From Thermoleophilia bacterium (GTDB taxonomy: Bacteria > Actinomycetota > Thermoleophilia > Gaiellales > Gaiellaceae), in NCBI GenBank assembly GCA_023382435.1, contig JAHDVS010000002.1:62001-126000 (forward strand): a stretch of 64,000 nt of DNA. Direction: 5' to 3'. The notes under the pieces were generated by a model. That model searched no databases, had not been told where the DNA came from, and saw nothing but the letters and a program-made list of their open reading frames with translations. A program made the position numbers and the translations under genes. Position 1 is the stretch's first letter. Every line of letters starts with the position of its first letter. Positions 1 to 64,000 of this stretch are shown in pieces.

Positions 1-440
1 GGATGTCCCGCCAGCGGCCCCTTGGAGCCCCACCCCGAGATCGACACGTAGGCGAGTCGGGGATTGCGCGCGAGCAGCGCGTCGGAGTCGATCCCGAGTC
101 GCTCGACCACTCCCGGGCGGAAGTTCTGGATCAGGATGTCACAGCCGTCGGCGAGGCGACGGAACGCCTCGGCGCCACGCGGATGCTTCAGGTTGAGGGT
201 GACCGAGCGCTTCGCGCGGTTCAACGCGACGAACGAGGTGGTCGTGCCACCCGGAAGCCACACATCGGAGATCGGATAGCGACGGGAGAAGTCCCCCGTC
301 CCGGGCGCCTCGACCTTGACCACCCGGGCGCCGAGATCGGCCAGGCGCTGGGTCGCAGCGGGGCCCGCCATCGCGAGCGTGAGATCGAGGACACGGACGC
401 CCTCGAGCGGCGGACGGCCGGTCAGTTGAGGGGAAGACAC
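1..440 (-). CDS. CoA transferase family III (CaiB/BaiF), partial
   Basis: Only about 146 N-terminal codons are in the window; the 3' part lies beyond the left edge. Family III CoA transferases move CoA between an acyl-CoA and a free acid in the cytoplasm. Visible landmarks are the N-terminal strand RVLDLTLAMAGPAAT (residues 16-30), the block DLGARVVKVEAPGTGD (35-50) and NFRPGVVERLG (106-116), nearly the same as NFRPGVMDRLG in the complete paralogue at 12776-13954. The catalytic Asp would be past the cut. I chose the GTG at 440 because it directly precedes the conserved N-terminus; there is no clear ribosome site. A GntR-type palindrome sits a few bases upstream, so the neighbouring regulator probably controls it. 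The substrate cannot be told. Confidence 0.85.
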   Translation of the reverse strand, partial: MSSPQLTGRPPLEGVRVLDLTLAMAGPAATQRLADLGARVVKVEAPGTGDFSRRYPISDVWLPGGTTTSFVALNRAKRSVTLNLKHPRGAEAFRRLADGCDILIQNFRPGVVERLGIDSDALLARNPRLAYVSISGWGSKGPLAGH

Positions 441-446
441 AGCTTT

Positions 447-458
447 ATCGTGGACGAT
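447..458. promoter_or_regulatory. GntR/FCD-type operator palindrome
   Basis: The sequence ATCGTGGACGAT contains TCGTGGACGA, a full match to the TNGTNNACNA pattern known for FadR-subfamily (GntR-FCD) regulators. It lies 7 bases upstream of the CoA transferase start and 32 bases after the end of a GntR-FCD gene. A near copy occurs at 2801-2812 in front of the GH4 gene, which suggests one local regulon. Confidence 0.55.
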
Positions 459-489
459 ACAGGATCACCGTTGAGTCGCGGCACGCGCC

Positions 490-1200
490 CTAGGCGCAGG
501 CGGCATCGGCGGCTGCGGCGCCGACCATGCGCCGCGCACCACGGCGGATGTGCGCCCGCACCGCCGCCTCGATCGCGTCCGGGTCGCGAGCGCGCAGCGC
601 CGCGACGATCGCTGCATGCTCCTCGTAGTTATCGCTGAGATCCGGGACGCCGCGCCCTCGCGTCGCCCGGGCAATCAGGGCGTCGTAGTTCATGCTCCGG
701 AACGCGCGCAACAGGGGCGCGTTCCCCGACGCGCGTACGAGCGTCTCGTGGAACTCCTGGTTGTCCGTCACGAAGCCGGCATAGTCGGCATACGCGTCGG
801 CGCCGTAGCTGCGGGAGACGATTCGCTCGTTGATCTCCTCGAGCCGCGCGATCTCCGCTTCGTCCATCCGCCGCGCCGCCAGCCGCCCCGCGCAACCCTC
901 GATCGCCTCGCGCACGACGAACAGCTGCGCGATCTCCTCCCGGGACGGCTTGGGCTGGATCGCGTAGCCGATGTATGGCTCGACGCTCACGAGCTGCTCG
1001 GCCGCCAGGCGCGCCAACGCCTCGCGGATCGGCGTCGCGCTCACCCCCATCTGCCGGGCCAGCTCGTCGATCACGATCCGCTCGCCGGGCGGGAGCTTGT
1101 CGTTGATGATGTCCGACTTGAGCACCTGGTAGACCTGCTCGGAGAGCCCGGTCCGCACGACCCGCCGCGTCGACCTCGCCGTGCCGCGCTCGGCGCTCAT
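490..1200 (-). CDS. GntR family regulator, FCD subfamily
   Basis: A 236-residue transcription factor. The winged helix-turn-helix spans about residues 20-80 (LPPGERIVIDELARQ, then MGVSATPIREALARL), followed by the all-helical FCD ligand domain with the metal-site element DNQEFHETLVRASGN and a late H-x-R/H region (AHIRRGARR). Members of this group sense organic or sugar acids, which release the dimer from DNA. It ends 50 bases before the partial CoA transferase and starts 72 bases from the GH4 gene, all on the same strand. The two palindromes at 447-458 and 2801-2812 flank this block and are the obvious candidate sites. The ligand is unknown. Confidence 0.9.
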   Translation of the reverse strand: MSAERGTARSTRRVVRTGLSEQVYQVLKSDIINDKLPPGERIVIDELARQMGVSATPIREALARLAAEQLVSVEPYIGYAIQPKPSREEIAQLFVVREAIEGCAGRLAARRMDEAEIARLEEINERIVSRSYGADAYADYAGFVTDNQEFHETLVRASGNAPLLRAFRSMNYDALIARATRGRGVPDLSDNYEEHAAIVAALRARDPDAIEAAVRAHIRRGARRMVGAAAADAACA

Positions 1201-1272
1201 CCCAGCCCCCCTGCCCGCTCCACGCGCATGTGATCGGTCACTCTACGCCACGACGACTCGGCCGACCGGCGC

Positions 1273-2778
1273 TCAGTCCGCGAGGTTCCCGAGATTCGAG
1301 CCCCAGGCGGCGCCGACGAGGACATCCTGCTCGGGGACGCCCTCGGGCATCGGCGCCTCGGGCGTCATCGTGTTCGTCGGCGCCGGCTCCACGAGACCCA
1401 CTCGACCACGCGGGCCAGGCCTGCGCAGGGCCGCGACGAGCTCGGGATCGAGATACCGGGCATTGACGTCGAGCAGGTCGTCGAGGAGCGCCTCGCAGTC
1501 GTAGAGGTCACGAACGGTCGGCTCGAACGCGATCGACTGGAGCGCCGCCTCGCGACTGCGATGGACGCATGCCTCGACGGCCTTCTCGTGGCAGACGAGC
1601 ATGCGCTGACAGAGGCTCGCGAGCGTGGCCGGTAGCTCGCCGACCGCGAACCCCCGAGGCCCGTGCGCGTCGAGCGTGCCGGGAACCTCGACGATCGAGC
1701 CCGGTGGCAGGTTCGTGATGTGACCGTCGTTCGGAACGTTGATCGCCTCGACCTGGTGCGGGCCCGTGCGGCCGGACAGAGCCAGCATCCAGTCGCCCGA
1801 CTCCTCGGTGCGAGGCGGGTTGAGGAAGCGCTCGAGCACGGCCGGGTCGCTCCGGATGCGCTCGGGCCCGCCCAGGACGCCGAGCCGGTTCTGCGCGAGC
1901 CCGTCCTTGATCAGCTCCACGGGCGGAAACGCCATGTCGAGCTTCGGGATCGGCGTCGAGTGCTGCATCTCCCTGCTCACGAACGGGAGCTGGTCGGCGA
2001 TGTGGTTGTCGCCGGGCGATGGGTAGTACCCGAGCAGCCGGTAGACGGCATTCGAGAAGCGGAAGCCGAACGGCCCGTTCTGGCGGATGTGCGGTAGCGC
2101 CGCGTCGATTCGCGGCAGCAAATCCTCGCCGGTGTGTCGATGCCACATCTTCAGGATGAACGTGAGGTGGTTGATGCCGGCGGCGATCACCTCGACGTCG
2201 TCCGGATCGAGGCCCATGGCCGTCGCCAGGTCGACCCGGGTGTGGATGATCCCGTCGCAGTGGCCCACGAAGCGGATCGACGAGTGGCGGCTGATCGCGT
2301 CGCAGATCCGAACGAGCGGGTTCGACACGGGGATGATCGTCGCCTCCGGAGAGACCTCCTCGAGCTCCCTCGCGACGCCGAGCGCGATCGGGACGTGCCT
2401 GAAGGTGTTGGCGAGCCCGCCGGGGGTCATCGTCTCCGCCTCGAGCGGGTAGACGCCGTGACGCTCGCACGCCTCGGTGTCCTGCACCCGCGTGCGCGGA
2501 TAGTCGACGCAGGCGGCAAAGAGGACGTGGTCGGCCCCGCGCAGCGCCTCCTTGCGGTCGGCGTGCAGCTCGAAATCGACCCGCACCCCGGACCGCTGGC
2601 GCACGTAGTCGAGGATCGACGCGACCGCCTCGCCGCTCTCCGGGTCGCGGGCCCAGATGCGCAGGCTGACGGGACGCATCCGCTCGTCGCTGAAGATGCG
2701 CCGGTAGAGGTCGAACGCATACCAGCCGCTCGAGCCGATCACCGCCACGTTCATCGTCCGGTCAGAGCCCTCGGCCAT
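1273..2778 (-). CDS. Glycoside hydrolase family 4 (NAD/Mn-dependent glycosidase)
   Basis: A 501-residue GH4 enzyme. This family cleaves alpha- or beta-glycosides by an oxidation-elimination route needing NAD+ and a divalent metal. Visible are an N-terminal Rossmann strand with a modified glycine loop (AVIGSSGWYAFDL, residues 12-24), the NP motif (VSNPLVRICDA, N153), the metal Cys in VGHCDG (C174; many members read CHG/CHS) and the metal His in GINHLTF (H204). The start at 2778 follows a strong ribosome site (GAGGGGGG). A GntR-type palindrome lies 23 bases upstream of the start. Members act on maltosides, galactosides, glucuronides or 6-phospho-sugars; the substrate here cannot be decided. A cytoplasmic location is likely, since no signal peptide is seen. 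Confidence 0.85.
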   Translation of the reverse strand: MAEGSDRTMNVAVIGSSGWYAFDLYRRIFSDERMRPVSLRIWARDPESGEAVASILDYVRQRSGVRVDFELHADRKEALRGADHVLFAACVDYPRTRVQDTEACERHGVYPLEAETMTPGGLANTFRHVPIALGVARELEEVSPEATIIPVSNPLVRICDAISRHSSIRFVGHCDGIIHTRVDLATAMGLDPDDVEVIAAGINHLTFILKMWHRHTGEDLLPRIDAALPHIRQNGPFGFRFSNAVYRLLGYYPSPGDNHIADQLPFVSREMQHSTPIPKLDMAFPPVELIKDGLAQNRLGVLGGPERIRSDPAVLERFLNPPRTEESGDWMLALSGRTGPHQVEAINVPNDGHITNLPPGSIVEVPGTLDAHGPRGFAVGELPATLASLCQRMLVCHEKAVEACVHRSREAALQSIAFEPTVRDLYDCEALLDDLLDVNARYLDPELVAALRRPGPRGRVGLVEPAPTNTMTPEAPMPEGVPEQDVLVGAAWGSNLGNLAD

Positions 2779-2800
2779 GATCCCCCCTCGTCGACGCCTG

Positions 2801-2812
2801 ATCGTGGATGAT
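2801..2812. promoter_or_regulatory. Second GntR/FCD-type operator palindrome
   Basis: ATCGTGGATGAT differs by one base from the palindrome at 447-458 and fits TNGTNNACNA with one mismatch. It lies in the leader of the GH4 gene (start 2778). The shared sequence in two otherwise unrelated gaps of the same gene block argues for a real binding site. Confidence 0.5.
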
Positions 2813-2832
2813 ATTGGGCTAGCGCCCGCCGG

Positions 2833-3903
2833 TCATCTCCACGCCAGCGCACGCGTCGCGAGTGGCAGCCGATACAGGACGCGGGAGCGCTCCGTGCCAT
2901 AGATCGCGATGCCGTCCCCGCGGGCGAGCGCAAGCCAGGCCGAGTCCGGCGACCAGGCGATGTCGTACACAACCGGCTCCTCGAGCACGACCGTCATCGT
3001 CCGGACGTCGACCAGGGCAACGAGCGTACCCGCACCCGGGTAGGCGAGCGCATCCGGGAAGAGCAGGGCGATCTCGTTGCCGTCCGGACTGATCTCGACC
3101 CGTAACCCGAACAGGCCCGGACCGGCGGGCGAGCTGAACGTGGGGACCCTCAGCGACGCGCGCAACTCGCCGTCGCGCCAGAGCTCGAGCAGTGCCAGCG
3201 GCAGCGCGCCGGCGGCCTGCCCGAGCGCCACGACGGCAACCGTGCCGTCCCCGCCGATGCCGAAGCCCGCGACCTCGAGAAGCGCGCTTCCGCGCTCGGC
3301 AAGAGGCGCATCGAGCTGGGCCGGCGAGAGAAGCTCGTGACCGTCAGCAAGCAGATACGTCGCAGCCGGCTGGCCATCTCGCGTCACCACGGCCCCCGCG
3401 GGCATGAATCGCGGTCGGCAACCGGCCAGCCGCTCCGGCTCGGCAACGCCGCCGACGCGCACCGCCACGGTGCCGTTCGGCCCGCACCACGCGAGCCGCG
3501 CCCCGTCCGGCGACCAGGCGACCTCGCCCACGGAGGCACCGAGCACGGTGCCCGCCAGCGGGTCGTCCAGGGGCGCGAGCCGGAGCTCGCGGGCAGCCTG
3601 ACGACCATCGGGCGCGGCGACGAAGACGGCCTGATCCCCGCTCGGCGACAGCCAGAAGCGGCAGCCGACCGGTACGCCCGGTCCCGAGAGCACGAGCCGG
3701 GCCAGATCGAGCGTGCGCAGGCGGCAGTCGGGGCCCGCGATCAGATGGAGCGTCCCGGGCAGCGCTCCGGGAGCGGGAGCGTCCGGGTCGGCAAGCTCCT
3801 CATCCCGGCCTTCGGGCTCTACCGGTCGGGAGTCCGTCCCTGCCGGCGCCTCATCCGGACGAGAGCCTCCCCGGGTCGCATCGAGGGCAGCAGCGGCCGC
3901 CAC
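2833..3903 (-). CDS. Membrane-anchored beta-propeller (WD40/TolB-like) protein, function unknown
   Basis: At least 356 residues. Repeated blade motifs of the form W/ISPDG are visible (WLSPSGDQAVF, VAWSPDGARLAW, VEISPDGNEIALL, IAWSPDSAWLALA), as in TolB-like beta-propellers. The GTG at 3903 is the first usual start codon, but the frame runs on upstream and encodes RPKRLISWLAVAAVAAVAAAA, a basic and hydrophobic stretch typical of a signal anchor or signal peptide. The true start is therefore probably near 3957, overlapping the stop of the aldehyde dehydrogenase, perhaps at CTG 3957-3955. An acidic, proline-rich linker follows. No catalytic motif is seen. It is the last gene of the Mo-hydroxylase/dehydratase operon; its role there is unclear. 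Confidence 0.6.
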   Translation of the reverse strand: MAAAAALDATRGGSRPDEAPAGTDSRPVEPEGRDEELADPDAPAPGALPGTLHLIAGPDCRLRTLDLARLVLSGPGVPVGCRFWLSPSGDQAVFVAAPDGRQAARELRLAPLDDPLAGTVLGASVGEVAWSPDGARLAWCGPNGTVAVRVGGVAEPERLAGCRPRFMPAGAVVTRDGQPAATYLLADGHELLSPAQLDAPLAERGSALLEVAGFGIGGDGTVAVVALGQAAGALPLALLELWRDGELRASLRVPTFSSPAGPGLFGLRVEISPDGNEIALLFPDALAYPGAGTLVALVDVRTMTVVLEEPVVYDIAWSPDSAWLALARGDGIAIYGTERSRVLYRLPLATRALAWR

Positions 3904-3953
3904 CGCGGCGACGGCGGCGACGGCGAGCCAGGAGATCAGACGCTTCGGGCGGG

Positions 3954-5390
3954 TCAGGTCCCCAGGTAGACGGTCTTCAGGCGCGTATAGAAGTCGACGG
4001 CAACGTTGCCCTGCTCGCGATAGGTGCCGCTGGAGGAGCTCTTGACCCCGCCGAAGGGCGCGTTCAGGTCGACGCCGGTGGTGGCCCGGTTGATCTTGAC
4101 CACACCGACCTCCGCCTCGTCGGCGTAGCGCATCGCAGCGCGCATGTCGTTGGTCACGATCCCGCCGGAGAGCCCGAATTCCGAGTCGTTCGCGAGCACG
4201 ATCGCCTCGTCGAGGCTGTCCACGGCAAGCACGCCGATGACGGGACCGAAGATCTCCTCACGGGCGATCCGCATGGCCGGCTTGACACCGGTGAAGACGG
4301 CCGGGCAGAGGAAGAGGTCGTCGCAGTCCCCGCCCGTGACGAGCTCGGCGCCCTCCTGCTTGCCGACGTCGATGTAGGAGAGATCGGTCTCGAGTTGACT
4401 TCGATCGACGACGGGGCCCATCCGCGTCCCGGCCGCCTGCCCGTCTCCCGGCCGCCAGGCCTCCGCCTCGCGCGCGAGCGCCTCGACGAACCGGTCATGA
4501 ACGCCCCGGGTGGCGATCACACGGCTGGTGGCGGTGCACGCCTGTCCGGTGAGGCCGAAGCCGCCCTGGGCGGCGACGCTGGCCGCGAACTCCGGGTCGG
4601 CGTCGTCGAGCACGACGAGCGCGTTCTTGCCACCCATCTCGAGCTGGACGCGGGCGAGGCGCGCGCTCCCGGCGGCGTGGATCCCGAGCCCGGTCTGGAC
4701 GGAGCCCGTGAAGCTGATCGCGGCGACCCTCGGGTCGTTGACGAGCGCGTCGCCGACGACGGAGCCGCGGCCGTGGACGATGTTCAGCACCCCCGGCGGC
4801 AGGCCAGCCTCGAGCAGGGCGAGAGCGAGGTTCTGGACGGAGACCGGGACGAGCGTGGCCGGCTTCATCACGACCGTGTTGCCGGACACGAGCGCCGGGG
4901 CGAGCTTCCAGGTCGGAATCGCGATCGGGAAGTTCCAGGGTGTGATCAGGGCGACCACACCGAGCGGCTCCTTGACGGTGTAGAGATGCGTGCTCGGCAG
5001 GCTCGCGGGGAGACTCTCGCCGGCGATCCGCCAGCCCTCCCCGGCGAAGAAGCGCAGGATGTCGATCGCGCGCTGCACCTCGCCGGTCGCCTCCGTCAGC
5101 GTCTTACCCTCCTCGGCGCAGAGGTCGCGCGCGGCCTCGTCTCTCCGGGCGGCGAGCAACTCGGCGGCACGCATGAGGATCGCGCCGCGGGCGGGAGCCG
5201 GCGTCCGCCGCCAGCCGGGAAAGGCCTCTTGCGCCGCCTGGAGAGCGGCGTCCACGTCGCTCGGGCCACCCGAGGGGATCTCGGCGACGATCTCGTCGCC
5301 GCGAGCCGGGTTGCGGCGCTCGCCGGCGGGCGAGCCGGTCCACTCGCCGCCGATCAGGTGCTGGACACGGACGGGGGCGGATGCACTCAT
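3954..5390 (-). CDS. Alpha-ketoglutarate semialdehyde (2,5-dioxovalerate) dehydrogenase
   Basis: A 478-residue NAD(P)-dependent aldehyde dehydrogenase. The cofactor region ([19 protein letters not shown]), the general-base Glu ([11 protein letters not shown]) and the nucleophile Cys in GQACTATSR are all present. The CTATSR context and overall length match 2,5-dioxovalerate dehydrogenases, which oxidise alpha-ketoglutarate semialdehyde to alpha-ketoglutarate in nonphosphorylative pentose and hexarate breakdown. The gene overlaps the preceding 2-keto-3-deoxy-pentonate dehydratase gene by ATGA (5387-5390), which makes exactly the expected substrate. That context raises confidence above a generic aldehyde dehydrogenase call. 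Succinate-semialdehyde dehydrogenase is the main alternative. Confidence 0.82.
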
Positions 5391-6244
5391 GCGGCTGCTC
5401 CTGGGGATCGGTAGACGGAATGGCGGAGGGCGCCGACGCCTTCGATCTCGATCTCGACGAGGTCGCCGTCCTCGAGGGTGAAGTCGTCAGGCGGGACGAG
5501 GCCGGTACCCGTCAAGAGCACGGCCCCTCGCGGATGTGAAAGCTCGCGGTAGAGGTAGCCGGCGAGCGTCTCGAAGGAGCGGCGCATCTGCGCCGTCGAG
5601 GTCTCACCCGAGAACACGGTGCCCCCGTCCCGCTCGATCGTCAGCGAGATCCGAGCGGCGCGCGCGCGCTCGCCGAGGTCGCGTGCGAGGACGATCGTGC
5701 CGGAGAGCCCGAGCGCGTCGTCGTAGATCTTGGCCTGCGCGAGGTAGAGCGGGTTCTGGCCCTCGATCGAGCGCGACGATACGTCGTCGGCGACGAGGTA
5801 GCCAGCGATCTCCCCGGCCCCGGTGAGGACCAGCGCGAGCTCGGGCTCCGGCACGTCCCAGGTCGAGTCTGCCCGCACGCGCAGCGGCGCCCCCGGCGGA
5901 GGAATGCGGCCCGGAACTGCCTTCAGGAACAGCTCGGGGCGGTCGGCATCGAATGCGAGGTCGTAGACGCTCTTGACCACGGCCTCCTCGACGCGTGCCT
6001 GGCGGGAGCGCTCGTACGTGACGCCCGAGGCCCAGACCTCCTGGACGTCGACGGGAGCAAGGACGGCTTCGGCCTCCCCGTCGAGCGAAGCCGCGGCCAG
6101 CGCCCGGTCGACCGCGTCGTGCAACGGTTCCAGCCCGGCCGCGAGGAGATCGCCGAGCGATCCCTCGAGCGGGTGGAGCGCGCCGTCGCGAGCGACGACG
6201 AGCAGCGGCTCACCGCGGTGGAGAACGCGCCGTAGACCGTTCAC
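5387..6244 (-). CDS. 2-keto-3-deoxy-pentonate dehydratase (FAH fold, XylX/AraD1-like)
   Basis: A 285-residue fumarylacetoacetate-hydrolase-fold protein. Its conserved blocks [42 protein letters not shown] (metal Glu pair) and [17 protein letters not shown] are those of the 2-keto-3-deoxy-xylonate/arabinonate dehydratase group, not of true fumarylacetoacetase. The reaction converts 2-keto-3-deoxy-pentonate to alpha-ketoglutarate semialdehyde. The GTG start at 6244 lies 11 bases after the stop of the Mo-hydroxylase large subunit; no strong ribosome site is visible. Its 3' end overlaps the semialdehyde dehydrogenase start by ATGA. The upstream dehydratase of the route may be the YjhG-like enzyme at 42830-44785. 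Whether xylose- or arabinose-derived acids are used is open. Confidence 0.82.
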
Positions 6245-6255
6245 GACGTCTGAGT

Positions 6256-8658
6256 TTACGCGGCTCCTCCGGGAGCCGCGGCGATCAACGCCCGTACCCG
6301 CTGCGGATCGAGCGGGGCCTCGTCGACGTGCACGCCGAACGGCGCGAGCGCGTCCTCGATCGCAGCGGCGGTGACGGCCGGGGGGCTGATCGAGCCGCCC
6401 TCGCCGGCTCCCTTGATGCCGAGCGGGTTGAGCGGCGAGGGCGTCTCGAGGTGATGGATCTCGATCGAGGGCACCTCGGTCGCGTAGGGCATCAGGAAGT
6501 CGAGGAACGACGCGTTGCGGTGCTGCCCGGTCTCGTCGTAGACCATCCGCTCGAAGAACGAGTTCGCCACGCCCTGGGCGACGCCACCGTGGATCTGCCC
6601 GTTCACGATCGCCGGGTTGACCATCACCCCGCAGTCGTGGACGACGACGTAGCGCAGGTAGCGCACGTCGCCGGTCCCCGGGTCGACCTCGACGATGGCG
6701 GCATGCACGCCGTTCGACCACGTGGTCGAGGACGGGGCCCAGAAGGCCGAGCCCTCGAGAAGGGGGCCGTCCCCCCGCTCGAAGCCCGACCACGTCCGGG
6801 CGGGTGCGAAACGCTCCACGCCGGCGGTCGAAGGGTCGAGGGTCGTGTAGCGGATCGGATTGACCGCGATCGCGATCTCCCGAAGCGACACCGAGCGCTC
6901 GGGAACGCCCCGGACATGGATCATTCCGCCGCCGACCTCTAGATCCTCGGCTGCGGCCTCGAGCATGTTCGCCGCGTAGCGAAGCGCCTTGTCCCTGACC
7001 TCCAGCGCCGCCAGCGAGATCGCGTTGGCGCAGTTGACGATCGCGCGGCTGCCGAACGTACCGGCGCCGAAGCCGAACGCGGCCGTGTTGCCCTCCTCGA
7101 TCTGTACCTGGTCTGGCTCGAGGCCGAGCACGTCGGCGGCGATCTGCGCGAACGTCGTCGCGTGCGACTGCCCCTGGGTGGTCAGCCCGGTCGTGACCTG
7201 CACCTTCCCGCTCGTCGGCTGCACGTAGACGCGCGCGCCCTCGTAGGGGCCCTCCCCGGTGCCCTCGACGTAGCAGGCGAGACCGAGACCCAGGTAGCGC
7301 CCTCGCTCACGCTCGAGCGCCTGCTCGGCTGCAAACCCGTCGTAGCCGATCGCGTCGAGCGCCAGCTCGAGCGCCTTCGGATAGTCGCCGGAGTCGAGCA
7401 CGACCGGGTAGCCGGCGAAGAAGAGACCCTCCCGGGCGTACGGAAAATCCTCCGGCTGGACGAGGTTGCGCCGGCGCAGCTCGGCCCGGTCGAGCCCGAG
7501 CTCGTGCGCGAGCAGGTCCACGGCCCGCTCGAGGGCGAAGCTCGACTGCGGCCGACCGACGCCGCGCATCGGGCTGACGGAGACCTTGTTCGTGTACACG
7601 CACCTGTAGCGGACGGAGACGTTGGGGATCCGGTAGCTGCCCGCGACGTGGCTCGCGGCGATCCACGGCGTGATCAGCCCGTAGGCGATGAACGCACCTT
7701 GATCCTGGACGAAGTCGTCCCGCAGGCCCGTGATCACCCCGTCGCGGGTTGCCGCCAGCTCGATCGTGTGGGCCTGGCCGCGCTGGTGATTGGATGCGAG
7801 GAAGTGCTCACGGCGGTCCTCGTTCCAGCGCACGGCGGCCCGGAGGCGCAGCGCGGCCAGCGGGACGAGCAGCTCCTCCGGGTAGAGCAGGTAGCCCTTG
7901 AGACCGAAGCCTCCCCCGACGTCGGGAGCGATCACGTGAAGCAGATCCTCGGGCAGCCCGAGCTTCGCGACCAGAGCCGAGCGGACCGGGAGCACGCACT
8001 GCGTCGTGTCCCAGACCGTCAGCGAGCCGGTGCCCGGATCGAGGCGGGCGAGAACGGCGCGAGGCTCCATCGGCATCGACGAGCTGCGCTCGCAGACGAA
8101 GCGGTGACGAACGACGATCTCCGCCTCGGCGAAGGCCCGGTCAGGGTCGCCGACCGTCCACGTACCGTCGGCGGCGACGTTGGTCGGCAGATCGGCATGG
8201 ACGAGCGGGCCCTGGTCGACGGCGGCCTCGTAGTCGACGACGGCCGGCAAGTCCTCGAGGTCGAGCTCGATCAACTCGACCGCGTCCTCGGCCGTGTAGC
8301 GATTCTCGGCGATCACCATCGCGATCGGCTGCCCGACGAAATCGACCTCGTCGACGGCCAGCGGCTGCTGGGTCTTCGGGTGGGGAAGATGCTCGTGCGG
8401 GAACAGCAGCGGCAGCGGCTCGGCGTGCTCGCCGAGGTCGGCATGCGTCCAGACGGCCGTGACGCCCGGGTGGGCGCGGGCCGCGGAGACGTCGAGCACG
8501 CGGATTCGTGCGTGCGCCACGGGGCTGCGCAGGAAGGCGACGTGAAGCGCGTCGGGCGCGCGCACGTCGTCGACGTACATCCCGCGCCCGCGCAGCAGGC
8601 GCTCGTCCTCGTTGCGAGCGACCGATCTCCCGATCACCCGCCCGGCCGCGCCGGTCAC
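6256..8658 (-). CDS. Mo hydroxylase large subunit (xanthine dehydrogenase / aldehyde oxidase family)
   Basis: An 800-residue molybdopterin-binding subunit. Visible are the N-terminal RGMYVDDV and VVDYEAAVD blocks, the Mo-cofactor loop GGGFGLKGY, the active-site loop [18 protein letters not shown], and the C-terminal catalytic Glu in [16 protein letters not shown]. The loop is not AYxCSFR, so this is not form-I CO dehydrogenase. It is more likely an aldehyde, sugar-lactone or heterocycle hydroxylase. The GTG start at 8658 overlaps the stop of the iron-sulfur subunit (GTGA), and all three subunits are in order FAD, 2Fe-2S, Mo. Its coupling to pentonate-pathway genes suggests oxidation of a sugar-derived aldehyde, as proposed for Mo aldehyde oxidoreductases in archaeal sugar pathways; this is inference. 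Confidence 0.88.
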
Positions 8659-9140
8659 GCCGAGGCCTTCCCCATCGCCCTGGCCGCGATCCGGACTGCC
8701 TCGACGATGTTCTGGTACCCGGTGCAGCGGCAGAGGTTGCCCGCGATCGCCTCGCGGATCGCCCCGTCCGAGAGGTCGACGGTCTCGCTCTCCTCGAGGA
8801 ATGCGGTGATCGCGAGCACGAAACCGGGCGTGCAGAAGCCGCACTGGAGCCCATGGGCCTCGCGAAACGCAGCCTGAACCGGGTGGAGCTCCTCGCCCTC
8901 CGCGAGCCCCTCGATCGTGCGCAGCTCGACCCCGTCCGCCTGCACGGCGAGCATCAGGCACGACCGGGCCGCCGCTCCGTCCACGAGGATCGTGCAGCAG
9001 CCGCAGACGCCGTGCTCGCAGCCGACGTGCGTGCCGGTCAGCCCGAGCTCGTGCCGGAGGAAATCGGAGAGGAGCAGGCGCGGCTCGACCTCGCGCTCGA
9101 CCCTCTCGCCGTTGACCGTCAGGGTGACCGCGTGCTTCAT
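8655..9140 (-). CDS. Mo hydroxylase 2Fe-2S subunit
   Basis: A 161-residue small subunit with two [2Fe-2S] clusters. The plant-type cluster uses CEHGVCGCC and the following RSC, and the second cluster uses QCGFCTPG and NLCRCTGYQNI near the C-terminus. It passes electrons from the molybdenum site to the FAD subunit. The ATG at 9140 overlaps the stop of the FAD subunit (ATGA), and its own stop overlaps the large subunit start (GTGA). Length and motifs are typical of CoxS/XdhC-type proteins. Confidence 0.92.
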   Translation of the reverse strand: MKHAVTLTVNGERVEREVEPRLLLSDFLRHELGLTGTHVGCEHGVCGCCTILVDGAAARSCLMLAVQADGVELRTIEGLAEGEELHPVQAAFREAHGLQCGFCTPGFVLAITAFLEESETVDLSDGAIREAIAGNLCRCTGYQNIVEAVRIAARAMGKASA

Positions 9141-9949
9141 GCTGCTCCTCCCGTCGCACGCTCCCGGGCGAGAGCGAGAGCACGCCCGCCGAGCACGGCG
9201 GCGAGCTCGCGCCGGTACCCGGCGGAGGCGTGGATGTCTCCCGCCGGCTCGATCGCGGCGTCCCAATCGGCCGGGTCGTCGGATTCGACCAGCACCGGCG
9301 TCGGCCCGAGCGCGGCGAAGCAGAGCCTCACGTGGTCGCCCGCCGCGATCGCCGCTGCTCCGGCGAGCGGGTAGTCGCCGTGGCGCCGGCTGAGCTCGAG
9401 GTAGGCGGATCCGGCGTCCGGACGCAGCGCCGGGAAGAAGACCTCCGTGAGGATCTCGTCCGGCTCGAGCGAGGTCGTGAAGTGGAACTGGAACAGCTCG
9501 TCCGCGTCGATCCTCCGCTCGCCACGCGGGCCGCGCACGGTGACGTGCCCGGCGAGCACGCGCAGCGCCGCGGGCAGCTCCGCGGCCGGGTCGGCGTGCG
9601 CGATCGTTCCGCCCACGGTGCCCCGGTTGCGAATCACGGGATGCGCGACGCAGCGCTGGGCCTCCCGCAGGAGCGGGCAGAGCCGCGCCGCGTCCACCGA
9701 GCGCTCGAGCTCGCGCTGGCTGGTCATCGCGCCCACCGCGACCCCGTCCTGCCCCGCCCTGACGTAGACGAGCTCGCGCACGCGGCGCAGATCGATCAGC
9801 GCGCTCGGCCGGGCGAAGCGGAGATTGAGAAGCGGGATCAGGCTCTGCCCTCCGGCCAGGATCGAGGCCTCGGGCCCGAGCTCGGTCCTGAGCCGGACCG
9901 CCTCGTCGAGCGTTGCGGGCGCGTGGTAGTCGAAGGGTGGCGGTTTCAC
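9137..9949 (-). CDS. Mo hydroxylase FAD subunit
   Basis: A 270-residue FAD-binding medium subunit (CoxM/XdhB type). FAD contacts are seen in AGGQSLIPLLNLRF (residues 32-45) and RNRGTVGGTIAHADPAAELP, with the usual C-terminal CO-dehydrogenase flavoprotein domain (SRRHGDYPLAGAAA). It accepts electrons from the iron-sulfur subunit and passes them to an acceptor. GTG start at 9949. It is the first gene of a six-gene operon (FAD, 2Fe-2S, Mo subunits, dehydratase, semialdehyde dehydrogenase, propeller), and a sigma-70-like promoter lies just upstream at 9974-10002. Confidence 0.9.
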   Translation of the reverse strand: MKPPPFDYHAPATLDEAVRLRTELGPEASILAGGQSLIPLLNLRFARPSALIDLRRVRELVYVRAGQDGVAVGAMTSQRELERSVDAARLCPLLREAQRCVAHPVIRNRGTVGGTIAHADPAAELPAALRVLAGHVTVRGPRGERRIDADELFQFHFTTSLEPDEILTEVFFPALRPDAGSAYLELSRRHGDYPLAGAAAIAAGDHVRLCFAALGPTPVLVESDDPADWDAAIEPAGDIHASAGYRRELAAVLGGRALALARERATGGAA

Positions 9950-9973
9950 GAAAGTGGCCTGGTCAGTGAGCCA

Positions 9974-10002
9974 ATCCTACGGGCGCTACCCGGCCCCGTC
10001 AA
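9974..10002 (-). promoter_or_regulatory. Sigma-70-type promoter for the Mo-hydroxylase operon
   Basis: On the minus strand TTGACG (10002-9997) is followed after exactly 17 bases by TAGGAT (9979-9974), about 25 bases ahead of the GTG at 9949. An imperfect CTGG...CCAA dyad overlaps the expected transcription start and could be an operator. Confidence 0.6.
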
Positions 10003-10032
10003 CGACACCGGGGCGATCCAGCGGACAGGATG

Positions 10033-11019
10033 TCAGGACTCGCCGGCGGCTGCGCCGGTGTGCGGGTCGCCGAGCAGGACCTCCCCACCTCGGAGAAGCT
10101 TGAGCCGGCGAACGATCTCGCGGTCGCGGGCGCGGCGGAACTCGCCCGGGTCGCGCGACGACCAGTCGTAGAAGCCCTTGCCCGCAGCCATCCCGGTCTC
10201 GCCGCGGCGGCGCAGCTCGCCGATGGGGCCCGAATCGGGATCGACGTCGCGCGCGAGGTCCGGCCAGACCTGCTTTGCCATCTCGCCCATCAGCTCGAGC
10301 CCCGCGAGATCGGCGTGCTCGAACGTCCCCATCACGGGGAGCCGATGGGCGAAGCCGTACTTGAGCACGGTGTCGCACGTCTCGGGCGTGACGTCGCCGC
10401 GGCCCACGAGGTAGACGAACTCCCGCAGGAGGGCCTGCTGGAGCCGGCTCCAGACGAAGCCGGGAATGTCCGCGCAGAGAGCCGGCATCTTGCCCGTGCG
10501 GCGAAGCAGCGCCGAGATCGTTTCCACGGTCTCCTCGCCCGTGCGGCGCCCCGGCACGACCTCGACGAGCATCATCAGGTGGGCGGGCTGCGCATAGTGG
10601 GCGACGACGAACCGCTCGGGGCGAGCGAGCGCCTCGGCGAGCGCGGTCGGGCTGAGCGACGACGTCGTGCTCGACAGTACCCCGTCGGACGGCGCCTCCC
10701 TCTCGGCGGCCGCGAGCAACTCCCGCTTCAACTCGAGCTGCTCGCTGACGGCCTCGATCGCGACCTCGACACCGTCGAGCGCACGCGCCCGCTCGGTCGT
10801 CAGCTCCACGCGTGCGAGCGCAGCCGCAGCATCCGGCTCCGTCACGAGCCCTTCCGAGGAGACGAACGCGGCGTTCGCACGCATGCGCTCCAGAGCGGAG
10901 GCGAGCCCCTCCTCGCGCCTTCCCCACAAGCGCACGACCTCGCCCCCCAGCGCGAAGCTGAGAGCGATGTCCGCCCCCATGACCCCTGAGCCGAGGACGG
11001 CTTGCGGCCGATCGCTCAT
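10033..11019 (-). CDS. 3-hydroxyacyl-CoA dehydrogenase family protein
   Basis: A 328-residue NAD-dependent dehydrogenase. The N-terminal Rossmann motif is GSGVMGADIALSFALGG, SSTTSSLSPTALAEA forms the middle of the NAD domain, and HYAQPAHLMMLVEVVPG holds the catalytic His region. A C-terminal helical domain contains FVWSRLQQALLREFVYLV. This family includes short-chain 3-hydroxyacyl-CoA dehydrogenase, L-carnitine dehydrogenase and L-gulonate 3-dehydrogenase; the sequence alone does not decide. It overlaps the MBL gene by ATGA and closes a cluster with CoA transferase and enoyl-CoA hydratase, which favours an acyl-CoA or carnitine-like substrate. Confidence 0.8.
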   Translation of the reverse strand: MSDRPQAVLGSGVMGADIALSFALGGEVVRLWGRREEGLASALERMRANAAFVSSEGLVTEPDAAAALARVELTTERARALDGVEVAIEAVSEQLELKRELLAAAEREAPSDGVLSSTTSSLSPTALAEALARPERFVVAHYAQPAHLMMLVEVVPGRRTGEETVETISALLRRTGKMPALCADIPGFVWSRLQQALLREFVYLVGRGDVTPETCDTVLKYGFAHRLPVMGTFEHADLAGLELMGEMAKQVWPDLARDVDPDSGPIGELRRRGETGMAAGKGFYDWSSRDPGEFRRARDREIVRRLKLLRGGEVLLGDPHTGAAAGES

Positions 11020-11975
11020 GTCGCGCACCCGACGTGAGGCCGGGCGGTCCGCTCCCACCCGCTGCCCGCGCGGGCGACGACACCCTGGCGTTCGAGATCG
11101 CGCAGATGGCCATCGATCGTGATCAGCGCCCGCCACTCCCGGAGCTTCCCGAGCCGTTCCGTCACGATGTCGCGGACGCGCGCGAGGTCGGCGCCCGGAA
11201 CCTCCTGCACGGCCTCGACGATCGCCTGCTCGATCTGCCGCGTCCGGTCGAGGCACTCGCCGGCCCAGGCGATCACCTCGTCGCGGCCGCACGGGTCGGC
11301 GTGACCGGAGAGGACCGACCGCACGTCACGGTCACGGGCGAGCTGCATGATGCGCCGGCAGGTGGCCCGGGTGTGGTGCGGCTCCTCGTAGAGAAACAGG
11401 ACGGGCACGTGGGTCGGCATCAACGCGTCGCCGAAGACGAGCGTGCCGCTCGAGCGCTCGAGGAAGCCGATCTCGCCAAGCGAGTGGCCGTGCAGCTCGA
11501 TCACCTCGAGCTCGACGCCGCCACCGAGGTTGACGACGTTCCCGTCCACCAGGTGCAGGTGAACCGGTGCTTCCTCCGCCTCCATCCAGTCGAGGTACTC
11601 GGGCTTCGGGTCGAAGACGGGCTCGGCGCCGGGAAAGCGCAACACCATCTGCTCGGCTCCGAGCTCGTGGTCTGCGATCCACGCGGCCCGCCGGGGGTGG
11701 GCGCCGACCAGCGCGCCCGACTCGCGCACCACCCGCGCGTTGTTGCCGATGTGATCCATGTGCTCGTGGGTGTTGAGCAGGAGATCGACACGGCTCATCG
11801 CGATGCCGACCTCGTCGAATGCCGCCTCGAGCTGGTCGTAGGCCCAGACGAGACCGGTGTCGATCAGCGCGACCCGGTCGGCCCCCTGGACGATGTGAAC
11901 CGTCACCGACACGTTCGACTGATCGCCCTTGAGCTGCATGTTCAGGGTCGAGATGGGGCCGTGCCTCCACAACAT
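11016..11975 (-). CDS. Metallo-beta-lactamase-fold hydrolase
   Basis: A 319-residue cytoplasmic MBL-fold protein. The zinc motif NTHEHMDHIG (HxHxDH) is followed by a metal His in ELHGHSLGEIG, an Asp in VFGDALMP and a last His in LSGHADP, a full set for a dinuclear site. The C-terminal 80 residues are helical, as in SoxH/glyoxalase-II-like relatives. The ATG at 11975 is preceded by GAGGAG at good spacing. Neighbours process acyl-CoA compounds, so a thioesterase- or lactonase-type hydrolysis is plausible, but no substrate can be assigned. Confidence 0.8.
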   Translation of the reverse strand: MLWRHGPISTLNMQLKGDQSNVSVTVHIVQGADRVALIDTGLVWAYDQLEAAFDEVGIAMSRVDLLLNTHEHMDHIGNNARVVRESGALVGAHPRRAAWIADHELGAEQMVLRFPGAEPVFDPKPEYLDWMEAEEAPVHLHLVDGNVVNLGGGVELEVIELHGHSLGEIGFLERSSGTLVFGDALMPTHVPVLFLYEEPHHTRATCRRIMQLARDRDVRSVLSGHADPCGRDEVIAWAGECLDRTRQIEQAIVEAVQEVPGADLARVRDIVTERLGKLREWRALITIDGHLRDLERQGVVARAGSGWERTARPHVGCAT

Positions 11976-11990
11976 GGACGTCTCCTCGGG

Positions 11991-12779
11991 TCAGCGCCCG
12001 CCGAAACGAGGCTCGCGCTTCTCGAGGAACGCGCGAATGCCCTCGCGGGCGTCGTCGGTCGCATACAGGTTCGAGAGCACGCGCTGCTCGAGCGCGAGGC
12101 CGGTCGGGAGCGACGCCTGAACCCCATCGTCGATCAGGCGCTTGCCCTCGCGGATGGCGAGCGGCGCCCCGGCCGCGAGCCGCTCCGCAAGGTCGAGCGC
12201 GGCGGGCATGAGCTCGTCCGGTTCGGCCACCGCTACGAGGAGACCGCGCCGCTCGGCCTCGTCGGGGCGCATGAACCGCCCGGTCAGCACGAGCTCCTTC
12301 GCGGCCCTCGTCCCGATCGCGCGCGGCAGCCGCTGCGTGCCGCCGCCGCCGGGGAGCAGTCCGAGCTTGATCTCGGGCAGCCCGAAGCGGGCCACGGTCG
12401 AGGCGACGATCAGGTCGCAGGCGAGCGCGACCTCGAAGCCGCCGCCGAGCGCGTAGCCGTTGACAGCGGCGATCGTCGGCTGCGGCAGCGCCTCGAGCGC
12501 GTCGAACGTGCGGCGCGAGAGGCGCTGGTAGTCGTCGAATGCGGCCTGCGTGACGCCGTCGTACTCACCGATGTCGGCGCCCGCGATGAAGCCCTTCCCG
12601 GTCCCGGTGAGGACGAGGGCGCGCACCGATCCGTCGCGAGCGAGACCGCCGAGGTAGCTCTCGAGGGCCTCGACCATCCCCCGCGACAGCGCCCCGAGAG
12701 CCTCCTCGCGCTCGATGCGCAGGACGGCGACGGAGTCGCGGCGGTCCTCGACGAGACCCGGGTGGAGCCCACCGTTCAT
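11991..12779 (-). CDS. Enoyl-CoA hydratase/isomerase (crotonase) family protein
   Basis: A 262-residue crotonase. The oxyanion-hole strands are GKGFIAGADIGEY and NGYALGGGFEVALACD; both catalytic Glu of the hydratases are present (GGGFE and LPEIKLG). A true hydration of an enoyl-CoA is therefore likely. It overlaps the CoA transferase by ATGA (12776-12779) and is followed by an MBL protein and a 3-hydroxyacyl-CoA dehydrogenase. The order CoA transferase, hydratase, dehydrogenase recalls carnitine/crotonobetaine or short branched acid pathways. Confidence 0.87.
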   Translation of the reverse strand: MNGGLHPGLVEDRRDSVAVLRIEREEALGALSRGMVEALESYLGGLARDGSVRALVLTGTGKGFIAGADIGEYDGVTQAAFDDYQRLSRRTFDALEALPQPTIAAVNGYALGGGFEVALACDLIVASTVARFGLPEIKLGLLPGGGGTQRLPRAIGTRAAKELVLTGRFMRPDEAERRGLLVAVAEPDELMPAALDLAERLAAGAPLAIREGKRLIDDGVQASLPTGLALEQRVLSNLYATDDAREGIRAFLEKREPRFGGR

Positions 12780-13954
12780 CCGAGCGCGCCGGCTTTGCGC
12801 AGGGCCGCCAACTCGCCCGGCTCGAGCACCTCGGAGAAGACCTCATCGGTGTGCTCGCCGACGAGCGGGGGCGCGAGCCGAAGCTGCCAGGGCGTCTCGG
12901 AAAGCGTGATCGGGCAGCCGATCAACTCGAGCTCGCCCGCGCGCGGATGCTCGATTCTGCAGACGAGCTCCGAGCCGTCCGCGCGGAGCTCGTCGACCGC
13001 CTCCTTCGTCGTGCGCACCCTGGAGCACCAGATTCCAGCCGGCGTGAGCCGCGCCAGCCACTCCTCGGTCGTCGCCCGCTCGAAGACCGGGTCGAGCCGG
13101 CGCTTGACGTCGTCGCGATCGGCCCAGGCGTCGAGCCCGGCGAGCCCGGGGTCGGCGACCAGCGACGCGAGCGCCTCGAGTGGTGTCATGGAGAGCGCGA
13201 GCCACCCGTCGCTCGTTCGGTAGATGCCGAACGGGGCCGAGAGCCAGGGCTGGGCGATGCCGGCCTCGGAGCGAGCGGCGTCCGTCCCCTGGTTGACGAT
13301 CGCCGAGATCTCCTGGCACTGGACGGAGATCGCGGTCGAGAACAGGTCGACCTCGACGCGCTGCCCGACCCCGTGGCGCTCGCGGGCCACGAGCGCCGCC
13401 AGGATCCCGAGCGCGAGCGTCAGCGCGGTTGTCGCGTCGCAGATCGACGAGCCGGCGACGATCGGCGGGTCGCTTCGACGCCCCGCGTTGAACGCGATCC
13501 CCGACATGGCCTGGATCAGCAGGTCCTGGCCGGGGCGGTTCTCGCGTGCAAACCGTGTCCGCTGGCCCCAGCCGGAGCCGGAGGCGAAGATCACGTTCGA
13601 TCGGACCTGGCGGAAGTCCTCGTAGCCGAGCCCGAGCCGGTCCATCACACCCGGGCGGAAGTTCTCGGCGACGACGTCGCAGGTCGCGCCGAGGCGGAGG
13701 ATCGCCTCTCTGCCGGCGTCGCTCTTCAGGTCGACCGTGGCCGAGCGCTTGTTGCGGTTCATCGCGTGGAACGCTGCCGAATCGCCGGCGACGAGCTGGC
13801 CCATGAACTCGAGCCCGCGCTCCCACTCCCCGGTCTCCGGCTTCTCGATCTTGATCACGTCGGCGCCGAGATCCCCGAGAAACTGGGTCGCGTACGGGCC
13901 CAGCATCATCTGCGTGAAGTCGAGCACCCGGATTCCGTCGAGGGCGGTACGCAT
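12776..13954 (-). CDS. CoA transferase family III (CaiB/BaiF)
   Basis: A complete 392-residue family III CoA transferase. It activates a carboxylic acid by moving CoA from a donor thioester through an aspartyl-CoA intermediate. The catalytic Asp lies in PGQDLLIQAMSG, and ENFRPGVMDRLG and the SICDATTALTLALGIL region are typical. The ATG at 13954 is the only sensible start before RVLDFTQMMLGPY. A perfect 6-3-6 inverted repeat lies 12 bases upstream (13966-13980). It begins an overlapping acyl-CoA gene string that runs to 10033. Confidence 0.88.
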   Translation of the reverse strand: MRTALDGIRVLDFTQMMLGPYATQFLGDLGADVIKIEKPETGEWERGLEFMGQLVAGDSAAFHAMNRNKRSATVDLKSDAGREAILRLGATCDVVAENFRPGVMDRLGLGYEDFRQVRSNVIFASGSGWGQRTRFARENRPGQDLLIQAMSGIAFNAGRRSDPPIVAGSSICDATTALTLALGILAALVARERHGVGQRVEVDLFSTAISVQCQEISAIVNQGTDAARSEAGIAQPWLSAPFGIYRTSDGWLALSMTPLEALASLVADPGLAGLDAWADRDDVKRRLDPVFERATTEEWLARLTPAGIWCSRVRTTKEAVDELRADGSELVCRIEHPRAGELELIGCPITLSETPWQLRLAPPLVGEHTDEVFSEVLEPGELAALRKAGALG

Positions 13955-13965
13955 ACGAGTCCCCT

Positions 13966-13980
13966 ACTGGCCTAGCCAGT
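13966..13980. promoter_or_regulatory. Perfect inverted repeat, likely operator
   Basis: ACTGGC-CTA-GCCAGT is a perfect dyad with a TGG...CCA core, as in many GntR-FCD sites (TGGT...ACCA type). It sits in the 52-base gap between the solute-binding-like gene and the CoA transferase, 12 bases before the latter's start. The GntR gene at 15264 is the nearest candidate binder. Confidence 0.4.
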
Positions 13981-14006
13981 GATCCACTCGCCAGGAGCCT
14001 AGCGGG

Positions 14007-15191
14007 TCAACCCGCGGCTGTCGAGAGCCGCCCTCCCCGGGCGGGGCGGTGCTCGCGGTAGAGCCGCTCGAGCGCCGAGGCGATCACCCGGGCGGGCACC
14101 CCGGCGCCGAGCCGCTCGGCGAGGAGGCCGCCGGCTGCCTCCTGGAAGCCCGGCCACCAGGCGTCGCGAGGCCGCACCCAGGGCGACTCGACCGTCCTCC
14201 GGGTGCCGCTGAAGAAGCCACCGGCCTGAGCATCGAGGGCCGGGTCGAGCCACGCGGCCCGGCTCGCGGGCTGGCCGCCCGCGGGGAACACGATGTCCGC
14301 CTGTGCGCGCGCCCCGCAGACCCAGGCCGCAAACGCCGCGGCCTCACCGGCCCGGACGCTCTCGGCGGAGACCGCGAGGCCGGCCCCGCCGAGGATCGAG
14401 CCCGTGGGGCCGTGGCCGGCCGAGGGGATGTCGAGAAAGCGCAGCCGCTGCCGGCCCGCGGGCTGCGCGCGCGCGTAGTTCGTGTAGCCGAAGGCAAGCG
14501 GGACGTAGGCGATCTCTGCCGTCGTGCTCATCCGCTCGAACACCGCGGGCGGGCCAGCGTGGAGCGAGGCCGGGTGCAGCAGCGGCAGCAGGTCGGCGAG
14601 CGTCGCCACCGCCCGCTCCCCCGTGATCGGGTCGAGAAAGAGCGTCGGCCCGGCTGCCGCCGCGACCCCCGAGTTGGCGCAGATCGTGAGCAGGGAGCAG
14701 ATCGCGTCGGTCGGGTAGAGGGGCAGCGCGACCCGGCCGGGTCGGGAGCTGGCCAGCTCGAGCACCTCGCGCCACGTCGCCGGGGCCGGGCAGCCGATCT
14801 CCTCGAGGAGATCATCGCGCGCCGCGGCGACCTGGCAGGCGGTGTCGACCGCGAGCGCCCACTGGCTGCCCGCATACCCGTAGGCGTCGTGGCTCCCGCC
14901 GACCGAGTCGGCGGCGAGGACCTCGAGTTCGGCGGGGTCGAGCAGCCGCTCGAGCGGCGCCAGACACCCCAGCTCGGCCGCGGTGCCGACGAACGGGTGG
15001 TCGACCACGAGCAGGTCGTAGCGACCGGTCAGCTCCGAGAGCGGCTGATCGTTGAACGCCGCGAGCGGGCGGGTCTCCCACTCGATCGCCGCCGACCCGC
15101 TCAGCCCGGACCAGGCGGCCGCGGCCGCTCGCATCGGCGCGACGCAGCGCTCGTGGTCCCAGGCGATTCCCCGCAGTGCGCCTCCTCCCAT
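14007..15191 (-). CDS. Solute-binding-protein-like protein without a signal peptide
   Basis: 394 residues with the overall plan of family-1 extracellular sugar-binding proteins: a RYDLLVVDHPF strand, PAPATWREVLELAS (typical P-x-TW-x-E-V), AEIAYVPLAFGY and a late WWPGFQEAAGGLLAERL. Yet the N-terminus at the ATG (15191) is MGGGALRGIAWDHERC, with no signal peptide or lipobox, and no in-frame upstream extension encodes one before the divergent GntR gene. No permease or ATPase adjoins it; the next genes encode a CoA transferase and acyl-CoA enzymes. It may act as a cytoplasmic ligand-binding protein or ligand sensor, or be secreted by another route. Function unknown. Confidence 0.7.
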   Translation of the reverse strand: MGGGALRGIAWDHERCVAPMRAAAAAWSGLSGSAAIEWETRPLAAFNDQPLSELTGRYDLLVVDHPFVGTAAELGCLAPLERLLDPAELEVLAADSVGGSHDAYGYAGSQWALAVDTACQVAAARDDLLEEIGCPAPATWREVLELASSRPGRVALPLYPTDAICSLLTICANSGVAAAAGPTLFLDPITGERAVATLADLLPLLHPASLHAGPPAVFERMSTTAEIAYVPLAFGYTNYARAQPAGRQRLRFLDIPSAGHGPTGSILGGAGLAVSAESVRAGEAAAFAAWVCGARAQADIVFPAGGQPASRAAWLDPALDAQAGGFFSGTRRTVESPWVRPRDAWWPGFQEAAGGLLAERLGAGVPARVIASALERLYREHRPARGGRLSTAAG

Positions 15192-15263
15192 CGGCGCAAG
15201 TATTCCCGGCCGCGCCCGCGCGGCCGCGGGAGAACCGTCGACAGGCGCTGTACGATGGTGTTT

Positions 15264-16067
15264 ATGGAGGGAGATGGCCTCCCGAACATCGTCGGCCTGC
15301 GTGACGCGGCGCCGAGCCGCGCGTGCGACCTCGTCGTCGACCAGCTCCGCTCGCTGATCATCGGGGGGCAGCTCGAGCCGGGCAGTCGGTTGCCGGCCGA
15401 ACGCGACCTCGCCCTGCGCTTCCAGACGAGTCGGGCGACGATCAGCCAGGCGCTGCGGATCCTGGCGGCGCTCGGCCTCGTCGAGATCCACCATGGCAGC
15501 GGCGTCTACGCATCGCCCCACCCGGACCGGCTGCTCACCCATTCGCTCGAGCTGATCCTCGCGCTCGACCGGCCGAGCATGATCCGGCTGTGCGAGGTGC
15601 GCGGCTGGCTCGAGGTGGCCGCGATCGCCAGGGCGGCCGAGATCGCAACACCGGCCGACGTCGAGGCGATCCGCGCCGAGCTCGACCGCCTCGCCTCGGA
15701 GCGCCGGTCGGTCGAGCGCTGGCTTGCCCACGACATCGAGTTTCACAGGGCTGTCCTCCGCGCGACCGGGAACATGATCGCGCTGTCGATGGTCTCGAGC
15801 GTGCTCGAGCTGATGGCCTCGGCCCGCGTGCGCGAGTACCGGGAAGCAGGCACCGCCCCCGACTGGTTTCGAGACGAGTGGGAGAGCGTGGTCGCGATCC
15901 ACATGCGCATCACCGACGCGATCGCCGCTCACGACGTCACGGCTGCCCACGCGGCCGCCGGGGAGCATCAGGAGCGCCTCGCGCACTTCGTCGCGGAGAT
16001 CGACCCGTGGGCCGAGGCCGCGCCGCGACCGCGGGCCGCGGCGCGACGGGCGAGCGGCACGCGCTGA
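15264..16067 (+). CDS. GntR family regulator, FCD subfamily
   Basis: 267 residues. The DNA-binding wing region has the signature LPAERDLALRFQTSRATIS and GLVEIHHGSGVYAS; the FCD domain follows, with the metal element HDIEFHRAVLRATGN and the late HAAAGEHQERL. Two in-frame ATGs exist (15255, 15264). I prefer 15264 because TACGAT at 15251-15256 looks like a -10 box placed 7 bases before it, giving a leaderless transcript. It is divergent from the signal-less solute-binding-like gene and the acyl-CoA cluster, its likely target. Confidence 0.88.
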   Translation: MEGDGLPNIVGLRDAAPSRACDLVVDQLRSLIIGGQLEPGSRLPAERDLALRFQTSRATISQALRILAALGLVEIHHGSGVYASPHPDRLLTHSLELILALDRPSMIRLCEVRGWLEVAAIARAAEIATPADVEAIRAELDRLASERRSVERWLAHDIEFHRAVLRATGNMIALSMVSSVLELMASARVREYREAGTAPDWFRDEWESVVAIHMRITDAIAAHDVTAAHAAAGEHQERLAHFVAEIDPWAEAAPRPRAAARRASGTR

Positions 16068-16079
16068 GTCCGGTCGGGC

Positions 16080-16095
16080 GCGGCCAGGTGGCCGC
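16080..16095. terminator. GC-rich hairpin after the GntR gene
   Basis: GCGGCC-AGGT-GGCCGC forms a perfect 6-base-pair stem with a 4-base loop, 13 bases after the GntR stop and between two convergent transcription units. There is no T-tract, which is common in very GC-rich genomes, so this is only a likely terminator. Confidence 0.35.
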
Positions 16096-16121
16096 CGCCT
16101 CGTCAACCCGCTCGCCGTCGC

Positions 16122-16238
16122 TCAGGCGATGTACGGGCGCAGGACTTCGCGCGCCAGGTGGAAGCCCTGGATCACCTTCTCCTCGCGCGAGTCCCTCCAC
16201 GCGTGCCCTCGGGTCGGCCAGGGGCGACGGGCGCCCGC
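16122..16238 (-). pseudogene. Possible C-terminal gene remnant
   Basis: Directly after the TAG of the ABC ATPase gene (16239-16241), in the same minus-strand frame, 38 open codons read GHAWRDSREEKVIQGF then HLAREVLRPYIA before a TGA at 16122-16124. The composition looks like the end of a real soluble protein and not like random GC-rich frame noise, but there is no start codon and no recognisable family. It might be a leftover of a deleted gene that once followed the transporter operon. Confidence 0.25.
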
Positions 16239-17357
16239 CTACGTCGCGAGCGTGAAGGCGAAGACGTCCTCACCCGCGGCGGAGAGCAGCGCATCCCCGC
16301 TCTCGGCGAAGAGGTGGAGCCGGCGCGGCTCGAAGTGCACACGTACCTCCTGGTCCTCGGACAGGGCCAGCGCCGGTGAGGCGATGGCCTTGACCACCCG
16401 ATTGTCGAGATTGAGATCGACGATCGTCTCGCCGCCGAGCGGCTCCGTCGCGTAGATCGTCGCCGGCATGCCCTCGCCGGCGAGCTCGACGCGGACGTCC
16501 TCGGGACGCACGGCTACGAGGCACGCGGCTCCTTCGGGGAGCCGCTCGCGGAGGTGCGCGGCCGCCGCCGCCACCTGGAAGCGCGGATGCGAGACCCTGA
16601 GCGTCCCCTCCTCCCAGGACGCGGTCGCGCGCAGGAAGTTCATCGGAGGGGATCCGACGACGGTGGCCACGAAGCGATTCGCCGGCCGGTGGTAGATCTC
16701 CGCGGGCGCCCCGACCTGCTGAACCACCCCTTCGCGGAGGACCAGGATCCGGTCGGCCATCGACATCGCCTCGACCTGGTCGTGGGTGACGTAGATCATC
16801 GTGCGGCCCACGTCGCGCTGCAGGCGCTTCAGCTCGGTGCGCATCTCGAGACGCAGTAGCGCGTCGAGGGCCGAGATCGGCTCGTCGAGCAGGTAGGCCT
16901 CCGGCTCCCGAACGATCGCGCGCCCGAGCGCCACGCGCTGGCGCTCGCCGCCGGAGAGCTTCGCGGGCCTCCGCTCGAGCAGGTGCTCGATCCGGAGCGT
17001 TCGCGCCGTCGCCCGCACGCGCTCCTCGATCTCGCCTTTCGCGATCTTCTGCTGCTTGAGGGGGAAGGCCAGGTTCTTGAAGACCGTGCGGTCCGGGTAG
17101 AGCGCCAGGTTCTGGAAGACGATCGCGATGTCGCGATCGCCGGGATACGTCTCCGTGACCCGCTCGCCGCCGAGGTACACGTCGCCCTCGTCCGGCTTCT
17201 CGAGACCGACGATCGTCCGCAGCGTCGTGGTCTTGCCCGCGCCGGGCGGCCCGAGGATGGCGAAGAACTCGCCGTCCGCCACCTCGAACGACACGCCGTC
17301 CAGAGCCGTGATCGCGCCGAAGCGCTTGGTGATGTTCTCGAGCCGGATGCCAGCCAT
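16239..17357 (-). CDS. ABC sugar importer ATPase (MsmK/UgpC-type), canonical subunit
   Basis: 372 residues. Walker A is GPPGAGKTTT (the family norm is GPSGCGKST), the signature is LSGGERQRVALGRA, Walker B is AYLLDEPISALD, the D-loop SALD and the switch THDQVEAMSMADR are intact. The C-terminal OB-like regulatory domain (VRPEDVRVEL...LGGETIVDLNL) is that of CUT1 sugar importers. It overlaps the second ATPase gene by one base (TGATG) and ends the importer operon that starts at 22260. With the partner it would form a mixed ATPase dimer in which this subunit supplies the good signature motif. Confidence 0.9.
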   Translation of the reverse strand: MAGIRLENITKRFGAITALDGVSFEVADGEFFAILGPPGAGKTTTLRTIVGLEKPDEGDVYLGGERVTETYPGDRDIAIVFQNLALYPDRTVFKNLAFPLKQQKIAKGEIEERVRATARTLRIEHLLERRPAKLSGGERQRVALGRAIVREPEAYLLDEPISALDALLRLEMRTELKRLQRDVGRTMIYVTHDQVEAMSMADRILVLREGVVQQVGAPAEIYHRPANRFVATVVGSPPMNFLRATASWEEGTLRVSHPRFQVAAAAAHLRERLPEGAACLVAVRPEDVRVELAGEGMPATIYATEPLGGETIVDLNLDNRVVKAIASPALALSEDQEVRVHFEPRRLHLFAESGDALLSAAGEDVFAFTLAT

Positions 17358-18466
17358 CAGCGGATCGCGTGCTCGGTCTCGTCGTCGAACAGGTGCACGT
17401 CCGCGGCCTCGAAGGCGATACCGACGTTGTCGCCGACCCGCAGCGGGGCATCCGGCCGGGCCACGGAGCGGATGTCGGCGCCGTCGAGACGGAGGTGGAT
17501 CACGTCCGTGGCGCCGAGCGGCTCGATGGCGGTGATCGATCCCCGCACGAGCGCCTCGTCCGCATCGGGCCCGACCAGGCGGACCTTCTCGGGCCTCACC
17601 ATCAGCGTGAGCGGCAGGCCGGCTCCGGCGCGCTCCGCGAGCGGCACCTTCCGATCGGAGACGTCGATCGGCTTCGAGCCGGTGCCCGTCACGCGCACGA
17701 CGACGCCGGCTCCACTCGCTTCGGGCACGACCGGCAGGAAGTTGTTGAGAACCGAGCCGATGAAGTTCGCGACGAACCTGTTCTCCGGGCGGTTGTAGAG
17801 CTCATCGGGCGTGCCGTACTGCTGCAACTGGCCGCGATCCATCACGGCGATCCGGTCGGCCATCCCCATCGCCTCCACCTGGTCGTGCGTCACGTACACC
17901 ATGGTCTGTCCGATCTCGTGCTGGATCCGCTTCAGCTCCGCACGCATGTACGCGCGAAAGGAGGCGTCGAGGTTCGAGAACGGCTCGTCGAGGAGGAAGA
18001 TCGCCGGCCTCACGATCATGCTGCGGCCGAGCGCGGCCTTCTGGAGATCGTTGACGGACAGCCGCGTCACGCGTCGCTCGAGCTGCTCGGACAGCCCGAC
18101 CGTCCGGGCGACGGCCCTTACCTCGCGGTCGATCTCGTCCTTCGGCGGCCGCGGCTTGCGCATCCGGAGACCGAACGCGAGGTTCTCGTACACGGTCATG
18201 TGCGTGAAGATCGCGTAGTTCTGGAAGACGAAGCCGACGCTCCGCTTCTCCGGCCCGAGTCCGGAGACCGGGAAGTCGTCGAAGTAGATCTCGCCCGCGG
18301 TTGGACGCTCGAGGCCGGCGATCATGTTCATCGTCGTCGTCTTGCCGCACCCGGACGGCCCGAGCAGGGCGATGAAGGAGCCGTGCTCGGCCACCAGGTC
18401 GAGCCCATCGACCGCCCGTACCTCGTCGAAGTGCTTCGTCAGTTTCTCGAGACGGATCTCTGCCAT
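17357..18466 (-). CDS. ABC sugar importer ATPase with degenerate signature motif
   Basis: 369 residues. Walker A (GPSGCGKTTTMN), Walker B (IFLLDEPFSNLD) and the switch THDQVEAMGMADR are standard, but the LSGGQ signature is replaced by LSVNDLQKAALGRSM. In paired CUT1 ATPases (for example glycerol-type importers) one partner often has such a changed signature, giving one active and one impaired ATP site. The C-terminal TOBE-like domain is present (VRPEKVRLVG, LGATDVIHLRL). The start at 18466 lies 2 bases past the permease stop. Same operon as the two permeases and the binding protein. Confidence 0.88.
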   Translation of the reverse strand: MAEIRLEKLTKHFDEVRAVDGLDLVAEHGSFIALLGPSGCGKTTTMNMIAGLERPTAGEIYFDDFPVSGLGPEKRSVGFVFQNYAIFTHMTVYENLAFGLRMRKPRPPKDEIDREVRAVARTVGLSEQLERRVTRLSVNDLQKAALGRSMIVRPAIFLLDEPFSNLDASFRAYMRAELKRIQHEIGQTMVYVTHDQVEAMGMADRIAVMDRGQLQQYGTPDELYNRPENRFVANFIGSVLNNFLPVVPEASGAGVVVRVTGTGSKPIDVSDRKVPLAERAGAGLPLTLMVRPEKVRLVGPDADEALVRGSITAIEPLGATDVIHLRLDGADIRSVARPDAPLRVGDNVGIAFEAADVHLFDDETEHAIR

Positions 18467-18468
18467 CG

Positions 18469-19392
18469 CTATCGCTTGATCGCTCCGAAGGTAAGGCCGC
18501 GCACGAGATAGCGCTGGATCGCGAGCCCGAAGATAGCGGGCGGCAGGATCAGCAGGCACGCGAGCGCAGCCTGGAGCCCGTATTCGTTCCCCGAGGCCCC
18601 GCCCTGGAGCGACTGGAGGTAGACGGGCGCGGTGCTGTGGACGTCGGTCGTCATCACTTTCGCGATCAGGAAGTCCGACCAGTTGAGGATGAAGACGAAC
18701 AGCCCGGTCGCGGCGAGCCCGCCCTTGACCTGGGGGAGCACGGCCTTGAAGAAGGCGCCCCACTGGGTGCAGCCGTCGACGATCGCGGCCTCCGAGATCT
18801 CACGCGGCACATCCTGGAAGAAGCTGCGCATCAGCCACACGACGAAGGGGAACGTGATCGCCCCGTAGAGGATGATCACCCCCCAGTAGGTGTCATAGAG
18901 CTTGATCGCCACGTAGAAGAAGAGCAGGGGGATGATGATCGCGACCGGCGGAAACATCCGCAGCTGGAGGATCTGGAACGGCAGCAGCCCACCCCCCGCC
19001 CGGAAGCGCGCGATGCCGTAGGCGGTGACGATGCCGGCGAACAGAGCCAGCAGCGTGCCGCCGACCGAGAGGATGATCGAGTTCTTGAACGGCGTCAGAG
19101 CCGAGGCCGAGCGCTGGGTCGCGAACACGCTGTCTTCGGTGCTCTTGAGACCGAGGAGGTTCGTGTAGTTGTCGATGGTCGGGCTCTGGGGAGCCCAGTA
19201 GACCTTGCCCGGCGGGTTCCACTCCGGCCTCGGCTTGAAGGACATCGACACGACCCAGTAGAGCGGGAAGGCGAAGAAGGAGGCGATCATGACCACGGCG
19301 ACCACCTTCACCCACGGCCGCGCGACAACCCACCTCGACGTGCTGGCATCCGCGGTGAAGCGAACGCGCTCTTCCTGGGGCATCGTCGTCAT
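18469..19392 (-). CDS. Carbohydrate ABC transporter permease (MalG-type)
   Basis: 307 residues with about six membrane helices (for example VKVVAVVMIASFFAFPLYWVV at residues 29-49). The EAA loop that docks onto the ATPases reads EAAIVDGCTQWGAFFKAVLP, and the C-terminus (AIQRYLVRGLTFGAIKR) is typical of MalG-like proteins. The ATG at 19392 overlaps the other permease stop by one base (TGATG). It forms the transmembrane dimer with the MalF-type protein at 19392-20429. Confidence 0.92.
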   Translation of the reverse strand: MTTMPQEERVRFTADASTSRWVVARPWVKVVAVVMIASFFAFPLYWVVSMSFKPRPEWNPPGKVYWAPQSPTIDNYTNLLGLKSTEDSVFATQRSASALTPFKNSIILSVGGTLLALFAGIVTAYGIARFRAGGGLLPFQILQLRMFPPVAIIIPLLFFYVAIKLYDTYWGVIILYGAITFPFVVWLMRSFFQDVPREISEAAIVDGCTQWGAFFKAVLPQVKGGLAATGLFVFILNWSDFLIAKVMTTDVHSTAPVYLQSLQGGASGNEYGLQAALACLLILPPAIFGLAIQRYLVRGLTFGAIKR

Positions 19393-20429
19393 CAGATTTG
19401 CGCCTCCGCCTCGATTGCTTCCTCGATCCGCGGGCCTGCCCCCGCTGCCCGTGCCTCCGCGCCGGCGAGCTCCTCGAGCGTCTCCTCCTGCGCCCGCTCG
19501 ATCGGGCGGATGGCCCAGTAGCCGGCGATCGAGACGAAGATCAGCACGAGGATCGCCACGGAGCTCGCGTACCCCCAGCGTGTGGCCACGGACGTCTCGT
19601 CGAAGAGGAAGATCGAGATGTTGGTCGTCGCCTCGCCCGGCCCCCCGCGCGTGAGCAGGTAGATCGGGTCGAACATCTTGAAGGCCTCGAGCCCGCGGAT
19701 GATGAGCGCGATCAGGATGATCAGCTTCATCATGGGCAGAGTCAGGTAGCGAAGCTGCTGCCAGAACCCGGCGCCGAGGATCCTGGCCTGGTTCACCTGA
19801 TCCTCCGGGAGCGCCGCGAGACCCGAGAGGAAGATGAGGAACATGAGCGGGGTCCACTGCCAGATATCGACGGTCATGACCGTCCAGATGGCGACGTTCG
19901 CATTCTGGAGCCATTCGATCTGGACGACGCCCGGGAGGATCGCCGACAGGGCCCCGTTCACGGGCCCGTCGACCTGGTAGAGCATGAAGAAGATGAAGCC
20001 GGAGACCGCGGGCACGACCATCATCGGCAGTAGGAAGAACACGGTCACGAGCCCGCGGCCGCGGAAGTTCTTTACGAGGAGCATCGCGAGCGCGAAGCCG
20101 AGGACGGCCTCGACCGTGACGCAGACGACGGTGATCAGCACGGTCCGCCACATCGCCTCCCAGAATGTGACGCTGGTGAGGGCCTCCCAGTAGCCGTCGA
20201 ACCAGTGCCAGTGGCGGTACGCGTGCCAGAAGTCGTCGCCGCTCGTCGGCGACCAGCCGGTGAAGCCGATGTAGATGGCGACGCCGGCCGGGAAGAGGAC
20301 GATGAACGCCAGCAGCAGCTGGCCAGGAGCGACCAGGAGCTTCGCCACCCGCTTCTCGTCGCGGCCACCGAAGCCCGGCAACCGCGAGTGCGGCTGCCGG
20401 GCTTCGATCTGGGAGTTGTGTGCTTCCAC
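19392..20429 (-). CDS. Carbohydrate ABC transporter permease (MalF-type)
   Basis: 345 residues. A hydrophobic first helix (LLLAFIVLFPAGVAIYIGF) is followed by a periplasmic loop and about five further helices. The EAA-like loop reads NQARILGAGFWQQLRYLTLP, weaker than in its partner. The C-terminal tail of about 35 residues is Glu/Ala-rich. It lies 22 bases after the lipoprotein binding-protein gene and overlaps the next permease. Together with 16239-19392 and 20452-22260 it completes a CUT1-type importer for a sugar, polyol or glycoside. Confidence 0.9.
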   Translation of the reverse strand: MEAHNSQIEARQPHSRLPGFGGRDEKRVAKLLVAPGQLLLAFIVLFPAGVAIYIGFTGWSPTSGDDFWHAYRHWHWFDGYWEALTSVTFWEAMWRTVLITVVCVTVEAVLGFALAMLLVKNFRGRGLVTVFFLLPMMVVPAVSGFIFFMLYQVDGPVNGALSAILPGVVQIEWLQNANVAIWTVMTVDIWQWTPLMFLIFLSGLAALPEDQVNQARILGAGFWQQLRYLTLPMMKLIILIALIIRGLEAFKMFDPIYLLTRGGPGEATTNISIFLFDETSVATRWGYASSVAILVLIFVSIAGYWAIRPIERAQEETLEELAGAEARAAGAGPRIEEAIEAEAQI

Positions 20430-20451
20430 GCGGCGGTTCGGTGACGCGCTG

Positions 20452-22260
20452 CTACGCGATCTCCGTGGAGACCTCGGTCACCGGGAGCTGCTCGCCCGGG
20501 GTATCGACGACGGTCGGGTACGCCTCTTTGAGCGTCTTGAACGCTTCGACCTGGATCTCCACACCCTGGTCCTCGGTGATCTTGTTCCAGCGCTTCTCGA
20601 GCGCGGCGGCCGCCTGCTCGGGGCTCTGCTGGTTCGTCAGCACCTTCTGGAGCTCCTCGCTGAGCGAGTCGCGGTAGGCGCCGCCGCCCTTGAGCGTGAT
20701 CGGCGGGGCCGTGCGCGGGATGATGTTCGCGAACTCCCCGAGCGGCTGGGGCTTGTAGCTCTGCGCCGTGTACGGGTCGCTGAGCGTGTAGACGTGGAAC
20801 GGATCCTGGTAGCCGCCGGGATTGAACGTCAACCAGGTGTAGACGCGCGCCCCGCCCAGCCACTGCAGGAACAGGTACGCAGCCTCGTGGCGGGACGGGT
20901 CGGCGAACGCGTTCACGCCGTAGCTGATGTTGAAGAAGATCACCGGCCGGCGGATCAGCGCGCCGTCGAGCACCCGTCCGGGCGTCACGTCGGACTTGAT
21001 GTACTGACCCACGCCCGCCGTGTCCAGGTCGGGGTTACCCGGAACCAGCTTCGACTGGTTCGAGAACGCGCCGCCCATGAAGCCGTTGCCGCTGCCCATC
21101 AGCTGGTACTGCGCGAACCAGTCCTTCTCGAGCGAGCCGGGCGCGTGGTACTTGACCGAGTTCAGCAGCTCTGCGAACGCCCGGACGCCGGCATCGTTGT
21201 TGACGTTTGCCGAGCCGTCGTCGTTGAAGTAGAGGAGGTTCGGGTTGGCGGCCGAGACGAATCGCTCGTTCCACTTGACGGCGCCCCAGAACGGCGCGAG
21301 CGTGTTGACGTCGCCGTAGAGCGGCACGTCCGCGTTGGGGCGGGTGAAGAACTCCGCCACCTGGTCGTGGTCTTCCCAGGTGAGCGGGAACTCGAGCGGA
21401 CGGCCGTACTTGTCCGCGAACGCGGCCTGCTCCTCCGGGCTCTCGAGCAGATCGGAGCGGTAGAAGTAGGGCTGCGTGTCGTTGTCGGCCGCGACCGCGT
21501 AAGTGGAGCCCTTGTACTTGGTGAACAGGGTGACGAACGGCTCACCACCGGCGTAGCCCCACTCCGGGTCGAGCCATTGCGGCTGGTGCTTCTCGACGAA
21601 ATCGTCGAGCGGGCGGAGCAAGCCGGCCTCGGCAAAGTCGCCCATCTCCTCGATCGCGCACGTGACGAGGTCGAAGGAGCCGTTCTTCGTCGCCGCGGCC
21701 TGGAGGTTGTCCGGGTACTCGGAGGCGGGCTCCGTCTCGACGAACTCGATCTTGATCCCGGTCTCCTCCTCGAACAGCGCGACGTGAGAGATGGCGCCCT
21801 TGGGGAAAGCCTGCTCGAACTGCGGGCGGGCGAAGTTCTGCACCTGCACGATCAGCTTGTCGGGCGCCTTGCCGTCCTGGCGCAGCGCGCGCAGCGTGGA
21901 GATCGCGCGGCCCTCCTGAGAGTCGAGCGGGTACTGGTAGCGCTCCGCGCCGGGCCAGCCCACGGGGCCGCCGTACATGCCCTCTGCGAGGCCATCCTTG
22001 AGCGGCGCCTCGTCGCTCGGGGGCGGCGCCTCGGTCTCGGAGGGCGGCGCCTCGGTCTCGGAGGGCGGCGCCTCGGTCTCGGCGGGCGGCGCCTCGGTCG
22101 TCGCCGCCTCGTCGCTACCGCCACCGCACGCCGCGAGCAGCAGCGCGAGGCTGCCGGCGCCGGCGCCGGCGACGAGCTGCTTGCGGGTGATCGGCTTCTC
22201 GAGCAGCTCCTCACCGGGCAGCAGGCTCTTCGCGGATCGTCTCCCGTACCTCTGTCTCAT
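20452..22260 (-). CDS. Sugar-binding lipoprotein of the ABC importer
   Basis: 602 residues, long for a family-1 solute-binding protein. The N-terminus carries KPITRKQLVAGAGAGSLAL followed by the lipobox LLAAC, so it is predicted to be membrane-anchored through the Cys. A Glu/Pro/Thr-rich linker with a three- to four-fold PPSETEA repeat separates anchor and binding domain. Domain hallmarks include YPDNLQAAATKNGSFDLV and the LFLQWLGG hinge region. The ATG at 22260 has an excellent ribosome site (GGAGGAGAGG). Upstream are a promoter (22395-22423) and a LacI-like half palindrome. The ligand is not predictable. Confidence 0.9.
   Translation of the reverse strand: MRQRYGRRSAKSLLPGEELLEKPITRKQLVAGAGAGSLALLLAACGGGSDEAATTEAPPAETEAPPSETEAPPSETEAPPPSDEAPLKDGLAEGMYGGPVGWPGAERYQYPLDSQEGRAISTLRALRQDGKAPDKLIVQVQNFARPQFEQAFPKGAISHVALFEEETGIKIEFVETEPASEYPDNLQAAATKNGSFDLVTCAIEEMGDFAEAGLLRPLDDFVEKHQPQWLDPEWGYAGGEPFVTLFTKYKGSTYAVAADNDTQPYFYRSDLLESPEEQAAFADKYGRPLEFPLTWEDHDQVAEFFTRPNADVPLYGDVNTLAPFWGAVKWNERFVSAANPNLLYFNDDGSANVNNDAGVRAFAELLNSVKYHAPGSLEKDWFAQYQLMGSGNGFMGGAFSNQSKLVPGNPDLDTAGVGQYIKSDVTPGRVLDGALIRRPVIFFNISYGVNAFADPSRHEAAYLFLQWLGGARVYTWLTFNPGGYQDPFHVYTLSDPYTAQSYKPQPLGEFANIIPRTAPPITLKGGGAYRDSLSEELQKVLTNQQSPEQAAAALEKRWNKITEDQGVEIQVEAFKTLKEAYPTVVDTPGEQLPVTEVSTEIA
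22022..22105 (-). repeat. 21-base in-frame tandem repeat in lipoprotein linker
   Basis: Units of 21 bases starting at 22022, 22043 and 22064 are nearly identical, with a decayed fourth unit at 22085. They encode the PPSETEA linker repeats of the binding lipoprotein. This is a coding minisatellite, not a CRISPR: there are no spacers. Confidence 0.85.
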
Positions 22261-22324
22261 CCTCTCCTCCTCCGTCCAGGGCTAGGGCTGCTCACCAGTC
22301 CAAGCCCGATCGCGGCCCCCTGTT

Positions 22325-22336
22325 GAGAACGTTTCC
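22325..22336. promoter_or_regulatory. LacI-family operator-like site
   Basis: GAGAACGTTTCC has a perfect right half (GTTTCC) and an imperfect left half of the LacI/GalR-type dyad GGAAACGTTTCC. It lies between the promoter at 22395-22423 and the importer start at 22260. It resembles the site in front of the LacI-family gene at 51500-51514, hinting that this regulator also controls the importer. Confidence 0.35.
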
Positions 22337-22394
22337 TTGCCGTCCCGGGCACAACCGCAGCCCACCCCGCTCCGAGCGCCGCGGGGTCTGGGGA

Positions 22395-22423
22395 CGTATA
22401 ACAGGGTGGTCACGCTTTGTCCA
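22395..22423 (-). promoter_or_regulatory. Probable promoter of the ABC importer operon
   Basis: On the minus strand TGGACA (22423-22418) and TATACG (22400-22395) are 17 bases apart, in the 277-base divergent gap between the importer and the GntR gene. The leader would be about 125 bases. The remaining gap shows TAGCCT at 22492-22497 as a possible -10 for the GntR gene and nothing else that I recognise. Confidence 0.4.
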
Positions 22424-22537
22424 GCGAGACCCGACCGATTCCCCTTCAGTGGCGCCCATGTACGGCTTCGACGCAGGCCGCAGCGAATTGTTAGCCTCCC
22501 GCTCGGCGAAAGCGGTGTTCGGATTGGCGGCCCAGGC

Positions 22538-23305
22538 GTGAGCGTTCGACCGATCAGGCGGGAGAACCTCCCCGTGAGCATCGCCGGCGATCTGCGTCGC
22601 CGGATCCTCCACGGCGAGCTGCCTCCCGGCTCGCGGCTGCCCGGTCATCGAGGACTTGCGGTCGCGTACTCGGTCAGCGTCGGGTCGGTGCGCGAGGCGA
22701 TCAGCATGCTGGCGAGCGCGGGCCTCGTCGAGACGCGAGCCGGACGGGGCACGTTCGTCGCCGCGGGCGGCTCGCGCTCCTTCCCGGAGCACGGTGCGCC
22801 CCTCGGGATCGCGGGCACGGGCGCCACGCTCGAGCGCGCCGAGGTCGAGGAGCTTGTCGAGGCACGGGAGGTAATCGAGGTCGCGCTGGCGGCGATGGCG
22901 GCCAGCCGCCGCGACCCGGAGGCGCTTGCCCGCTTGCGCGCCTGCGCCGAACGGATGGAGGACGCCTCTGCAAGCCCCGCCGCGTACTCGGAGGCGGACG
23001 TCGAGTTCCACCTCGCGCTCGCCGACGCCGCCGGGAACCGCTACCTGCTGCGATCGATGCTCGCGATCCGCTCGCTCCTGAAACAGGACATGGAGCTGGG
23101 TGCCGAGGCTGCAATCAGGCGCTTCGGCGATCTGGGTGTGAGCGTCGAGTCCCATGCGCGACTCGTGGACGCGATCGAGGCGGGCGACCCCGAGCGCGCC
23201 GCCGAAGTCGCTACGACGATCGTCCGGCGCAACCGCGACTTCGTCCTCGCCCTCTACGGGCTCGGGCCGGCCGCGACCGCGGCGCACGCGCAGGATGTTC
23301 GTTGA
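22538..23305 (+). CDS. GntR family regulator, FCD subfamily
   Basis: 255 residues from a GTG at 22538. The HTH shows LPPGSRLPGHRGLAVAYSV and VSVGSVREAISML (an unusual GHRGL where PERELA is common), then an FCD domain with EADVEFHLALADAAGN and a late ESHARLVDAIEAGD. A second in-frame GTG is at 22574. It lies between the importer (divergent) and the Fe-alcohol dehydrogenase operon, whose promoter begins inside its stop region, so it probably regulates one or both. Confidence 0.87.
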   Translation: MSVRPIRRENLPVSIAGDLRRRILHGELPPGSRLPGHRGLAVAYSVSVGSVREAISMLASAGLVETRAGRGTFVAAGGSRSFPEHGAPLGIAGTGATLERAEVEELVEAREVIEVALAAMAASRRDPEALARLRACAERMEDASASPAAYSEADVEFHLALADAAGNRYLLRSMLAIRSLLKQDMELGAEAAIRRFGDLGVSVESHARLVDAIEAGDPERAAEVATTIVRRNRDFVLALYGLGPAATAAHAQDVR

Positions 23306-23331
23306 CACACCGCGACCCGCGTGGGTAGATT
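23302..23331 (+). promoter_or_regulatory. Sigma-70-type promoter of the Fe-ADH operon
   Basis: TTGACA (23302-23307) and TAGATT (23326-23331) are separated by 18 bases. The -35 box overlaps the stop codon of the GntR gene. Transcription would start near 23338, about 30 bases ahead of the GTG at 23371. This is the best promoter match in the window. Confidence 0.7.
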
Positions 23332-23370
23332 GGCCCGCGTGCCGCCGTTCCGAACAGTGACACGCTGAAC

Positions 23371-24537
23371 GTGGCCTGGGACGGCGTCCACCTCTTCGAG
23401 TGCCCGACGCGGGTCTTCTACGGGCACGGCGCATCCGCGACGACGGGAGAGCAGCTAGCAGCGCTCGGCGTCACCAGGGCGCTGCTCGTCTCCGACCCCG
23501 GCGTCGCCGGAGCCGGTCTCGTGGAGCGGCTCGCGAGCGTGATCGGGGCGGCCGGGATCGGGGTCGCCGTCTACGCGAAGACCGAGCAGAACCCGACGAC
23601 CGTCAACCTCGGCGAGATCGTCGGGCTCTATCACTCTGCCGGCTGCGACGGCCTCGTCGGCCTCGGAGGCGGTAGCGCGATGGACGCTGCGAAGGCCGCA
23701 GCGGCGCTGATCGAGAACGGCGGCTCGATCTGGGACTATCGGGGCAAGGATCTCGTCCCCCGGCCCGGACCGCCGGTCGTCTGCTTGCCGACCACCTGCG
23801 GCACGGGAGCCGAGGTCACGTTCGTCGTCGTCATCACAGACCCGTCCGAGCACTTCAAGATCGTCTGCGCCGCCCGCAACCTCGCCGCCCGGGTGGCGCT
23901 GGTCGACCCCGAGCTCGTCCTCACGGCGCCGCCGCACGTGATCGCCGCGACCGGCGCGGACGCGCTGGCCCACGCGGTCGAGTCGTACCTGAACGTCGGC
24001 TCCGACCCGCTCCTCGACGCGCTCGACCTCCGGGCGATCGAGTTGATCGGAGCCAACCTCGTGTCGGCAGCCTACGACCGCGATCGCGAGGCGGTCGGTC
24101 ACGTCTCGCTCGCGAGCCTGATCGCGGGGATCGCCTTCAACATGAACGCCAACGCGATCGTGCACGCGGCCTCGACCCCGGTGACCGCCCGCCACGGCGT
24201 GCCGCACGGGGTCGCGAACGCGATCTTCCTGCCTGCCGGGCTCGATTTCCTGCGCCCCGCCTGCGAGCCGAAGCTGCGCGAGGTCGCGCTCGCGCTCGGC
24301 GCCGACGCGGGGGGGCTCGACGTGGCCGGCGCGGCCCGCCTCGGGGTCGAGGCCGTCCGCTCGCTGCTGTGCAAGGTCGAGCTGCCCTCGTCGCTGCGCG
24401 AGTGGGGGCTCGACCCCGCCGATCTCGACATCCCGACCCTCGTGGAGGACGCCATGCAGAGCCGCAACATCGCCACCAACCCGAGACCCGTGACCCGCGA
24501 GGATCTCGCGGAGCTGTACAGGGTCGTGGCCGGATGA
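23371..24537 (+). CDS. Iron-containing alcohol dehydrogenase
   Basis: A 388-residue group III (Fe) dehydrogenase. NAD binding is seen in GLGGGSAMDAAKA and LPTTCGTGAEVT; metal ligands are the Asp and His of GADALAHAVESYLN and the later His residues in VHAASTPVTARHGVPHG. It would oxidise an alcohol or reduce an aldehyde or keto compound, possibly a sugar-derived one. GTG start, no evident ribosome site, but a strong promoter is about 40 bases upstream. Its stop overlaps the enolase-superfamily gene (ATGA), the first of six tightly joined genes up to 29763. Confidence 0.88.
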   Translation: MAWDGVHLFECPTRVFYGHGASATTGEQLAALGVTRALLVSDPGVAGAGLVERLASVIGAAGIGVAVYAKTEQNPTTVNLGEIVGLYHSAGCDGLVGLGGGSAMDAAKAAAALIENGGSIWDYRGKDLVPRPGPPVVCLPTTCGTGAEVTFVVVITDPSEHFKIVCAARNLAARVALVDPELVLTAPPHVIAATGADALAHAVESYLNVGSDPLLDALDLRAIELIGANLVSAAYDRDREAVGHVSLASLIAGIAFNMNANAIVHAASTPVTARHGVPHGVANAIFLPAGLDFLRPACEPKLREVALALGADAGGLDVAGAARLGVEAVRSLLCKVELPSSLREWGLDPADLDIPTLVEDAMQSRNIATNPRPVTREDLAELYRVVAG

Positions 24538-25745
24538 AGGTCGCCGGCGTCAGGACCCACATCGTCGACACGCCGATCCCGGAGGAGCACCGGGTGCGAA
24601 GCGGCGCCGGGTACAAGCTCGCGCGGCAGGCGGCGTTCGTCGAGATCACGACCGACGAGGGCATCTCCGGCTACGGCCCCTGCTCGTTCGGGAGCGCCTC
24701 ACTCGATCTCGGCTCGGTGGCGACGCTGTGCGACAACACGTTCGCGCAGGCGCTCGTGGGCGAAGACCCGCACCGGATCGAGCGGCTCTGGGACAAGCTC
24801 TACTACGGCTCGATCGTCCGCGTGCACGGCTACCGCAGCGTCGGCGTCGCGATCCTCTCGGCGATCGACATCGCCCTCTGGGACATCAAGGGCAAGGCGC
24901 TGGGGGCGCCCATCTACCAGCTCCTGGGCGGGGCGTTTCAGGATCCGGTGCCCGCCTACTCGAGCTCCGTCTACTGGGACACGCCGGAGGGCGCGGCGCG
25001 CCAGGCGCGGGCCTTCCTCGACGCCGGCTTCAAGGCCTTCAAGGTCAAGGTCGGGCTGGACGTCGAGAACGACATCGCCTCGCTCCACGCGATCAGGGAC
25101 GAGGTCGGCTACGGCGTCGACATGCTCGTCGACGCGAACCAGTGCTACACACGGCACCTCGCCCTCCGGGTCGGCCGCGAGCTCGAGCAGCTGAATGCCC
25201 TGCTGTTCGAGGAGCCGCTGCCGATCGACGACGTGGACGGGCACGCGTTCCTCGCCGACAAGCTCGACGTGCGCATCGCGACCGGCGAGAACATGTACAC
25301 CCGCTGGGACTTCGTCCCCTATATCGAGCGGCGGGCGGTCCACGTCGTCCAGGCCGACGCGTCGCGTTGTGGAGGTATCAGCGAAGCAAAGCGGATCTTC
25401 GACCTCGCCGGGGCGTTCCACCTGCACGCGATCCCGCACACGTTCTCGGATGCGCTGACCGTCGCCGCATCCGTTCATCTGGTCGCGGCCTGCTCGAATG
25501 CGCCGATGATCGAGTACGACGCCACCTACAACCCGATCCAGACCGCGCTCGTCAAGAACCCGCTCGTGCCCAGCGAGAGCGCGATCGAGCTGCCGACCGC
25601 GCCGGGTCTCGGCGTCGAGATCGACTGGGACTTCGTCGAGGCCCACCCGTACACGGGCACGATCGGCATCGGCGCCGGCTCGAGGCCGGCGTTCGGGCTC
25701 GGCTTCGAAGTGATCGAGGACCGCAGCGCAAAGTCGCTCGCATGA
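24534..25745 (+). CDS. Enolase-superfamily sugar-acid dehydratase (mandelate racemase subgroup)
   Basis: 403 residues. The capping domain is followed by a barrel with catalytic KVKVG, metal ligands in VDANQ, FEEPLP and TGENMY, the Asp of QADASRCGG and the general-base His of HAIPHTFSD. That KxK/Asp-His arrangement is the mandelate-racemase subgroup, most of whose members dehydrate aldonic acids to 2-keto-3-deoxy acids. Both flanking overlaps are ATGA, linking it to an Fe-ADH and a zinc ADH. The sugar acid is not identifiable; galactonate, fuconate or similar are possible. Confidence 0.85.
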   Translation: MKVAGVRTHIVDTPIPEEHRVRSGAGYKLARQAAFVEITTDEGISGYGPCSFGSASLDLGSVATLCDNTFAQALVGEDPHRIERLWDKLYYGSIVRVHGYRSVGVAILSAIDIALWDIKGKALGAPIYQLLGGAFQDPVPAYSSSVYWDTPEGAARQARAFLDAGFKAFKVKVGLDVENDIASLHAIRDEVGYGVDMLVDANQCYTRHLALRVGRELEQLNALLFEEPLPIDDVDGHAFLADKLDVRIATGENMYTRWDFVPYIERRAVHVVQADASRCGGISEAKRIFDLAGAFHLHAIPHTFSDALTVAASVHLVAACSNAPMIEYDATYNPIQTALVKNPLVPSESAIELPTAPGLGVEIDWDFVEAHPYTGTIGIGAGSRPAFGLGFEVIEDRSAKSLA

Positions 25746-26749
25746 TCGGAATCGCGAAGGTCGCGCGGGGCCCCGGCAACGTCGCGCTGGTAGAGCGCCA
25801 GGAGCGCCCGCCGGGCTCGGGCGAGGTCGCGCTCGAAGTTCGCGGCGCCGGCGTCTGCGGCACCGACCTGCACATCGAGGCAGACGAATTCCCCTGCGCC
25901 CCGCCCGTGACGATGGGGCACGAGGTCTGCGGCGTCGTGGCAGGGCTCGGCGACGGGGTCGACTCGTCGTGGGCCGGCGCGCGCGTCGTCTCGGAGACGT
26001 ACTTCTCGACCTGCGGGCGGTGCGCCTGGTGCCGCGACGGCAGGACCAACCTCTGCCCGGAGCGCCGCTCGATCGGCTCGTTCGTCGACGGCGCGTTCGC
26101 GCCGCGGCTGATCGTCCCGGTCAGGAACCTCCACCGGATCCCCGACTGGCTCGACGAGCACGCTGCCGTCCTCGCCGAACCGCTCGCCTGCGTCTGCCAG
26201 TGCCTGTTCGACCCGCCGGTTGTCTCGCCGGGGGACCGCGTGCTCGTGACGGGCCCGGGCCCCGTCGGCCTCCTCGTCGCGCAGGTCGCCCGGGCCGCGG
26301 GCGGCGAGGTCCTCGTCAGCGGCCTGCCCGCGGACGAGGCACGCCTCGCCGCCGCACGGGGCCTCGGGCTCCGGACCGTGCTCGCGGGCGGCGCGCGCGG
26401 CGACGGGTTCGACGTCGTCGTCGAGTGCTCCGGCAGCGCCGGCGGGGCCGTCACTTGCCTCGATGCGGCCGGGCGCGGGGCTCGCTACGTCCAGGTCGGC
26501 GTGTTCGGCCGACCCGTGTCGGTCCCGCTCGACCGGATCTTCCAGAAGGAGCTCACGGTCAGCTCGGGCTACGCGTCCACACCGCGCTCGTGGCGGCGCG
26601 CGCTCGCATTGATAGAGTCGCGCCAGGTCGAGCTCGAGTCGCTCGTCTCCGAGGTGGTCGCGCTCGGCGAATGGGAGCGGGTGTTCGCGGACCTGCGCCA
26701 GGGCAGGGGAATCAAAGCTGTGTTCGATCCTCGGAAGGAGGCCCCATGA
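25742..26749 (+). CDS. Zinc-dependent medium-chain dehydrogenase
   Basis: 335 residues. Catalytic zinc ligands are seen in GVCGTDLH and MGHEVCG; the structural zinc site is CGRCAWCRDGRTNLC, and the Rossmann motif is TGPGPVGLLVAQVA. This resembles sorbitol/threonine/idonate-type dehydrogenases. It probably oxidises a polyol or sugar secondary alcohol with NAD(P)+. It overlaps both neighbours by ATGA, with no independent promoter. Confidence 0.88.
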   Translation: MIGIAKVARGPGNVALVERQERPPGSGEVALEVRGAGVCGTDLHIEADEFPCAPPVTMGHEVCGVVAGLGDGVDSSWAGARVVSETYFSTCGRCAWCRDGRTNLCPERRSIGSFVDGAFAPRLIVPVRNLHRIPDWLDEHAAVLAEPLACVCQCLFDPPVVSPGDRVLVTGPGPVGLLVAQVARAAGGEVLVSGLPADEARLAAARGLGLRTVLAGGARGDGFDVVVECSGSAGGAVTCLDAAGRGARYVQVGVFGRPVSVPLDRIFQKELTVSSGYASTPRSWRRALALIESRQVELESLVSEVVALGEWERVFADLRQGRGIKAVFDPRKEAP

Positions 26750-27726
26750 AGATCGGTCTGTTCACTGTCGTGTTCAACGACAAGCCGCTGGAGGAGGTCG
26801 CGAAGTACGCGTCAGGGCTCGGCTACGAAGCGGTCGAACTGGCAGCCTGGCGCGGCTCGAACCACTTCGACACCGACCGCGCGGCCGAGGACGGCGCGTA
26901 CGCGAAGGGCGTCAAGAAGATGCTGGCCGATCACGGGCTGGAGATCTCCGCGCTCTCGAACCACCTGTTCTCGCAGATGGTGCTTCCGTTCAGCGACTCG
27001 TCGCTCGACGAGTGGGCGGGCACCTCCGACAAGGCGGAGATGGTCAAACTCGGAACCGAGCACATCCTGAAGACCGCCGAGGTGGCTTCCGAGCTCGAGA
27101 TCGCGACCGTCTGCGGCTTCTTCGGCTCGACCGTCTGGGAGAGCTGGTACATCTGGCCGCCGCAGCGGCTCGCGATCTACGAAGAGGGCTGGGACCTGTT
27201 CGTGGAGCGCTGGAACCCGATCCTCGACCGCTTCAAGGAGCTCGGAGTCAAGTTCGCGCACGAGTGCCACCCGACCGAGATCGCCTACAACGTCTTCACG
27301 GCGCGAGAGGCGGTCAAGCGCCTCGACCGCGACGATTGGGGCTTCAACTTCGACCCGAGCCACATGATCTGGCAGATGATCGACCCGGTCGTCTTCATCA
27401 AGGAGTTCGGAAGCCGGATCCTCCACGCCCACGCCAAGGACTGGGAGCTGCAGAAGGACATCCTCCACATCGACGGCGTGACGGGAACGGGCTCCTGGCA
27501 GCGCGGCGATCGAGCCGCCCGCTACCGCGTCCCGGGCTGGGGCGACGTCGAATGGCGCCGGATCATCACGGCGCTGCTCGAGGTCGGCTACGACTTCGTG
27601 CTCTCGTTCGAGCACGAGGACCCGGTCATGTCCGAGGAGGACGGCTGCGAGCAGTGCATCAAGTTCCTCAAGCCGCTGATCATCAACAAGCCGCTCGTGC
27701 CGGGACAGGCGTGGTGGCTCGCGTAG
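26746..27726 (+). CDS. Sugar phosphate isomerase/epimerase-like TIM barrel
   Basis: 326 residues of the xylose-isomerase-like (AP-endonuclease 2) fold. Likely metal ligands are Glu in FAHECHPTE, Asp/His in FNFDPSHM, His in HAHAKDW and Glu in SFEHEDP. Members interconvert keto- and aldo-sugars or epimerise keto sugars. The start at 26746 overlaps the zinc ADH stop (ATGA). The next gene is a Gfo/Idh/MocA oxidoreductase, a pairing often seen in 3-keto-sugar or inositol-type metabolism. Confidence 0.85.
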   Translation: MKIGLFTVVFNDKPLEEVAKYASGLGYEAVELAAWRGSNHFDTDRAAEDGAYAKGVKKMLADHGLEISALSNHLFSQMVLPFSDSSLDEWAGTSDKAEMVKLGTEHILKTAEVASELEIATVCGFFGSTVWESWYIWPPQRLAIYEEGWDLFVERWNPILDRFKELGVKFAHECHPTEIAYNVFTAREAVKRLDRDDWGFNFDPSHMIWQMIDPVVFIKEFGSRILHAHAKDWELQKDILHIDGVTGTGSWQRGDRAARYRVPGWGDVEWRRIITALLEVGYDFVLSFEHEDPVMSEEDGCEQCIKFLKPLIINKPLVPGQAWWLA

Positions 27727-27772
27727 CGGAAGGTCGCGACCGGGCCCCGCGCGGACACGGAGAGGAGTGAAG

Positions 27773-28966
27773 ATGGCTGAGGAGCCGCAGGTCGGGTTCG
27801 TCACCATGGGCGACGCCGCAGCCGAGGGGGACGTCCCCCCGATCGGGATCGGCATGCTCGGGTACGCGTTCATGGGCAAGGCCCACACGAACGCGCTGAA
27901 GAAGATCGCCTACGTGCCGTGGCCACCCCCGTACTCGCCCAGGCTCGTCGCGATCTCGGGCCGGAACGCGGAGGCGGTCGAGGAGGCGGCACGACGCTAC
28001 GGCTACGAGAAGTGGACGACCGACTGGCGCGACGTCGTCAACGACCCCGACGTGCAGGTCTTCGACAACGGCGGCCCGAACGACGTCCACCGGGAGCCGA
28101 CGGTCGCGGCAGCGCGCGCGGGCAAGCACGTGATCTGCGAGAAGCCGCTCGGCCGCACGGCCGACGAGTCCTTCGAGATCTGGAAGGGCGTGGCCGGGAC
28201 GGGCGTCAAGGCGATGACCGCGTTCAACTACCGCTTCTACCCCGCGATCTGCCTGGCCAAGGAGATGATCGACGGCGGCGAGCTCGGCGAGATCTACCAC
28301 TTCCGGGGCCGCTACCACCAGGAGTGGATCATGGATCCCCAGTTCCCCAAGGTGTGGCGGCTCGACAAGCAGGTGGCCGGCTCGGGCGCGCTCGGCGACC
28401 TCGGCGCCCACGTGATCGACCAGTCGCGCTATCTCGTCGGCGACCCCGTCGCCGTGACCGGCCTCCTGCGTACGTTCATCGCGGAGCGCCCGGGCGGCAC
28501 GGTCGACGTCGACGACGCCTTCGAGGCGACCGTCGAGTTCGAGAACGGGGCGATCGGCACGTACGAGGCCACCCGGTTCGCGGCCGGACGCAAGAACCAG
28601 ATGCGCTGGGAGATCAACGGCTCGAAGGGAACGCTCCTGTTCGACTCGGAGCGGCAGAACGAGCTGCTCGTCAACATGGTCGGCTCGAAGCCGGGTGCCC
28701 ATGCCCAGGGCTTCCGCACGGTGCTCGTCTCCGAGGCCTACCATCCGTACTGGCAGCACTGGTGGCCGCACGGCCACATGATCGGCTGGGAGGACAACTT
28801 CGTGCACGAGCTGCTCCACCTCCTGACCTGCATCAAGGAGGACTCGCCGATCGGGCCGCGTGGTGCCACGATGGAGGACGGCTACCGCTGCGCCGAGGTG
28901 TGCGACGCGATCGTGCGCTCGCACGAGACCGGGCAGCGGCAGGAGCTCTCCTACCGCACGCTCTGA
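27773..28966 (+). CDS. Gfo/Idh/MocA family oxidoreductase
   Basis: 397 residues. The N-terminal Rossmann motif (GIGMLGYAFMGKAH) is offset by about 24 extra residues, then comes the catalytic Lys motif CEKPLG and GDLGAHVIDQSRYL with the catalytic His region. It would oxidise a ring hydroxyl of a sugar or cyclitol with NAD(P). I chose ATG 27773 over an in-frame GTG at 27767 because GGAG at 27762-27765 is better spaced from it. It sits 46 bases after the TIM-barrel gene and overlaps the SDR gene by TGATG. Confidence 0.88.
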   Translation: MAEEPQVGFVTMGDAAAEGDVPPIGIGMLGYAFMGKAHTNALKKIAYVPWPPPYSPRLVAISGRNAEAVEEAARRYGYEKWTTDWRDVVNDPDVQVFDNGGPNDVHREPTVAAARAGKHVICEKPLGRTADESFEIWKGVAGTGVKAMTAFNYRFYPAICLAKEMIDGGELGEIYHFRGRYHQEWIMDPQFPKVWRLDKQVAGSGALGDLGAHVIDQSRYLVGDPVAVTGLLRTFIAERPGGTVDVDDAFEATVEFENGAIGTYEATRFAAGRKNQMRWEINGSKGTLLFDSERQNELLVNMVGSKPGAHAQGFRTVLVSEAYHPYWQHWWPHGHMIGWEDNFVHELLHLLTCIKEDSPIGPRGATMEDGYRCAEVCDAIVRSHETGQRQELSYRTL

Positions 28967-29763
28967 TGACGGCCTCGCCCTACGACCTCACCGGCAAGCG
29001 GGCCGTCATCACGGGCGCGTCGCAGGGCATCGGAGCCGCGGCGGCGGTCGCACTCGCCCGCGCGGGCGCCGACGTCGCTTTCACCTATCGAAGCGCGACC
29101 GAGCGGGCCGAGGCGACCGCTGCCGACATTCGGGCGGCGGGACGCAGAGCGATCGTCCTGCAGGGGGATACCGGCGATGCGGCGCACGTCCAGGAGCTCG
29201 CCGACCGGGTGACGGCGGAGTGGGGCGGGCTCGACATCTGGATCAATAACGCCGCCGGGCTCATGGTCAAGCCGTTCCTCGAGCTGACCGACGAGGACTG
29301 GCACGGCCTGCTCGCCGCGAACCTCCACGGCTACTTCTACGGCTGCCGGGCGGCGGCCGGGCAGATGGTCGCACAGGGCGGGGGCGGCCGGGTGATCAAC
29401 GTGACGTCCGTGGTCGACATCCAGCCGATCGCCGAGCTGTCCGCCTACGTGACCGCGAAAGGCGGCATCCTCGGCCTGACGAAGACGCTCGCGGTCGAGC
29501 TCGGCCCGCACGGGATCACGGTCAACGCGCTGGCGCCCGGCGCCACGGACACGCCGCTAAACCAGGTCGCGTACACGCCCCAGGTGCGAGCCAACTACAA
29601 CGAGCGCATCCCGCTCGGCCGCATCGCCTCACCGGAGGAGATCGCCGACCCGTTCGTGTTCCTCGCCTCCGACGCGTCCCGCTACGTGACCGGCATCGAA
29701 CTCGTCGTCGACGGCGGGATCGTCCTGAACGGCAACGTCGGCCACGCGCGCACGCACGACTGA
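28966..29763 (+). CDS. Short-chain dehydrogenase/reductase
   Basis: A 265-residue classical SDR: cofactor loop TGASQGIGAAA, structural INNAAG, active-site Tyr/Lys in SAYVTAKGG, and the C-terminal GIELVVDGGI. An Arg after the second strand (FTYRSATERAE) favours NADP. It is the last gene of the Fe-ADH operon, joined by TGATG, and runs into a convergent methyltransferase gene 15 bases on. The substrate is likely a sugar, polyol or their lactone. Confidence 0.88.
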   Translation: MTASPYDLTGKRAVITGASQGIGAAAAVALARAGADVAFTYRSATERAEATAADIRAAGRRAIVLQGDTGDAAHVQELADRVTAEWGGLDIWINNAAGLMVKPFLELTDEDWHGLLAANLHGYFYGCRAAAGQMVAQGGGGRVINVTSVVDIQPIAELSAYVTAKGGILGLTKTLAVELGPHGITVNALAPGATDTPLNQVAYTPQVRANYNERIPLGRIASPEEIADPFVFLASDASRYVTGIELVVDGGIVLNGNVGHARTHD

Positions 29764-29778
29764 CGGCGGCCCGCCGGG

Positions 29779-30828
29779 CTACGTCTCGAGCGGGTACTCG
29801 CGGGCCGCCCGCACCATCGTCCGGATGTTCTCGAGCGGTGCGATCCGCGGCACGACGCAACCCGAGCCGAGCATGTAGCCGCCGCCGGCGGCGGCCGCGT
29901 CGAGACACGCGCGCGAGACCTCGAGGACGCGCTCGGGCGTTCCCTGGAGGAGCACCGTGACCGGGTCGACGTTGCCGATCACGGACGCGCGGCCGCCGAC
30001 GACCTCCTTCGCGTGCGCGAGGTCGACCTTGTGGTCGATCTCGATCACGTCAGCGCCCGTGTCGGCGTAGAGATCGAGCACCTTCGTCGAGTCGCCGCAG
30101 ATGTGCAGGAGCGTCTTCGCCCCGTAGTCCTTCCAGGCCTGGATCACCCGGCGCTCGTAGGGAAAAGCCCACTCCTCGTAGTCGGCCGGCGAGATCACGT
30201 CGCACGAGGCGAGCGAGTCGCCGCAGTGGAGAAGATCCGAGCCGGCGTCGAACGAGGCCTTGCCGAAGGCGATGAGCGCGTCCGCCGCGAGCCCGAGAGC
30301 GTGGTGGATCGCGTCCGGGTTACTCCCCGGCAGGCCGGCCTTCGCCATCCCGACCTCGATCAGGAACTCCTGGGTGCCGACGAAGTAGGAGGCAAGGGCG
30401 AAGGGGCCCGTCCCGGTGGTGCGGATCGCCACCTCGTCGCCCACCGCCGCTCGCACGAGCCTCGTCGCCTCGATGAAGACCGGCATCCGCCCGTCCGTCA
30501 GGGGGTCGGGCACCTCGAGCCCGTACACGTCATCGAGGCTGTCCAGTGCCGGCTCGAGCAGATGGGGCGTCTCGTCGGGCGGCAGCTCGGCGACGCAGCC
30601 GAAGCCCTCCGCGAGGTAGTAGTTGTCGCAGCTCAGGAAGATGATGTCCTGACCGACCTGCTCGTGGAGCGCGAGCTGACCTCGCGCCATCACCTCGGCA
30701 TCCGTGGCGTACTGCCTGACCGACGCTCCGATCGCAGTCGCACCGAGATCGGCCATCATCGGCCCCACCGGAACCGAGTCGACCGCGCGGCGCTCGAGCG
30801 TCGCGATCACTCGCTCTCTCGAGTTCAC
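29779..30828 (-). CDS. UroD-fold zinc methyltransferase (MtaA/MT-I-like)
   Basis: 349 residues of the uroporphyrinogen decarboxylase superfamily. Unlike HemE it has the thiol-methyltransferase-type zinc triad: H242 and C244 in LLHICGDSTKV and C324 in GGYMLGSGCVVPRIAPLEN. Related proteins move methyl groups between a corrinoid protein and CoM, folate or an O-methyl substrate. The GTG start at 30828 lies 48 bases after a GntR gene on the same strand. No corrinoid gene is adjacent, but one lies at 40067-40732. Methoxy or methylamine substrates are possible; no direct evidence. Confidence 0.82.
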   Translation of the reverse strand: MNSRERVIATLERRAVDSVPVGPMMADLGATAIGASVRQYATDAEVMARGQLALHEQVGQDIIFLSCDNYYLAEGFGCVAELPPDETPHLLEPALDSLDDVYGLEVPDPLTDGRMPVFIEATRLVRAAVGDEVAIRTTGTGPFALASYFVGTQEFLIEVGMAKAGLPGSNPDAIHHALGLAADALIAFGKASFDAGSDLLHCGDSLASCDVISPADYEEWAFPYERRVIQAWKDYGAKTLLHICGDSTKVLDLYADTGADVIEIDHKVDLAHAKEVVGGRASVIGNVDPVTVLLQGTPERVLEVSRACLDAAAAGGGYMLGSGCVVPRIAPLENIRTMVRAAREYPLET

Positions 30829-30876
30829 GACGGGCGACGCTACCAGACGGCAGTCCCCACCCGGACGGCGGCCGCG

Positions 30877-31626
30877 TCAGTGGCCGTCGCCGTCGAGCCG
30901 GGTGGCCCAGAAGCCGCGGATGTGGTCCTCGACGAGCCGCTTCGACGCCTCGGCGTCCCCCGCCTCGATCGCGTTCAGGATCGCGCGGTGCTCTCGAGTC
31001 AGCCGCTCACGGAGGGAGTCCCAGTCGTTCTGGAGTAGAAGCGCGTCGAGGATCATCTGCTCGGTCGAGTGGCGGATCGCCTCGAAGATCAGCGTCGCGA
31101 GCTCGTTGCGACTCGCCCGCACGAGCGTGGAGTGGAAGTCGATGTCGACGGACCTGAACTGGATCGGATCGAGCGGCTTCGCTTCCATCTGCTCGACGAT
31201 TCCCCCGAGCTGGTTGATCAGATCGTCTTCCCGCCGCTCGGCGGCGCGCCCGGCCGCCCAGACCTGGAGCACGAGCCGGAACTCGAGCACGGTCTCCTCG
31301 GTGAGATGCCGTAGCGCGATCAGGAAACGCAGGACGTCCACGAAGGCGTTGCCGGGCTCCTCTCGAAGCCTCACGCCGTGCTCGGCTCCACGACGGACGT
31401 CGACGAGCCCGAGCGCCTCGAGCACGCGGAGGGCCTCGCGGACGGACGTGCGCGAGACACCGAGCCGGGCGGCCAGCTCGCGCTCGGGGGGCAACTTGTC
31501 ACCCACGGAGAGCTGACCGGCCAGGATCGCCTCCTCGAGCTGATCGAGGATCTCCTCGAAGGCGCGCCGCGACTCGACTGGTCTCAGCGAGAGAGCTGCG
31601 CGATCAAGAGGTATTGGACTGACCAT
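30877..31626 (-). CDS. GntR family regulator, FCD subfamily
   Basis: 249 residues. The HTH has the consensus KLPPERELAARLGVSRTSV and REALRVLEALGLVDVRRG; the FCD domain carries SVDIDFHSTLVRASRNE and the late EHRAILNAIEAGD. ATG start at 31626. It is divergent from the Mo-hydroxylase operon across 75 bases holding a promoter with an operator-like TTGGTCTGAC in its spacer, and is probably co-transcribed with the UroD-type methyltransferase. Confidence 0.9.
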   Translation of the reverse strand: MVSPIPLDRAALSLRPVESRRAFEEILDQLEEAILAGQLSVGDKLPPERELAARLGVSRTSVREALRVLEALGLVDVRRGAEHGVRLREEPGNAFVDVLRFLIALRHLTEETVLEFRLVLQVWAAGRAAERREDDLINQLGGIVEQMEAKPLDPIQFRSVDIDFHSTLVRASRNELATLIFEAIRHSTEQMILDALLLQNDWDSLRERLTREHRAILNAIEAGDAEASKRLVEDHIRGFWATRLDGDGH

Positions 31627-31654
31627 TGATTACTAAGTTGGTCTGACGTATCAT
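31626..31654 (+). promoter_or_regulatory. Promoter with built-in GntR-type operator
   Basis: TTGATT (31626-31631), 17-base spacer, TATCAT (31649-31654) faces the Mo-hydroxylase operon. The spacer contains TTGGTCTGAC (31638-31647), close to the TTGGTNNGACCAA type of FadR/PdhR sites. On the minus strand TATGAT (31655-31650) overlaps as a possible -10 for the GntR gene, so one bound repressor could block both directions. Confidence 0.6.
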
Positions 31655-31701
31655 AGCTGCCGACCTCGACGTTACAGACCTCGACGAACAGGGGAGCGCC
31701 C

Positions 31702-32505
31702 ATGAGTCACACTCCCGTAGTACTCACTCCGGCGTCGGCCGACCAGGCGGTCTCCGCCTTCGGCGACGGCTCCGGAGTCACCGTCATCGGCGGCGGCACG
31801 ATCGTGATGCCGGAGATCGCCGGCCGCCGGGCCTCGTTCTCGAAGGCGCTGCTTCTCTCAGGGGCCGGCCTTGCCGGTATCACCCGCCAGGGCGGCGTTG
31901 TCAGGATCGGCGCGGCGACGACACTCCAGGCTCTCATCGGTGCAACGCCGGATCCGTTGTCGACGGCGGCGCAACGCGTCGGCGACTACGAGATCCGCGG
32001 CCAGGCGACGATCGGCGGCAACCTCTGCGCCGGGCCGGGGCGCGAGACTCCCCGGGGAGACCTGCAAGCCCCGCTGATCGCGCTCGCCGCCAGCGTGCGC
32101 ACCGCGGGCGCCGGCGGGGAGCAGGTACAGCCCGTCGAGGACTTCCTCGAATCGGGCCCGGCCGGGCGGCTCGTACTCGAAGTCGAGTTCTCCGAGCCGA
32201 CCCGGGGTGCATACACGTCGATGGGGCGCCCGCACACCCACGTGTACACGGTGCTCTCGGTCGCGTGCGCCGAGACGCCCGAAGGACTCCGGGTCGCGAT
32301 CGGCGGCGCCGGCCCGACCGGCGCGAGAGCACCGTCGGTCGAGCGCGCGCTCGCGGATGGAGCGTCTGTCGAAGACGCCGCCGCCAGGGTGCTCGACGAC
32401 GTCGAGCCGCAAGACGACGCCCTTGCCTCTGCCTGGTACCGGCGCAAGGCGCTGCCGGCGCTCGTTGCCCGGGCCCTGGCCGACATCGGAAAGGAGAGCG
32501 GATGA
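31702..32505 (+). CDS. Mo hydroxylase FAD subunit (second system)
   Basis: 267 residues of the CoxM/XdhB type. The FAD motifs are somewhat divergent (VIGGGTIVMPEIAGRRA; QATIGGNLCAGPGRETPRGD), and the C-terminal flavoprotein domain contains TSMGRPHTHVYTVLSVA. The ribosome site AGGGGAG is well placed before ATG 31702. First gene of an operon FAD subunit, 2Fe-2S, split Mo subunit, RidA, NodB-fold hydrolase and amine oxidase-like flavoprotein, with promoter at 31626-31654. Confidence 0.88.
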   Translation: MSHTPVVLTPASADQAVSAFGDGSGVTVIGGGTIVMPEIAGRRASFSKALLLSGAGLAGITRQGGVVRIGAATTLQALIGATPDPLSTAAQRVGDYEIRGQATIGGNLCAGPGRETPRGDLQAPLIALAASVRTAGAGGEQVQPVEDFLESGPAGRLVLEVEFSEPTRGAYTSMGRPHTHVYTVLSVACAETPEGLRVAIGGAGPTGARAPSVERALADGASVEDAAARVLDDVEPQDDALASAWYRRKALPALVARALADIGKESG

Positions 32506-33020
32506 AAATCACGGTCAACGGTGCCGAGCACGAGCTCGCGAGCCCGCCGCTCACATCGCTTCTGAACGCCCTGCGAGACGAGCTCAACGTCACCGGCCCC
32601 AAGGTCGGCTGCCAGGGAGGCAACTGCGGAACGTGCACTGTCCTCGTCGACGGTGAGCCGCGTCGCTCGTGCCTCCTGCCACTCGCCATGGTCGACGGAG
32701 CAGAGGTGACGACGATCGAGGGCCTGGGCACTCCCAAGCGCATGCACCCGATGCAGGCTGCCTTCCACTTCTACTACGGCTCCCAGTGCGGCTTCTGCGC
32801 GCCCGGGATGATCACCGCGAGCGTGGCGCTGCTCGAACGGAACCCGAACCCGACCAGGAAGCAGATCCAGAACGCGCTCGGCGGTCACATCTGCCGCTGC
32901 ACCGGCTACGTGAAGATCATCGACGCGGTCGAGGCCGTCGCGCGCGGCGAGAGCTTCGACGGAGCCGAGCTGACGCGTAGCCGCGGCGGAGAGGCCACAC
33001 CGAAAGGAGCGTCGGCATGA
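32502..33020 (+). CDS. Mo hydroxylase 2Fe-2S subunit (second system)
   Basis: 172 residues. The first cluster uses CQGGNCGTC and RSC; the second uses QCGFCAPG and HICRCTGYVKI. It starts at ATG 32502 overlapping the FAD subunit (ATGA) and overlaps the Mo subunit by ATGA at 33017-33020. A C-terminal tail of about 20 residues beyond the usual end carries no known motif. Confidence 0.92.
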   Translation: MKITVNGAEHELASPPLTSLLNALRDELNVTGPKVGCQGGNCGTCTVLVDGEPRRSCLLPLAMVDGAEVTTIEGLGTPKRMHPMQAAFHFYYGSQCGFCAPGMITASVALLERNPNPTRKQIQNALGGHICRCTGYVKIIDAVEAVARGESFDGAELTRSRGGEATPKGASA

Positions 33021-34405
33021 AGGCCATCGGCGCACGGCTGCCCCGCTACGAGGGGGCCGGCCACGTAACGGGGCAGACGCTCTTCGTCGACGACATCCGT
33101 CTACCGCAGGGAAACCTGTGGGCGAAGGCGCTTCGCTCGCCACACCACTCCGCGCGGATCACGAGCTTCGACGCCAGCAAGGCCGCGTCGTTGCCGGGCG
33201 TCCACGCGATCATCACCCACGCGGACGTGCCCAGGAACGTGTTCGGGCATCTGGCGTTCCTCGGCGTCCCCGCCGACGAGCCGCTGCTCGCGGTCGACGA
33301 GGTCAGGTATCTCGGCCAGCCGATCGCGGCCGTGGCGGCCGACAGCGAGGAGGCAGCGCAGGCGGCGGTCGACGCGATCGAGGTCGAGTACGAGGAGCGC
33401 GAGCCGCTCTTCGACATGCGCAAGGCGTTCGACCCGGACGCCCCGAAAGCCCACCATTGGGGCAACTGGCTCCCCTACTTCGGCGGCGAGCTCGAGAACG
33501 CGGGCCCGGACCGGCGCAGGATCCGCAAGGGCGACCTCGAGTGGGCATTCGAGAAGGCGGACACGATCGTCAAGGGCGTCTATCGCCCCGCCGCGATCGA
33601 GCACGCCCCACTCGAGACCCAGGTGGCTCTGGCCGTGCCCGAGCCGTCGGGACGCATGGTCGTCTACTCCTGCACGCAGGCGATGCACTTCTCGGCGGGG
33701 CACGTCGCGGCGCATCTCGGCGTGCCGCTGAACGGCGTCAAGCTCGTGAGCTCGGCGGTCGGCGGCGGCTTCGGCGGCAAGGTCGACAGCTCGAGCGACA
33801 CGATCGCCGCCGTGCTCGCGCTCAAGACCGAACGCCCGGTGAAGTGGCGCTGGACGCGGGAGGAGGAGTTCCTCTGCTCCGGCACCCGCGCGGCCTGGCA
33901 CATCGAGGTCGCCGACGCGGTCACGAAGGACGGCTGGATCCTCGGGCGCAAGACGCTGACGCTGCACGACGCCGGTGCCTACCTGCGGCACTCGTCCTAC
34001 GCGACCACGAAGCACACGTTCCACTGCGCCGGCGCCTACACGATCCCGAACGTCTCGTTCCTGGCGTTCGCGGTCTTCACGAACCGGGTGCCGTCGACCG
34101 CGATGCGGGGCTTCGGCGTCACCTCGACCTCGTTCCTCGCCGAGATGCAGGTCAACCGGATCGCCAAGGTGCTCGACCTCGATCCGTACGAGGTGCGGCT
34201 GAAGAACGCGAACCGGATCGGCGACACGATGCCGAACACGGTTGTGCTCAAGGATCCCTCGACCGTGCCGGTCGTCCAGGCGATCGCCGAGCACGCCGGG
34301 ATCGAGCTCGCGCCGGAGTACAAGGCAATGACGTGGGAGCCGCGCACGGGCGCTGTTCTGCCCGAGTGGCTGGTCGAGCAGCAGGCGAAAGGGGGGCAGG
34401 ACTGA
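33017..34405 (+). CDS. Mo hydroxylase large subunit, N-terminal half (split gene)
   Basis: 462 residues, equal to the first part of a normal ~770-residue Mo subunit. It contains the a/b-hammerhead domain (TLFVDDIRLPQG), the Mo-cofactor loop AVGGGFGGKVDSSS and the loop STAMRGFGVTSTSF. It ends with AKGGQD and a TGA that overlaps by one base the ATG of the second half (TGATG). Naturally split large subunits are known, for example nicotinate dehydrogenase NdhL/NdhM of Eubacterium barkeri. The missing catalytic Glu is in the next gene, so both are needed. Confidence 0.85.
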   Translation: MKAIGARLPRYEGAGHVTGQTLFVDDIRLPQGNLWAKALRSPHHSARITSFDASKAASLPGVHAIITHADVPRNVFGHLAFLGVPADEPLLAVDEVRYLGQPIAAVAADSEEAAQAAVDAIEVEYEEREPLFDMRKAFDPDAPKAHHWGNWLPYFGGELENAGPDRRRIRKGDLEWAFEKADTIVKGVYRPAAIEHAPLETQVALAVPEPSGRMVVYSCTQAMHFSAGHVAAHLGVPLNGVKLVSSAVGGGFGGKVDSSSDTIAAVLALKTERPVKWRWTREEEFLCSGTRAAWHIEVADAVTKDGWILGRKTLTLHDAGAYLRHSSYATTKHTFHCAGAYTIPNVSFLAFAVFTNRVPSTAMRGFGVTSTSFLAEMQVNRIAKVLDLDPYEVRLKNANRIGDTMPNTVVLKDPSTVPVVQAIAEHAGIELAPEYKAMTWEPRTGAVLPEWLVEQQAKGGQD

Positions 34406-35526
34406 TGGCCAGGCACAAGGGTCGCGGACTCGCGACGATCGAGTACCCCACCGGGATGAACCAGAGCGGCGATCTGACCCAGTCGTGGATCAAGCTCAAG
34501 CATGACGGTCGGGTCGACGTGCTCTCCGGCACGGTCGACATCGGGAACGGCTCGAAGACCGCGCACAGGCAGATCGTCGCCGCCGCGCTGGGCGTCCCGG
34601 TCGACTGGGTGACGGTCGACGTCTCCGACACCGACGCGTCGCCCTGGGACACCGGGACGTTCGCCTCGCGGTGCACGTTCATCGGCGGCAACGCGGTCAA
34701 GATCGCCGCGGAGCGGGTGCGCGAACGCGTGCTCGAGATCGCGGGCAAGATGCTCGAGATCGATCCCGCCGACCTGACGATCGAGGAGGGCGTGGTCTTC
34801 GCGAGAGGCGCCCCGGAAACGAACATCTCCGTTTCCGACGTCGCCCACGCTGCGACCTGGCAGCTCGGCGGCGAGCTGATCTCCGGCACCGGCACGTTCG
34901 TCAAGCCGTTCGCGAAGATCCTCGACCAGGAGACCGGCCGGATCGACCGCGACCCGCACGCGGCGCTCTCGTACGGGGCCTCCGTCGCCGAGATCGAGGT
35001 CGACGACGAGACCGGCGAGGTGCGAGTCGAGCGGTTCATCGAGGCCTACGACATCGGCTACGCGATCAACCCGACGATCGTCGAGGGCCAGATCCAGGGC
35101 GGCACGGTGATGGGCCTCGGCCTCGCCCTGCTCGAGGCCTCCTACCCCTACTACCCGAGTCCGGAGCACCGGGGAGCGGACTTCGCGAGCTACATGGCGC
35201 CCAGCATGGTCGACCTGCCGCAGATCGACTTCCTGTGCCTCGAGAACCCCTCGGTCGAGGGGCCGTTCGGCGCCAAGGCCTGCGGAGAGATGGCGAACAA
35301 CGGGCAGGGCCCGTCCGTCGCCGCGGCGATTCACGACGCTGTCGGCGTCTGGGTCACCGAGCTGCCGCTCACGCCGGAGCGCGTGCTCCGGGCGCTCGAG
35401 AAGAAGGCGGCGGGTGAGGACGCCCCCCGGGTCGACGGGAAATGGGTGATCTTCGACGAGGAGCTCTCGATCAACGCGGTGGGAGCTCCCGACGCAGACG
35501 TGAAGTTCACGTTCGATCCGTTCTAG
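34405..35526 (+). CDS. Mo hydroxylase large subunit, C-terminal half (split gene)
   Basis: 373 residues matching the second Mo-binding domain: the GTVDIGNGSKTAHRQI pterin contact, TGTFASRCTFIGGNAV, YAINPTIVEGQIQGG, and the catalytic Glu in FGAKACGEMANNGQGPSV. The start at 34405 (MARHKGRGLATIEYP) lacks any secretion signal. The one-base TGATG overlap with the first half suggests translational coupling and equal amounts of the two chains. An accidental frameshift is less likely, because each half begins and ends at domain borders. Confidence 0.85.
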   Translation: MARHKGRGLATIEYPTGMNQSGDLTQSWIKLKHDGRVDVLSGTVDIGNGSKTAHRQIVAAALGVPVDWVTVDVSDTDASPWDTGTFASRCTFIGGNAVKIAAERVRERVLEIAGKMLEIDPADLTIEEGVVFARGAPETNISVSDVAHAATWQLGGELISGTGTFVKPFAKILDQETGRIDRDPHAALSYGASVAEIEVDDETGEVRVERFIEAYDIGYAINPTIVEGQIQGGTVMGLGLALLEASYPYYPSPEHRGADFASYMAPSMVDLPQIDFLCLENPSVEGPFGAKACGEMANNGQGPSVAAAIHDAVGVWVTELPLTPERVLRALEKKAAGEDAPRVDGKWVIFDEELSINAVGAPDADVKFTFDPF

Positions 35527-35559
35527 ATCCTCTGACCACACCTTTTCCGAAGGAGACGC

Positions 35560-36033
35560 ATGAGCACGAATACGCCCGAAGCCCGTCTCGAGGCCCTGGG
35601 TCTGTCCCTGCCGCCACCACCGGCGGCGGTCGCGAACTACGTCGGGCTCGTGAGAGTCGGGCAGCTCGCTTTCGTGTCCGGGCACGGCCCCGTCGAGAAC
35701 GGCGAGCTGACGTTCATCGGCAAGCTCGGCCGCGACATGGACGTCGAGACCGGCCAGAAGGCGGCGCAGCTGACGATGCTGAACCTGCTCGCGACGCTCG
35801 CGGCCGAGATCGGCGGGCTCGACCGGGTCGAGCGGGTCGTCAAGCTGCTCGTCATGGTCAACTCCACCCCCGACTTCGCCGAGCAGCCGTTCGTCGCCAA
35901 CGGGGCGTCGGATCTCCTCGTCGAGATCTTCGGCCCCGAGCGGGGCCTGCATGCACGCTCGGCAATCGGCATGGGCGCGCTTCCTTTCGGGATCTCGGTG
36001 GAGATCGAGGGGATCTTCGAGGTTCGCGAGTAG
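35560..36033 (+). CDS. RidA family (YjgF/UK114) protein
   Basis: 157 residues, the longer RidA branch. The trimer-forming core includes FVSGHGPVENG and, near the end, ARSAIGMGALPFGISVEIE, with the Arg that binds the carboxylate of imine substrates. RidA proteins hydrolyse reactive enamine/imine intermediates to ketone plus ammonia. AAGGAG precedes the ATG. In an operon with a Mo hydroxylase, a NodB-fold hydrolase and an amine oxidase, it may deaminate a nitrogenous ring-cleavage product. Confidence 0.88.
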   Translation: MSTNTPEARLEALGLSLPPPPAAVANYVGLVRVGQLAFVSGHGPVENGELTFIGKLGRDMDVETGQKAAQLTMLNLLATLAAEIGGLDRVERVVKLLVMVNSTPDFAEQPFVANGASDLLVEIFGPERGLHARSAIGMGALPFGISVEIEGIFEVRE

Positions 36034-36067
36034 CCAAACGTCAGACGAGGAAAGAGGAGGCTTCACG

Positions 36068-36958
36068 ATGCCGAAGGGCTCGGTGTGTTTGAGCTTCGAC
36101 TTCGATGGGATGTCGCTCTGGATCGGCTCGTTCCAGTCGAACAACCCGAGCATGATCTCGAGAGGGGAGTTCGGGACGATCGGCCTCTCGCGGCTGCTCG
36201 CCCTGCTTCGCAAGCACGAGGCTCCGGCCACGTTCTTCGTGCCGGGCCACACGGCCCACTGCTACCCGGACCTCGTCAAGCAGATCGCTGACGAGGGCCA
36301 CGAGGTCGGCCATCACGGCTGGGTGCACGAGAACCCGGCCAAGCTCGAGCGGGCGGCGGAGCTCGAGGTGTTCGAGCGCGGATTCGAGGCGCTCGACCAC
36401 GCGATTGGCCAGCGCCCGGTCGGCTACCGCTCCGCCGCCTGGGACTTCAGCCCGAACTCGATCGAGATCCTGCTCGGCTTCGGCTTCCTCTACGACTCGA
36501 GCTGCATGGCCAACGACTTCTACCCGTACTACCTCCGCCAGGGCGACAGGTGGTCGACCACGGAGCCCTACGTCTTCGGCAGCATCGTCGACCTGGTCGA
36601 GGTCCCGCCGAGCTGGGGGCTCGACGACTTCCCGCCGCTCGAGTACGTCTGGGGCGCGAACGGGGGCCCGATGACGCCGTCCCACGTCCGGGAGCTGTGG
36701 CAGGGAGAGTTCGACTACATGGTCGCGAACTGCCCCGGCGGCGTCTACAACCTCACGTGCCACCCGCAGTTCATCGGCCGCGGCGCACGGATCACGATGC
36801 TCGAGCAGCTGATCGAGCACATGAAGGCAGCCGACGTCGCCTTCGAGCGCCTCCGCGACGTCGCGGAGCGCTTCAAGAAGGAGAACCCGGTCGAGGCCTG
36901 GATCAAGGCCAACCCGCACCGGACCGGAGCGACGGCCCGCCCGCCCGCCGCCGGCTAG
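36068..36958 (+). CDS. NodB/PuuE-fold polysaccharide-deacetylase-like hydrolase
   Basis: 296 residues. The NodB motifs are present: SFDFDG (Asp pair, residues 9-14), HEVGHHGWVH (metal His pair), YRSAAWDFSP and TCHPQFIGRG with the late catalytic His. There is no signal peptide, which argues against a cell-wall deacetylase and for the cytoplasmic branch that includes PuuE allantoinase-type and cyclic imidase enzymes acting on C-N bonds. A strong ribosome site (AGGAGG) precedes ATG 36068. The neighbouring Mo hydroxylase and RidA fit breakdown of a nitrogen heterocycle or cyclic amide. Confidence 0.8.
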   Translation: MPKGSVCLSFDFDGMSLWIGSFQSNNPSMISRGEFGTIGLSRLLALLRKHEAPATFFVPGHTAHCYPDLVKQIADEGHEVGHHGWVHENPAKLERAAELEVFERGFEALDHAIGQRPVGYRSAAWDFSPNSIEILLGFGFLYDSSCMANDFYPYYLRQGDRWSTTEPYVFGSIVDLVEVPPSWGLDDFPPLEYVWGANGGPMTPSHVRELWQGEFDYMVANCPGGVYNLTCHPQFIGRGARITMLEQLIEHMKAADVAFERLRDVAERFKKENPVEAWIKANPHRTGATARPPAAG

Positions 36959-37018
36959 CGCGGCGTCGGGCGGCCCCGCGGCCGGAGATCGTCAAACCAC
37001 CGAGCGAGGAGATCGGAG

Positions 37019-38185
37019 ATGGGATCGCAGCCGGAGGTCGTCGTCGTCGGCGCCGGGATCGCAGGAGCGTCGACGGCCTTCCACCTGGCCGAGCGCGGCG
37101 CGAGCGTCACCCTGCTCGAGCGCTCGACGCCGGCCTCCGGCCCGTCCGGCCGGTCGGGCGCGCTCTCGCACGCGTTCTACTTCATGCCCGAGCTCTCCCA
37201 GCTCGCTCGCGACGGCACGAGCTTCCTCCGCACGATGCCCGAGCGGATCGGCCAGCCCTCGGACTTCCGCGAGGTCGGCCTGCTCTGGGGCTTCGGGGAG
37301 GCGCTCGCGGCCGACGTCGAGCGAACGGTCGAGCGAGTCCGGGCCGAGGGCACCGAGCTCGAGACCCTGACGCCCGAGCAGATGCTCGAGCTAGCCCCGG
37401 GCTTCACCGCCGACGGCCTCGCCGTCGCGATGTGGGAGCCGACGGCCGGCTACGCCGACCCCGCGGCCGCCACGGCGGGGATCGTCACCGCGGCCAGGGA
37501 GCGCGGCGCCACCGTCCGCCTGAACACCCCGATCGCGCGGCTCGTCGCGAACGGCTCGCGGGTGACGGGCGTCGAGACCCGCGACGGCGAGCGGATCGAG
37601 GCCGGGACGGTCGTGCTGGCAACCGGCCCCTGGACGCGGCCGCTGCTCGAGGAGATCGGGATCTCGCTGCCGCTGACGATGGAGCGGCACTCGATCATGG
37701 CGCTCGACGTCCCGGATCGCGCTCGCGAGGTGCTGCCGTTCACGTGGTGCGACGACACGCTCGTCCACTACGCGCGCCCGGACGGCGAGCACCGCGTGCT
37801 GATCGGGAGCTGGGCCGGCGGCGGCACCGGCTACCGCCACCCGGACGTTCCCCGCTCGGAAGTGACGAACCCGGATGTCTACCAGGGAAGCGTGAGCGAC
37901 CGCGAGGCGGCCTGGGTCCTGGAGCTGATGGTGCCGCGGGCGCCCGGCCTGGCCGACCTGCCGCTCGGGCGCGGCTGGGCGTGCGTGTACGACATGAGCC
38001 CCGACGACGCCCCCGTGATCGGCCCGGTCGCGGGCACCGAGGGCCTCGTCGTCGTCGCCGGCTCGAGCGGCCACGGCTTCAAGCTCGGGCCGGCGATCGG
38101 CGAGCAGGTCGCCCGACTCGTCACGACCGGGGAGGCGCCTCTGCTCGCCCCCTTCTCCCCGGATCGGTTCGCGAGCGGCAGCTAG
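37019..38185 (+). CDS. FAD-dependent amine/amino-acid oxidase (DAO family)
   Basis: 388 residues. The dinucleotide motif VVVGAGIAGASTAFHLAERG is at residues 8-27, with E about 30 residues on (LLERS), and the C-terminal VVVAGSSGHGFKLGPAIG is the second FAD contact of the DadA/sarcosine oxidase/glycine oxidase group. It would oxidise an N-methyl or secondary amine or a D-amino acid. The start has GAGGAG upstream. Its TAG overlaps the TAG of the convergent corrinoid activator gene (CTAG at 38182-38185). Given the methyl-transfer genes nearby, a sarcosine-type substrate is attractive but unproven. Confidence 0.85.
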   Translation: MGSQPEVVVVGAGIAGASTAFHLAERGASVTLLERSTPASGPSGRSGALSHAFYFMPELSQLARDGTSFLRTMPERIGQPSDFREVGLLWGFGEALAADVERTVERVRAEGTELETLTPEQMLELAPGFTADGLAVAMWEPTAGYADPAAATAGIVTAARERGATVRLNTPIARLVANGSRVTGVETRDGERIEAGTVVLATGPWTRPLLEEIGISLPLTMERHSIMALDVPDRAREVLPFTWCDDTLVHYARPDGEHRVLIGSWAGGGTGYRHPDVPRSEVTNPDVYQGSVSDREAAWVLELMVPRAPGLADLPLGRGWACVYDMSPDDAPVIGPVAGTEGLVVVAGSSGHGFKLGPAIGEQVARLVTTGEAPLLAPFSPDRFASGS

Positions 38186-40062
38186 TCCGGGAAGGCGAGC
38201 TCGCCGACGAAGCGGTCGTTGAAGTCGGCCCGATCGGACAGCTCGACGTACTCGACCTCGTCGAGCAGCGCGGTCGCGGCGTGGCGCTCCTGGAGCGACA
38301 GCAGGGCCATCTTCGCCCCCTCCCCGGCGAGGTTGCCGGCCGGGACGATCCGCGCCAGCGGCAGGCGCGGAACGAGCCCGATCGTGACGGAGCTCGCGGG
38401 CGACAGGTAGGAGCCGAACGAGCCGGCGAGCAGGACCTGCTGGACATCCCCTTCACCGGCGCCGAGCTCGTCGAGCAGGATCCGCCACCCGGTCGCGATC
38501 GCCGCCTTCGCGAACTGCAGCTCGCGCACGTCGCGCTGCGACAGGTAGAGAGACCGCTCGACGTCCCCCTCCCCGCCCCGCCAGTGGAGCACGAAGATGC
38601 GCTCGCCGTCGCCGCGCGCAACCAGGCGGCGGGCGAGCGCGGGCGCGATCCGCGCGGCCTGCTCGTCCGGGACGAAGCGCCCGGACGAGTCGAGCAGCCC
38701 GGCCCGGTGGAGCTCCGCGGCGGCGTCGACGAGGCCGGAGCCGCAGATCCCGACCGGCTCGACGTCGCCGATCACCCCGAGCTCGAGCTCGTCGCCCGCG
38801 ACGCGGACGACCTCGACCGCGCCTTCGGCGGCCCGCATACCGCAGCGGATCTGCGCCGCCTCGAACGCCGGCCCGGCGGGCGCCGCGGTGCAGACGAGAC
38901 GCTCGGCCGAGCCCAGCGCGAGCTCGCAGTTCGTGCCGACGTCGATGAAGAGGCGCAGCCGGCGGTCGCGGCTCATGCCGCTCGCGAGCAATCCGGCGAC
39001 GATGTCTCCGCCCACGTAGGCGCCCATGGCCGGGAAGACGGTTGCGCGCGCCCGGGGGTGGAGCGAGAGGCCGAGCTCGGAGGCGTCGAGCCCGGGGTAG
39101 GTTCGCGCGGCGAGAGCGAACGGCGCCACTCCGAGCGGCTCGGGGTCGATCCCGAGCGCGAGCTGGGTCATCGTCGCGTTGCCGGCAAGCGCGACCTCGT
39201 GCACCTGCGCCGGGTCGACCCCGCCCTGCTCGCAGACCTCCGTGGCGAGCTCCTGGAGGGTCTCCGCCGCGGCCGTCCGCAGCCGGCCGAGCGCCCCAGG
39301 ATCGAGCATCGTCGCGGAGATCCGGGAGATCACGTCGGCGCCGAACGGCTGCTGGCGGTTCAGCATCGAGCGCACCGCGACGGGAGTTCCCGTCGCGAGG
39401 TCGAGCAACGTCGCCACGACCGTGGTCGTGCCGAGGTCGAATGCGATCGCGTGGAGGCGGCCGGTCGTGTCGCCCGGCTCGACGTCGACCAGCAGATCGT
39501 CGACGACCACGCAGGTGACAGCGAAGCGGGACTCGCGCAGGACGCGCGGGAGCCGCCGCAGGACGTCGACGCTCACGCGCAGCTCGAGGTCGTCGAGGGC
39601 GTCGTGGATCCGTTCGAGATCGGAGCGCTGGTCGGCGAGAGTCGGCTCGTCCAGCTCGACGAATCGCTTCTGGAGCGCGGGCCGGAGGATCACCTGACGC
39701 CCGGCGCCGACGGTTGCAGCCTTGGGCCTCGTCACGAGCGGCGGCACGTCGACGACGAGGTCGCAGCGAGCCTCCGCCCTGCAGGCGAGGCGCCAGCCCG
39801 CGGCGAGCTCCTCCTCGCCGTAGGCGCGCTCGTCGAGCGACGAGGCCGGGACGTGCCCGTCGATCACCCGGACGCGGCACTTGCTGCACGTCCCGTGGCC
39901 GCCGCAGGTCGAGTCGATCGCGATCCCGTTCCAGGAGGCCGCGTCGAAGACGGAGACCCCGGCGGGCACGCGAACGGCGACCCCCGAGGGCTCGAATCGA
40001 AGCTCGACCCGGCTGGAGCGCTCCTCCACGCTCGGTCCGCCCGGAGCGACCGCGCCCGTCAC
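38182..40062 (-). CDS. Corrinoid reductive activator (ferredoxin-ASKHA, RamA/DUF4445-like)
   Basis: 626 residues from GTG 40062. The N-terminal ferredoxin domain has a 2Fe-2S set C53, C59, C62 and C94 (STCGGHGTCSKC, then RLACRAE). The ASKHA ATPase core follows: FDLGTTTVVATLLD, LAGNATMTQLALGIDPEPLG, FIDVGTNCELALG, LLAGSFGSYL. This plan is that of COG3894 activators, which use ATP and an electron to return inactive Co(II) corrinoid to Co(I). The start lies 4 bases after the stop of the corrinoid protein gene, its natural partner. The residues expected for the nucleotide site are intact. Confidence 0.9.
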   Translation of the reverse strand: MTGAVAPGGPSVEERSSRVELRFEPSGVAVRVPAGVSVFDAASWNGIAIDSTCGGHGTCSKCRVRVIDGHVPASSLDERAYGEEELAAGWRLACRAEARCDLVVDVPPLVTRPKAATVGAGRQVILRPALQKRFVELDEPTLADQRSDLERIHDALDDLELRVSVDVLRRLPRVLRESRFAVTCVVVDDLLVDVEPGDTTGRLHAIAFDLGTTTVVATLLDLATGTPVAVRSMLNRQQPFGADVISRISATMLDPGALGRLRTAAAETLQELATEVCEQGGVDPAQVHEVALAGNATMTQLALGIDPEPLGVAPFALAARTYPGLDASELGLSLHPRARATVFPAMGAYVGGDIVAGLLASGMSRDRRLRLFIDVGTNCELALGSAERLVCTAAPAGPAFEAAQIRCGMRAAEGAVEVVRVAGDELELGVIGDVEPVGICGSGLVDAAAELHRAGLLDSSGRFVPDEQAARIAPALARRLVARGDGERIFVLHWRGGEGDVERSLYLSQRDVRELQFAKAAIATGWRILLDELGAGEGDVQQVLLAGSFGSYLSPASSVTIGLVPRLPLARIVPAGNLAGEGAKMALLSLQERHAATALLDEVEYVELSDRADFNDRFVGELAFPD

Positions 40063-40066
40063 CCGC

Positions 40067-40732
40067 TCAGGCGGTCGCGAGCGCCCGGCGCGCGTCCAGG
40101 AGCTCCTTGGCCAGCTTCGTCGCAGACGCCGCATCGGGCGCGTAGCCGTCGGCGCCGATCGCGTCCGCGTACTCCTGGGTCACGGGAGCACCGCCGACCA
40201 GGACGATCACGTCGTCTCTCAGACCGGCCTGCTCGATCGCCGCGATGTTGACCTTGAACATGGGCATCGTCGTCGTGAGAAAAGCGGAGAAGCCGACGAC
40301 GTCGGGCTCGTGCTCGCGGATCGCCTCCACGAACGTCTCGGGGGCGATCTGGACGCCCAGGTCGACCACCTTGAAGCCGGCGCCCTCGAGCATGATGTCG
40401 ACGAGGTTCTTGCCGATGTCGTGCACGTCGCCCTTGACCGTCCCCATCAGGAACGTGCCGACGACCTCGCTCCCGGTGTCGGCGAGCAGCGGCCGCAGGA
40501 TGTCGAGCGCGGCCGTCATCGCGCGGCCGGCGATCAGCATCTCCGGGACGAAGAAGTCGCCGCGCTCGAACCGTGCGCCGACCTCCTCGAGCGCGGGGAT
40601 GAGGGCGTCGAAGAGCAGCGTCTCCGGGCCGATCGCGGCGGCGAGCCCCTCCTCGGTCAGCTCGACGACGGCGAGCTTGTTGCCCGACAGGGTCTCGTCG
40701 TAGAGCCGCTGCAGGATCTCCTGGTCGTTCAT
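40067..40732 (-). CDS. Corrinoid (B12-binding) methyl-carrier protein, MtaC-like
   Basis: 221 residues. A helical cap (residues 1-85) is followed by the Rossmann-like B12 domain with the lower-ligand motif GDVHDIGKNLV (D102-x-H104-x-x-G107) and the nucleotide-tail contacts VLVGGAPVTQEYADAIGADG. It is the small stand-alone carrier of methanol/methylamine/O-demethylase systems and not methionine synthase. It overlaps the IclR gene by ATGA (40729-40732) and is followed by its activator. The methyl-donating enzyme is probably the divergent UroD-type protein at 41664. Confidence 0.92.
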   Translation of the reverse strand: MNDQEILQRLYDETLSGNKLAVVELTEEGLAAAIGPETLLFDALIPALEEVGARFERGDFFVPEMLIAGRAMTAALDILRPLLADTGSEVVGTFLMGTVKGDVHDIGKNLVDIMLEGAGFKVVDLGVQIAPETFVEAIREHEPDVVGFSAFLTTTMPMFKVNIAAIEQAGLRDDVIVLVGGAPVTQEYADAIGADGYAPDAASATKLAKELLDARRALATA

Positions 40733-41502
40733 GCCGTTCCCTCTCCTTCCTGATGACAGAGCTTGATGTGCGCCGAGAGCGCAGCGGCGGCCTCGACGAC
40801 CCGGCGTGAGAGCTCGGCCAGCCGCCCGCGGGACGTCCGCACCGTCGGCGCAGAGACCGAGATCCCGGCGATCACCGTCCCGCGCGCGCCGCGCACCGGC
40901 GCCGCGGTCGAGCAGAGCCCGGCCTCGAGCTCCTCCCACGTCGTCGCGTACCCCTGGCGCCTGACCTGGTCGAGCTCGGCGAGCAGGCGCTCGACGCTCG
41001 TGATCGTGTTCGGCCCGAGCTTCGCGAGCCGCCCGAACGGCGGTTGGGCGGCGCCGAAGGCCATGAACACCTTCCCGAGCGACGAGGCGTGCGCGGGGAT
41101 CCGCGCGCCGACCCAGTTGCCCGCCCCGAGCGCGTGCGTCGAGTCGATCTGCGCGAGTCGCGCGACGCCCCCCGGCGTCGGGATCGCGACGTTGGCCGTC
41201 TCACCCGTCTCCCTGCCGAGCTCCTCGAGGAACGGCCAGGCGAGCGTGGCAAGATCACCCACGCTCGCGTCCCGGCGCGCGTACTCGACGAGCACCGGGC
41301 CGGGCCGGAAGCCCCCGCCCCGCCGCCGCTGGGCAAGCCCGTTGCGCTCGAGCGCCCTGAGCAGGCGCGCCGCCGTCGACTTCGGCAGCTGCGTCTCCCG
41401 CATCACGCCCGCGAGCGTCACGGGCTCCTCGGTCGCGACGAGCCGCACGAGGATCCGCGCGGCGCGGTCGATTGCCTGGGCGCCTTCCTCTCCTGTTGCC
41501 AT
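40729..41502 (-). CDS. IclR family transcriptional regulator
   Basis: 257 residues. The N-terminal winged helix (TQLPKSTAARLLRALERNGL) is followed by the IclR effector domain (IPAHASSLGKVFMAF, ATTWEELEAGLCSTAAPVRG, AGISVSAPTVR). I place the start at ATG 41502, not at the longer GTG 41520, because a TATTAT -10 box inside the palindrome CCATAATATGG lies 6 bases before it, predicting a leaderless message. It heads the operon with the corrinoid protein and activator and sits opposite the UroD/dehydratase operon. It is probably autoregulated through the sites at 41507-41599. Confidence 0.9.
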   Translation of the reverse strand: MATGEEGAQAIDRAARILVRLVATEEPVTLAGVMRETQLPKSTAARLLRALERNGLAQRRRGGGFRPGPVLVEYARRDASVGDLATLAWPFLEELGRETGETANVAIPTPGGVARLAQIDSTHALGAGNWVGARIPAHASSLGKVFMAFGAAQPPFGRLAKLGPNTITSVERLLAELDQVRRQGYATTWEELEAGLCSTAAPVRGARGTVIAGISVSAPTVRTSRGRLAELSRRVVEAAAALSAHIKLCHQEGEGTA

Positions 41503-41506
41503 AGTC

Positions 41507-41524
41507 CCATAATATGGCACTCTT
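41507..41524. promoter_or_regulatory. IclR operator-like site over the iclR -10 box
   Basis: CCATAATATGG (41507-41517) is a near-perfect palindrome, and ATATGGCACTCTT (41512-41524) is repeated exactly at 41587-41599. TATTAT on the minus strand (41514-41509) is a good -10 box for the IclR gene, and TTGACG (41539-41534) a possible -35. A bound regulator would block this promoter. Confidence 0.6.
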
Positions 41525-41583
41525 GACCCGCATCGTCAACACCAGTCCTGCGAACGCGCTAAGATCGATCCTCGTTTGGTGCC

Positions 41584-41599
41584 GCCATATGGCACTCTT
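41584..41599. promoter_or_regulatory. IclR operator-like site before the methyltransferase operon
   Basis: GCCATATGGC (41584-41593) is a perfect 10-base palindrome inside the second copy of ATATGGCACTCTT (41587-41599). The copies are 75 bases apart, about seven helical turns. It overlaps the -35 region for the -10 box TAGCCT at 41610-41615, about 49 bases ahead of the methyltransferase start. Confidence 0.6.
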
Positions 41600-41663
41600 C
41601 CGGGCGAGCTAGCCTGTCGGAGGGCAGACCCTTCGCCCCCAGCCGAGGAGCAAAGGAGAGATC

Positions 41664-42833
41664 GTGAAGACCGCCGAGCGCACACGCATCGCCTTCGAGC
41701 GAGGCACCCCCGACCGCGTGCCCGTCCACTGCTGGCTGGGCCTCCCGCTGATCAAGAAGCTCCGGCGCCCGGACCAGTCGTTCCTCGACCTGTTCGAGCT
41801 CTGGATCGACGATCCGCTGGGCTCGATCGTGAAGATGCAGGCCGACCTCGGCCTCGACCCGATGATCACGACGTACAGCCAGCACATCGGCGAGCACGAG
41901 ATCTGGCCGCGAATGCTGTTCGCGCGCCCGCTCGAGACCGACTCCTGGGCCGAGACGATCGAGGAGTCGGGCCGCGGCGACGGCTGGCGCGAGCACCACC
42001 ACACGATCCGCACGCCGGACGGTGGCCTCGACTACTCCTACCGCACGGAGGACGGGTTCGGGACCTCCTGCCACGACTTCCTGCTCAAAGGCGACGAGCC
42101 GGAACGGAAGCTGCCCGCGCTCCGCCACTTCCCCTCGCCCGAGACGTTCGACATGTCGGTGCTCGCGGGCATGGTCGAGAAAGTAGGCGACGAAGCCTGG
42201 TGGCTCCACCACGTGGTCGGACCCTGGGACATGGCCGCGGAGATCCGCGGTCTGGTCGACCTCTCGATGGACGTGTACGACCGCCCCGCCTTCGTGCACG
42301 AGTTGATGCGCTTCTGCACGGACTGGCTGAAGGGCTTCTACCTGCGGCTCGGCGAGACCGGGATCCACTCGATCTCGATGAACGAGACCTGGGTCGGCGT
42401 CGGCGTCGCGCCCGAGCACTTCCGCGAGTTCATGCAACCCTACGAGACGGAGTGCGTCCGGGCCGCGCACGAGGCCGGCTACCTCGTCAGCTTCCACAAC
42501 TGCGGGCGGGCGACGCTGATCCTCGAGGACATGGCCGCCACCGGTCCGGACGCGATCGAGACGCTCACCTCGGATCGCTCGTCGGGAGACGTCGACCTCG
42601 CCGACGCGAAGAGGCGGATCGGCGACCGCGTCTGCCTGTTCGGGGGCTTCAACGAGCACCTCCTCCACGAGGCGGACGAGCGGGCGGTCAAGGAGGAGGT
42701 GGCGCGCTGCCTCGACGCGGCGATGGCGGGCGGCGGCTACGTGCTGCGCTCGACCGGCCAGCTCTTCGACGCCAAGCCCGGGCTGATCGAGGTCATGTGC
42801 GAGACGGCGCGCGAGCTCGGCCGTTATCGATGA
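41664..42833 (+). CDS. UroD-fold methyltransferase-like protein (corrinoid partner)
   Basis: 389 residues, longer than HemE or MtaA. The zinc half-motif H278/C280 is present ([11 protein letters not shown]), but where MtaA-like enzymes carry a third Cys ligand this one reads [13 protein letters not shown], so the metal site is altered. The [23 protein letters not shown] stretch is typical of the COG0407 methyltransferase-I branch. GTG start with ribosome site GGAG. Its divergent position to a corrinoid protein and activator, with shared palindromes, marks it as the likely substrate-demethylating enzyme. Its stop overlaps the xylonate-dehydratase-like gene (ATGA), tying it to sugar acids. Confidence 0.8.
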
Positions 42834-44785
42834 CGGGCGGCGAGCCGGACCTCTTTGACGTCCAGACCTCCGCGCCGGGCCCGGCAGGCACGCTGGCGCT
42901 GACGGACGAGCTCCTCCGCGACAGCCCCTCCGGAGACCTCTTCGGCCTGACCCAGGGTGCCGGGATGGGCTGGGACCCGGCCAAGGTCGGCCGCGACCAG
43001 TGCCTGATCCTCTCCACGCAGGGCGGGCTGCGCGCCGACGACGGGACCCCGATCGCGCTCGGCTACCACACCGGACACTGGGAGGTCGGGCTGCTCGTGC
43101 GCGAGGCGGCCGAGGAGCTCGACCGGCTCGGTGCGCTCCCGTTCGCAGGCGCAGTGACCGATCCCTGCGACGGCCGCTCCCAGGGGACGGTCGGGATGTT
43201 CGACTCGCTCCCCTACAGAAACGACGCCGCGATCGTGCTGCGCCGCCTCGTCCGCTCGCTGCCGCTGCGAAAGGGGGTAATCGGTGTCGCCACCTGCGAC
43301 AAGGGCCTGCCGGCGATGCTGATGGCGCTCGCCTCGTTCCGGGACCTGGCCGGCGCGATCGTCCCCGGCGGCGTGACGCTGCCGCCCCGCTCCGGCGAGG
43401 ACGCCGGGGCGGTGCAGACGCTCGGCGCGCGCTTCGCGCACGGGCTCGTTACGCTCGAGCAGGCCGCGGACCTCGGCTGCCGCGCCTGCGCGACACCCGG
43501 CGGCGGCTGCCAGTTCCTCGGCACCGCTGCGACCTCGCAGGTCGTCGCCGAGGCGCTCGGGCTGACCGTCTCCCATGCCGCGCTTGCTCCCTCGGGGCAG
43601 CCGATCTGGCTCGACCTCGCGCGTCGCACCGCGCGCGCGGTTCAGGATCAGTGGCGGCGCGGCCGCACGCTCGGGGAGGTTCTGACCACCGAGGCAATCG
43701 AGAACGCGATGCTCGTGCACGCCGCGTTCGGCGGCTCGACCAATCTGATCATGCACATCCCGGCGATCGCGCACGCGAGCGGGCTGCCACGGCCGACCGT
43801 GGACGACTGGCGCCGGATCAACCGGGCCGCCCCCCGGCTCGTCGACGTGCTGCCAAACGGGCCGCACAATCACCCGACCGTGCGCGTCTTCCTCGCCGGC
43901 GGCGTGCCCGAGGTGATGCTCCACCTGCGAGCGCTCGGGCTCCTGCACACGGACGCGCGCACCGTGAGCGGCCGCAGCGTCGGCGAGACGCTCGACGAGT
44001 GGGAGGCAAGCGAGCGGCGCGCGCGGCTGCGAGCACGGCTCGCCGAGCTCGACGGGATCGACCCGGACGACGTGATCTCGCCACCCGAGCGCGCCCGCGC
44101 GAAAGGGCTGACATCCACGGTCTGCTTCCCCGGCGGCAACCTGGTACCGGGCGGCAGCGTGATCAAGTCGACCGCGATCGATCCCGCGGTGATCGACGAG
44201 GACGGCGTCTACCGGCTCACCGGCCCCGCACGCGTCTTCACGAGCGAGCCCGCGGCGATCGCGGCGATCAAGGGCACCGCGAGCGAGCAGATCCGGGCCG
44301 GCGACGTGATCGTGCTCGCGGGCCGTGGCCCGCTCGGCACCGGCATGGAGGAGGCAGCCCAGCTCACCTCCGCGCTCAAGTTCCTGCCGTTCGGGCGCCA
44401 CGTCGCGCTCGTCACGGATGCCCGCTTCTCCGGCGTGTCGACCGGCGCCTGCATCGGGCTCGTGACTCCGGAAGCGCTCGAGGGCGGCCCGATCGGACGG
44501 GTCGTCGACGGCGACCGGATCCGCGTCGTCGTCGACACCGTCGGGCTCGAAGGATCGGTTGATCTCGTCGGCCACGACGACGTGGAGTGGACGCCGGAAG
44601 AGGCGGCGCGTGTCCTGGCCGCCCGGCCGACACGCCCCGAGATCGCTCCCGATCCGCGCCTGCCGGCCGACACGGCGCTCTGGGCGAAGCTCCAGTCCGT
44701 GAGCGGCGGCCTCTGGGGCGGCTGCGTCTACGACCTGGACGCGATCGCGGAGGCGCTCGGGGCACCGCCTGCAGACCGCAGGTAG
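42830..44785 (+). CDS. D-xylonate dehydratase (YjhG/YagF-type, IlvD/Edd family)
   Basis: 651 residues, the length of E. coli YjhG/YagF. Conserved blocks are [67 protein letters not shown] and [17 protein letters not shown]. The Cys residues for an Fe-S cluster are in place. These enzymes dehydrate D-xylonate (or a similar aldonate) to 2-keto-3-deoxy-xylonate. The product would feed the enzymes at 5387-6244 and 3954-5390 on the way to alpha-ketoglutarate. It is translationally coupled to the UroD-type methyltransferase, which is unusual. Another five-carbon or methylated aldonate is possible. Confidence 0.85.
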
Positions 44786-44799
44786 CCGCCGGCCGGCGG
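44786..44799. terminator. Palindromic hairpin between convergent genes
   Basis: CCGCCGGCCGGCGG is a perfect 14-base palindrome directly after the dehydratase stop and 9 bases before the end of the convergent SDR-like gene; flanking AG...CT extends the pairing. It may end transcription from both sides. No T-tract. Confidence 0.35.
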
Positions 44800-44807
44800 G
44801 GCTGCGC

Positions 44808-45383
44808 TCACGAAGCGAGCGGGCTGCCCCCGGCCGTCTTGGTGATCCACGCGCCACCGTCGACCGCGAGCACGGCGCCGGTGACGTAGGCGGCCGCGGG
44901 CGACGCCAGGTAGGCGATCGCGCCGGCGACATCCTCGGGCCGGGCGAGCCGGCCGACCGGAATCCCCTCGAGCAGCGCCGCCGGCTCGCCCTCGAGCCAG
45001 CCGTGGACGACCGTGTTGACCGTGATCCCCTTGCCACCGAGCTCGACCGCGCCGACCTGGGCAAGCGTGGTCAGGAAGCCACCGACGGCCGCCTCGAGAG
45101 CCGCGCCCTGGACGACCCGCGCCGAGGCGGTCGAGACGACGAATACGACCCGGCCCGCCTGGCCCTCCCGCTCCCACGCCGCGGCCCGCTCCCGGGCGAC
45201 CCGGAACGCGGCGCGGGCGCCGGCGAGCGCCGAGTCCCACTCGGCCTGGGTCAGGTCGAGCACCCGGGCGCGCGCCGGCGAGCCGGGGCCGGCGACGACC
45301 ACGGGCAGCTCCGCGCCGGCGAGCGCAGCCCGCACCGCGGCCTCGAGACCCGCCGGAAGCCCGACGACTGTCGCGGCGCCCAT
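44808..45383 (-). CDS. Degenerate short-chain dehydrogenase-like protein
   Basis: 191 residues, about 60 short of a normal SDR. The C-terminal half is clearly SDR (GGKGITVNTVVHGWLEG, ARPEDVAGAIAYLASP, AYVTGAVLAVDGGAW). The N-terminal TGxxxGIG cofactor loop is absent, and the active-site YxxxK is replaced by GAALEAAVGGFLT with no Tyr. It is probably not a normal oxidoreductase; it may be a partner subunit of the complete SDR to which it is joined by TGATG (45383), or be decaying. The frame is intact and codon use looks like its neighbours. Last gene of the LacI-led operon. Confidence 0.75.
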   Translation of the reverse strand: MGAATVVGLPAGLEAAVRAALAGAELPVVVAGPGSPARARVLDLTQAEWDSALAGARAAFRVARERAAAWEREGQAGRVVFVVSTASARVVQGAALEAAVGGFLTTLAQVGAVELGGKGITVNTVVHGWLEGEPAALLEGIPVGRLARPEDVAGAIAYLASPAAAYVTGAVLAVDGGAWITKTAGGSPLAS

Positions 45384-46162
45384 CAGTACTTCCCCACCAC
45401 GAAGCCGCCGTCGACGCGGAGAAACTCACCGGTCACGTAGTCGCCGTCCGGAGAGGTGCAGAGGTAGACGACGGCCCGCCCCTGCTCGACCGGCTCGGAC
45501 GGTCGGGAGATCGGGATCAGCTTCAGCGTCGCCTCCTCGTCCTCACTGGTGCGCAGCCCGGGCGAGCGGTCGTTCAGCTGCGACTTCACCCAGCCCGGAC
45601 CGATGTGGTTGACGTTGATCCCGTGCTGGCCGAGCTCGATCGCCATCGTCTCGCAGAGGGCCCGCACCGCCTGCTTCGTGGAGCCGTAGACCGCCATCGT
45701 GGAGAAGCACATCTGCACGTGCACCGAGGAGGTGAACACGATCCGGCCGCCGTCGCCGCGCGCGACCATGGCTCGCGCGGCCGCCTGCCCGACGTTGAAC
45801 GCGCCGGTCAGGTTGACGCCGACGATCCGATCGAGGGAGTCCTCCGTGATCTCGGTCCACGCCTGCCAGTCGGCGACGCCGGCATTCGAGCAGACGATCC
45901 AGGGCGAGCCGAGCTCGCCCTCGACGCGGCGGAACAGCTCGTCCACCTGGGCGCGCTGCGCCACGTCGCAGCGGTAGAACGCCGAGCGGCAGCCGAGCTC
46001 CCGAATCTGCCCGGCGAGCTCGTCTCCCGCCTGCTCGAAGCCCACGTCCGCGCAGGCGACGTCCGCGCCCTCCGCAGCCAGCGCGAGCGCGATCCCGCGG
46101 CCGATGCCCCGCTCGTGCGAGGCGCCGGTGACGAGCGCCACCTTCCCGTCGAGCCGGCCCAT
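45383..46162 (-). CDS. Short-chain dehydrogenase/reductase
   Basis: A 259-residue classical SDR with cofactor loop TGASHERGIGRGIALAL (a slightly longer loop), Asp after the second strand (ACADVG) favouring NAD, CSNAGVADWQ, active-site AVYGSTKQAV and the C-terminal GEFLRVDGGF. It starts one base inside the TIM-barrel gene stop (TGATG) and is followed by a degenerate SDR with the same type of overlap. Likely a sugar or polyol dehydrogenase of the LacI-controlled operon. Confidence 0.88.
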   Translation of the reverse strand: MGRLDGKVALVTGASHERGIGRGIALALAAEGADVACADVGFEQAGDELAGQIRELGCRSAFYRCDVAQRAQVDELFRRVEGELGSPWIVCSNAGVADWQAWTEITEDSLDRIVGVNLTGAFNVGQAAARAMVARGDGGRIVFTSSVHVQMCFSTMAVYGSTKQAVRALCETMAIELGQHGINVNHIGPGWVKSQLNDRSPGLRTSEDEEATLKLIPISRPSEPVEQGRAVVYLCTSPDGDYVTGEFLRVDGGFVVGKY

Positions 46163-47040
46163 CAGCCGGGCGCCTTCCTCGCCGCCCAGGCCCGCTCGAA
46201 CCCGGCCTTGCCGCGGCGCACGACCTCGAGCGGGTCCTGCTTCCAGAGCGAGTCCTCGAAGTCCAGGTCGGAGAAGGAGCCGTCGTCCGAGAAGATCTCG
46301 AGGTCGAACCAGCCGACGACCCCGGCCGCGTCGAGCGCCCCGAAGATCGCGGGCAGGTCGATGATCCCGTCGCCCGGGAGCACGCGATCGAAGTCGTTGC
46401 GCGTCGGGTCTCGCCAGTCGCAGACATGGACGCTCGGCACGATCCTGTCCCCGTGGCGCACGGTGTGCTCGAGCACGTCGTCCGTATCCCAGAGGTGGTA
46501 GACGTCGAAGAGGAGCTTGACGTTCGGTTCGCCGATCTCGTCCAGCAGGTCGATCGTGCCGGGGATGTCGCCGATGATCGACCACGTCCCGTAGACCTCG
46601 CGATGGAGCGGCTCGAGCCCGAGCGTGAGGCCGTGGTCGGCGGCCACCCTGGCCGCCCGGCGCAGCCCGTTCACGGCGACACGGCGTTTCTCCGCCGCGT
46701 CGACCCCGTCGCCGGGGTCGCCTGTCAGGCAGAGGATCACCTCCGGCTCGAAGGGAGCAAACCGGCGGATCGCGGCGCAGAGCCCCTCCGTGCGCTCCTC
46801 GGGGTCGGTCGGGCCCGGGAACGGCACGGGCCAGATCGAGAGCGTGCCGGGGATGATCGTCGTCGCCTTCAGCCCGCTGTCGCGGAGCCTGGCGAGAGCG
46901 TCGGCGTCACGGCCCTCGCCGAGCTTGAACTCCCAGATCCCGATCCCCTCGATACCCGCCTCGCGGTACGTCTCGAGGTCCTGCTCGAACGTCTGGTGGA
47001 ACGTCGTGATCTCGGAAATCGAGAACTTCGGGTCTGCCAT
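46162..47040 (-). CDS. Sugar phosphate isomerase/epimerase-like TIM barrel
   Basis: 292 residues of the xylose-isomerase-like fold. Metal ligands are probably Glu in LGLEPLHREVYG, Asp/His in LLFDVYHLW, His in SVHVCDWRD and Glu in FDLEIFSDDG. This looks like a hydroxypyruvate-isomerase/keto-sugar epimerase-type enzyme. It lies 10 bases after the zinc dehydrogenase gene and overlaps the SDR gene. The substrate is unknown, but the setting (two TIM barrels, zinc ADH, SDRs) points to stepwise oxidation and epimerisation of a sugar or cyclitol. Confidence 0.86.
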   Translation of the reverse strand: MADPKFSISEITTFHQTFEQDLETYREAGIEGIGIWEFKLGEGRDADALARLRDSGLKATTIIPGTLSIWPVPFPGPTDPEERTEGLCAAIRRFAPFEPEVILCLTGDPGDGVDAAEKRRVAVNGLRRAARVAADHGLTLGLEPLHREVYGTWSIIGDIPGTIDLLDEIGEPNVKLLFDVYHLWDTDDVLEHTVRHGDRIVPSVHVCDWRDPTRNDFDRVLPGDGIIDLPAIFGALDAAGVVGWFDLEIFSDDGSFSDLDFEDSLWKQDPLEVVRRGKAGFERAWAARKAPG

Positions 47041-47050
47041 GGTGACCCCC

Positions 47051-48109
47051 TCAGGGCTTGATCACGGTCTTGACGACCTCGTCTTCCCGGTTCAGCACTC
47101 GCTCGATCGCTCCCGCGATCCCGTCGAGGCTGGCCGAGTGCGTGATGATCCGGTCCGTCGCGATCTTCGAGTCGGCGAGGATCTGGATCGTCTTCGGCCA
47201 CTGGAGCGGGTAGAGCAGCGAGAACCGGATCGTCTTGTCCAGGTACAGGTTCCCGAGCAGGGGGACCGAGATCGCGTCGGTCGGACCGGCGAGGCCCATC
47301 AGAACGACGACCGAGCCGGGCCCGGTCACCTCCACCGCCTGCTGGTTCGCGGCCACGTTCGCGGTCGCGACGAGCGCCCTGTCGGCGAGCTGGCCGCCGT
47401 TGGCGTCCTGAATCGCCCGGGCGACGTCCTCGACGTAGAACGGCGAGGACTCCTCCTTGGGGTTCCAGGCGAAGTCGGCACCGAGCTCCCGCGCGACCTG
47501 GAGGCGGTAGTCCCGGGTGCCGACGATGGCTACGCGGGCGCCCTCGTTTCTCAACAGCTGCACCATCGCGAGGCCGACCGGGCCCGGCCCCCAGACGACC
47601 GCGAAGTTCCCCGGCTCGATCTCCGCACGCTTGACCGCGTAGACCGCGGACGAGAGCATCTCCACGAACGCCCCCTGCTCGTCCGTGAGCGTCTCCGGAA
47701 GCTTGTACGCGTGGGCGACCTTCCCGGTCACGTACTCGGCGAAGCCGCCGTTCATGGTCACGCCGAGCACGGTCAGGTTCTGGCAGAACTGGAGCTTCCC
47801 CGCGCGGCAGGCGTTGCAGGCGTTGCAGCTCTGCACCGGGTTGAGAGAGACCCGGTCGCCCACGGCGAGACCGTAGCGCTCCGCCAGCACGCCGCCCTGC
47901 ACGACCTCGCCGCAGATCTCGTGCCCGAGCACGAGCGGCCCTTTCCCGTCGGGCGTCCCGAGCGGGCTCTTGCCGTAGTAGTACTCGATGTCCGAGCCGC
48001 AGAAGCCACAGGCGATCACCTTGACGACCACCTCGTCCGGCCCGGCCTCGGGCTCGGGGAGATCCTCGAGGCGCAGATCCTCCGCCTCGTAGAAGACGGC
48101 AGCCTTCAT
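47051..48109 (-). CDS. Zinc-dependent medium-chain dehydrogenase
   Basis: 352 residues. Catalytic zinc motifs are CGFCGSDIEYYYG and LGHEICGEV; the structural zinc site is SCNACNACRAGKLQFC; the Rossmann motif is WGPGPVGLAMVQLL. It belongs to the sorbitol/threonine dehydrogenase-like group, NAD(P)-dependent and cytoplasmic. ATG start at 48109. Part of the LacI-led minus-strand operon between two TIM-barrel epimerase genes. Confidence 0.88.
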   Translation of the reverse strand: MKAAVFYEAEDLRLEDLPEPEAGPDEVVVKVIACGFCGSDIEYYYGKSPLGTPDGKGPLVLGHEICGEVVQGGVLAERYGLAVGDRVSLNPVQSCNACNACRAGKLQFCQNLTVLGVTMNGGFAEYVTGKVAHAYKLPETLTDEQGAFVEMLSSAVYAVKRAEIEPGNFAVVWGPGPVGLAMVQLLRNEGARVAIVGTRDYRLQVARELGADFAWNPKEESSPFYVEDVARAIQDANGGQLADRALVATANVAANQQAVEVTGPGSVVVLMGLAGPTDAISVPLLGNLYLDKTIRFSLLYPLQWPKTIQILADSKIATDRIITHSASLDGIAGAIERVLNREDEVVKTVIKP

Positions 48110-48158
48110 CGCGTTGTCCTCCTCGAGTTGTGCGTTCCCGTGAGCGGCATCCTCCGGC

Positions 48159-49085
48159 TCACCCCTTGCGGACGTACTGGTCGAGCTTCTCGTTCAGCCA
48201 CAGCACGCCGTCCCAGGTGTCCTGCCACGCCTTCGAGCCCATCGGGATCGAGTCGACGGCCCACCACTCGCCGTCGTACACGTCGGCCAGGACCGGCATC
48301 AGCTCGTCGAAGTCGATGATCCCCTCGCCGAAACTGGACTTCGTCCCGAACATGTTGAAGTGCGTGTTCATGTCGGTGTCGCAGAGGTGGACGTGCCCGA
48401 TCGAGCCGGCCGGCAACATCTTGATGAACTCGATCTGGTTCGGCAGCGTCTCCGCGGGCTGAACGTGGTTGTGACCGATGACGCCGCAGGCCTGGAAGTG
48501 GCCGGTGTCGTACATGATCTTGAAGTTCGGGCTCCCGACGTCCCGCAGCATCTTCACGGTCTCCGACGGCTTGTTGAACGGCTGCAGCGACTCGAGCTCC
48601 CAGAGCATGACGACGCCATGCTCGGCGCCCCGCGCCGCATGGTGCTGAAACGTCTTGACGACGCGGTCCCAGACCTGATCGTAGTCCGCATCGTAGGGGA
48701 GCGGCCCGGCCGCACCGGGATCGACCCGCATCCCCGGGATCTCCATGTCGGCTGCCAGCTCGAGATAGCTCTCGAAGTACTTCAGGTACTCGTCGTAGAC
48801 CTCCTGGGAGCCGGTCGCCCAGGGCAGCCGGAACAGGTCGCCGTACGGCCCGGGCGCGATCCCCGCGATCTCGAGCCCGAGATCGTCGGTCAGCCACGTG
48901 CGGAGCTTCTGCCGGCTCGCCTTGTCCGGAAAGCGCTCCACCGTCGCGTGGTCGAAGAAGCCGCCGATCTCGATGCCGTCGTACTCGAACGCGGAGAGCA
49001 CCTTCGCAACCTGCTCGAGGGTGGCCATCCGATCGAACCCGAATGCCATGCACCAGCTACCACGACAGACCTTCGCATTCGCCAT
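48159..49085 (-). CDS. Sugar phosphate isomerase/epimerase-like TIM barrel
   Basis: 308 residues. Likely metal ligands are Glu in VMLWELESLQ, Asp/His in KIMYDTGHFQACG and His in GHVHLCDTDMN; the last acidic ligand is less clear (WWAVDSIPMG, Asp in place of Glu). Two ATGs compete: 49091 touches the AGGAGG ribosome site, while 49085 is 6 bases from it, so 49085 is chosen. It follows the SDR gene by 10 bases in the LacI operon. Confidence 0.84.
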   Translation of the reverse strand: MANAKVCRGSWCMAFGFDRMATLEQVAKVLSAFEYDGIEIGGFFDHATVERFPDKASRQKLRTWLTDDLGLEIAGIAPGPYGDLFRLPWATGSQEVYDEYLKYFESYLELAADMEIPGMRVDPGAAGPLPYDADYDQVWDRVVKTFQHHAARGAEHGVVMLWELESLQPFNKPSETVKMLRDVGSPNFKIMYDTGHFQACGVIGHNHVQPAETLPNQIEFIKMLPAGSIGHVHLCDTDMNTHFNMFGTKSSFGEGIIDFDELMPVLADVYDGEWWAVDSIPMGSKAWQDTWDGVLWLNEKLDQYVRKG

Positions 49086-49095
49086 TCCCATCCTC

Positions 49096-49839
49096 CTAGT
49101 CCATGTGGAGGCCGCCGTTGACATCGACGTGCGCTCCGTTGACGAAACTGGCTGCGTCCGAGGCGAGAACGACAACCAGCGCTGCCACTTCCTCGGGCAG
49201 GCCCACCCGTCCGAGCGGGGTCGCGCCGACCGTCCGCTCGCGCACCTCGGCGGGCCAGGCGGCGATCATCGGTGTCTCGATGATCCCCGGGTTGACGCAG
49301 TTGGCGGTCACGCCGTGCGGACCGGCGAACCGCGCGATCGACTTCGTGAGCGCGGCCACCCCCGCCTTCGAGGCGGCGTACGCGGCGCCGGCGGCGAGTC
49401 CCCCCACCTGGCCGGCGAGAGAGCCCATCGTGACGATCCTCCCGCTACCTCGCGGGATCATCACGCGCAGCGCGGCCTGGCAGCAGAGGAACGTGCCACG
49501 CAGATTGACGGCCTGGATTCGGTCCCATTCGCCCGGGTCGATCAGGTCGAACGGCGTTGCGTGGAAGGCGCCCGCGCACGTGACGAGCACGTCGAGCTGC
49601 CCGAAGCGATCGACGGCCGTCCCCACCATCCTCTCGATCTCGTGGGGATCGGTGACATCGACGCGAATGCCGGCGCAGCCGTCGCCGAGCTCGCCGGCAG
49701 CGCTGGCCGCGCGCGTACCGTCCAGGTCGGCCAGCAGAACCCGCGCTCCCTCACCGGCGAGCGCGCTAGCCGAGCACAGACCGATGCCGCTGGCCGCGCC
49801 CGTCACGATCGCCGTCTTTCCCCCGAGCCGCCCGGTCAT
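49096..49839 (-). CDS. Short-chain dehydrogenase/reductase
   Basis: A 247-residue classical SDR. Cofactor loop TGAASGIGLCSASAL, Asp after strand two (LLADLDG) favouring NAD, VTCAGAFHA, catalytic Ser/Tyr/Lys in MGSLAGQVGG and AAYAASKAGVAAL, and C-terminal GAHVDVNGGLHMD. It resembles glucose or 3-oxoacyl-type dehydrogenases; context favours a sugar alcohol or aldose. ATG 49839, 69 bases after the VOC gene. Confidence 0.88.
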   Translation of the reverse strand: MTGRLGGKTAIVTGAASGIGLCSASALAGEGARVLLADLDGTRAASAAGELGDGCAGIRVDVTDPHEIERMVGTAVDRFGQLDVLVTCAGAFHATPFDLIDPGEWDRIQAVNLRGTFLCCQAALRVMIPRGSGRIVTMGSLAGQVGGLAAGAAYAASKAGVAALTKSIARFAGPHGVTANCVNPGIIETPMIAAWPAEVRERTVGATPLGRVGLPEEVAALVVVLASDAASFVNGAHVDVNGGLHMD

Positions 49840-49908
49840 TCGCTCGCTGCCCCGATCGGGCCGGCATTGGCTAGACACATTCGTGCCCCATCGTATAGCC
49901 GCGAATCG

Positions 49909-50394
49909 TCACGCCTGCGGCCCACTGGGCCATGGCCGCACGAGCTCGAGGATCTCGACCGCGTTCCCGTCAGGGTCATCCAGGTACAGGCCCTTGCCGC
50001 CGTCGTTCGGGCCGCCAACCACCCGTACGGGTCGGCCGCCCGCGGAGCGGATCCGCACGCCTGCCGCATGCAGGCGGTCGCAGACGAGCTCGAGATCCTC
50101 GACGACGAAGCAGAGGTGTGCGGATCCGGCGTGGTTCGGCTCCCTCGCCCGGCTGTCTCCCCTCGGTTCCTTGTACTCGAGCAGCTCGAAGTTGGCCCCG
50201 TAGCCCTGGAGATGGACGAGCCGGACCCTGGCGCCCGGTATCCCCGTCACCCGCTCGACGAAGCCGCCCGGCTCGACCTCGCGATCAGATACGAGTCGCA
50301 TCCCGAACAGGTCGCGATAGAACGCGAGCGAGCGGTCGGCATCCGAGCAGGTGATCTCGAAGTGGTGGAGCCCGGTGATCGGCAACCCGCTCAT
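49909..50394 (-). CDS. VOC (glyoxalase/dioxygenase) superfamily protein
   Basis: 161 residues with two paired beta-alpha-beta-beta-beta units. Metal-ligand candidates are His in LHHFEITC, His in AGSAHLCFVVED and Glu in DPDGNAVEILEL, the standard VOC pattern. Members include glyoxalase I, methylmalonyl-CoA epimerase and extradiol dioxygenases; the short length suits a lyase or isomerase. Located directly after the LacI gene at the head of the operon, so it may act on a reactive keto-aldehyde made by the pathway. Confidence 0.8.
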   Translation of the reverse strand: MSGLPITGLHHFEITCSDADRSLAFYRDLFGMRLVSDREVEPGGFVERVTGIPGARVRLVHLQGYGANFELLEYKEPRGDSRAREPNHAGSAHLCFVVEDLELVCDRLHAAGVRIRSAGGRPVRVVGGPNDGGKGLYLDDPDGNAVEILELVRPWPSGPQA

Positions 50395-50452
50395 CGCCCC
50401 CCCGGCTCGCGCCAGCGGCGGCCGGGGCCGGCCGCGCTCGTGACGACCCGCC

Positions 50453-51487
50453 TCACGCGCCCAGCACCCCTTCCGTGACGCGCGGTCGACCCGTGCTCCC
50501 CCGCACGAGCAGGCGCGTCGGCAAGACAAGGCGATTCGGCGGCCCGTCGTGGCCCGCGAACCGCTCCAGCAGGAGCCGGCCGATGATCCGCCCCAGTTCA
50601 GGCAGATCACGCTCGATCACGTCGATCGGCGGTGCGTGCAGCCGGGTCGCGGCGATGTCGTCGCACGCGACGATGGAGAGCTCGTCGGGGACACGGACAC
50701 GGAGCTCCTGGAGCGCCTCGAGCACGCCGACGGTGAGCTGGTTGTGCCCGGTGATGATCGCCGTCGGCGGCTCAGCGAGCGCCAGCAGCTCCCGGGCCAC
50801 GCGGGCTCCGATCGCCCGGCCGGGCTCGAGGCTGATCACGAGGCGGTCGCTCGCCGGCAGCCCGAGCCGGCGCGCGTGCCTTCGAAACCCGATCATCCTG
50901 GCCCTGCTCCCGAGTTGCCCCGAGCTGCCGGCGACGAGCGCGACGCGACGGTGCCCGAGCGCGACGAGCCGCGTCAGAGCCTCACCCATCCCCGCCGCGT
51001 GATCCGAGATGACCGAGTCCGCGTTCGAGCCGGGCACGTCGCGATCGAAGAGAACGCAGGTGAATCCGCCGAGCCGATCGGCCAGGCCGGGAGCGCGCTC
51101 GTCGGCGACCGCCGCGACCAGCCCGTCGAGCCGGCGCTGACGGAGCACCGTGAGCATGCTTGCCTCACGCTCCGGGTCGTTCTCGGAGTGGGCGAGCACG
51201 AGCGCGTACCCGGCGGGATCGAGGACGGCATCGACGCCCTTGGCCACAGCGGCGAACGACGGGTTGGAGATGTCGGCCACGACAAAACCGACGGCCCGGG
51301 TCGTGCCCGTGCGCATGCTGCGCGCGACGAAGTCGGGAAGGTAGTCGAGCTCACGCACCGCCTCCAGCACGCGGCGGCGGGCGCCCTCCGACACGTAGGG
51401 ATAGTCGTTGAGCACGCGCGAGACAGTCGAGACGGACACGCTGGCGCGCTTGGCGACCTCACGGATGGTGGACGGTCGGGGCAACAT
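50453..51487 (-). CDS. LacI/GalR family transcriptional regulator
   Basis: 344 residues. The HTH and hinge read TIREVAKRASVSVSTVSRVLN and YLPDFVARSMRTGTTRAVG; the periplasmic-binding-like effector domain follows (VVADISNPSFAAVAKGVD, FDRDVPGSNADSV, IVACDDIAATRL). I use ATG 51487; an upstream in-frame extension would translate through the operator. A promoter (51519-51547) and a near-palindromic LacI operator (51500-51514) directly precede it, so it is almost certainly autoregulated and leads the operon down to 44808. The effector is likely a sugar. Confidence 0.92.
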   Translation of the reverse strand: MLPRPSTIREVAKRASVSVSTVSRVLNDYPYVSEGARRRVLEAVRELDYLPDFVARSMRTGTTRAVGFVVADISNPSFAAVAKGVDAVLDPAGYALVLAHSENDPEREASMLTVLRQRRLDGLVAAVADERAPGLADRLGGFTCVLFDRDVPGSNADSVISDHAAGMGEALTRLVALGHRRVALVAGSSGQLGSRARMIGFRRHARRLGLPASDRLVISLEPGRAIGARVARELLALAEPPTAIITGHNQLTVGVLEALQELRVRVPDELSIVACDDIAATRLHAPPIDVIERDLPELGRIIGRLLLERFAGHDGPPNRLVLPTRLLVRGSTGRPRVTEGVLGA

Positions 51488-51499
51488 CGCGGACGATCC

Positions 51500-51514
51500 T
51501 GGAAACGTTTTCCG
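51500..51514. promoter_or_regulatory. LacI-family operator
   Basis: TGGAAACGTTTTCCG, centred on AAACGTTT, is a typical LacI/GalR-type site. It lies 13 bases before the LacI start and covers the expected transcription start of the promoter at 51519-51547. Confidence 0.75.
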
Positions 51515-51518
51515 GCTC

Positions 51519-51547
51519 ACCCTAACGCGCCCCTTGGGAGTGGTCAA
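51519..51547 (-). promoter_or_regulatory. Sigma-70-type promoter of the LacI-led operon
   Basis: Minus strand TTGACC (51547-51542), 17 bases, TAGGGT (51524-51519). The predicted start at about 51512 falls within the operator, the classic layout for repression. Confidence 0.7.
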
Positions 51548-51584
51548 GGTCGGCGGGCGGTCGAGACCGCTCGCGTCGTGACTC

Positions 51585-51738
51585 AGCCTGGATCCACCGA
51601 CTATGCGTGACCACGGGGCGTTCGGCTGGGCCGGCAGGACGTGGCGGGGTGACGGCGGGCGGGCCGAGACCCGGACAGGGAGCGGCCTGACGAGCCTAGA
51701 CGGGCGGCACCGTCCGCGCAGATCGGTGGATCCAGGCT
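51585..51738. repeat. 16-base perfect inverted repeats enclosing 122 bases
   Basis: AGCCTGGATCCACCGA at 51585-51600 returns as its exact reverse complement at 51723-51738. The right copy runs into the stop codon of the TIM-barrel gene. The 122 bases between have no gene I can support. It could be a small miniature-element remnant, a long-stem RNA end or paired binding sites. The rest of the 250-base gap (51488-51584) holds the LacI promoter and operator. Confidence 0.6.
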
Positions 51739-52607
51739 CAGGCCGCCGACGCGGGGTACGACCACCGCTCGCCGCGGAGCTTCGCCAGCAGCCGGTCGCG
51801 AAGGAGGATCGTTTCGGAGACCGTGTCGCAGTCGTTCAGGTGCTCCCAGTCGATCCAGAGGTACTCGAGGCCGATGTCGCCGCCGTATCCGGTCTCCCGC
51901 ATCACGTCGACCATGCGCTCGAAGTCGATCACGCTGTCTCTGAGTGTCGCCTGCATCCGCCCCTTGCGCGCGCCCCGCGCATGGAAGTGGCGCGCATGCG
52001 GCACGAGCGTCTCGATCGCCCCCTGCGCGTACCCCTGGTAGACGAAGTGGCTGTAGTCGAGCGTCAGCTCGAGGTCCGGAGTCTGCTGGCAGAGACGCCT
52101 CGCCTCGTCCGGAGCCTGGGCGATCGATCCGAGGTGGGGCTCGATCGAGAGGCGCAGGCCCGCCGCACGGGTGCGCTCGGCGCGCCAGCCGAGCTCATCG
52201 ACCGAGCGCTGAAACGAGTCTTCGTGGCGCTCGGCTTCCCAGTCGACGCCGGGAAGCATCGTCAGGCCCGGCGCGCCGATCCGGATCGCCAGCTCGAGCA
52301 TGCCCTCGAACAGCATCCTGGAGCGCGCGCGCTCGGCGGCCGCAGGATGGTTGGGGGCCAGCGTCTGGAAGTCGGTCCAGGGGATCACGAACAGATCGGA
52401 GACGGCGAGCTCCCGGCGCTCGAGTCCCTTCGAGATGCGAGCGGCCGCAGCGGGGATGTCGTCGCGCACGGCCTCGGGGCGGATGTGGGAGCGATTGCCC
52501 ATCAGGCACACGTCGACCCCGTCGAGCTCGAGCAGTCTGATCAGGTCGAGGACGCTCTCCCATGGCTCCAGGAGCCGGAACGTGTTGTCCGCGCAGGCCA
52601 GGCGCAT
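51738..52607 (-). CDS. Sugar phosphate isomerase/epimerase-like TIM barrel
   Basis: 289 residues. Likely metal ligands are Glu in [10 protein letters not shown], Asp/His in [12 protein letters not shown], His in [14 protein letters not shown] and Glu in [11 protein letters not shown], a full set. The ATG at 52607 gives [10 protein letters not shown]. It is transcribed toward the LacI gene but separated from it by 250 bases with its own signals, and is divergent from the HDAC-family gene with only 26 bases between starts. Function probably sugar isomerisation or epimerisation; substrate unknown. Confidence 0.84.
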
Positions 52608-52614
52608 CCGCGCG

Positions 52615-52620
52615 TAGGCT
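52615..52620 (+). promoter_or_regulatory. TAGGCT -10 box before the HDAC-family gene
   Basis: TAGGCT lies 13 bases before the GTG at 52634. The same hexamer precedes the next two genes (53517, 54113). No good -35 box is seen at 17 bases. Confidence 0.4.
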
Positions 52621-52633
52621 ACCCGCTCACGGC

Positions 52634-53491
52634 GTGCTGCTCGTCTCCCACCCCGACTTCGCCCGCTTGCACCCGACCGGGGAGCACCCCGAGTCGCCGG
52701 AGCGGATCGCGTCCCTGCACTCGGTCTTCCCGGACTTCGCAACCGCCGCTCCGGCATCGGTCGAGCAGGTGGCGGCGTGCCACGAGCGCGACTACGTGGA
52801 GATCGTCCGGACGATCTCCGAGAGCGGCCGGACGGTGCGGCTCGACCCCGATACGGTTTGCACGCCCTCGTCGTTTCGACTCGCGCTGCGAGCGGCCGGA
52901 GCCGCGATCGAGGCAGCCGAGCGCGGCGGGTTCGCGCTGGCTCGCCCACCGGGCCACCACGCCCTGCCCGATCGTGCGATGGGCTTCTGCCTCTTCAACA
53001 ACGTGGCGGTGGCAGCCCGCCACGCGCAGCGGGAGCTCGGGCTGGCCCGCATCGCGATCCTCGATTGGGACGTCCACCACGGCAACGGGACGGAGGAGAT
53101 CTTCCGCGACGACCCTGCCGTGCTATTCGTCTCGCTGCACCGCTGGCCCTACTACCCCGGCACGGGCGGGCCGGACGACCAGGGAGAGACAACCGTGAAC
53201 GTCCCGCTCGGCGCGGGCTCGGGCGACGAGGCGTATGTCGAGGCGATGGAGCGGGTGGCCGAGCCGGCGATCCGCGGGTTTGCTCCCGACCTCCTGCTGA
53301 TCTCGGCCGGCTACGACGCGGCGGAGGGTGACCCGCTGGGCGGGATGTGCGTCACGGCCGCCGGCTATCGCGAGCTCGCGCGCAGGGCGCGCGGGCTGTG
53401 CGATCGGGTGGCCTGCGTGCTCGAGGGCGGCTACGACGTCACGACCCTCCCCGGGCTCGTCGGTGCGACCCTGGACGGGCTCGGCGATTGA
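52634..53491 (+). CDS. Histone deacetylase-family amidohydrolase (AcuC/APAH-like)
   Basis: 285 residues from GTG 52634. All class-I-type motifs are present: LARPPGHHA (catalytic His pair), [22 protein letters not shown] and SAGYDA with the zinc ligands, and LEGGYD. Bacterial members remove acetyl groups from polyamines, acetoin-utilisation proteins (acetyl-CoA synthetase) or small amides. It is followed after 37 bases by a thioredoxin-like gene and then a trimethylamine-dehydrogenase homologue on the same strand, which makes an amine-related substrate (N-acetyl amine) worth considering. Confidence 0.88.
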
Positions 53492-53516
53492 GCCCGTGCG
53501 GCCCGCGCGAAGCGGC

Positions 53517-53522
53517 TAGGCT
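53517..53522 (+). promoter_or_regulatory. TAGGCT -10 box before the thioredoxin-like gene
   Basis: TAGGCT ends 6 bases before the GTG at 53529, spacing that predicts a leaderless transcript beginning at the start codon. No ribosome site is present. Confidence 0.45.
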
Positions 53523-53528
53523 TGGCCC

Positions 53529-54101
53529 GTGACCGCGCTCGACGCGACCGAGGTGACGTTCGGCGACACGGTCCTCGCGCGTTCCCACGAGCTGCCCGTC
53601 GTCGTCGATTTCTGGGCCGGCTGGTGTGAGCCGTGCAAGGCGCTCGCCCCGGTCCTGGAACAGGCCGTCGAGGCGCGTGGCGGACAGATCGAGCTCGTCA
53701 AGGTGGACGTGGACGCGAACCCCGGGCTCGCGCAGGCGTACGGGATCCGCGGCATCCCGGCAGTGAAGGCCTTCCGCGACGGCCAGGTGGCCTCGGAGTT
53801 CGTCGGCGCCCAGTCGCCGCAGTCCGTGGAGACGTTCCTCGACTCGCTGCTCGGGCCGAGCGCGGGCGAGCGGCTGCTCGAGGAGCTGGCGGCGAGCGGC
53901 GAGTTTCCCGAGATCCTGGGCCCGCTCGCCGAAGGCGACCACGAGCGCGTGCTCGAGTGGCTCCTCGGCCGAGTCGACGACGCCGACGCGACCGGTAGAG
54001 ACCGGATCCGCGAGGTGATGGTGGCCGTGTTCGAGGAGCTGGGGCACGATCACCCCCTGTCGGCGAGCTACCGCCGGCGCCTCGCGAGCACGCTTTACTG
54101 A
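53529..54101 (+). CDS. Thioredoxin-domain protein (CnoX/trxA-like, short)
   Basis: 190 residues. A thioredoxin domain (residues 1-110) with active site WAGWCEPCK, where the usual WCGPC has Glu for Gly, and the cis-Pro loop GIRGIPAVKAF. The C-terminal 75 residues are helical and resemble the tetratricopeptide part of CnoX co-chaperones, but shorter. It may act as a redox chaperone or thiol reductase in the cytoplasm. GTG start supported by the TAGGCT box 6 bases upstream. Confidence 0.85.
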   Translation: MTALDATEVTFGDTVLARSHELPVVVDFWAGWCEPCKALAPVLEQAVEARGGQIELVKVDVDANPGLAQAYGIRGIPAVKAFRDGQVASEFVGAQSPQSVETFLDSLLGPSAGERLLEELAASGEFPEILGPLAEGDHERVLEWLLGRVDDADATGRDRIREVMVAVFEELGHDHPLSASYRRRLASTLY

Positions 54102-54112
54102 TCCCGCCGCGG

Positions 54113-54118
54113 TAGGCT
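54113..54118 (+). promoter_or_regulatory. TAGGCT -10 box before the TMADH-like gene
   Basis: TAGGCT ends 5 bases before the ATC at 54124 that starts the conserved reading frame. The layout matches that of the preceding thioredoxin-like gene and supports a leaderless message. Confidence 0.4.
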
Positions 54119-54123
54119 GGCGC

Positions 54124-56211
54124 ATCGCGCGCGAGCCCCGCCACGACATCCTCTTCGAGCCGGTCGCGATCGGCCCCAAGACGCTGCGGAATCGCTTCTA
54201 CCAGGTGCCGCACTGCACCGGCTTCGGCGTCGACAAGCCCCACTCGCAGGTCGCGCACCGCGCCGTCAAGGCGGAAGGCGGCTGGGCGGCCATCTGCACC
54301 GAGTACTGCGCGGTCAGCCCCGACTCGGACGACGCACCCTACGTGTCGACCCGGCTCTGGGACGACGACGACCTGCGAGCGCTGGCGCGGGTTGCGGACG
54401 CGGCGCACGAGCACGGCGCCCTCGCCGGGATCGAGCTCTGGCACGGCGGTGTTCATGCGGAGGGTCGCGAATCCCGCTGGCCGCTCGTCGCGCCCTCCCA
54501 GCGCGCCACCGCGTACGCGCCACACGCGGTCCCGAAGGCGCTCGAGCTGGCGGACATCCGCCGCATCCAGACGGACTGGGCGGCGGCGGCCGCGCGGGCG
54601 CGCACGGCGGGCTTCGACATCGTCTACGTGTACGGCGGCCACTCCTACCTGCCGCTCCAGTTCCTCTCCCCCGCCCTGAACCGTCGCACCGACGGCTACG
54701 GCGGCTCGCTTCGAAACCGCGCCCGGTTCTGGCTCGAGACGATCGAGCTCGTACGGGATGCCGTCGGCAGCGACTGCGCGGTCGCCGTGCGGCTGTCGGT
54801 GGAGGCGTTGCATCAGGACGGCGTGGCGCTCGAGGAGGGGCTCGCGTTCATCGACCTCGCCGACCCCCTCGTCGACCTATGGGACGTGATCGTCGGCAGC
54901 ATCGCCGGGCCCGGACGGGTCGACGCGGGCCCCTCCCGGTTCTTCCCGGAGGGCTACCAGCTCGAGTGGACGCGCGCCGCCCGCCAGCGAACCCGCAAGC
55001 CGGTCATCGGCGTCGGCCGCTTCACGAGCCCCGACGCGATGGCCGAGGCGGTCCGCACAGGCGCGCTCGACCTGATCGGCGCGGCCCGGCCGTCGATCGC
55101 GGACCCCTTCCTGCCGCGGAAGATCGAGGAGGGTCGCTACGTCGAGATCCGCGAGTGCATCGGCTGCAACCAGTGCTACGCGCGGGCCAATTACGGCCGC
55201 CACCTCGGCTGCACCCAGAACCCGACCGCCGGCGAGGAGCATCGCCGAGGGTGGCATCCGGAGCGTGTACCGCCGGCGGCCGACGGCGCGGTCGACGCAC
55301 TCGTCGTCGGCGCCGGCCCGGCCGGCCTCGAGTGCGCCCTCGTGCTCGCGCAGCGGGGGCTCCGGCGCGTCCACGTCGTCGATGCCGGGGACGAGCCGGG
55401 AGGCCACTTCCGCTGGCTGACGCGCCTGCCCGGGCTCGGCGAGTGGGCGCGCGTCGTCGGCTGGCGCCGGATCCAGCTCGAGCGCATGCGCAACGTGGAG
55501 CTGCTCGCGGGTGTCAGCCTCGACGTCGAAGGCGTGCTCCAGTACGGCGCCGACGTGGTCGTGTGCGCGACCGGCGCCCGCTGGTCGCCGGACGGCGTGA
55601 ACGCGCTCACGCACGAGCCGATCCCCGGGGCCGGCGCGGGGCTTCCGAACATCTTCACGCCGGAGCAGGTGATGCTCGAGTCCCGGCGACCGGACGGGGA
55701 GCGGGTGATCGTGTACGACGGCGAGGGCTACGTGACCGCCGCGGGAATTGCCGAGCTGCTCGCGAGCGAGGGGTACACGGTCGAGCTCGTCACGTTCCTC
55801 GAGCGGATCGCACCGGTCTGCGACGAGACGCTCGAGGGACTCCGCTTGCGCCGCCGCCTCCACGACGTCGGCGTCGCGATGCGCCCCGCAACCACGCTCA
55901 CCGCGATCCACGCGGATCACGTGAGCGCGGAGACGGAGCACGGGGAGCCGCTCGAGCTGCCCGCGAGCGCCGTCGTCCTCTGCACGCAGCGGCTCTCCGC
56001 TGACACCCTCTACCGCGAGCTCGCGGCCGATCCGGCGGCTCTGGCCGAGCACGCGATCCAGGCGCTGCACCGGATCGGCGACTGCGTGTGCCCCCGCACC
56101 GCCGCGGACGCGATCTTCGACGCCCACCGCCTCGCCCGCGAGCTCGACTCGCCGGACCCGGCGACGCCGCTGCCCCACCGGCGCGAGCGCCTGGTCGTCA
56201 CGGATCCCTGA
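54124..56211 (+). CDS. Trimethylamine/dimethylamine dehydrogenase-like flavoprotein
   Basis: About 695 residues with the full plan of Methylophilus trimethylamine dehydrogenase: an N-terminal FMN TIM barrel (AREPRHDILFEP, GPKTLRNRFYQVPHC), a 4Fe-4S site (CIGCNQC and GCTQN) and C-terminal ADP/FAD-like domains (VVGAGPAGLECALVL). The Cys in VPHC matches Cys30 that binds FMN covalently. Aromatic-bowl residues are also kept: Tyr in CTEYC, Trp in YQLEWTRA and Trp in HRRGWHPE. Oxidative N-demethylation of a methylamine to formaldehyde, with electrons to ETF, is therefore likely. The first ATG/GTG in frame is GTG 54205, too late; homology begins at ATC 54124, preceded by TAGGCT. Confidence 0.85.
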   Translation: MAREPRHDILFEPVAIGPKTLRNRFYQVPHCTGFGVDKPHSQVAHRAVKAEGGWAAICTEYCAVSPDSDDAPYVSTRLWDDDDLRALARVADAAHEHGALAGIELWHGGVHAEGRESRWPLVAPSQRATAYAPHAVPKALELADIRRIQTDWAAAAARARTAGFDIVYVYGGHSYLPLQFLSPALNRRTDGYGGSLRNRARFWLETIELVRDAVGSDCAVAVRLSVEALHQDGVALEEGLAFIDLADPLVDLWDVIVGSIAGPGRVDAGPSRFFPEGYQLEWTRAARQRTRKPVIGVGRFTSPDAMAEAVRTGALDLIGAARPSIADPFLPRKIEEGRYVEIRECIGCNQCYARANYGRHLGCTQNPTAGEEHRRGWHPERVPPAADGAVDALVVGAGPAGLECALVLAQRGLRRVHVVDAGDEPGGHFRWLTRLPGLGEWARVVGWRRIQLERMRNVELLAGVSLDVEGVLQYGADVVVCATGARWSPDGVNALTHEPIPGAGAGLPNIFTPEQVMLESRRPDGERVIVYDGEGYVTAAGIAELLASEGYTVELVTFLERIAPVCDETLEGLRLRRRLHDVGVAMRPATTLTAIHADHVSAETEHGEPLELPASAVVLCTQRLSADTLYRELAADPAALAEHAIQALHRIGDCVCPRTAADAIFDAHRLARELDSPDPATPLPHRRERLVVTDP

Positions 56212-56337
56212 CGGATCCGGCGCACTTCCGTCACGGATCTGGCCGAAAAGGCCGATGCCGACGCGCCCGCGCGGGCGTACAGTGACACGAGGACGCGATA
56301 GCCCGCGCCCGCCGCGCCGGAAGGAGGTGAACGATGG

Positions 56338-56874
56338 ATGCGAACGCGAACACGAATGCTCGTCGCTCTCGCCGGTGCGACGCTGGCGGCGGCGCTCCTG
56401 ACGGGAACGAGCATGGCAGGCACCTCCGGCTCGGCGAGCTCGTACCGGGCGACGGTCACAGACCTGGACGCGAGTGGCGTGCCGCTCGGCCCGCCCCGGC
56501 CGGCCCGATCGTTCGAGCGCTCGCTCCAGGCCTCGGGCTGCCGCGACGTCGACATCTACAAGGAGGCGAAGAGCTTCCTCTTCCGGGTGACCGTCTACCG
56601 GTGGCACCACACGAAGCGCTGGTGCTGGTCGAACGGGAAGATCACGACGGTGGTCACGTCGGCCTACGCGACGAACGTCGATCCGAACTGGTACTACAGG
56701 GGGATCGCCGCGAGCGCGAGTTACTTCTACAACTCGAACACCGCCCACTACTCGTTCCGGCAGGCGCGGATGGAGAACTGCGTGCTGAAGTTCGGCTGCG
56801 TCGGCAGCGAGTACCCCTGGGTGAAGATCTGGGCGTTCGGTGATGGCAGCTACCGCTGGGAAAGGGGGACGTGA
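56338..56874 (+). CDS. Small secreted protein, function unknown
   Basis: 178 residues. A Sec signal peptide is clear (RTRTRMLVALAGATLAAALL, then a likely cut after GTSMAG). The mature part has four Cys (GCRD, WCWSN, ENCVL, FGCVG), which could form two disulfides, and is rich in Tyr, Trp and Ser (NWYYRGIAASASYFYNS). I recognise no family. The ribosome site AGGAGGTGA is 7 bases from ATG 56338, better than ATG 56334 in another frame. Upstream, TACAGT at 56278-56283 may be a -10 box. The next gene encodes a small membrane protein 1 base on. Confidence 0.75.
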   Translation: MRTRTRMLVALAGATLAAALLTGTSMAGTSGSASSYRATVTDLDASGVPLGPPRPARSFERSLQASGCRDVDIYKEAKSFLFRVTVYRWHHTKRWCWSNGKITTVVTSAYATNVDPNWYYRGIAASASYFYNSNTAHYSFRQARMENCVLKFGCVGSEYPWVKIWAFGDGSYRWERGT

Positions 56875-56875
56875 G

Positions 56876-57040
56876 ATGACCGAAGCACCGGCGAGCGTCG
56901 CGATCCAGGTGCTCAACCTGATCGGGCGCTTCCTCTACCGGCTCGTGCTCGCCGTCGTGATCGTGTGGCTGCTGGGGCTGATCGTCGGCCTCTTCGTCGG
57001 GGAAGGCCCCGGCGGAGGCGTGATCGAGATCACCCCGTGA
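56876..57040 (+). CDS. Small single-pass membrane protein, function unknown
   Basis: 54 residues with one strong membrane helix (LVLAVVIVWLLGLIVGLFV) after a short amphipathic start and a glycine-rich tail. ATG 56876 is preceded by AAAGGGGG. The gene follows the secreted protein with almost no gap, so the two are probably co-expressed. No homologue is recognised. A perfect hairpin at 57050-57074 ends the unit. Confidence 0.65.
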   Translation: MTEAPASVAIQVLNLIGRFLYRLVLAVVIVWLLGLIVGLFVGEGPGGGVIEITP

Positions 57041-57049
57041 GCCTCCCCT

Positions 57050-57074
57050 GAGGGCCGCAGCCCGCGCGGCCCTC
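57050..57074. terminator. Strong bidirectional terminator-like hairpin
   Basis: GAGGGCCGC (57050-57058) and GCGGCCCTC (57066-57074) form a perfect 9-base-pair stem with a 7-base loop between two convergent genes. It has no T-tract, but position and stability fit a terminator. Confidence 0.6.
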
Positions 57075-57092
57075 CCCTCCCCGCGCTGGAAG

Positions 57093-57920
57093 CTAGATGT
57101 CCGCCGGGTAGGAACCGAAGACGACGAGTTGACGGGTGAGTGCGGTCATCTCGGCCAGGGTCTCTGAGACCACGCGGTCGAGGGGATGGCCGGCGAGCAC
57201 CGCGTCGAACCGGTAGCGCCACGGGGTCTGCGGAATCGGGCGTGACACCAGCTGCACGAGGTCGAGGCTGTGGCGCGCAAACGGCTCGAGAGCGCGGTGG
57301 AGCGCGCCCGGGCGGTGGTCGGTGACGAATGAGAACGCGGTGCGCCATGCGCCCTCGTCGCGGTCGAGCCTGACGTACGGGGCGATCGCCACGAACCGCG
57401 TGTAGGCCTCGGGGTGGTCGCCGACGTCGCTCGCGAGCACGCGGAGCCCGTACATCTCCGCGGCGCGCTCGCTCGCGATCGCGACCTCGGAGGGGTCGCC
57501 GGCTCGGGCGACCTGGGCCGCCGCGTCCGACGTGGTCGGCGTGGCGATAGCGGTCGCCCACGGCATCGACCCGAGCAGGGATCTGCACTGGTCGAGGGCC
57601 ATCGGATGGGAGCGGACGACCCGCACCTGCTCGAGCGCCACCTCCTCGGCGCCGAGCAGGAGATGGCGGATCGGCAGCACGGTCTCGCGGGCGATCGAGA
57701 GCGACGAGGTGTAGAGGAGATCGTGGGTCTCCGCGACCGGGCCGACCAGCGAGCTCTCGATCGGGAGCACCCCGAAGTCCGCGTCGCCGAGAATCGCCGC
57801 CTCGACGACCGCCGCGAACGTCGGCAGGGCAACCAGCCGGGCGTCTCCGGGAAACAGCCGGTCGGCAGCGACGGCCGCATGCGTCCCGTCGGGCCCGGGA
57901 TATGCAACCTGGACGGGCAT
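57093..57920 (-). CDS. pheA: Prephenate dehydratase
   Basis: 275 residues. The catalytic domain shows AYPGPDGTHAAVAA, FGVLPIESSLVG (PIENS normally; here Ser for Asn), the SHPMALDQCRSLL region and the catalytic YTRFVAI. The C-terminal ACT domain has GALHRALEPFARHSLDLVQL followed by VSRPIPQTPWRYRF, a weakened form of the ESRP motif that binds phenylalanine, so feedback control may be altered. It converts prephenate to phenylpyruvate for phenylalanine synthesis. It lies 42 bases after the ispH gene on the same strand and may be carried by the hopanoid transcript. Confidence 0.88.
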   Translation of the reverse strand: MPVQVAYPGPDGTHAAVAADRLFPGDARLVALPTFAAVVEAAILGDADFGVLPIESSLVGPVAETHDLLYTSSLSIARETVLPIRHLLLGAEEVALEQVRVVRSHPMALDQCRSLLGSMPWATAIATPTTSDAAAQVARAGDPSEVAIASERAAEMYGLRVLASDVGDHPEAYTRFVAIAPYVRLDRDEGAWRTAFSFVTDHRPGALHRALEPFARHSLDLVQLVSRPIPQTPWRYRFDAVLAGHPLDRVVSETLAEMTALTRQLVVFGSYPADI

Positions 57921-57962
57921 CCGCTCAACGGTAGCGCAGGGGCTGACGAGGAGTCGCCCCCG

Positions 57963-58889
57963 CTAGCGCAGCTCGGCCGGGAGACGGAAGTACACATCCT
58001 CCCGGGTCAGCTCGACCTCGACCCGCTCGGCGAAGCCCAGCTCGGCGAGCCGGTCGGCGACACGATTGACGAGCAGGTCGGGCGACGAGGCGCCGGCCGT
58101 GAGACCCACGGTCTCGTGCCCCACGAGCCAGGCCGGATCGAGGTCCGACTCGTCGTCCACGAGGTAGGCGTCGGCGCCGCATGTGCGCGCCACCTCGACC
58201 AGCCGGTTCGCGTTCGAGCTCGTCGTCGAGCCGACGACCAGGACGAGAGTAGCCTGCTCGCAGATCTTCTTCACGGCGTCCTGGCGGTTCTGGGTCGCGT
58301 AGCAGATGTCGGCGGACGGCGGGCCGACCAGGTCGGGGAAGCGGTCGCGCAACGCATCGACGACGTCCGCGGTGTCATCCACCGACAGCGTCGTCTGCGT
58401 CAGGTACGCGACGCCCTGGTCGCCGTCCAGCTCGAGGCGCTCCGCCTCGCCGGCGGTCTCGACGAGCACGATCGCGTCCGGCGCCTCGCCCATCGTGCCC
58501 ACGACCTCCTCGTGGCCCGCGTGCCCGACGAGGGCGATCTTCAGGCCCCGCGCAGCGTAGCGCCTGGCCTCGGCATGCACCTTCGAGACGAGCGGGCAGG
58601 TCGCGTCGATCACTTTCAGGTCGCGCTCGGCGCACTTGCGGTACACCTGCGGGGCCACCCCGTGCGCCGAGAGAACGACGAGCGCCCCCTCGGGCACCTC
58701 CTGCTCGGACTCGACGAAGATCGCGCCTCTCGCCTCGAGATCGCGCACGACGTGGACGTTGTGGACGATCTGGTGGCGCACGTAGACCGGAGGGCCGTGC
58801 GTCTCGAGCAGCGTCTCGACGATGTCGATCGCGCGGACGACACCCGCGCAGAAGCTCCGGGGAGCGGCGACGAGGACGCGCTTGCTCAC
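57963..58889 (-). CDS. ispH: 4-hydroxy-3-methylbut-2-enyl diphosphate reductase
   Basis: 308 residues. The three cluster Cys of IspH are present (APRSFCAGVVRAI, DATCPLVSKVH, DICYATQNRQ), with the substrate His in LSAHGVAP and HAGHEEVVG, and TTSSNANRL. It makes IPP and DMAPP in the last step of the MEP pathway, supplying the hopanoid enzymes encoded upstream. The GTG start at 58889 overlaps the nucleosidase-like gene stop by GTGA. Length is normal. Confidence 0.95.
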   Translation of the reverse strand: MSKRVLVAAPRSFCAGVVRAIDIVETLLETHGPPVYVRHQIVHNVHVVRDLEARGAIFVESEQEVPEGALVVLSAHGVAPQVYRKCAERDLKVIDATCPLVSKVHAEARRYAARGLKIALVGHAGHEEVVGTMGEAPDAIVLVETAGEAERLELDGDQGVAYLTQTTLSVDDTADVVDALRDRFPDLVGPPSADICYATQNRQDAVKKICEQATLVLVVGSTTSSNANRLVEVARTCGADAYLVDDESDLDPAWLVGHETVGLTAGASSPDLLVNRVADRLAELGFAERVEVELTREDVYFRLPAELR

Positions 58890-59482
58890 GCCGAGCCCGC
58901 CCGCACGAGCGCGCCCGCGGCGCGCTCGAGCGCCGTGAGCCCCAGACGCGCGTTTCTCGCGGCACGCAGAGCGCGCCGCGGCTCGCGCAGGAACGCAGCC
59001 GCCACGACGGCCCAGGCGGTACCCCCGCCAGGGGTCGCCGCCCCGCCCAGCCGGCCGACGGGCTCGTCGGGGGTATCGGAGATCGCACGGACGACGCCGG
59101 CGAGCCGCCCGCTGGCCGCGAGCGGGCCGCTCTCCATGTCGACGGCGACCGCGCCGGTGCGCGCGGCCAGGCTGGCGCGCTCGTCCGCCGTGTCCACGAT
59201 CCGCTGCACGGCGCACACGACCGCGGCCGCGGCGTCGGGAACAGGGAGTGGCTCGCCCTCCCAGAGCAGCCCGCCCCGCTCGTCGACCACCTTCGTGGCG
59301 GTGACGAGCGCCCCGGGGCTGTAGCCGGGCACCAGGGCACCGGCCAGCCCGAAACTCGCCAGGGGCCCGTCAGGTAGCGGCAGCGAGGCGCCGAGCCCCA
59401 CACGTGCGGCGCATGCGCCTGCCGCCCGGGCAGCCCTCTCCTCGACCGCGAGCGCGCAGGCGAGCGTCAACGAAGCGTCCAC
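58886..59482 (-). CDS. hpnG: Hopanoid-associated nucleoside phosphorylase (HpnG-like)
   Basis: 198 residues, a short member of the nucleoside phosphorylase/MTA-SAH nucleosidase fold. The active-site VAVDMESGPLAA motif is clear, followed by VVRAISDTPDEP. Next to HpnH it most likely removes adenine from adenosylhopane, giving ribosylhopane or its phosphate for bacteriohopanetetrol. GTG start at 59482, which overlaps the end of the radical SAM gene by 16 bases. The symbol rests on context plus the DMES motif. Confidence 0.75.
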   Translation of the reverse strand: MDASLTLACALAVEERAARAAGACAARVGLGASLPLPDGPLASFGLAGALVPGYSPGALVTATKVVDERGGLLWEGEPLPVPDAAAAVVCAVQRIVDTADERASLAARTGAVAVDMESGPLAASGRLAGVVRAISDTPDEPVGRLGGAATPGGGTAWAVVAAAFLREPRRALRAARNARLGLTALERAAGALVRAGSA

Positions 59483-60465
59483 GCGAGGCTCCGCACCGTC
59501 TCCTTGACGCTCGACGTGGTCGCGAGGGTCGCCGAGGGCTCGAAGCCGCAGTGGATCGCGCAGTGCTCGCAGCGCGGGTCGTTGCCGGGCCCGTAGCGCT
59601 CCCACTCCATCCCGTCCATCAGCGCTTCGTAGGTCGGGAAGATCGCGTCCGTAAGCAGGTAGCAGGGGCCCTTCCAGCCGTAGGGATTGCGCGTGATCGA
59701 GCCCCAGGGCGTGCAGGGAAGCATCCGCTCGCCCCTGAGCAACTCCTGGTAGATCGGGCTCGCGAGCCAGCGGTAGCCGTGCTTTCGCGCCTCGACGCTG
59801 ATCCGGCGGAACTTGTCCTCGTGCTCGGCCCGCGTCATCGTCAGGTTCGGGTCGATCTGCGAGTACTGGTAGCCGGGCGCGATCAGCATGCCGTCGATCC
59901 CGACCTCCTTCTCGAGGAACCGCATCATCTCGACGACGTCGCCGACCTCGGTCTCCTTGAAGATGGTCGTGTTGGTCGTGACGCGGAAACCGCGCGAGCG
60001 CGCCTCCCTGATCGCTTCGATCGCGACATCCCAGAGGCCGGGGTAGTTGCAGACGTAGTCGTGGATCTCGCGCATGCCGTCCAGGTGGATGACCCAGGTC
60101 AGCCGCGGGTTCGGCGTGAACCGATCGAGCATGTCGGACAGCCGCAGCGCGTTCGTGCAGAGCTGGATGCTCTTGCGCATGTCGAGGAAGCCGTCGACGA
60201 CCTCCTCGATGCCCTTGAAGATCAGGGGCTCACCGCCGCAGATCGAGACCACGGGCGCGGGGCACTGGACGCCCGAGTCGAGGCACTCCTGCACGGAGAG
60301 GCGTGCCTTGTTCGACTCGTACTCACGGATCTTCCCGCAGCCGATACAGGCGATGTTGCACCCGAGCGTCGGCTCGAGCATGAGCACGAGCGGGTAGCGC
60401 TCGACACCCTTCTGGGACACGACGTACCGGCCGATCTGGACGGTGCTGCGCAGCGGAAACTTCAT
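59467..60465 (-). CDS. hpnH: Adenosylhopane synthase, radical SAM (HpnH)
   Basis: 332 residues. The radical SAM cluster motif is CNIACIGC (CxxxCxxC), after MLEPTLG. Family blocks include GGEPLIF, VIHLDGMREIHD, TNTTIFKETEV, MLPCTPWGSITRNPYGWKG and a C-terminal Cys set CEHCAIHCGFE. It joins a 5'-deoxyadenosyl group to diploptene, the first step of side-chain building. ATG 60465 overlaps the epimerase gene (ATGA). The neighbours squalene-hopene cyclase and HpnG-like protein support the call. Confidence 0.93.
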   Translation of the reverse strand: MKFPLRSTVQIGRYVVSQKGVERYPLVLMLEPTLGCNIACIGCGKIREYESNKARLSVQECLDSGVQCPAPVVSICGGEPLIFKGIEEVVDGFLDMRKSIQLCTNALRLSDMLDRFTPNPRLTWVIHLDGMREIHDYVCNYPGLWDVAIEAIREARSRGFRVTTNTTIFKETEVGDVVEMMRFLEKEVGIDGMLIAPGYQYSQIDPNLTMTRAEHEDKFRRISVEARKHGYRWLASPIYQELLRGERMLPCTPWGSITRNPYGWKGPCYLLTDAIFPTYEALMDGMEWERYGPGNDPRCEHCAIHCGFEPSATLATTSSVKETVRSLAWTLR

Positions 60466-61361
60466 GCTTCTCCCTCCCCGTCGACACCCGCTCCCCGGAT
60501 CGCCCGCGCCAGCGCGGGTGTCACCGGGCCCGGCTCGTACCCCAGAACGCTCCGTGCCTTCCCCGAGGAAAAATACATGGGAACGCGGGCGAGCCGCACC
60601 TCGTCCGCGCTGGCGAGCCCGAGCCGGGCCGCGGCAACGGCCGCCACGTAGGGGACGCGCAGCCTCGGTCGCGGCACGCCGGCGAGGTCGGCGATCGCCG
60701 CAAACAGGTCGGCGAGCGGCAGGTTGACGCCGCCGAGCAGGTAGCGCTCCCCGCGGATGCCCCGCTCGAGCGCGAGCGCGTGGCCACGGGCGACGTCGCG
60801 CACGTCGACGACGTTGAGACCGGTGGTGGCGACGTAGCCGCGGATCCGCCCGCTGGCGACGCCTGCGACCATCCGACCGGTCGGGGTCGGCTTGCGGTCG
60901 CCGTCCCCGACGGGCGCGGTGGGGTTCACGACCACCGCGTCGAGCTCCGCGCGGGCCGCCTCGAGCACGAGCCGTTCGGCCGCGAGCTTCGTGCGCTTGT
61001 ACGGCACCTCGAGCTCCCAGGCCGGGGGCCCGTCCCGCTCGGTCGCCTCCCGCCCGGGCACGGGGCCGCACGTGCCGGCGGTGCTCGTGTGCACGAGCCG
61101 GCGAACGCCGGCGCGCACGCAGGCCTCGATCACGTTGCGGGTGCCCTCAACGTTGACGCGCTCGATCGCGTCCGGATCGGCGTCGTAGCTGTAGAGAGCG
61201 GCGACGTGGAACACGGCGTCGCACCCGTCGACGGCCCGCCGCAGCCCCGCGGCGTCGAGCAGGTCGACCCGCTCGGCGCGGACGTCGGCACCCCGCCCGG
61301 CAAGCTCCCGCGCCACGTGGGCGCCCACGAAGCCGCCCGCGCCGGTCACGTAGACCCTCAC
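60462..61361 (-). CDS. hpnA: NAD-dependent epimerase/dehydratase, hopanoid-associated (HpnA-like)
   Basis: A 299-residue extended SDR. Cofactor motif VTGAGGFVGAHVARELAGRG at residues 5-24, then VFHVAALYSYDAD, THR-Ser region HTSTAGTCGP and active site VPYKRTKLAAERLV (Tyr/Lys). HpnA-like proteins occur in hopanoid clusters; the exact reaction is unsettled. GTG 61361 overlaps the cyclase stop (GTGA), and the stop overlaps hpnH (ATGA). Some family members are 20-30 residues longer at the N-terminus. Confidence 0.8.
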   Translation of the reverse strand: MRVYVTGAGGFVGAHVARELAGRGADVRAERVDLLDAAGLRRAVDGCDAVFHVAALYSYDADPDAIERVNVEGTRNVIEACVRAGVRRLVHTSTAGTCGPVPGREATERDGPPAWELEVPYKRTKLAAERLVLEAARAELDAVVVNPTAPVGDGDRKPTPTGRMVAGVASGRIRGYVATTGLNVVDVRDVARGHALALERGIRGERYLLGGVNLPLADLFAAIADLAGVPRPRLRVPYVAAVAAARLGLASADEVRLARVPMYFSSGKARSVLGYEPGPVTPALARAIRGAGVDGEGEA

Positions 61362-63232
61362 CGGGTGGCCCCCTCCGGCTGGCGGAGCGCGGTGCGGTAG
61401 CGGCCGAGGGCGATCAGCGGCCAGACGATCCGGTAGAGGTGGTAGCGGATCAGGAAGTCGCGCGGGAAGCCGGTCCCGGTGAAGTGCCGCTCGTCCCAGT
61501 CGCCGTCCGGGCGCTGCCGCTCGCAGAGCCAGCGCGCGGAGCGCCCCGCCGCGGCGCCGCCCGCCTCGCCGGCCGCGACGAGCCCCATCAGCGCCCAGGC
61601 CGTCTGGGAAGGCGTCGACTCGCCCCTGCCCTTCCAGACGCGTCCCGCGTCGCCGTGGTCGTAAGAGCGGCAGTCCTCGCCGAAGCCCCCGTCCTCGTTC
61701 TGCACAGCTTCGAGCCAGGCGACCGCGCGGCGCACGGCCGGGTGGCCGGACGGGAACCCCGCCGCCTCGAGCGCGGGCAGAGCGGCGCCCGTTCCGTAGA
61801 CGTAGTTGACGCCCCAGCGGCCCCACCAGGAGCCGTCCTGCTCCTGCTCGGCGAGCAGGTACTCGAGACCGCGGCGGACGGCCGCCTCGTACCCTGGCTC
61901 CCTGGCGAGCAGCTCGAGCGCGTGTGCGGTGACGTCCACGCTCGGCGGATCGATCACGGCGCCGAAGTCGCAGAACGGAATGTCGTAGAGCCAGAAAGCG
62001 TCGTTGTCGACGTCGAACGCCCCCCAGCCGCCGTTTGCGCACTGCATGCCAGCGATCCAGCGACAGGCGCGCTCGACCGCGCCCCGGCCGGCGCCGAGCT
62101 CGCGGAGCGCGAGCGCGACGACGGCGGCATCGTCGACGTCCGGGTAGAGATCGTTCTCGTACTCGAACGACCAGCCGCCCGGCTCGACACCCGGGAGGCG
62201 CAGCGCCCAGTCGCCGCGGGAACGTACCTCCTCGCGCAGGATCCACTCGATCCCGCGATCGACCCCGGGGTCGCCGCGGCCGGCGCCGGTGGCAGCGAGC
62301 CCGAGCAGTGCGAGCCCCGAGTCCCAGACCGGCGACTGGCAGGCCTCGGGGCGCAACCGGTCGCCGTCGTCGAGGAGGAAGCCGTTCCAGCCGTCGAGGC
62401 CGCGACGGACGTACGGGGAGTCGGGGCCGTGGCCGCGGCACGCGAGCGCGATCAGCGACCACACCCACGGGGGCTGGATACCTCCCCAGCTCCCGTCCAG
62501 CTCCTGGCGATCGACGATCCAGCGCTCCGCCAGGGCCAGCGCGTGCGCGCGACCCGGTTTGACCGGCGAGCGCGCGTACAGCGAGAGCAGCCGATCGACG
62601 TCGTCCCACACGTTCCGCCGCGGGCGCCCGTTCCGCCCGCGCGGGAGCTCGCTCCAGGCCCGCTGCTCGGGCAGAGGTCGCACCGGCCGGTAGTGCATGA
62701 CGACCGCGAGCGGGAGCACCGTCTGGCGAGCCCAACACGCGAACGTGTACGGGGAGACGGGCGCCCACGAGCGCAGCAGCGCGAGCTCGACCGGGAGCAT
62801 GGGCACGTCGTCCCAGGACCAGAGCCCGAACAGCGAGAACCAGATCCGCGTGAAGACGCGAGCGGCGGCGATCCCGCCGCGCTCCCCGACGAACCGGCGC
62901 GCCTCCGCGAGCTGCGGAGCGCGGTCGGAGAGACCGGCCAGGCGAAGCGCCGCGTAGGCCTCCGCGGTCGCGTTCAGGTCGGGCTCACCGCCGTGGTAGA
63001 TCGACCAGAGCCCGTCGGGCCGCTGCTGGGCCAAGAGCTCCGTCATGACGCCGAACGTCGACTCCTCGTCGCGCAGCCGCATGAACTCGAGGAAGAACAG
63101 GTGCTCGGCGGTGATCGTCACGTTCGACTCGAGCTCGCCGACCCACCAGCCACCCGGCTCCTGGAGCTCGAGGAGCCGCCGGACACCGGCATCGACGGCG
63201 CGCTCGACGGGCGGCTCGCTCGCCACGCTCAT
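61358..63232 (-). CDS. shc: Squalene-hopene cyclase
   Basis: 624 residues. The protonating DVDD motif (DxDD) is at residues 365-368, in YPDVDDAAV, and QW repeats are spread along the chain (QQRPDGLW, QEQDGSWWG, QNEDGGFGE, QRPDGDW). It folds squalene into hopene/hopanol at the membrane. ATG 63232 gives a normal N-terminus (ERAVDAGVRRLLELQEPGGWW); the frame stays open to 63313. TACGAT on the minus strand near 63281 could be a -10 box. It overlaps the HpnA-like gene. Confidence 0.94.
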   Translation of the reverse strand: MSVASEPPVERAVDAGVRRLLELQEPGGWWVGELESNVTITAEHLFFLEFMRLRDEESTFGVMTELLAQQRPDGLWSIYHGGEPDLNATAEAYAALRLAGLSDRAPQLAEARRFVGERGGIAAARVFTRIWFSLFGLWSWDDVPMLPVELALLRSWAPVSPYTFACWARQTVLPLAVVMHYRPVRPLPEQRAWSELPRGRNGRPRRNVWDDVDRLLSLYARSPVKPGRAHALALAERWIVDRQELDGSWGGIQPPWVWSLIALACRGHGPDSPYVRRGLDGWNGFLLDDGDRLRPEACQSPVWDSGLALLGLAATGAGRGDPGVDRGIEWILREEVRSRGDWALRLPGVEPGGWSFEYENDLYPDVDDAAVVALALRELGAGRGAVERACRWIAGMQCANGGWGAFDVDNDAFWLYDIPFCDFGAVIDPPSVDVTAHALELLAREPGYEAAVRRGLEYLLAEQEQDGSWWGRWGVNYVYGTGAALPALEAAGFPSGHPAVRRAVAWLEAVQNEDGGFGEDCRSYDHGDAGRVWKGRGESTPSQTAWALMGLVAAGEAGGAAAGRSARWLCERQRPDGDWDERHFTGTGFPRDFLIRYHLYRIVWPLIALGRYRTALRQPEGATR

Positions 63233-63340
63233 CGTCTGGCGCCGGGCTTTCGTGGACGTCCCCGCATCCCACCAGTGATCGTACGGCCTCGACCTGCCGG
63301 GCGGTGCCCCCACCGCAGCGGGCGGGTCAGAACGGGCGGG

Positions 63341-64000
63341 TCAGGACCCACCCGCATGCGAGGGCATCGCGAGCAACGCACCGGCGGCGGCGCGGCCGCT
63401 TCGGATCGCCCCTTCCATCGTCGCCGGCCAGCCCGTGTCAGTCCACGCGCCCGCCCGGACGACCCCCGGGCGTCCCGTACCGGGCCCGGGGCGGAGCGCC
63501 GCCGTGCCAGGCCGGCAGGCGAAGGTGGCGCGCGGCTCGCGGGAGACGCGCGACCAGAGCAGATCGGCAGGCCCGAGCCGCTCGACGAGCGAGCGCCGGA
63601 CGAGCTCGACGAGTTCCCCGCCCCGCGTCGCGGCGAGCTCGGGGGCGCCGCTCGCGACCACGGTCAGGTACTGACCCCGGGCGGGCTCGTTCCCGGTGAG
63701 GCGGCCACGGTCGAACACCCAGTGCGCCGGGCTGTCGAGCAGAGCGGCGAGCGGCGGCCCGAGAACCACCCGGTCGAGCCACAGGTGGACGCTCACGATC
63801 GGCGAGTCCTCGAGCGGCGGCGGCGACTCGCCGAGCAGCGCGGCGCTCTCGGGCGCGGGCAGTGCGACGACGACGGCATCCCCGGCGACTCGCTCCCCGT
63901 CAGCGAGGACGACCGTGTGCCCCTCGAGCGCGACCGCGCGACTGCGCAGCCGCACCGTTGCGCCGGCTCCGGCGAGCGTCCGACCGGCAGCGTCGCCGTG
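63341..64000 (-). CDS. hpnE: Squalene/hopanoid-associated FAD desaturase (HpnE-like), partial
   Basis: The C-terminal 219 or so residues; the start lies beyond the right edge. The blocks SPIVSVHLWLDRVV, LLDSPAHWVFDRGRL and RAGAWTDTGWPATMEGAIRSG are those of HpnE, the flavoenzyme that reduces hydroxysqualene to squalene together with HpnC/HpnD. It belongs to the phytoene desaturase/amine oxidase family, and the last block is the FAD contact. The cyclase gene follows 108 bases downstream, so product and user are encoded together. HpnC and HpnD, if present, would be further right. Confidence 0.85.
   Translation of the reverse strand, partial: HGDAAGRTLAGAGATVRLRSRAVALEGHTVVLADGERVAGDAVVVALPAPESAALLGESPPPLEDSPIVSVHLWLDRVVLGPPLAALLDSPAHWVFDRGRLTGNEPARGQYLTVVASGAPELAATRGGELVELVRRSLVERLGPADLLWSRVSREPRATFACRPGTAALRPGPGTGRPGVVRAGAWTDTGWPATMEGAIRSGRAAAGALLAMPSHAGGS

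Follow-up and report, generated by a model that had tools for sequence, protein, structure and literature searches.

What does a protein with the fold of an exported sugar-binding protein do when it carries no apparent export signal and its gene heads a run of acyl-CoA genes? The question is raised by a gene in a 64,000-nucleotide stretch (hereafter, the window; positions 62,001–126,000) of contig JAHDVS010000002.1 from a Thermoleophilia bacterium. An earlier note on this DNA had described the product as a 394-residue protein with the layout of family-1 sugar-binding proteins, and had proposed a cytoplasmic binding protein that senses or carries the substrate of an acyl-CoA pathway, a role that would be new for the fold.

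The assignment to the solute-binding proteins (SBPs) was borne out by sequence and structure comparisons. In a Pfam scan, the window protein scored 42.2 bits against SBP_bac_8 (cut-off, 27 bits) and matched SBP_bac_1 under the cut-off; the NCBIfam scan matched no families. Among 22 family members scanned, SBP_bac_1 was found in all 22 and SBP_bac_8 in 18 (Pfam, E ≤ 0.01), the NCBIfam MalE model was touched weakly by two, and a profile of 22 members retrieved the trehalose/maltose-binding protein (PDB ID: 1eu8) with an E-value of 1.5e-19. An AlphaFold2 model of the window protein, built with a 14-sequence alignment, had a mean pLDDT of 90.9 and a pTM of 0.89. Its best Foldseek match was SmoF (7yzu; E 2.9e-19) and its best VIA-align match was the alpha-glycoside-binding protein 6jan (Z 38.2, rmsd 2.7, 372 residues). 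The structure matches span model residues 1–387, and strand 1 of the fold comprises residues 6–11. The two-lobe sugar-SBP fold predicted by the model is not in doubt. Pfam gave SBP models only, and no DNA-binding domain of the kind present in LacI- or LysR-type regulators was found in the window protein.

The window protein therefore resembles family-1 sugar SBPs (6jan, 6j9y, trehalose/maltose-binding protein 1eu8, SmoF 7yzu, and LpqY 7ape; Z 36.8–38.2) over nearly the full length of the fold, and it keeps their RP motif at R340 and their GG motif at positions 268–269. It differs from them in the absence of a signal or lipobox, in the replacement of the ligand residues D118 and W287, and in its pairing with a CaiB-type CoA-transferase and a hydratase, whereas the importer nearby has an SBP of its own.

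The N-terminus of the window protein, MGGGALRGIAWDHERC, contains no hydrophobic stretch, and neither a signal peptide nor a lipobox for export was found in the protein, in agreement with the earlier note. The closest in-frame upstream start is about 100 codons away, within the divergent GntR gene, and the best 12-residue hydropathy in the 60 codons upstream is 0.39. A hidden signal or a wrong start in the window gene was thus considered and rejected: the upstream frame is not hydrophobic, and the upstream start that, according to the earlier note, might restore a signal was not found in the window.

We then examined the surroundings of the gene (Table 1). As described earlier, it lies at the head of acyl-CoA genes (CaiB and ECH) and diverges from a GntR/FCD regulator, assignments that Pfam upheld. 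The minus-strand run that it heads continues with the genes for CaiB, crotonase, metallo-beta-lactamase-fold hydrolase, 3HCDH, the three Cox subunits (CoxMSL), FAH, aldehyde dehydrogenase, an ORF, and GH4, and we infer that this run is one transcript. No NCBIfam equivalog reached its cut-off for the window CaiB, and the 356-aa ORF of this run had no NCBIfam match at E ≤ 1e-20. The CoxL-type subunit, which narrowly exceeded the cut-off of an aerobic CODH model, scored 602.3 bits against NCBIfam glyceraldehyde dehydrogenase alpha (cut-off, 790); given the sugar-acid-like gene run, the real substrate of this enzyme may be an aldehyde. The closest syntenic locus (L025) keeps the GntR, SBP, CaiB, metallo-beta-lactamase-fold, 3HCDH, and Cox genes; no crotonase was detected there. 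Three genes of sugar-acid type downstream in the window (FAH, dioxovalerate-dehydrogenase-like, and GH4) were absent from the earlier note.

Table 1. Features of the window, with three genes of a second SBP-like family at other loci (positions within each locus).
Feature	Position	Strand	Basis and remarks
Second GntR/FCD regulator	490-1200		Pfam; past far end of catabolic run
GH4-family glycosidase	1273..2778	minus	Pfam Glyco_hydro_4 and 4C
ORF, 356 aa	2833-3903		Pfam beta-propeller match far under cut-off
Aldehyde dehydrogenase	3954..5390	minus	Nearest 2,5-dioxovalerate/alpha-ketoglutaric semialdehyde dehydrogenases; NCBIfam 563.8 bits, below equivalog cut-off 750
FAH-family protein	5387..6253	minus	Pfam FAA_hydrolase
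CoxL-type molybdenum subunit	6256..8658	minus	NF040766 CODH_aero_grp5, 953.5 vs cut-off 950
CoxS-type iron-sulphur subunit	8655..9146	minus	NCBIfam glyceraldehyde dehydrogenase gamma, 206.9 bits, below cut-off 290
CoxM-type FAD subunit, molybdenum hydroxylase	9137..9949	minus	NCBIfam glyceraldehyde dehydrogenase beta, 198.6 bits, below cut-off 350
3-Hydroxyacyl-CoA dehydrogenase family	10033..11103	minus	Pfam 3HCDH_N and 3HCDH; kept in L025
Metallo-beta-lactamase-fold hydrolase, 319 aa	11016..11975	minus	Pfam Lactamase_B; also in L025
Enoyl-CoA hydratase/isomerase family (crotonase), 262 aa	11991..12779	minus	Pfam ECH_1; 4 bp overlap with CaiB
CaiB/BaiF class III CoA-transferase, 392 aa	12776..13954	minus	CoA_transf_3, 334.8 vs 23.3 bits; 52 bp downstream of SBP gene
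Leaderless SBP-fold protein, 394 aa	14007..15191	minus	ORF, Pfam, AlphaFold model, fold matches
Divergent GntR/FCD transcriptional regulator	15264..16067	plus	Pfam GntR and FCD
ABC importer, two ATPases and two permeases	16239..20429	minus	Behind GntR gene; permeases Pfam BPD_transp_1
Second importer ATPase	17357 to about 18463		Assigned from ORF translation alone
Exported SBP of importer, 602 aa	20452..22260	minus	Pfam SBP_bac_1; hydrophobic stretch and lipobox LAAC
Second leaderless SBP-like family, L017	9173-10426		
Second leaderless SBP-like family, L031	1435-2622	minus	
Second leaderless SBP-like family, L052	about 12541-13788		

The statement that no transporter genes adjoin the gene stands for its direct neighbours only. 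One gene away, behind the GntR gene, lies an importer (16239–22260), whose first ATPase is of the MalK/UgpC type and which owns a lipobox SBP.

To place the window protein in a family, relatives were gathered from GTDB genomes (15 loci), plasmids (146 matching records, 15 of them inspected), and further genomes. After removal of duplicates by hand, the final set comprised 45 full-length members, the window included, with a median pairwise identity of 38% and a minimum of 24%. By the organism names of the matches, the family occurs in Actinomycetota, Bacillota, Pseudomonadota, Bacteroidota, and Verrucomicrobiota. It is nevertheless rare. Among 61 near relatives, five matched at E ≤ 0.001, three of them clearly (the window genome, G015, and G028) and two as weak partial matches; the family was found in three of 396 genomes of the phylum, in six of 337 genomes of the class of G457, and in five of 299 of the class of G456, counts that include the centre genomes and may be undercounts, since few first-look candidates were scored per genome. 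Ninety of the 146 plasmid records were from Sinorhizobium. A Verrucomicrobia MAG carries an SBP-like gene in two pieces (L019, 8001–8955; matches to 31–275 and 280–370), possibly through a frameshift; this broken gene stands outside the 45 members and inside the 46-locus neighbourhood count. Flanks are short at some loci (e.g., L018 and L047), so that neighbours there may be missed.

We asked whether the missing signal extends to these relatives, in which, as the earlier note had pointed out, an N-terminal signal sequence would speak against a cytoplasmic protein. An in-frame upstream stop leaves at most 20 codons in 26 of the 45 members (at most 10 codons in 14), and 13 of the other 19 have no start codon 8–60 codons upstream. 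A hidden signal or a wrong start was hence rejected for most of the family, as 39 of 45 members leave no room for a signal. Six members do have an upstream start. In five of these, the best 12-residue hydropathy from those starts is only up to 1.34; the sixth, L047, has an in-frame hydrophobic stretch (best 12-residue hydropathy, 2.93) that can be reached from TTG codons only, its ATG and GTG starts coming after the stretch. The stretch is either a chance occurrence in AT-rich DNA or a membrane-directed start in a single member. L047 and L012 are two copies from one genome, L047 being the second. Because the start codon nearest to the fold was taken as the start of each member, the short distance of about 5 residues or less between start and fold reflects a choice; this choice is backed by the 14 annotated plasmid records, in all of which annotated start and homology start differ by no more than 21 bp. 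The stop and start counts, together with these annotated starts, assign the missing signal to the family: as predicted from sequence, its absence is a family trait across five phyla, L047 apart, and the putative cytoplasmic placement largely held for the relatives.

As a control for the hydropathy of the N-termini, we used 14 SBPs outside the family that are encoded at these loci. The best values of the 45 members had a median of 0.48 and a maximum of 1.80 (L037), whereas nine control SBPs with recognisable signals gave 1.62–2.44 and the other five 0.59–1.63, the start of two of these five (L055 and L061) being seemingly placed too far downstream. The control is imperfect in that the ranges overlap, with members up to 1.80 and true signals from 1.62. 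A loose lipobox pattern within the first 45 residues occurred in nine of 45 members, and we read these matches as the MVAC, MAAC, or MTAC of helix 1.

Next, we focused on CaiB, since the earlier note had suggested checking conservation of the neighbourhood of SBP-like, CaiB, and enoyl-CoA hydratase genes. Of 46 loci, 38 had a CaiB gene no more than 6.5 kb from the family gene, and in 29 the distance was 200 bp or less; in 37 of the 38, the two genes shared a strand. When the flanks of 11 loci were lengthened, 38 of the 45 members had a CaiB gene at a distance of up to 8.5 kb. The association is conserved across phyla; hydratases recur as well, in the form of ECH (19/45) or MaoC (16/45). In nine of 14 annotated plasmid records, the SBP gene overlaps with CaiB, and at one locus (L091) two family paralogues, each with its own CaiB, lie beside crotonase and MaoC genes. 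No SBP–CaiB gene fusion was seen in the loci inspected. Of the seven members without CaiB nearby, six carry a mandelate-racemase/enolase-superfamily (MR_MLE) gene and one lies on a 7.6-kb contig; a strict role as a CaiB subunit is therefore not required everywhere.

Evolutionary distances of the family protein and of CaiB were correlated over 28 linked pairs (r = 0.90; reached in 0 of 5000 permutations), a correlation to which shared ancestry contributes. The split CaiB of L010 (gap of 330 in the pair set, 26 in the locus count) fell outside these pairs; this gene of Cohnella thermotolerans (6789–7972) is in two pieces, possibly owing to a frameshift. The genome of the window encodes nine unlinked CaiB proteins, of which seven fell outside the linked groups in a midpoint-rooted FastTree phylogeny of CaiB; the two inside them were L079, at the left edge of the window, and L080, just to the left of the window. 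As a control in the same genome, none of six SBP_bac_1 matches lay within 200 bp of any of the 10 CaiB genes. Four of these ten CaiB genes are carried on the window's contig.

The wider gene content of the loci bears on the substrate. Within up to 8.5 kb of the 45 members, raw similarity matches to seed proteins identified genes for SDR (26), MR_MLE (19), ECH (19), MaoC (16), Gfo/Idh (13), FAH (9), and aldose epimerase (8), in addition to ABC permeases (27), exported-type SBPs (15), and regulators (IclR, 16; LacI, 10; GntR, 4). As ABC permeases occur near 27 of 45 members, missing transporter genes are no family trait, and given these permeases and the exported-type SBPs near 15 of 45, the family may have a link to transport. 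We further extended six plasmid loci picked for a common IclR/ugpC arrangement (Roseibium, two from Shinella, Pararhizobium, Nitratireductor, and a record labelled Roseateles). In all six of these chosen loci, an annotated L-fuconate dehydratase lies 9–12 kb from the family gene, these clusters, of Rhizobiales and the Roseateles record, being of the L-fucose oxidative type, and three of the six contain an FAH-family gene. A Microvirga locus contains mannonate dehydratases and a gluconolactonase-type gene, without CaiB. The window gene differs from the L-fucose clusters in that no enolase-superfamily gene was found within 6.5 kb of it. To our knowledge, the textbook L-fucose oxidative pathway includes neither a CoA-transferase nor a leaderless SBP.

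The surroundings thus point to sugars or sugar acids instead of acyl-CoAs, and this context argues against acyl-CoA as the probable ligand. Acids other than sugar acids would be equally plausible substrates for the ECH, 3HCDH, and CoxMSL proteins of the window. Part of the clusters with the leaderless SBP family also contain, together with Gfo/Idh, MaoC, and CaiB, a second SBP-like family, which is distantly related and likewise shows no apparent signal (Table 1); in L017, its start is preceded by 8 codons after a stop, and in L052 the conserved N-terminus reaches the stop. This second family would suggest that a move of SBPs into the cytoplasm happened more than once.

Conserved residues were then compared, by alignment, with known ligand positions. 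Twenty-three alignment columns, including W11, R15, W38, D64, D116, Q307, W314, and R340, are invariant in 45 of 45 members, and H13 (43/45), H65, Y104, Y236, and Y239 (44/45 each) are nearly so. In the HMMER alignment, R340 falls opposite R356 of the alpha-glycoside-binding protein, and two aligned ligand positions of that protein are altered in the window protein (D118 to A118 and W287 to A270); the part of the 6jai alignment that covers D118 is weak (i-Evalue 15), and the 1eu8 alignment agrees with it. R356, D118, and W287, along with R49, which falls outside the alignment, are the residues mutated in the PDB entry titles of the alpha-glycoside-binding protein. We read the ligand site as probably kept but altered, and the ligand as putatively acidic, because the conserved Arg and His would suit one.

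On this sequence and context evidence, the window protein is probably cytoplasmic and probably works in CoA-linked sugar-acid catabolism inside the cell. Uptake and oxidation of a sugar would yield a sugar acid or a closely related compound, on which the leaderless SBP-fold protein would act; its usual partners would be a CaiB/BaiF CoA-transferase and a hydratase of the crotonase or MaoC type. The sugar acid would be bound in the cleft between the lobes, and CaiB would convert the ligand or the product of the SBP-fold protein into the CoA thioester. Whether this action is catalysis or binding is where the explanations part. That the protein senses or carries the pathway substrate, as the earlier note held, is possible; an enzyme derived from an SBP would fit at least as well.

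Such an enzyme might isomerise or dehydrate a sugar acid, or open its lactone, just before or after CoA transfer, and we lean to it, tentatively, because the family is retained in MR_MLE loci that lack CaiB (six of the seven CaiB-free loci) and because of the content typical of catabolic operons, which consist mostly of enzymes, transporters, and regulators. The strong conservation of polar residues (R15, D64, D116, and R340 in 45/45) and the partial loss of the ligand residues of the alpha-glycoside SBP are consistent with it, as is the precedent of enzymes evolved from SBPs (PMC7683729, in its accessible part), but a tightly conserved ligand would equally account for the conservation, and the catalysis proposed is putative. 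A non-catalytic cytosolic holder that buffers the sugar acid or presents it to CaiB would explain the overlap or near-overlap of the two genes, the correlated distances, and the paralogues of L091 with a CaiB each. We nevertheless regard a holder as somewhat less likely than an enzyme in view of the seven CaiB-free loci and of the class III CoA-transferases known to us, which work without an SBP-type partner.

Evidence on regulation and export concerns two further explanations. A cytosolic sensor, which on binding its ligand would modulate a regulator, be it the divergent GntR or a different one, would agree with the divergent GntR gene in the window and in L025 and with the regulator genes near many members (IclR, LacI, and GntR); yet the regulator type varies while CaiB mostly stays, and the window GntR has an FCD ligand domain of its own, which makes a sensor improbable. 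A true transport SBP, its signal lost or hidden by a mis-annotated start or replaced by non-classical export, might be expected from the fold, from the ABC importer one gene away, from the permeases near 27 of 45 members, and from the hydrophobic stretch upstream of L047. With 39 of 45 members leaving no opening for a signal and the nearby importer having its own lipobox SBP, this is the explanation that we consider very improbable.

Cytosolic use of the SBP fold is as such already known, a point on which the earlier note needs changing. Ortega et al. (2022; PMC9602780) report, in the accessible part of their paper, cytosolic single-domain proteins with other functions that match SBP Pfam models, and the window protein resembles these in matching an SBP model and having no signal peptide; a leaderless SBP family and a link to CaiB are not described in that part. 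Enzymes descended from SBPs are likewise known (PMC7683729, accessible part), among them cyclohexadienyl dehydratase, to which the window protein is likened for its use of the SBP fold outside transport, the enzyme role being here a candidate one. Our search of the literature on cytosolic SBPs and on a leaderless, CaiB-linked SBP family, a search outside which most subscription papers lay, found no description of the latter, and the leaderless family and its CaiB link thus appear to be undescribed. All 14 annotated plasmid records label the family protein as an "extracellular solute-binding protein" or a "carbohydrate ABC transporter substrate-binding protein"; as the family is leaderless, a family spanning five phyla is probably mislabelled.

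We tentatively envisage a cross-phylum SBP family that may have moved to the cytoplasm. There, in an undescribed sugar-acid route that depends on CoA and involves CaiB and crotonase or MaoC, it might now act either as an enzyme or as an obligate partner for substrate binding. The combination of CaiB, a hydratase, and sugar-oxidising partners points to a sugar-acid route via CoA thioesters that we did not find in the literature, and the leaderless SBP family would offer a clear case for how a binding protein gains an intracellular job.
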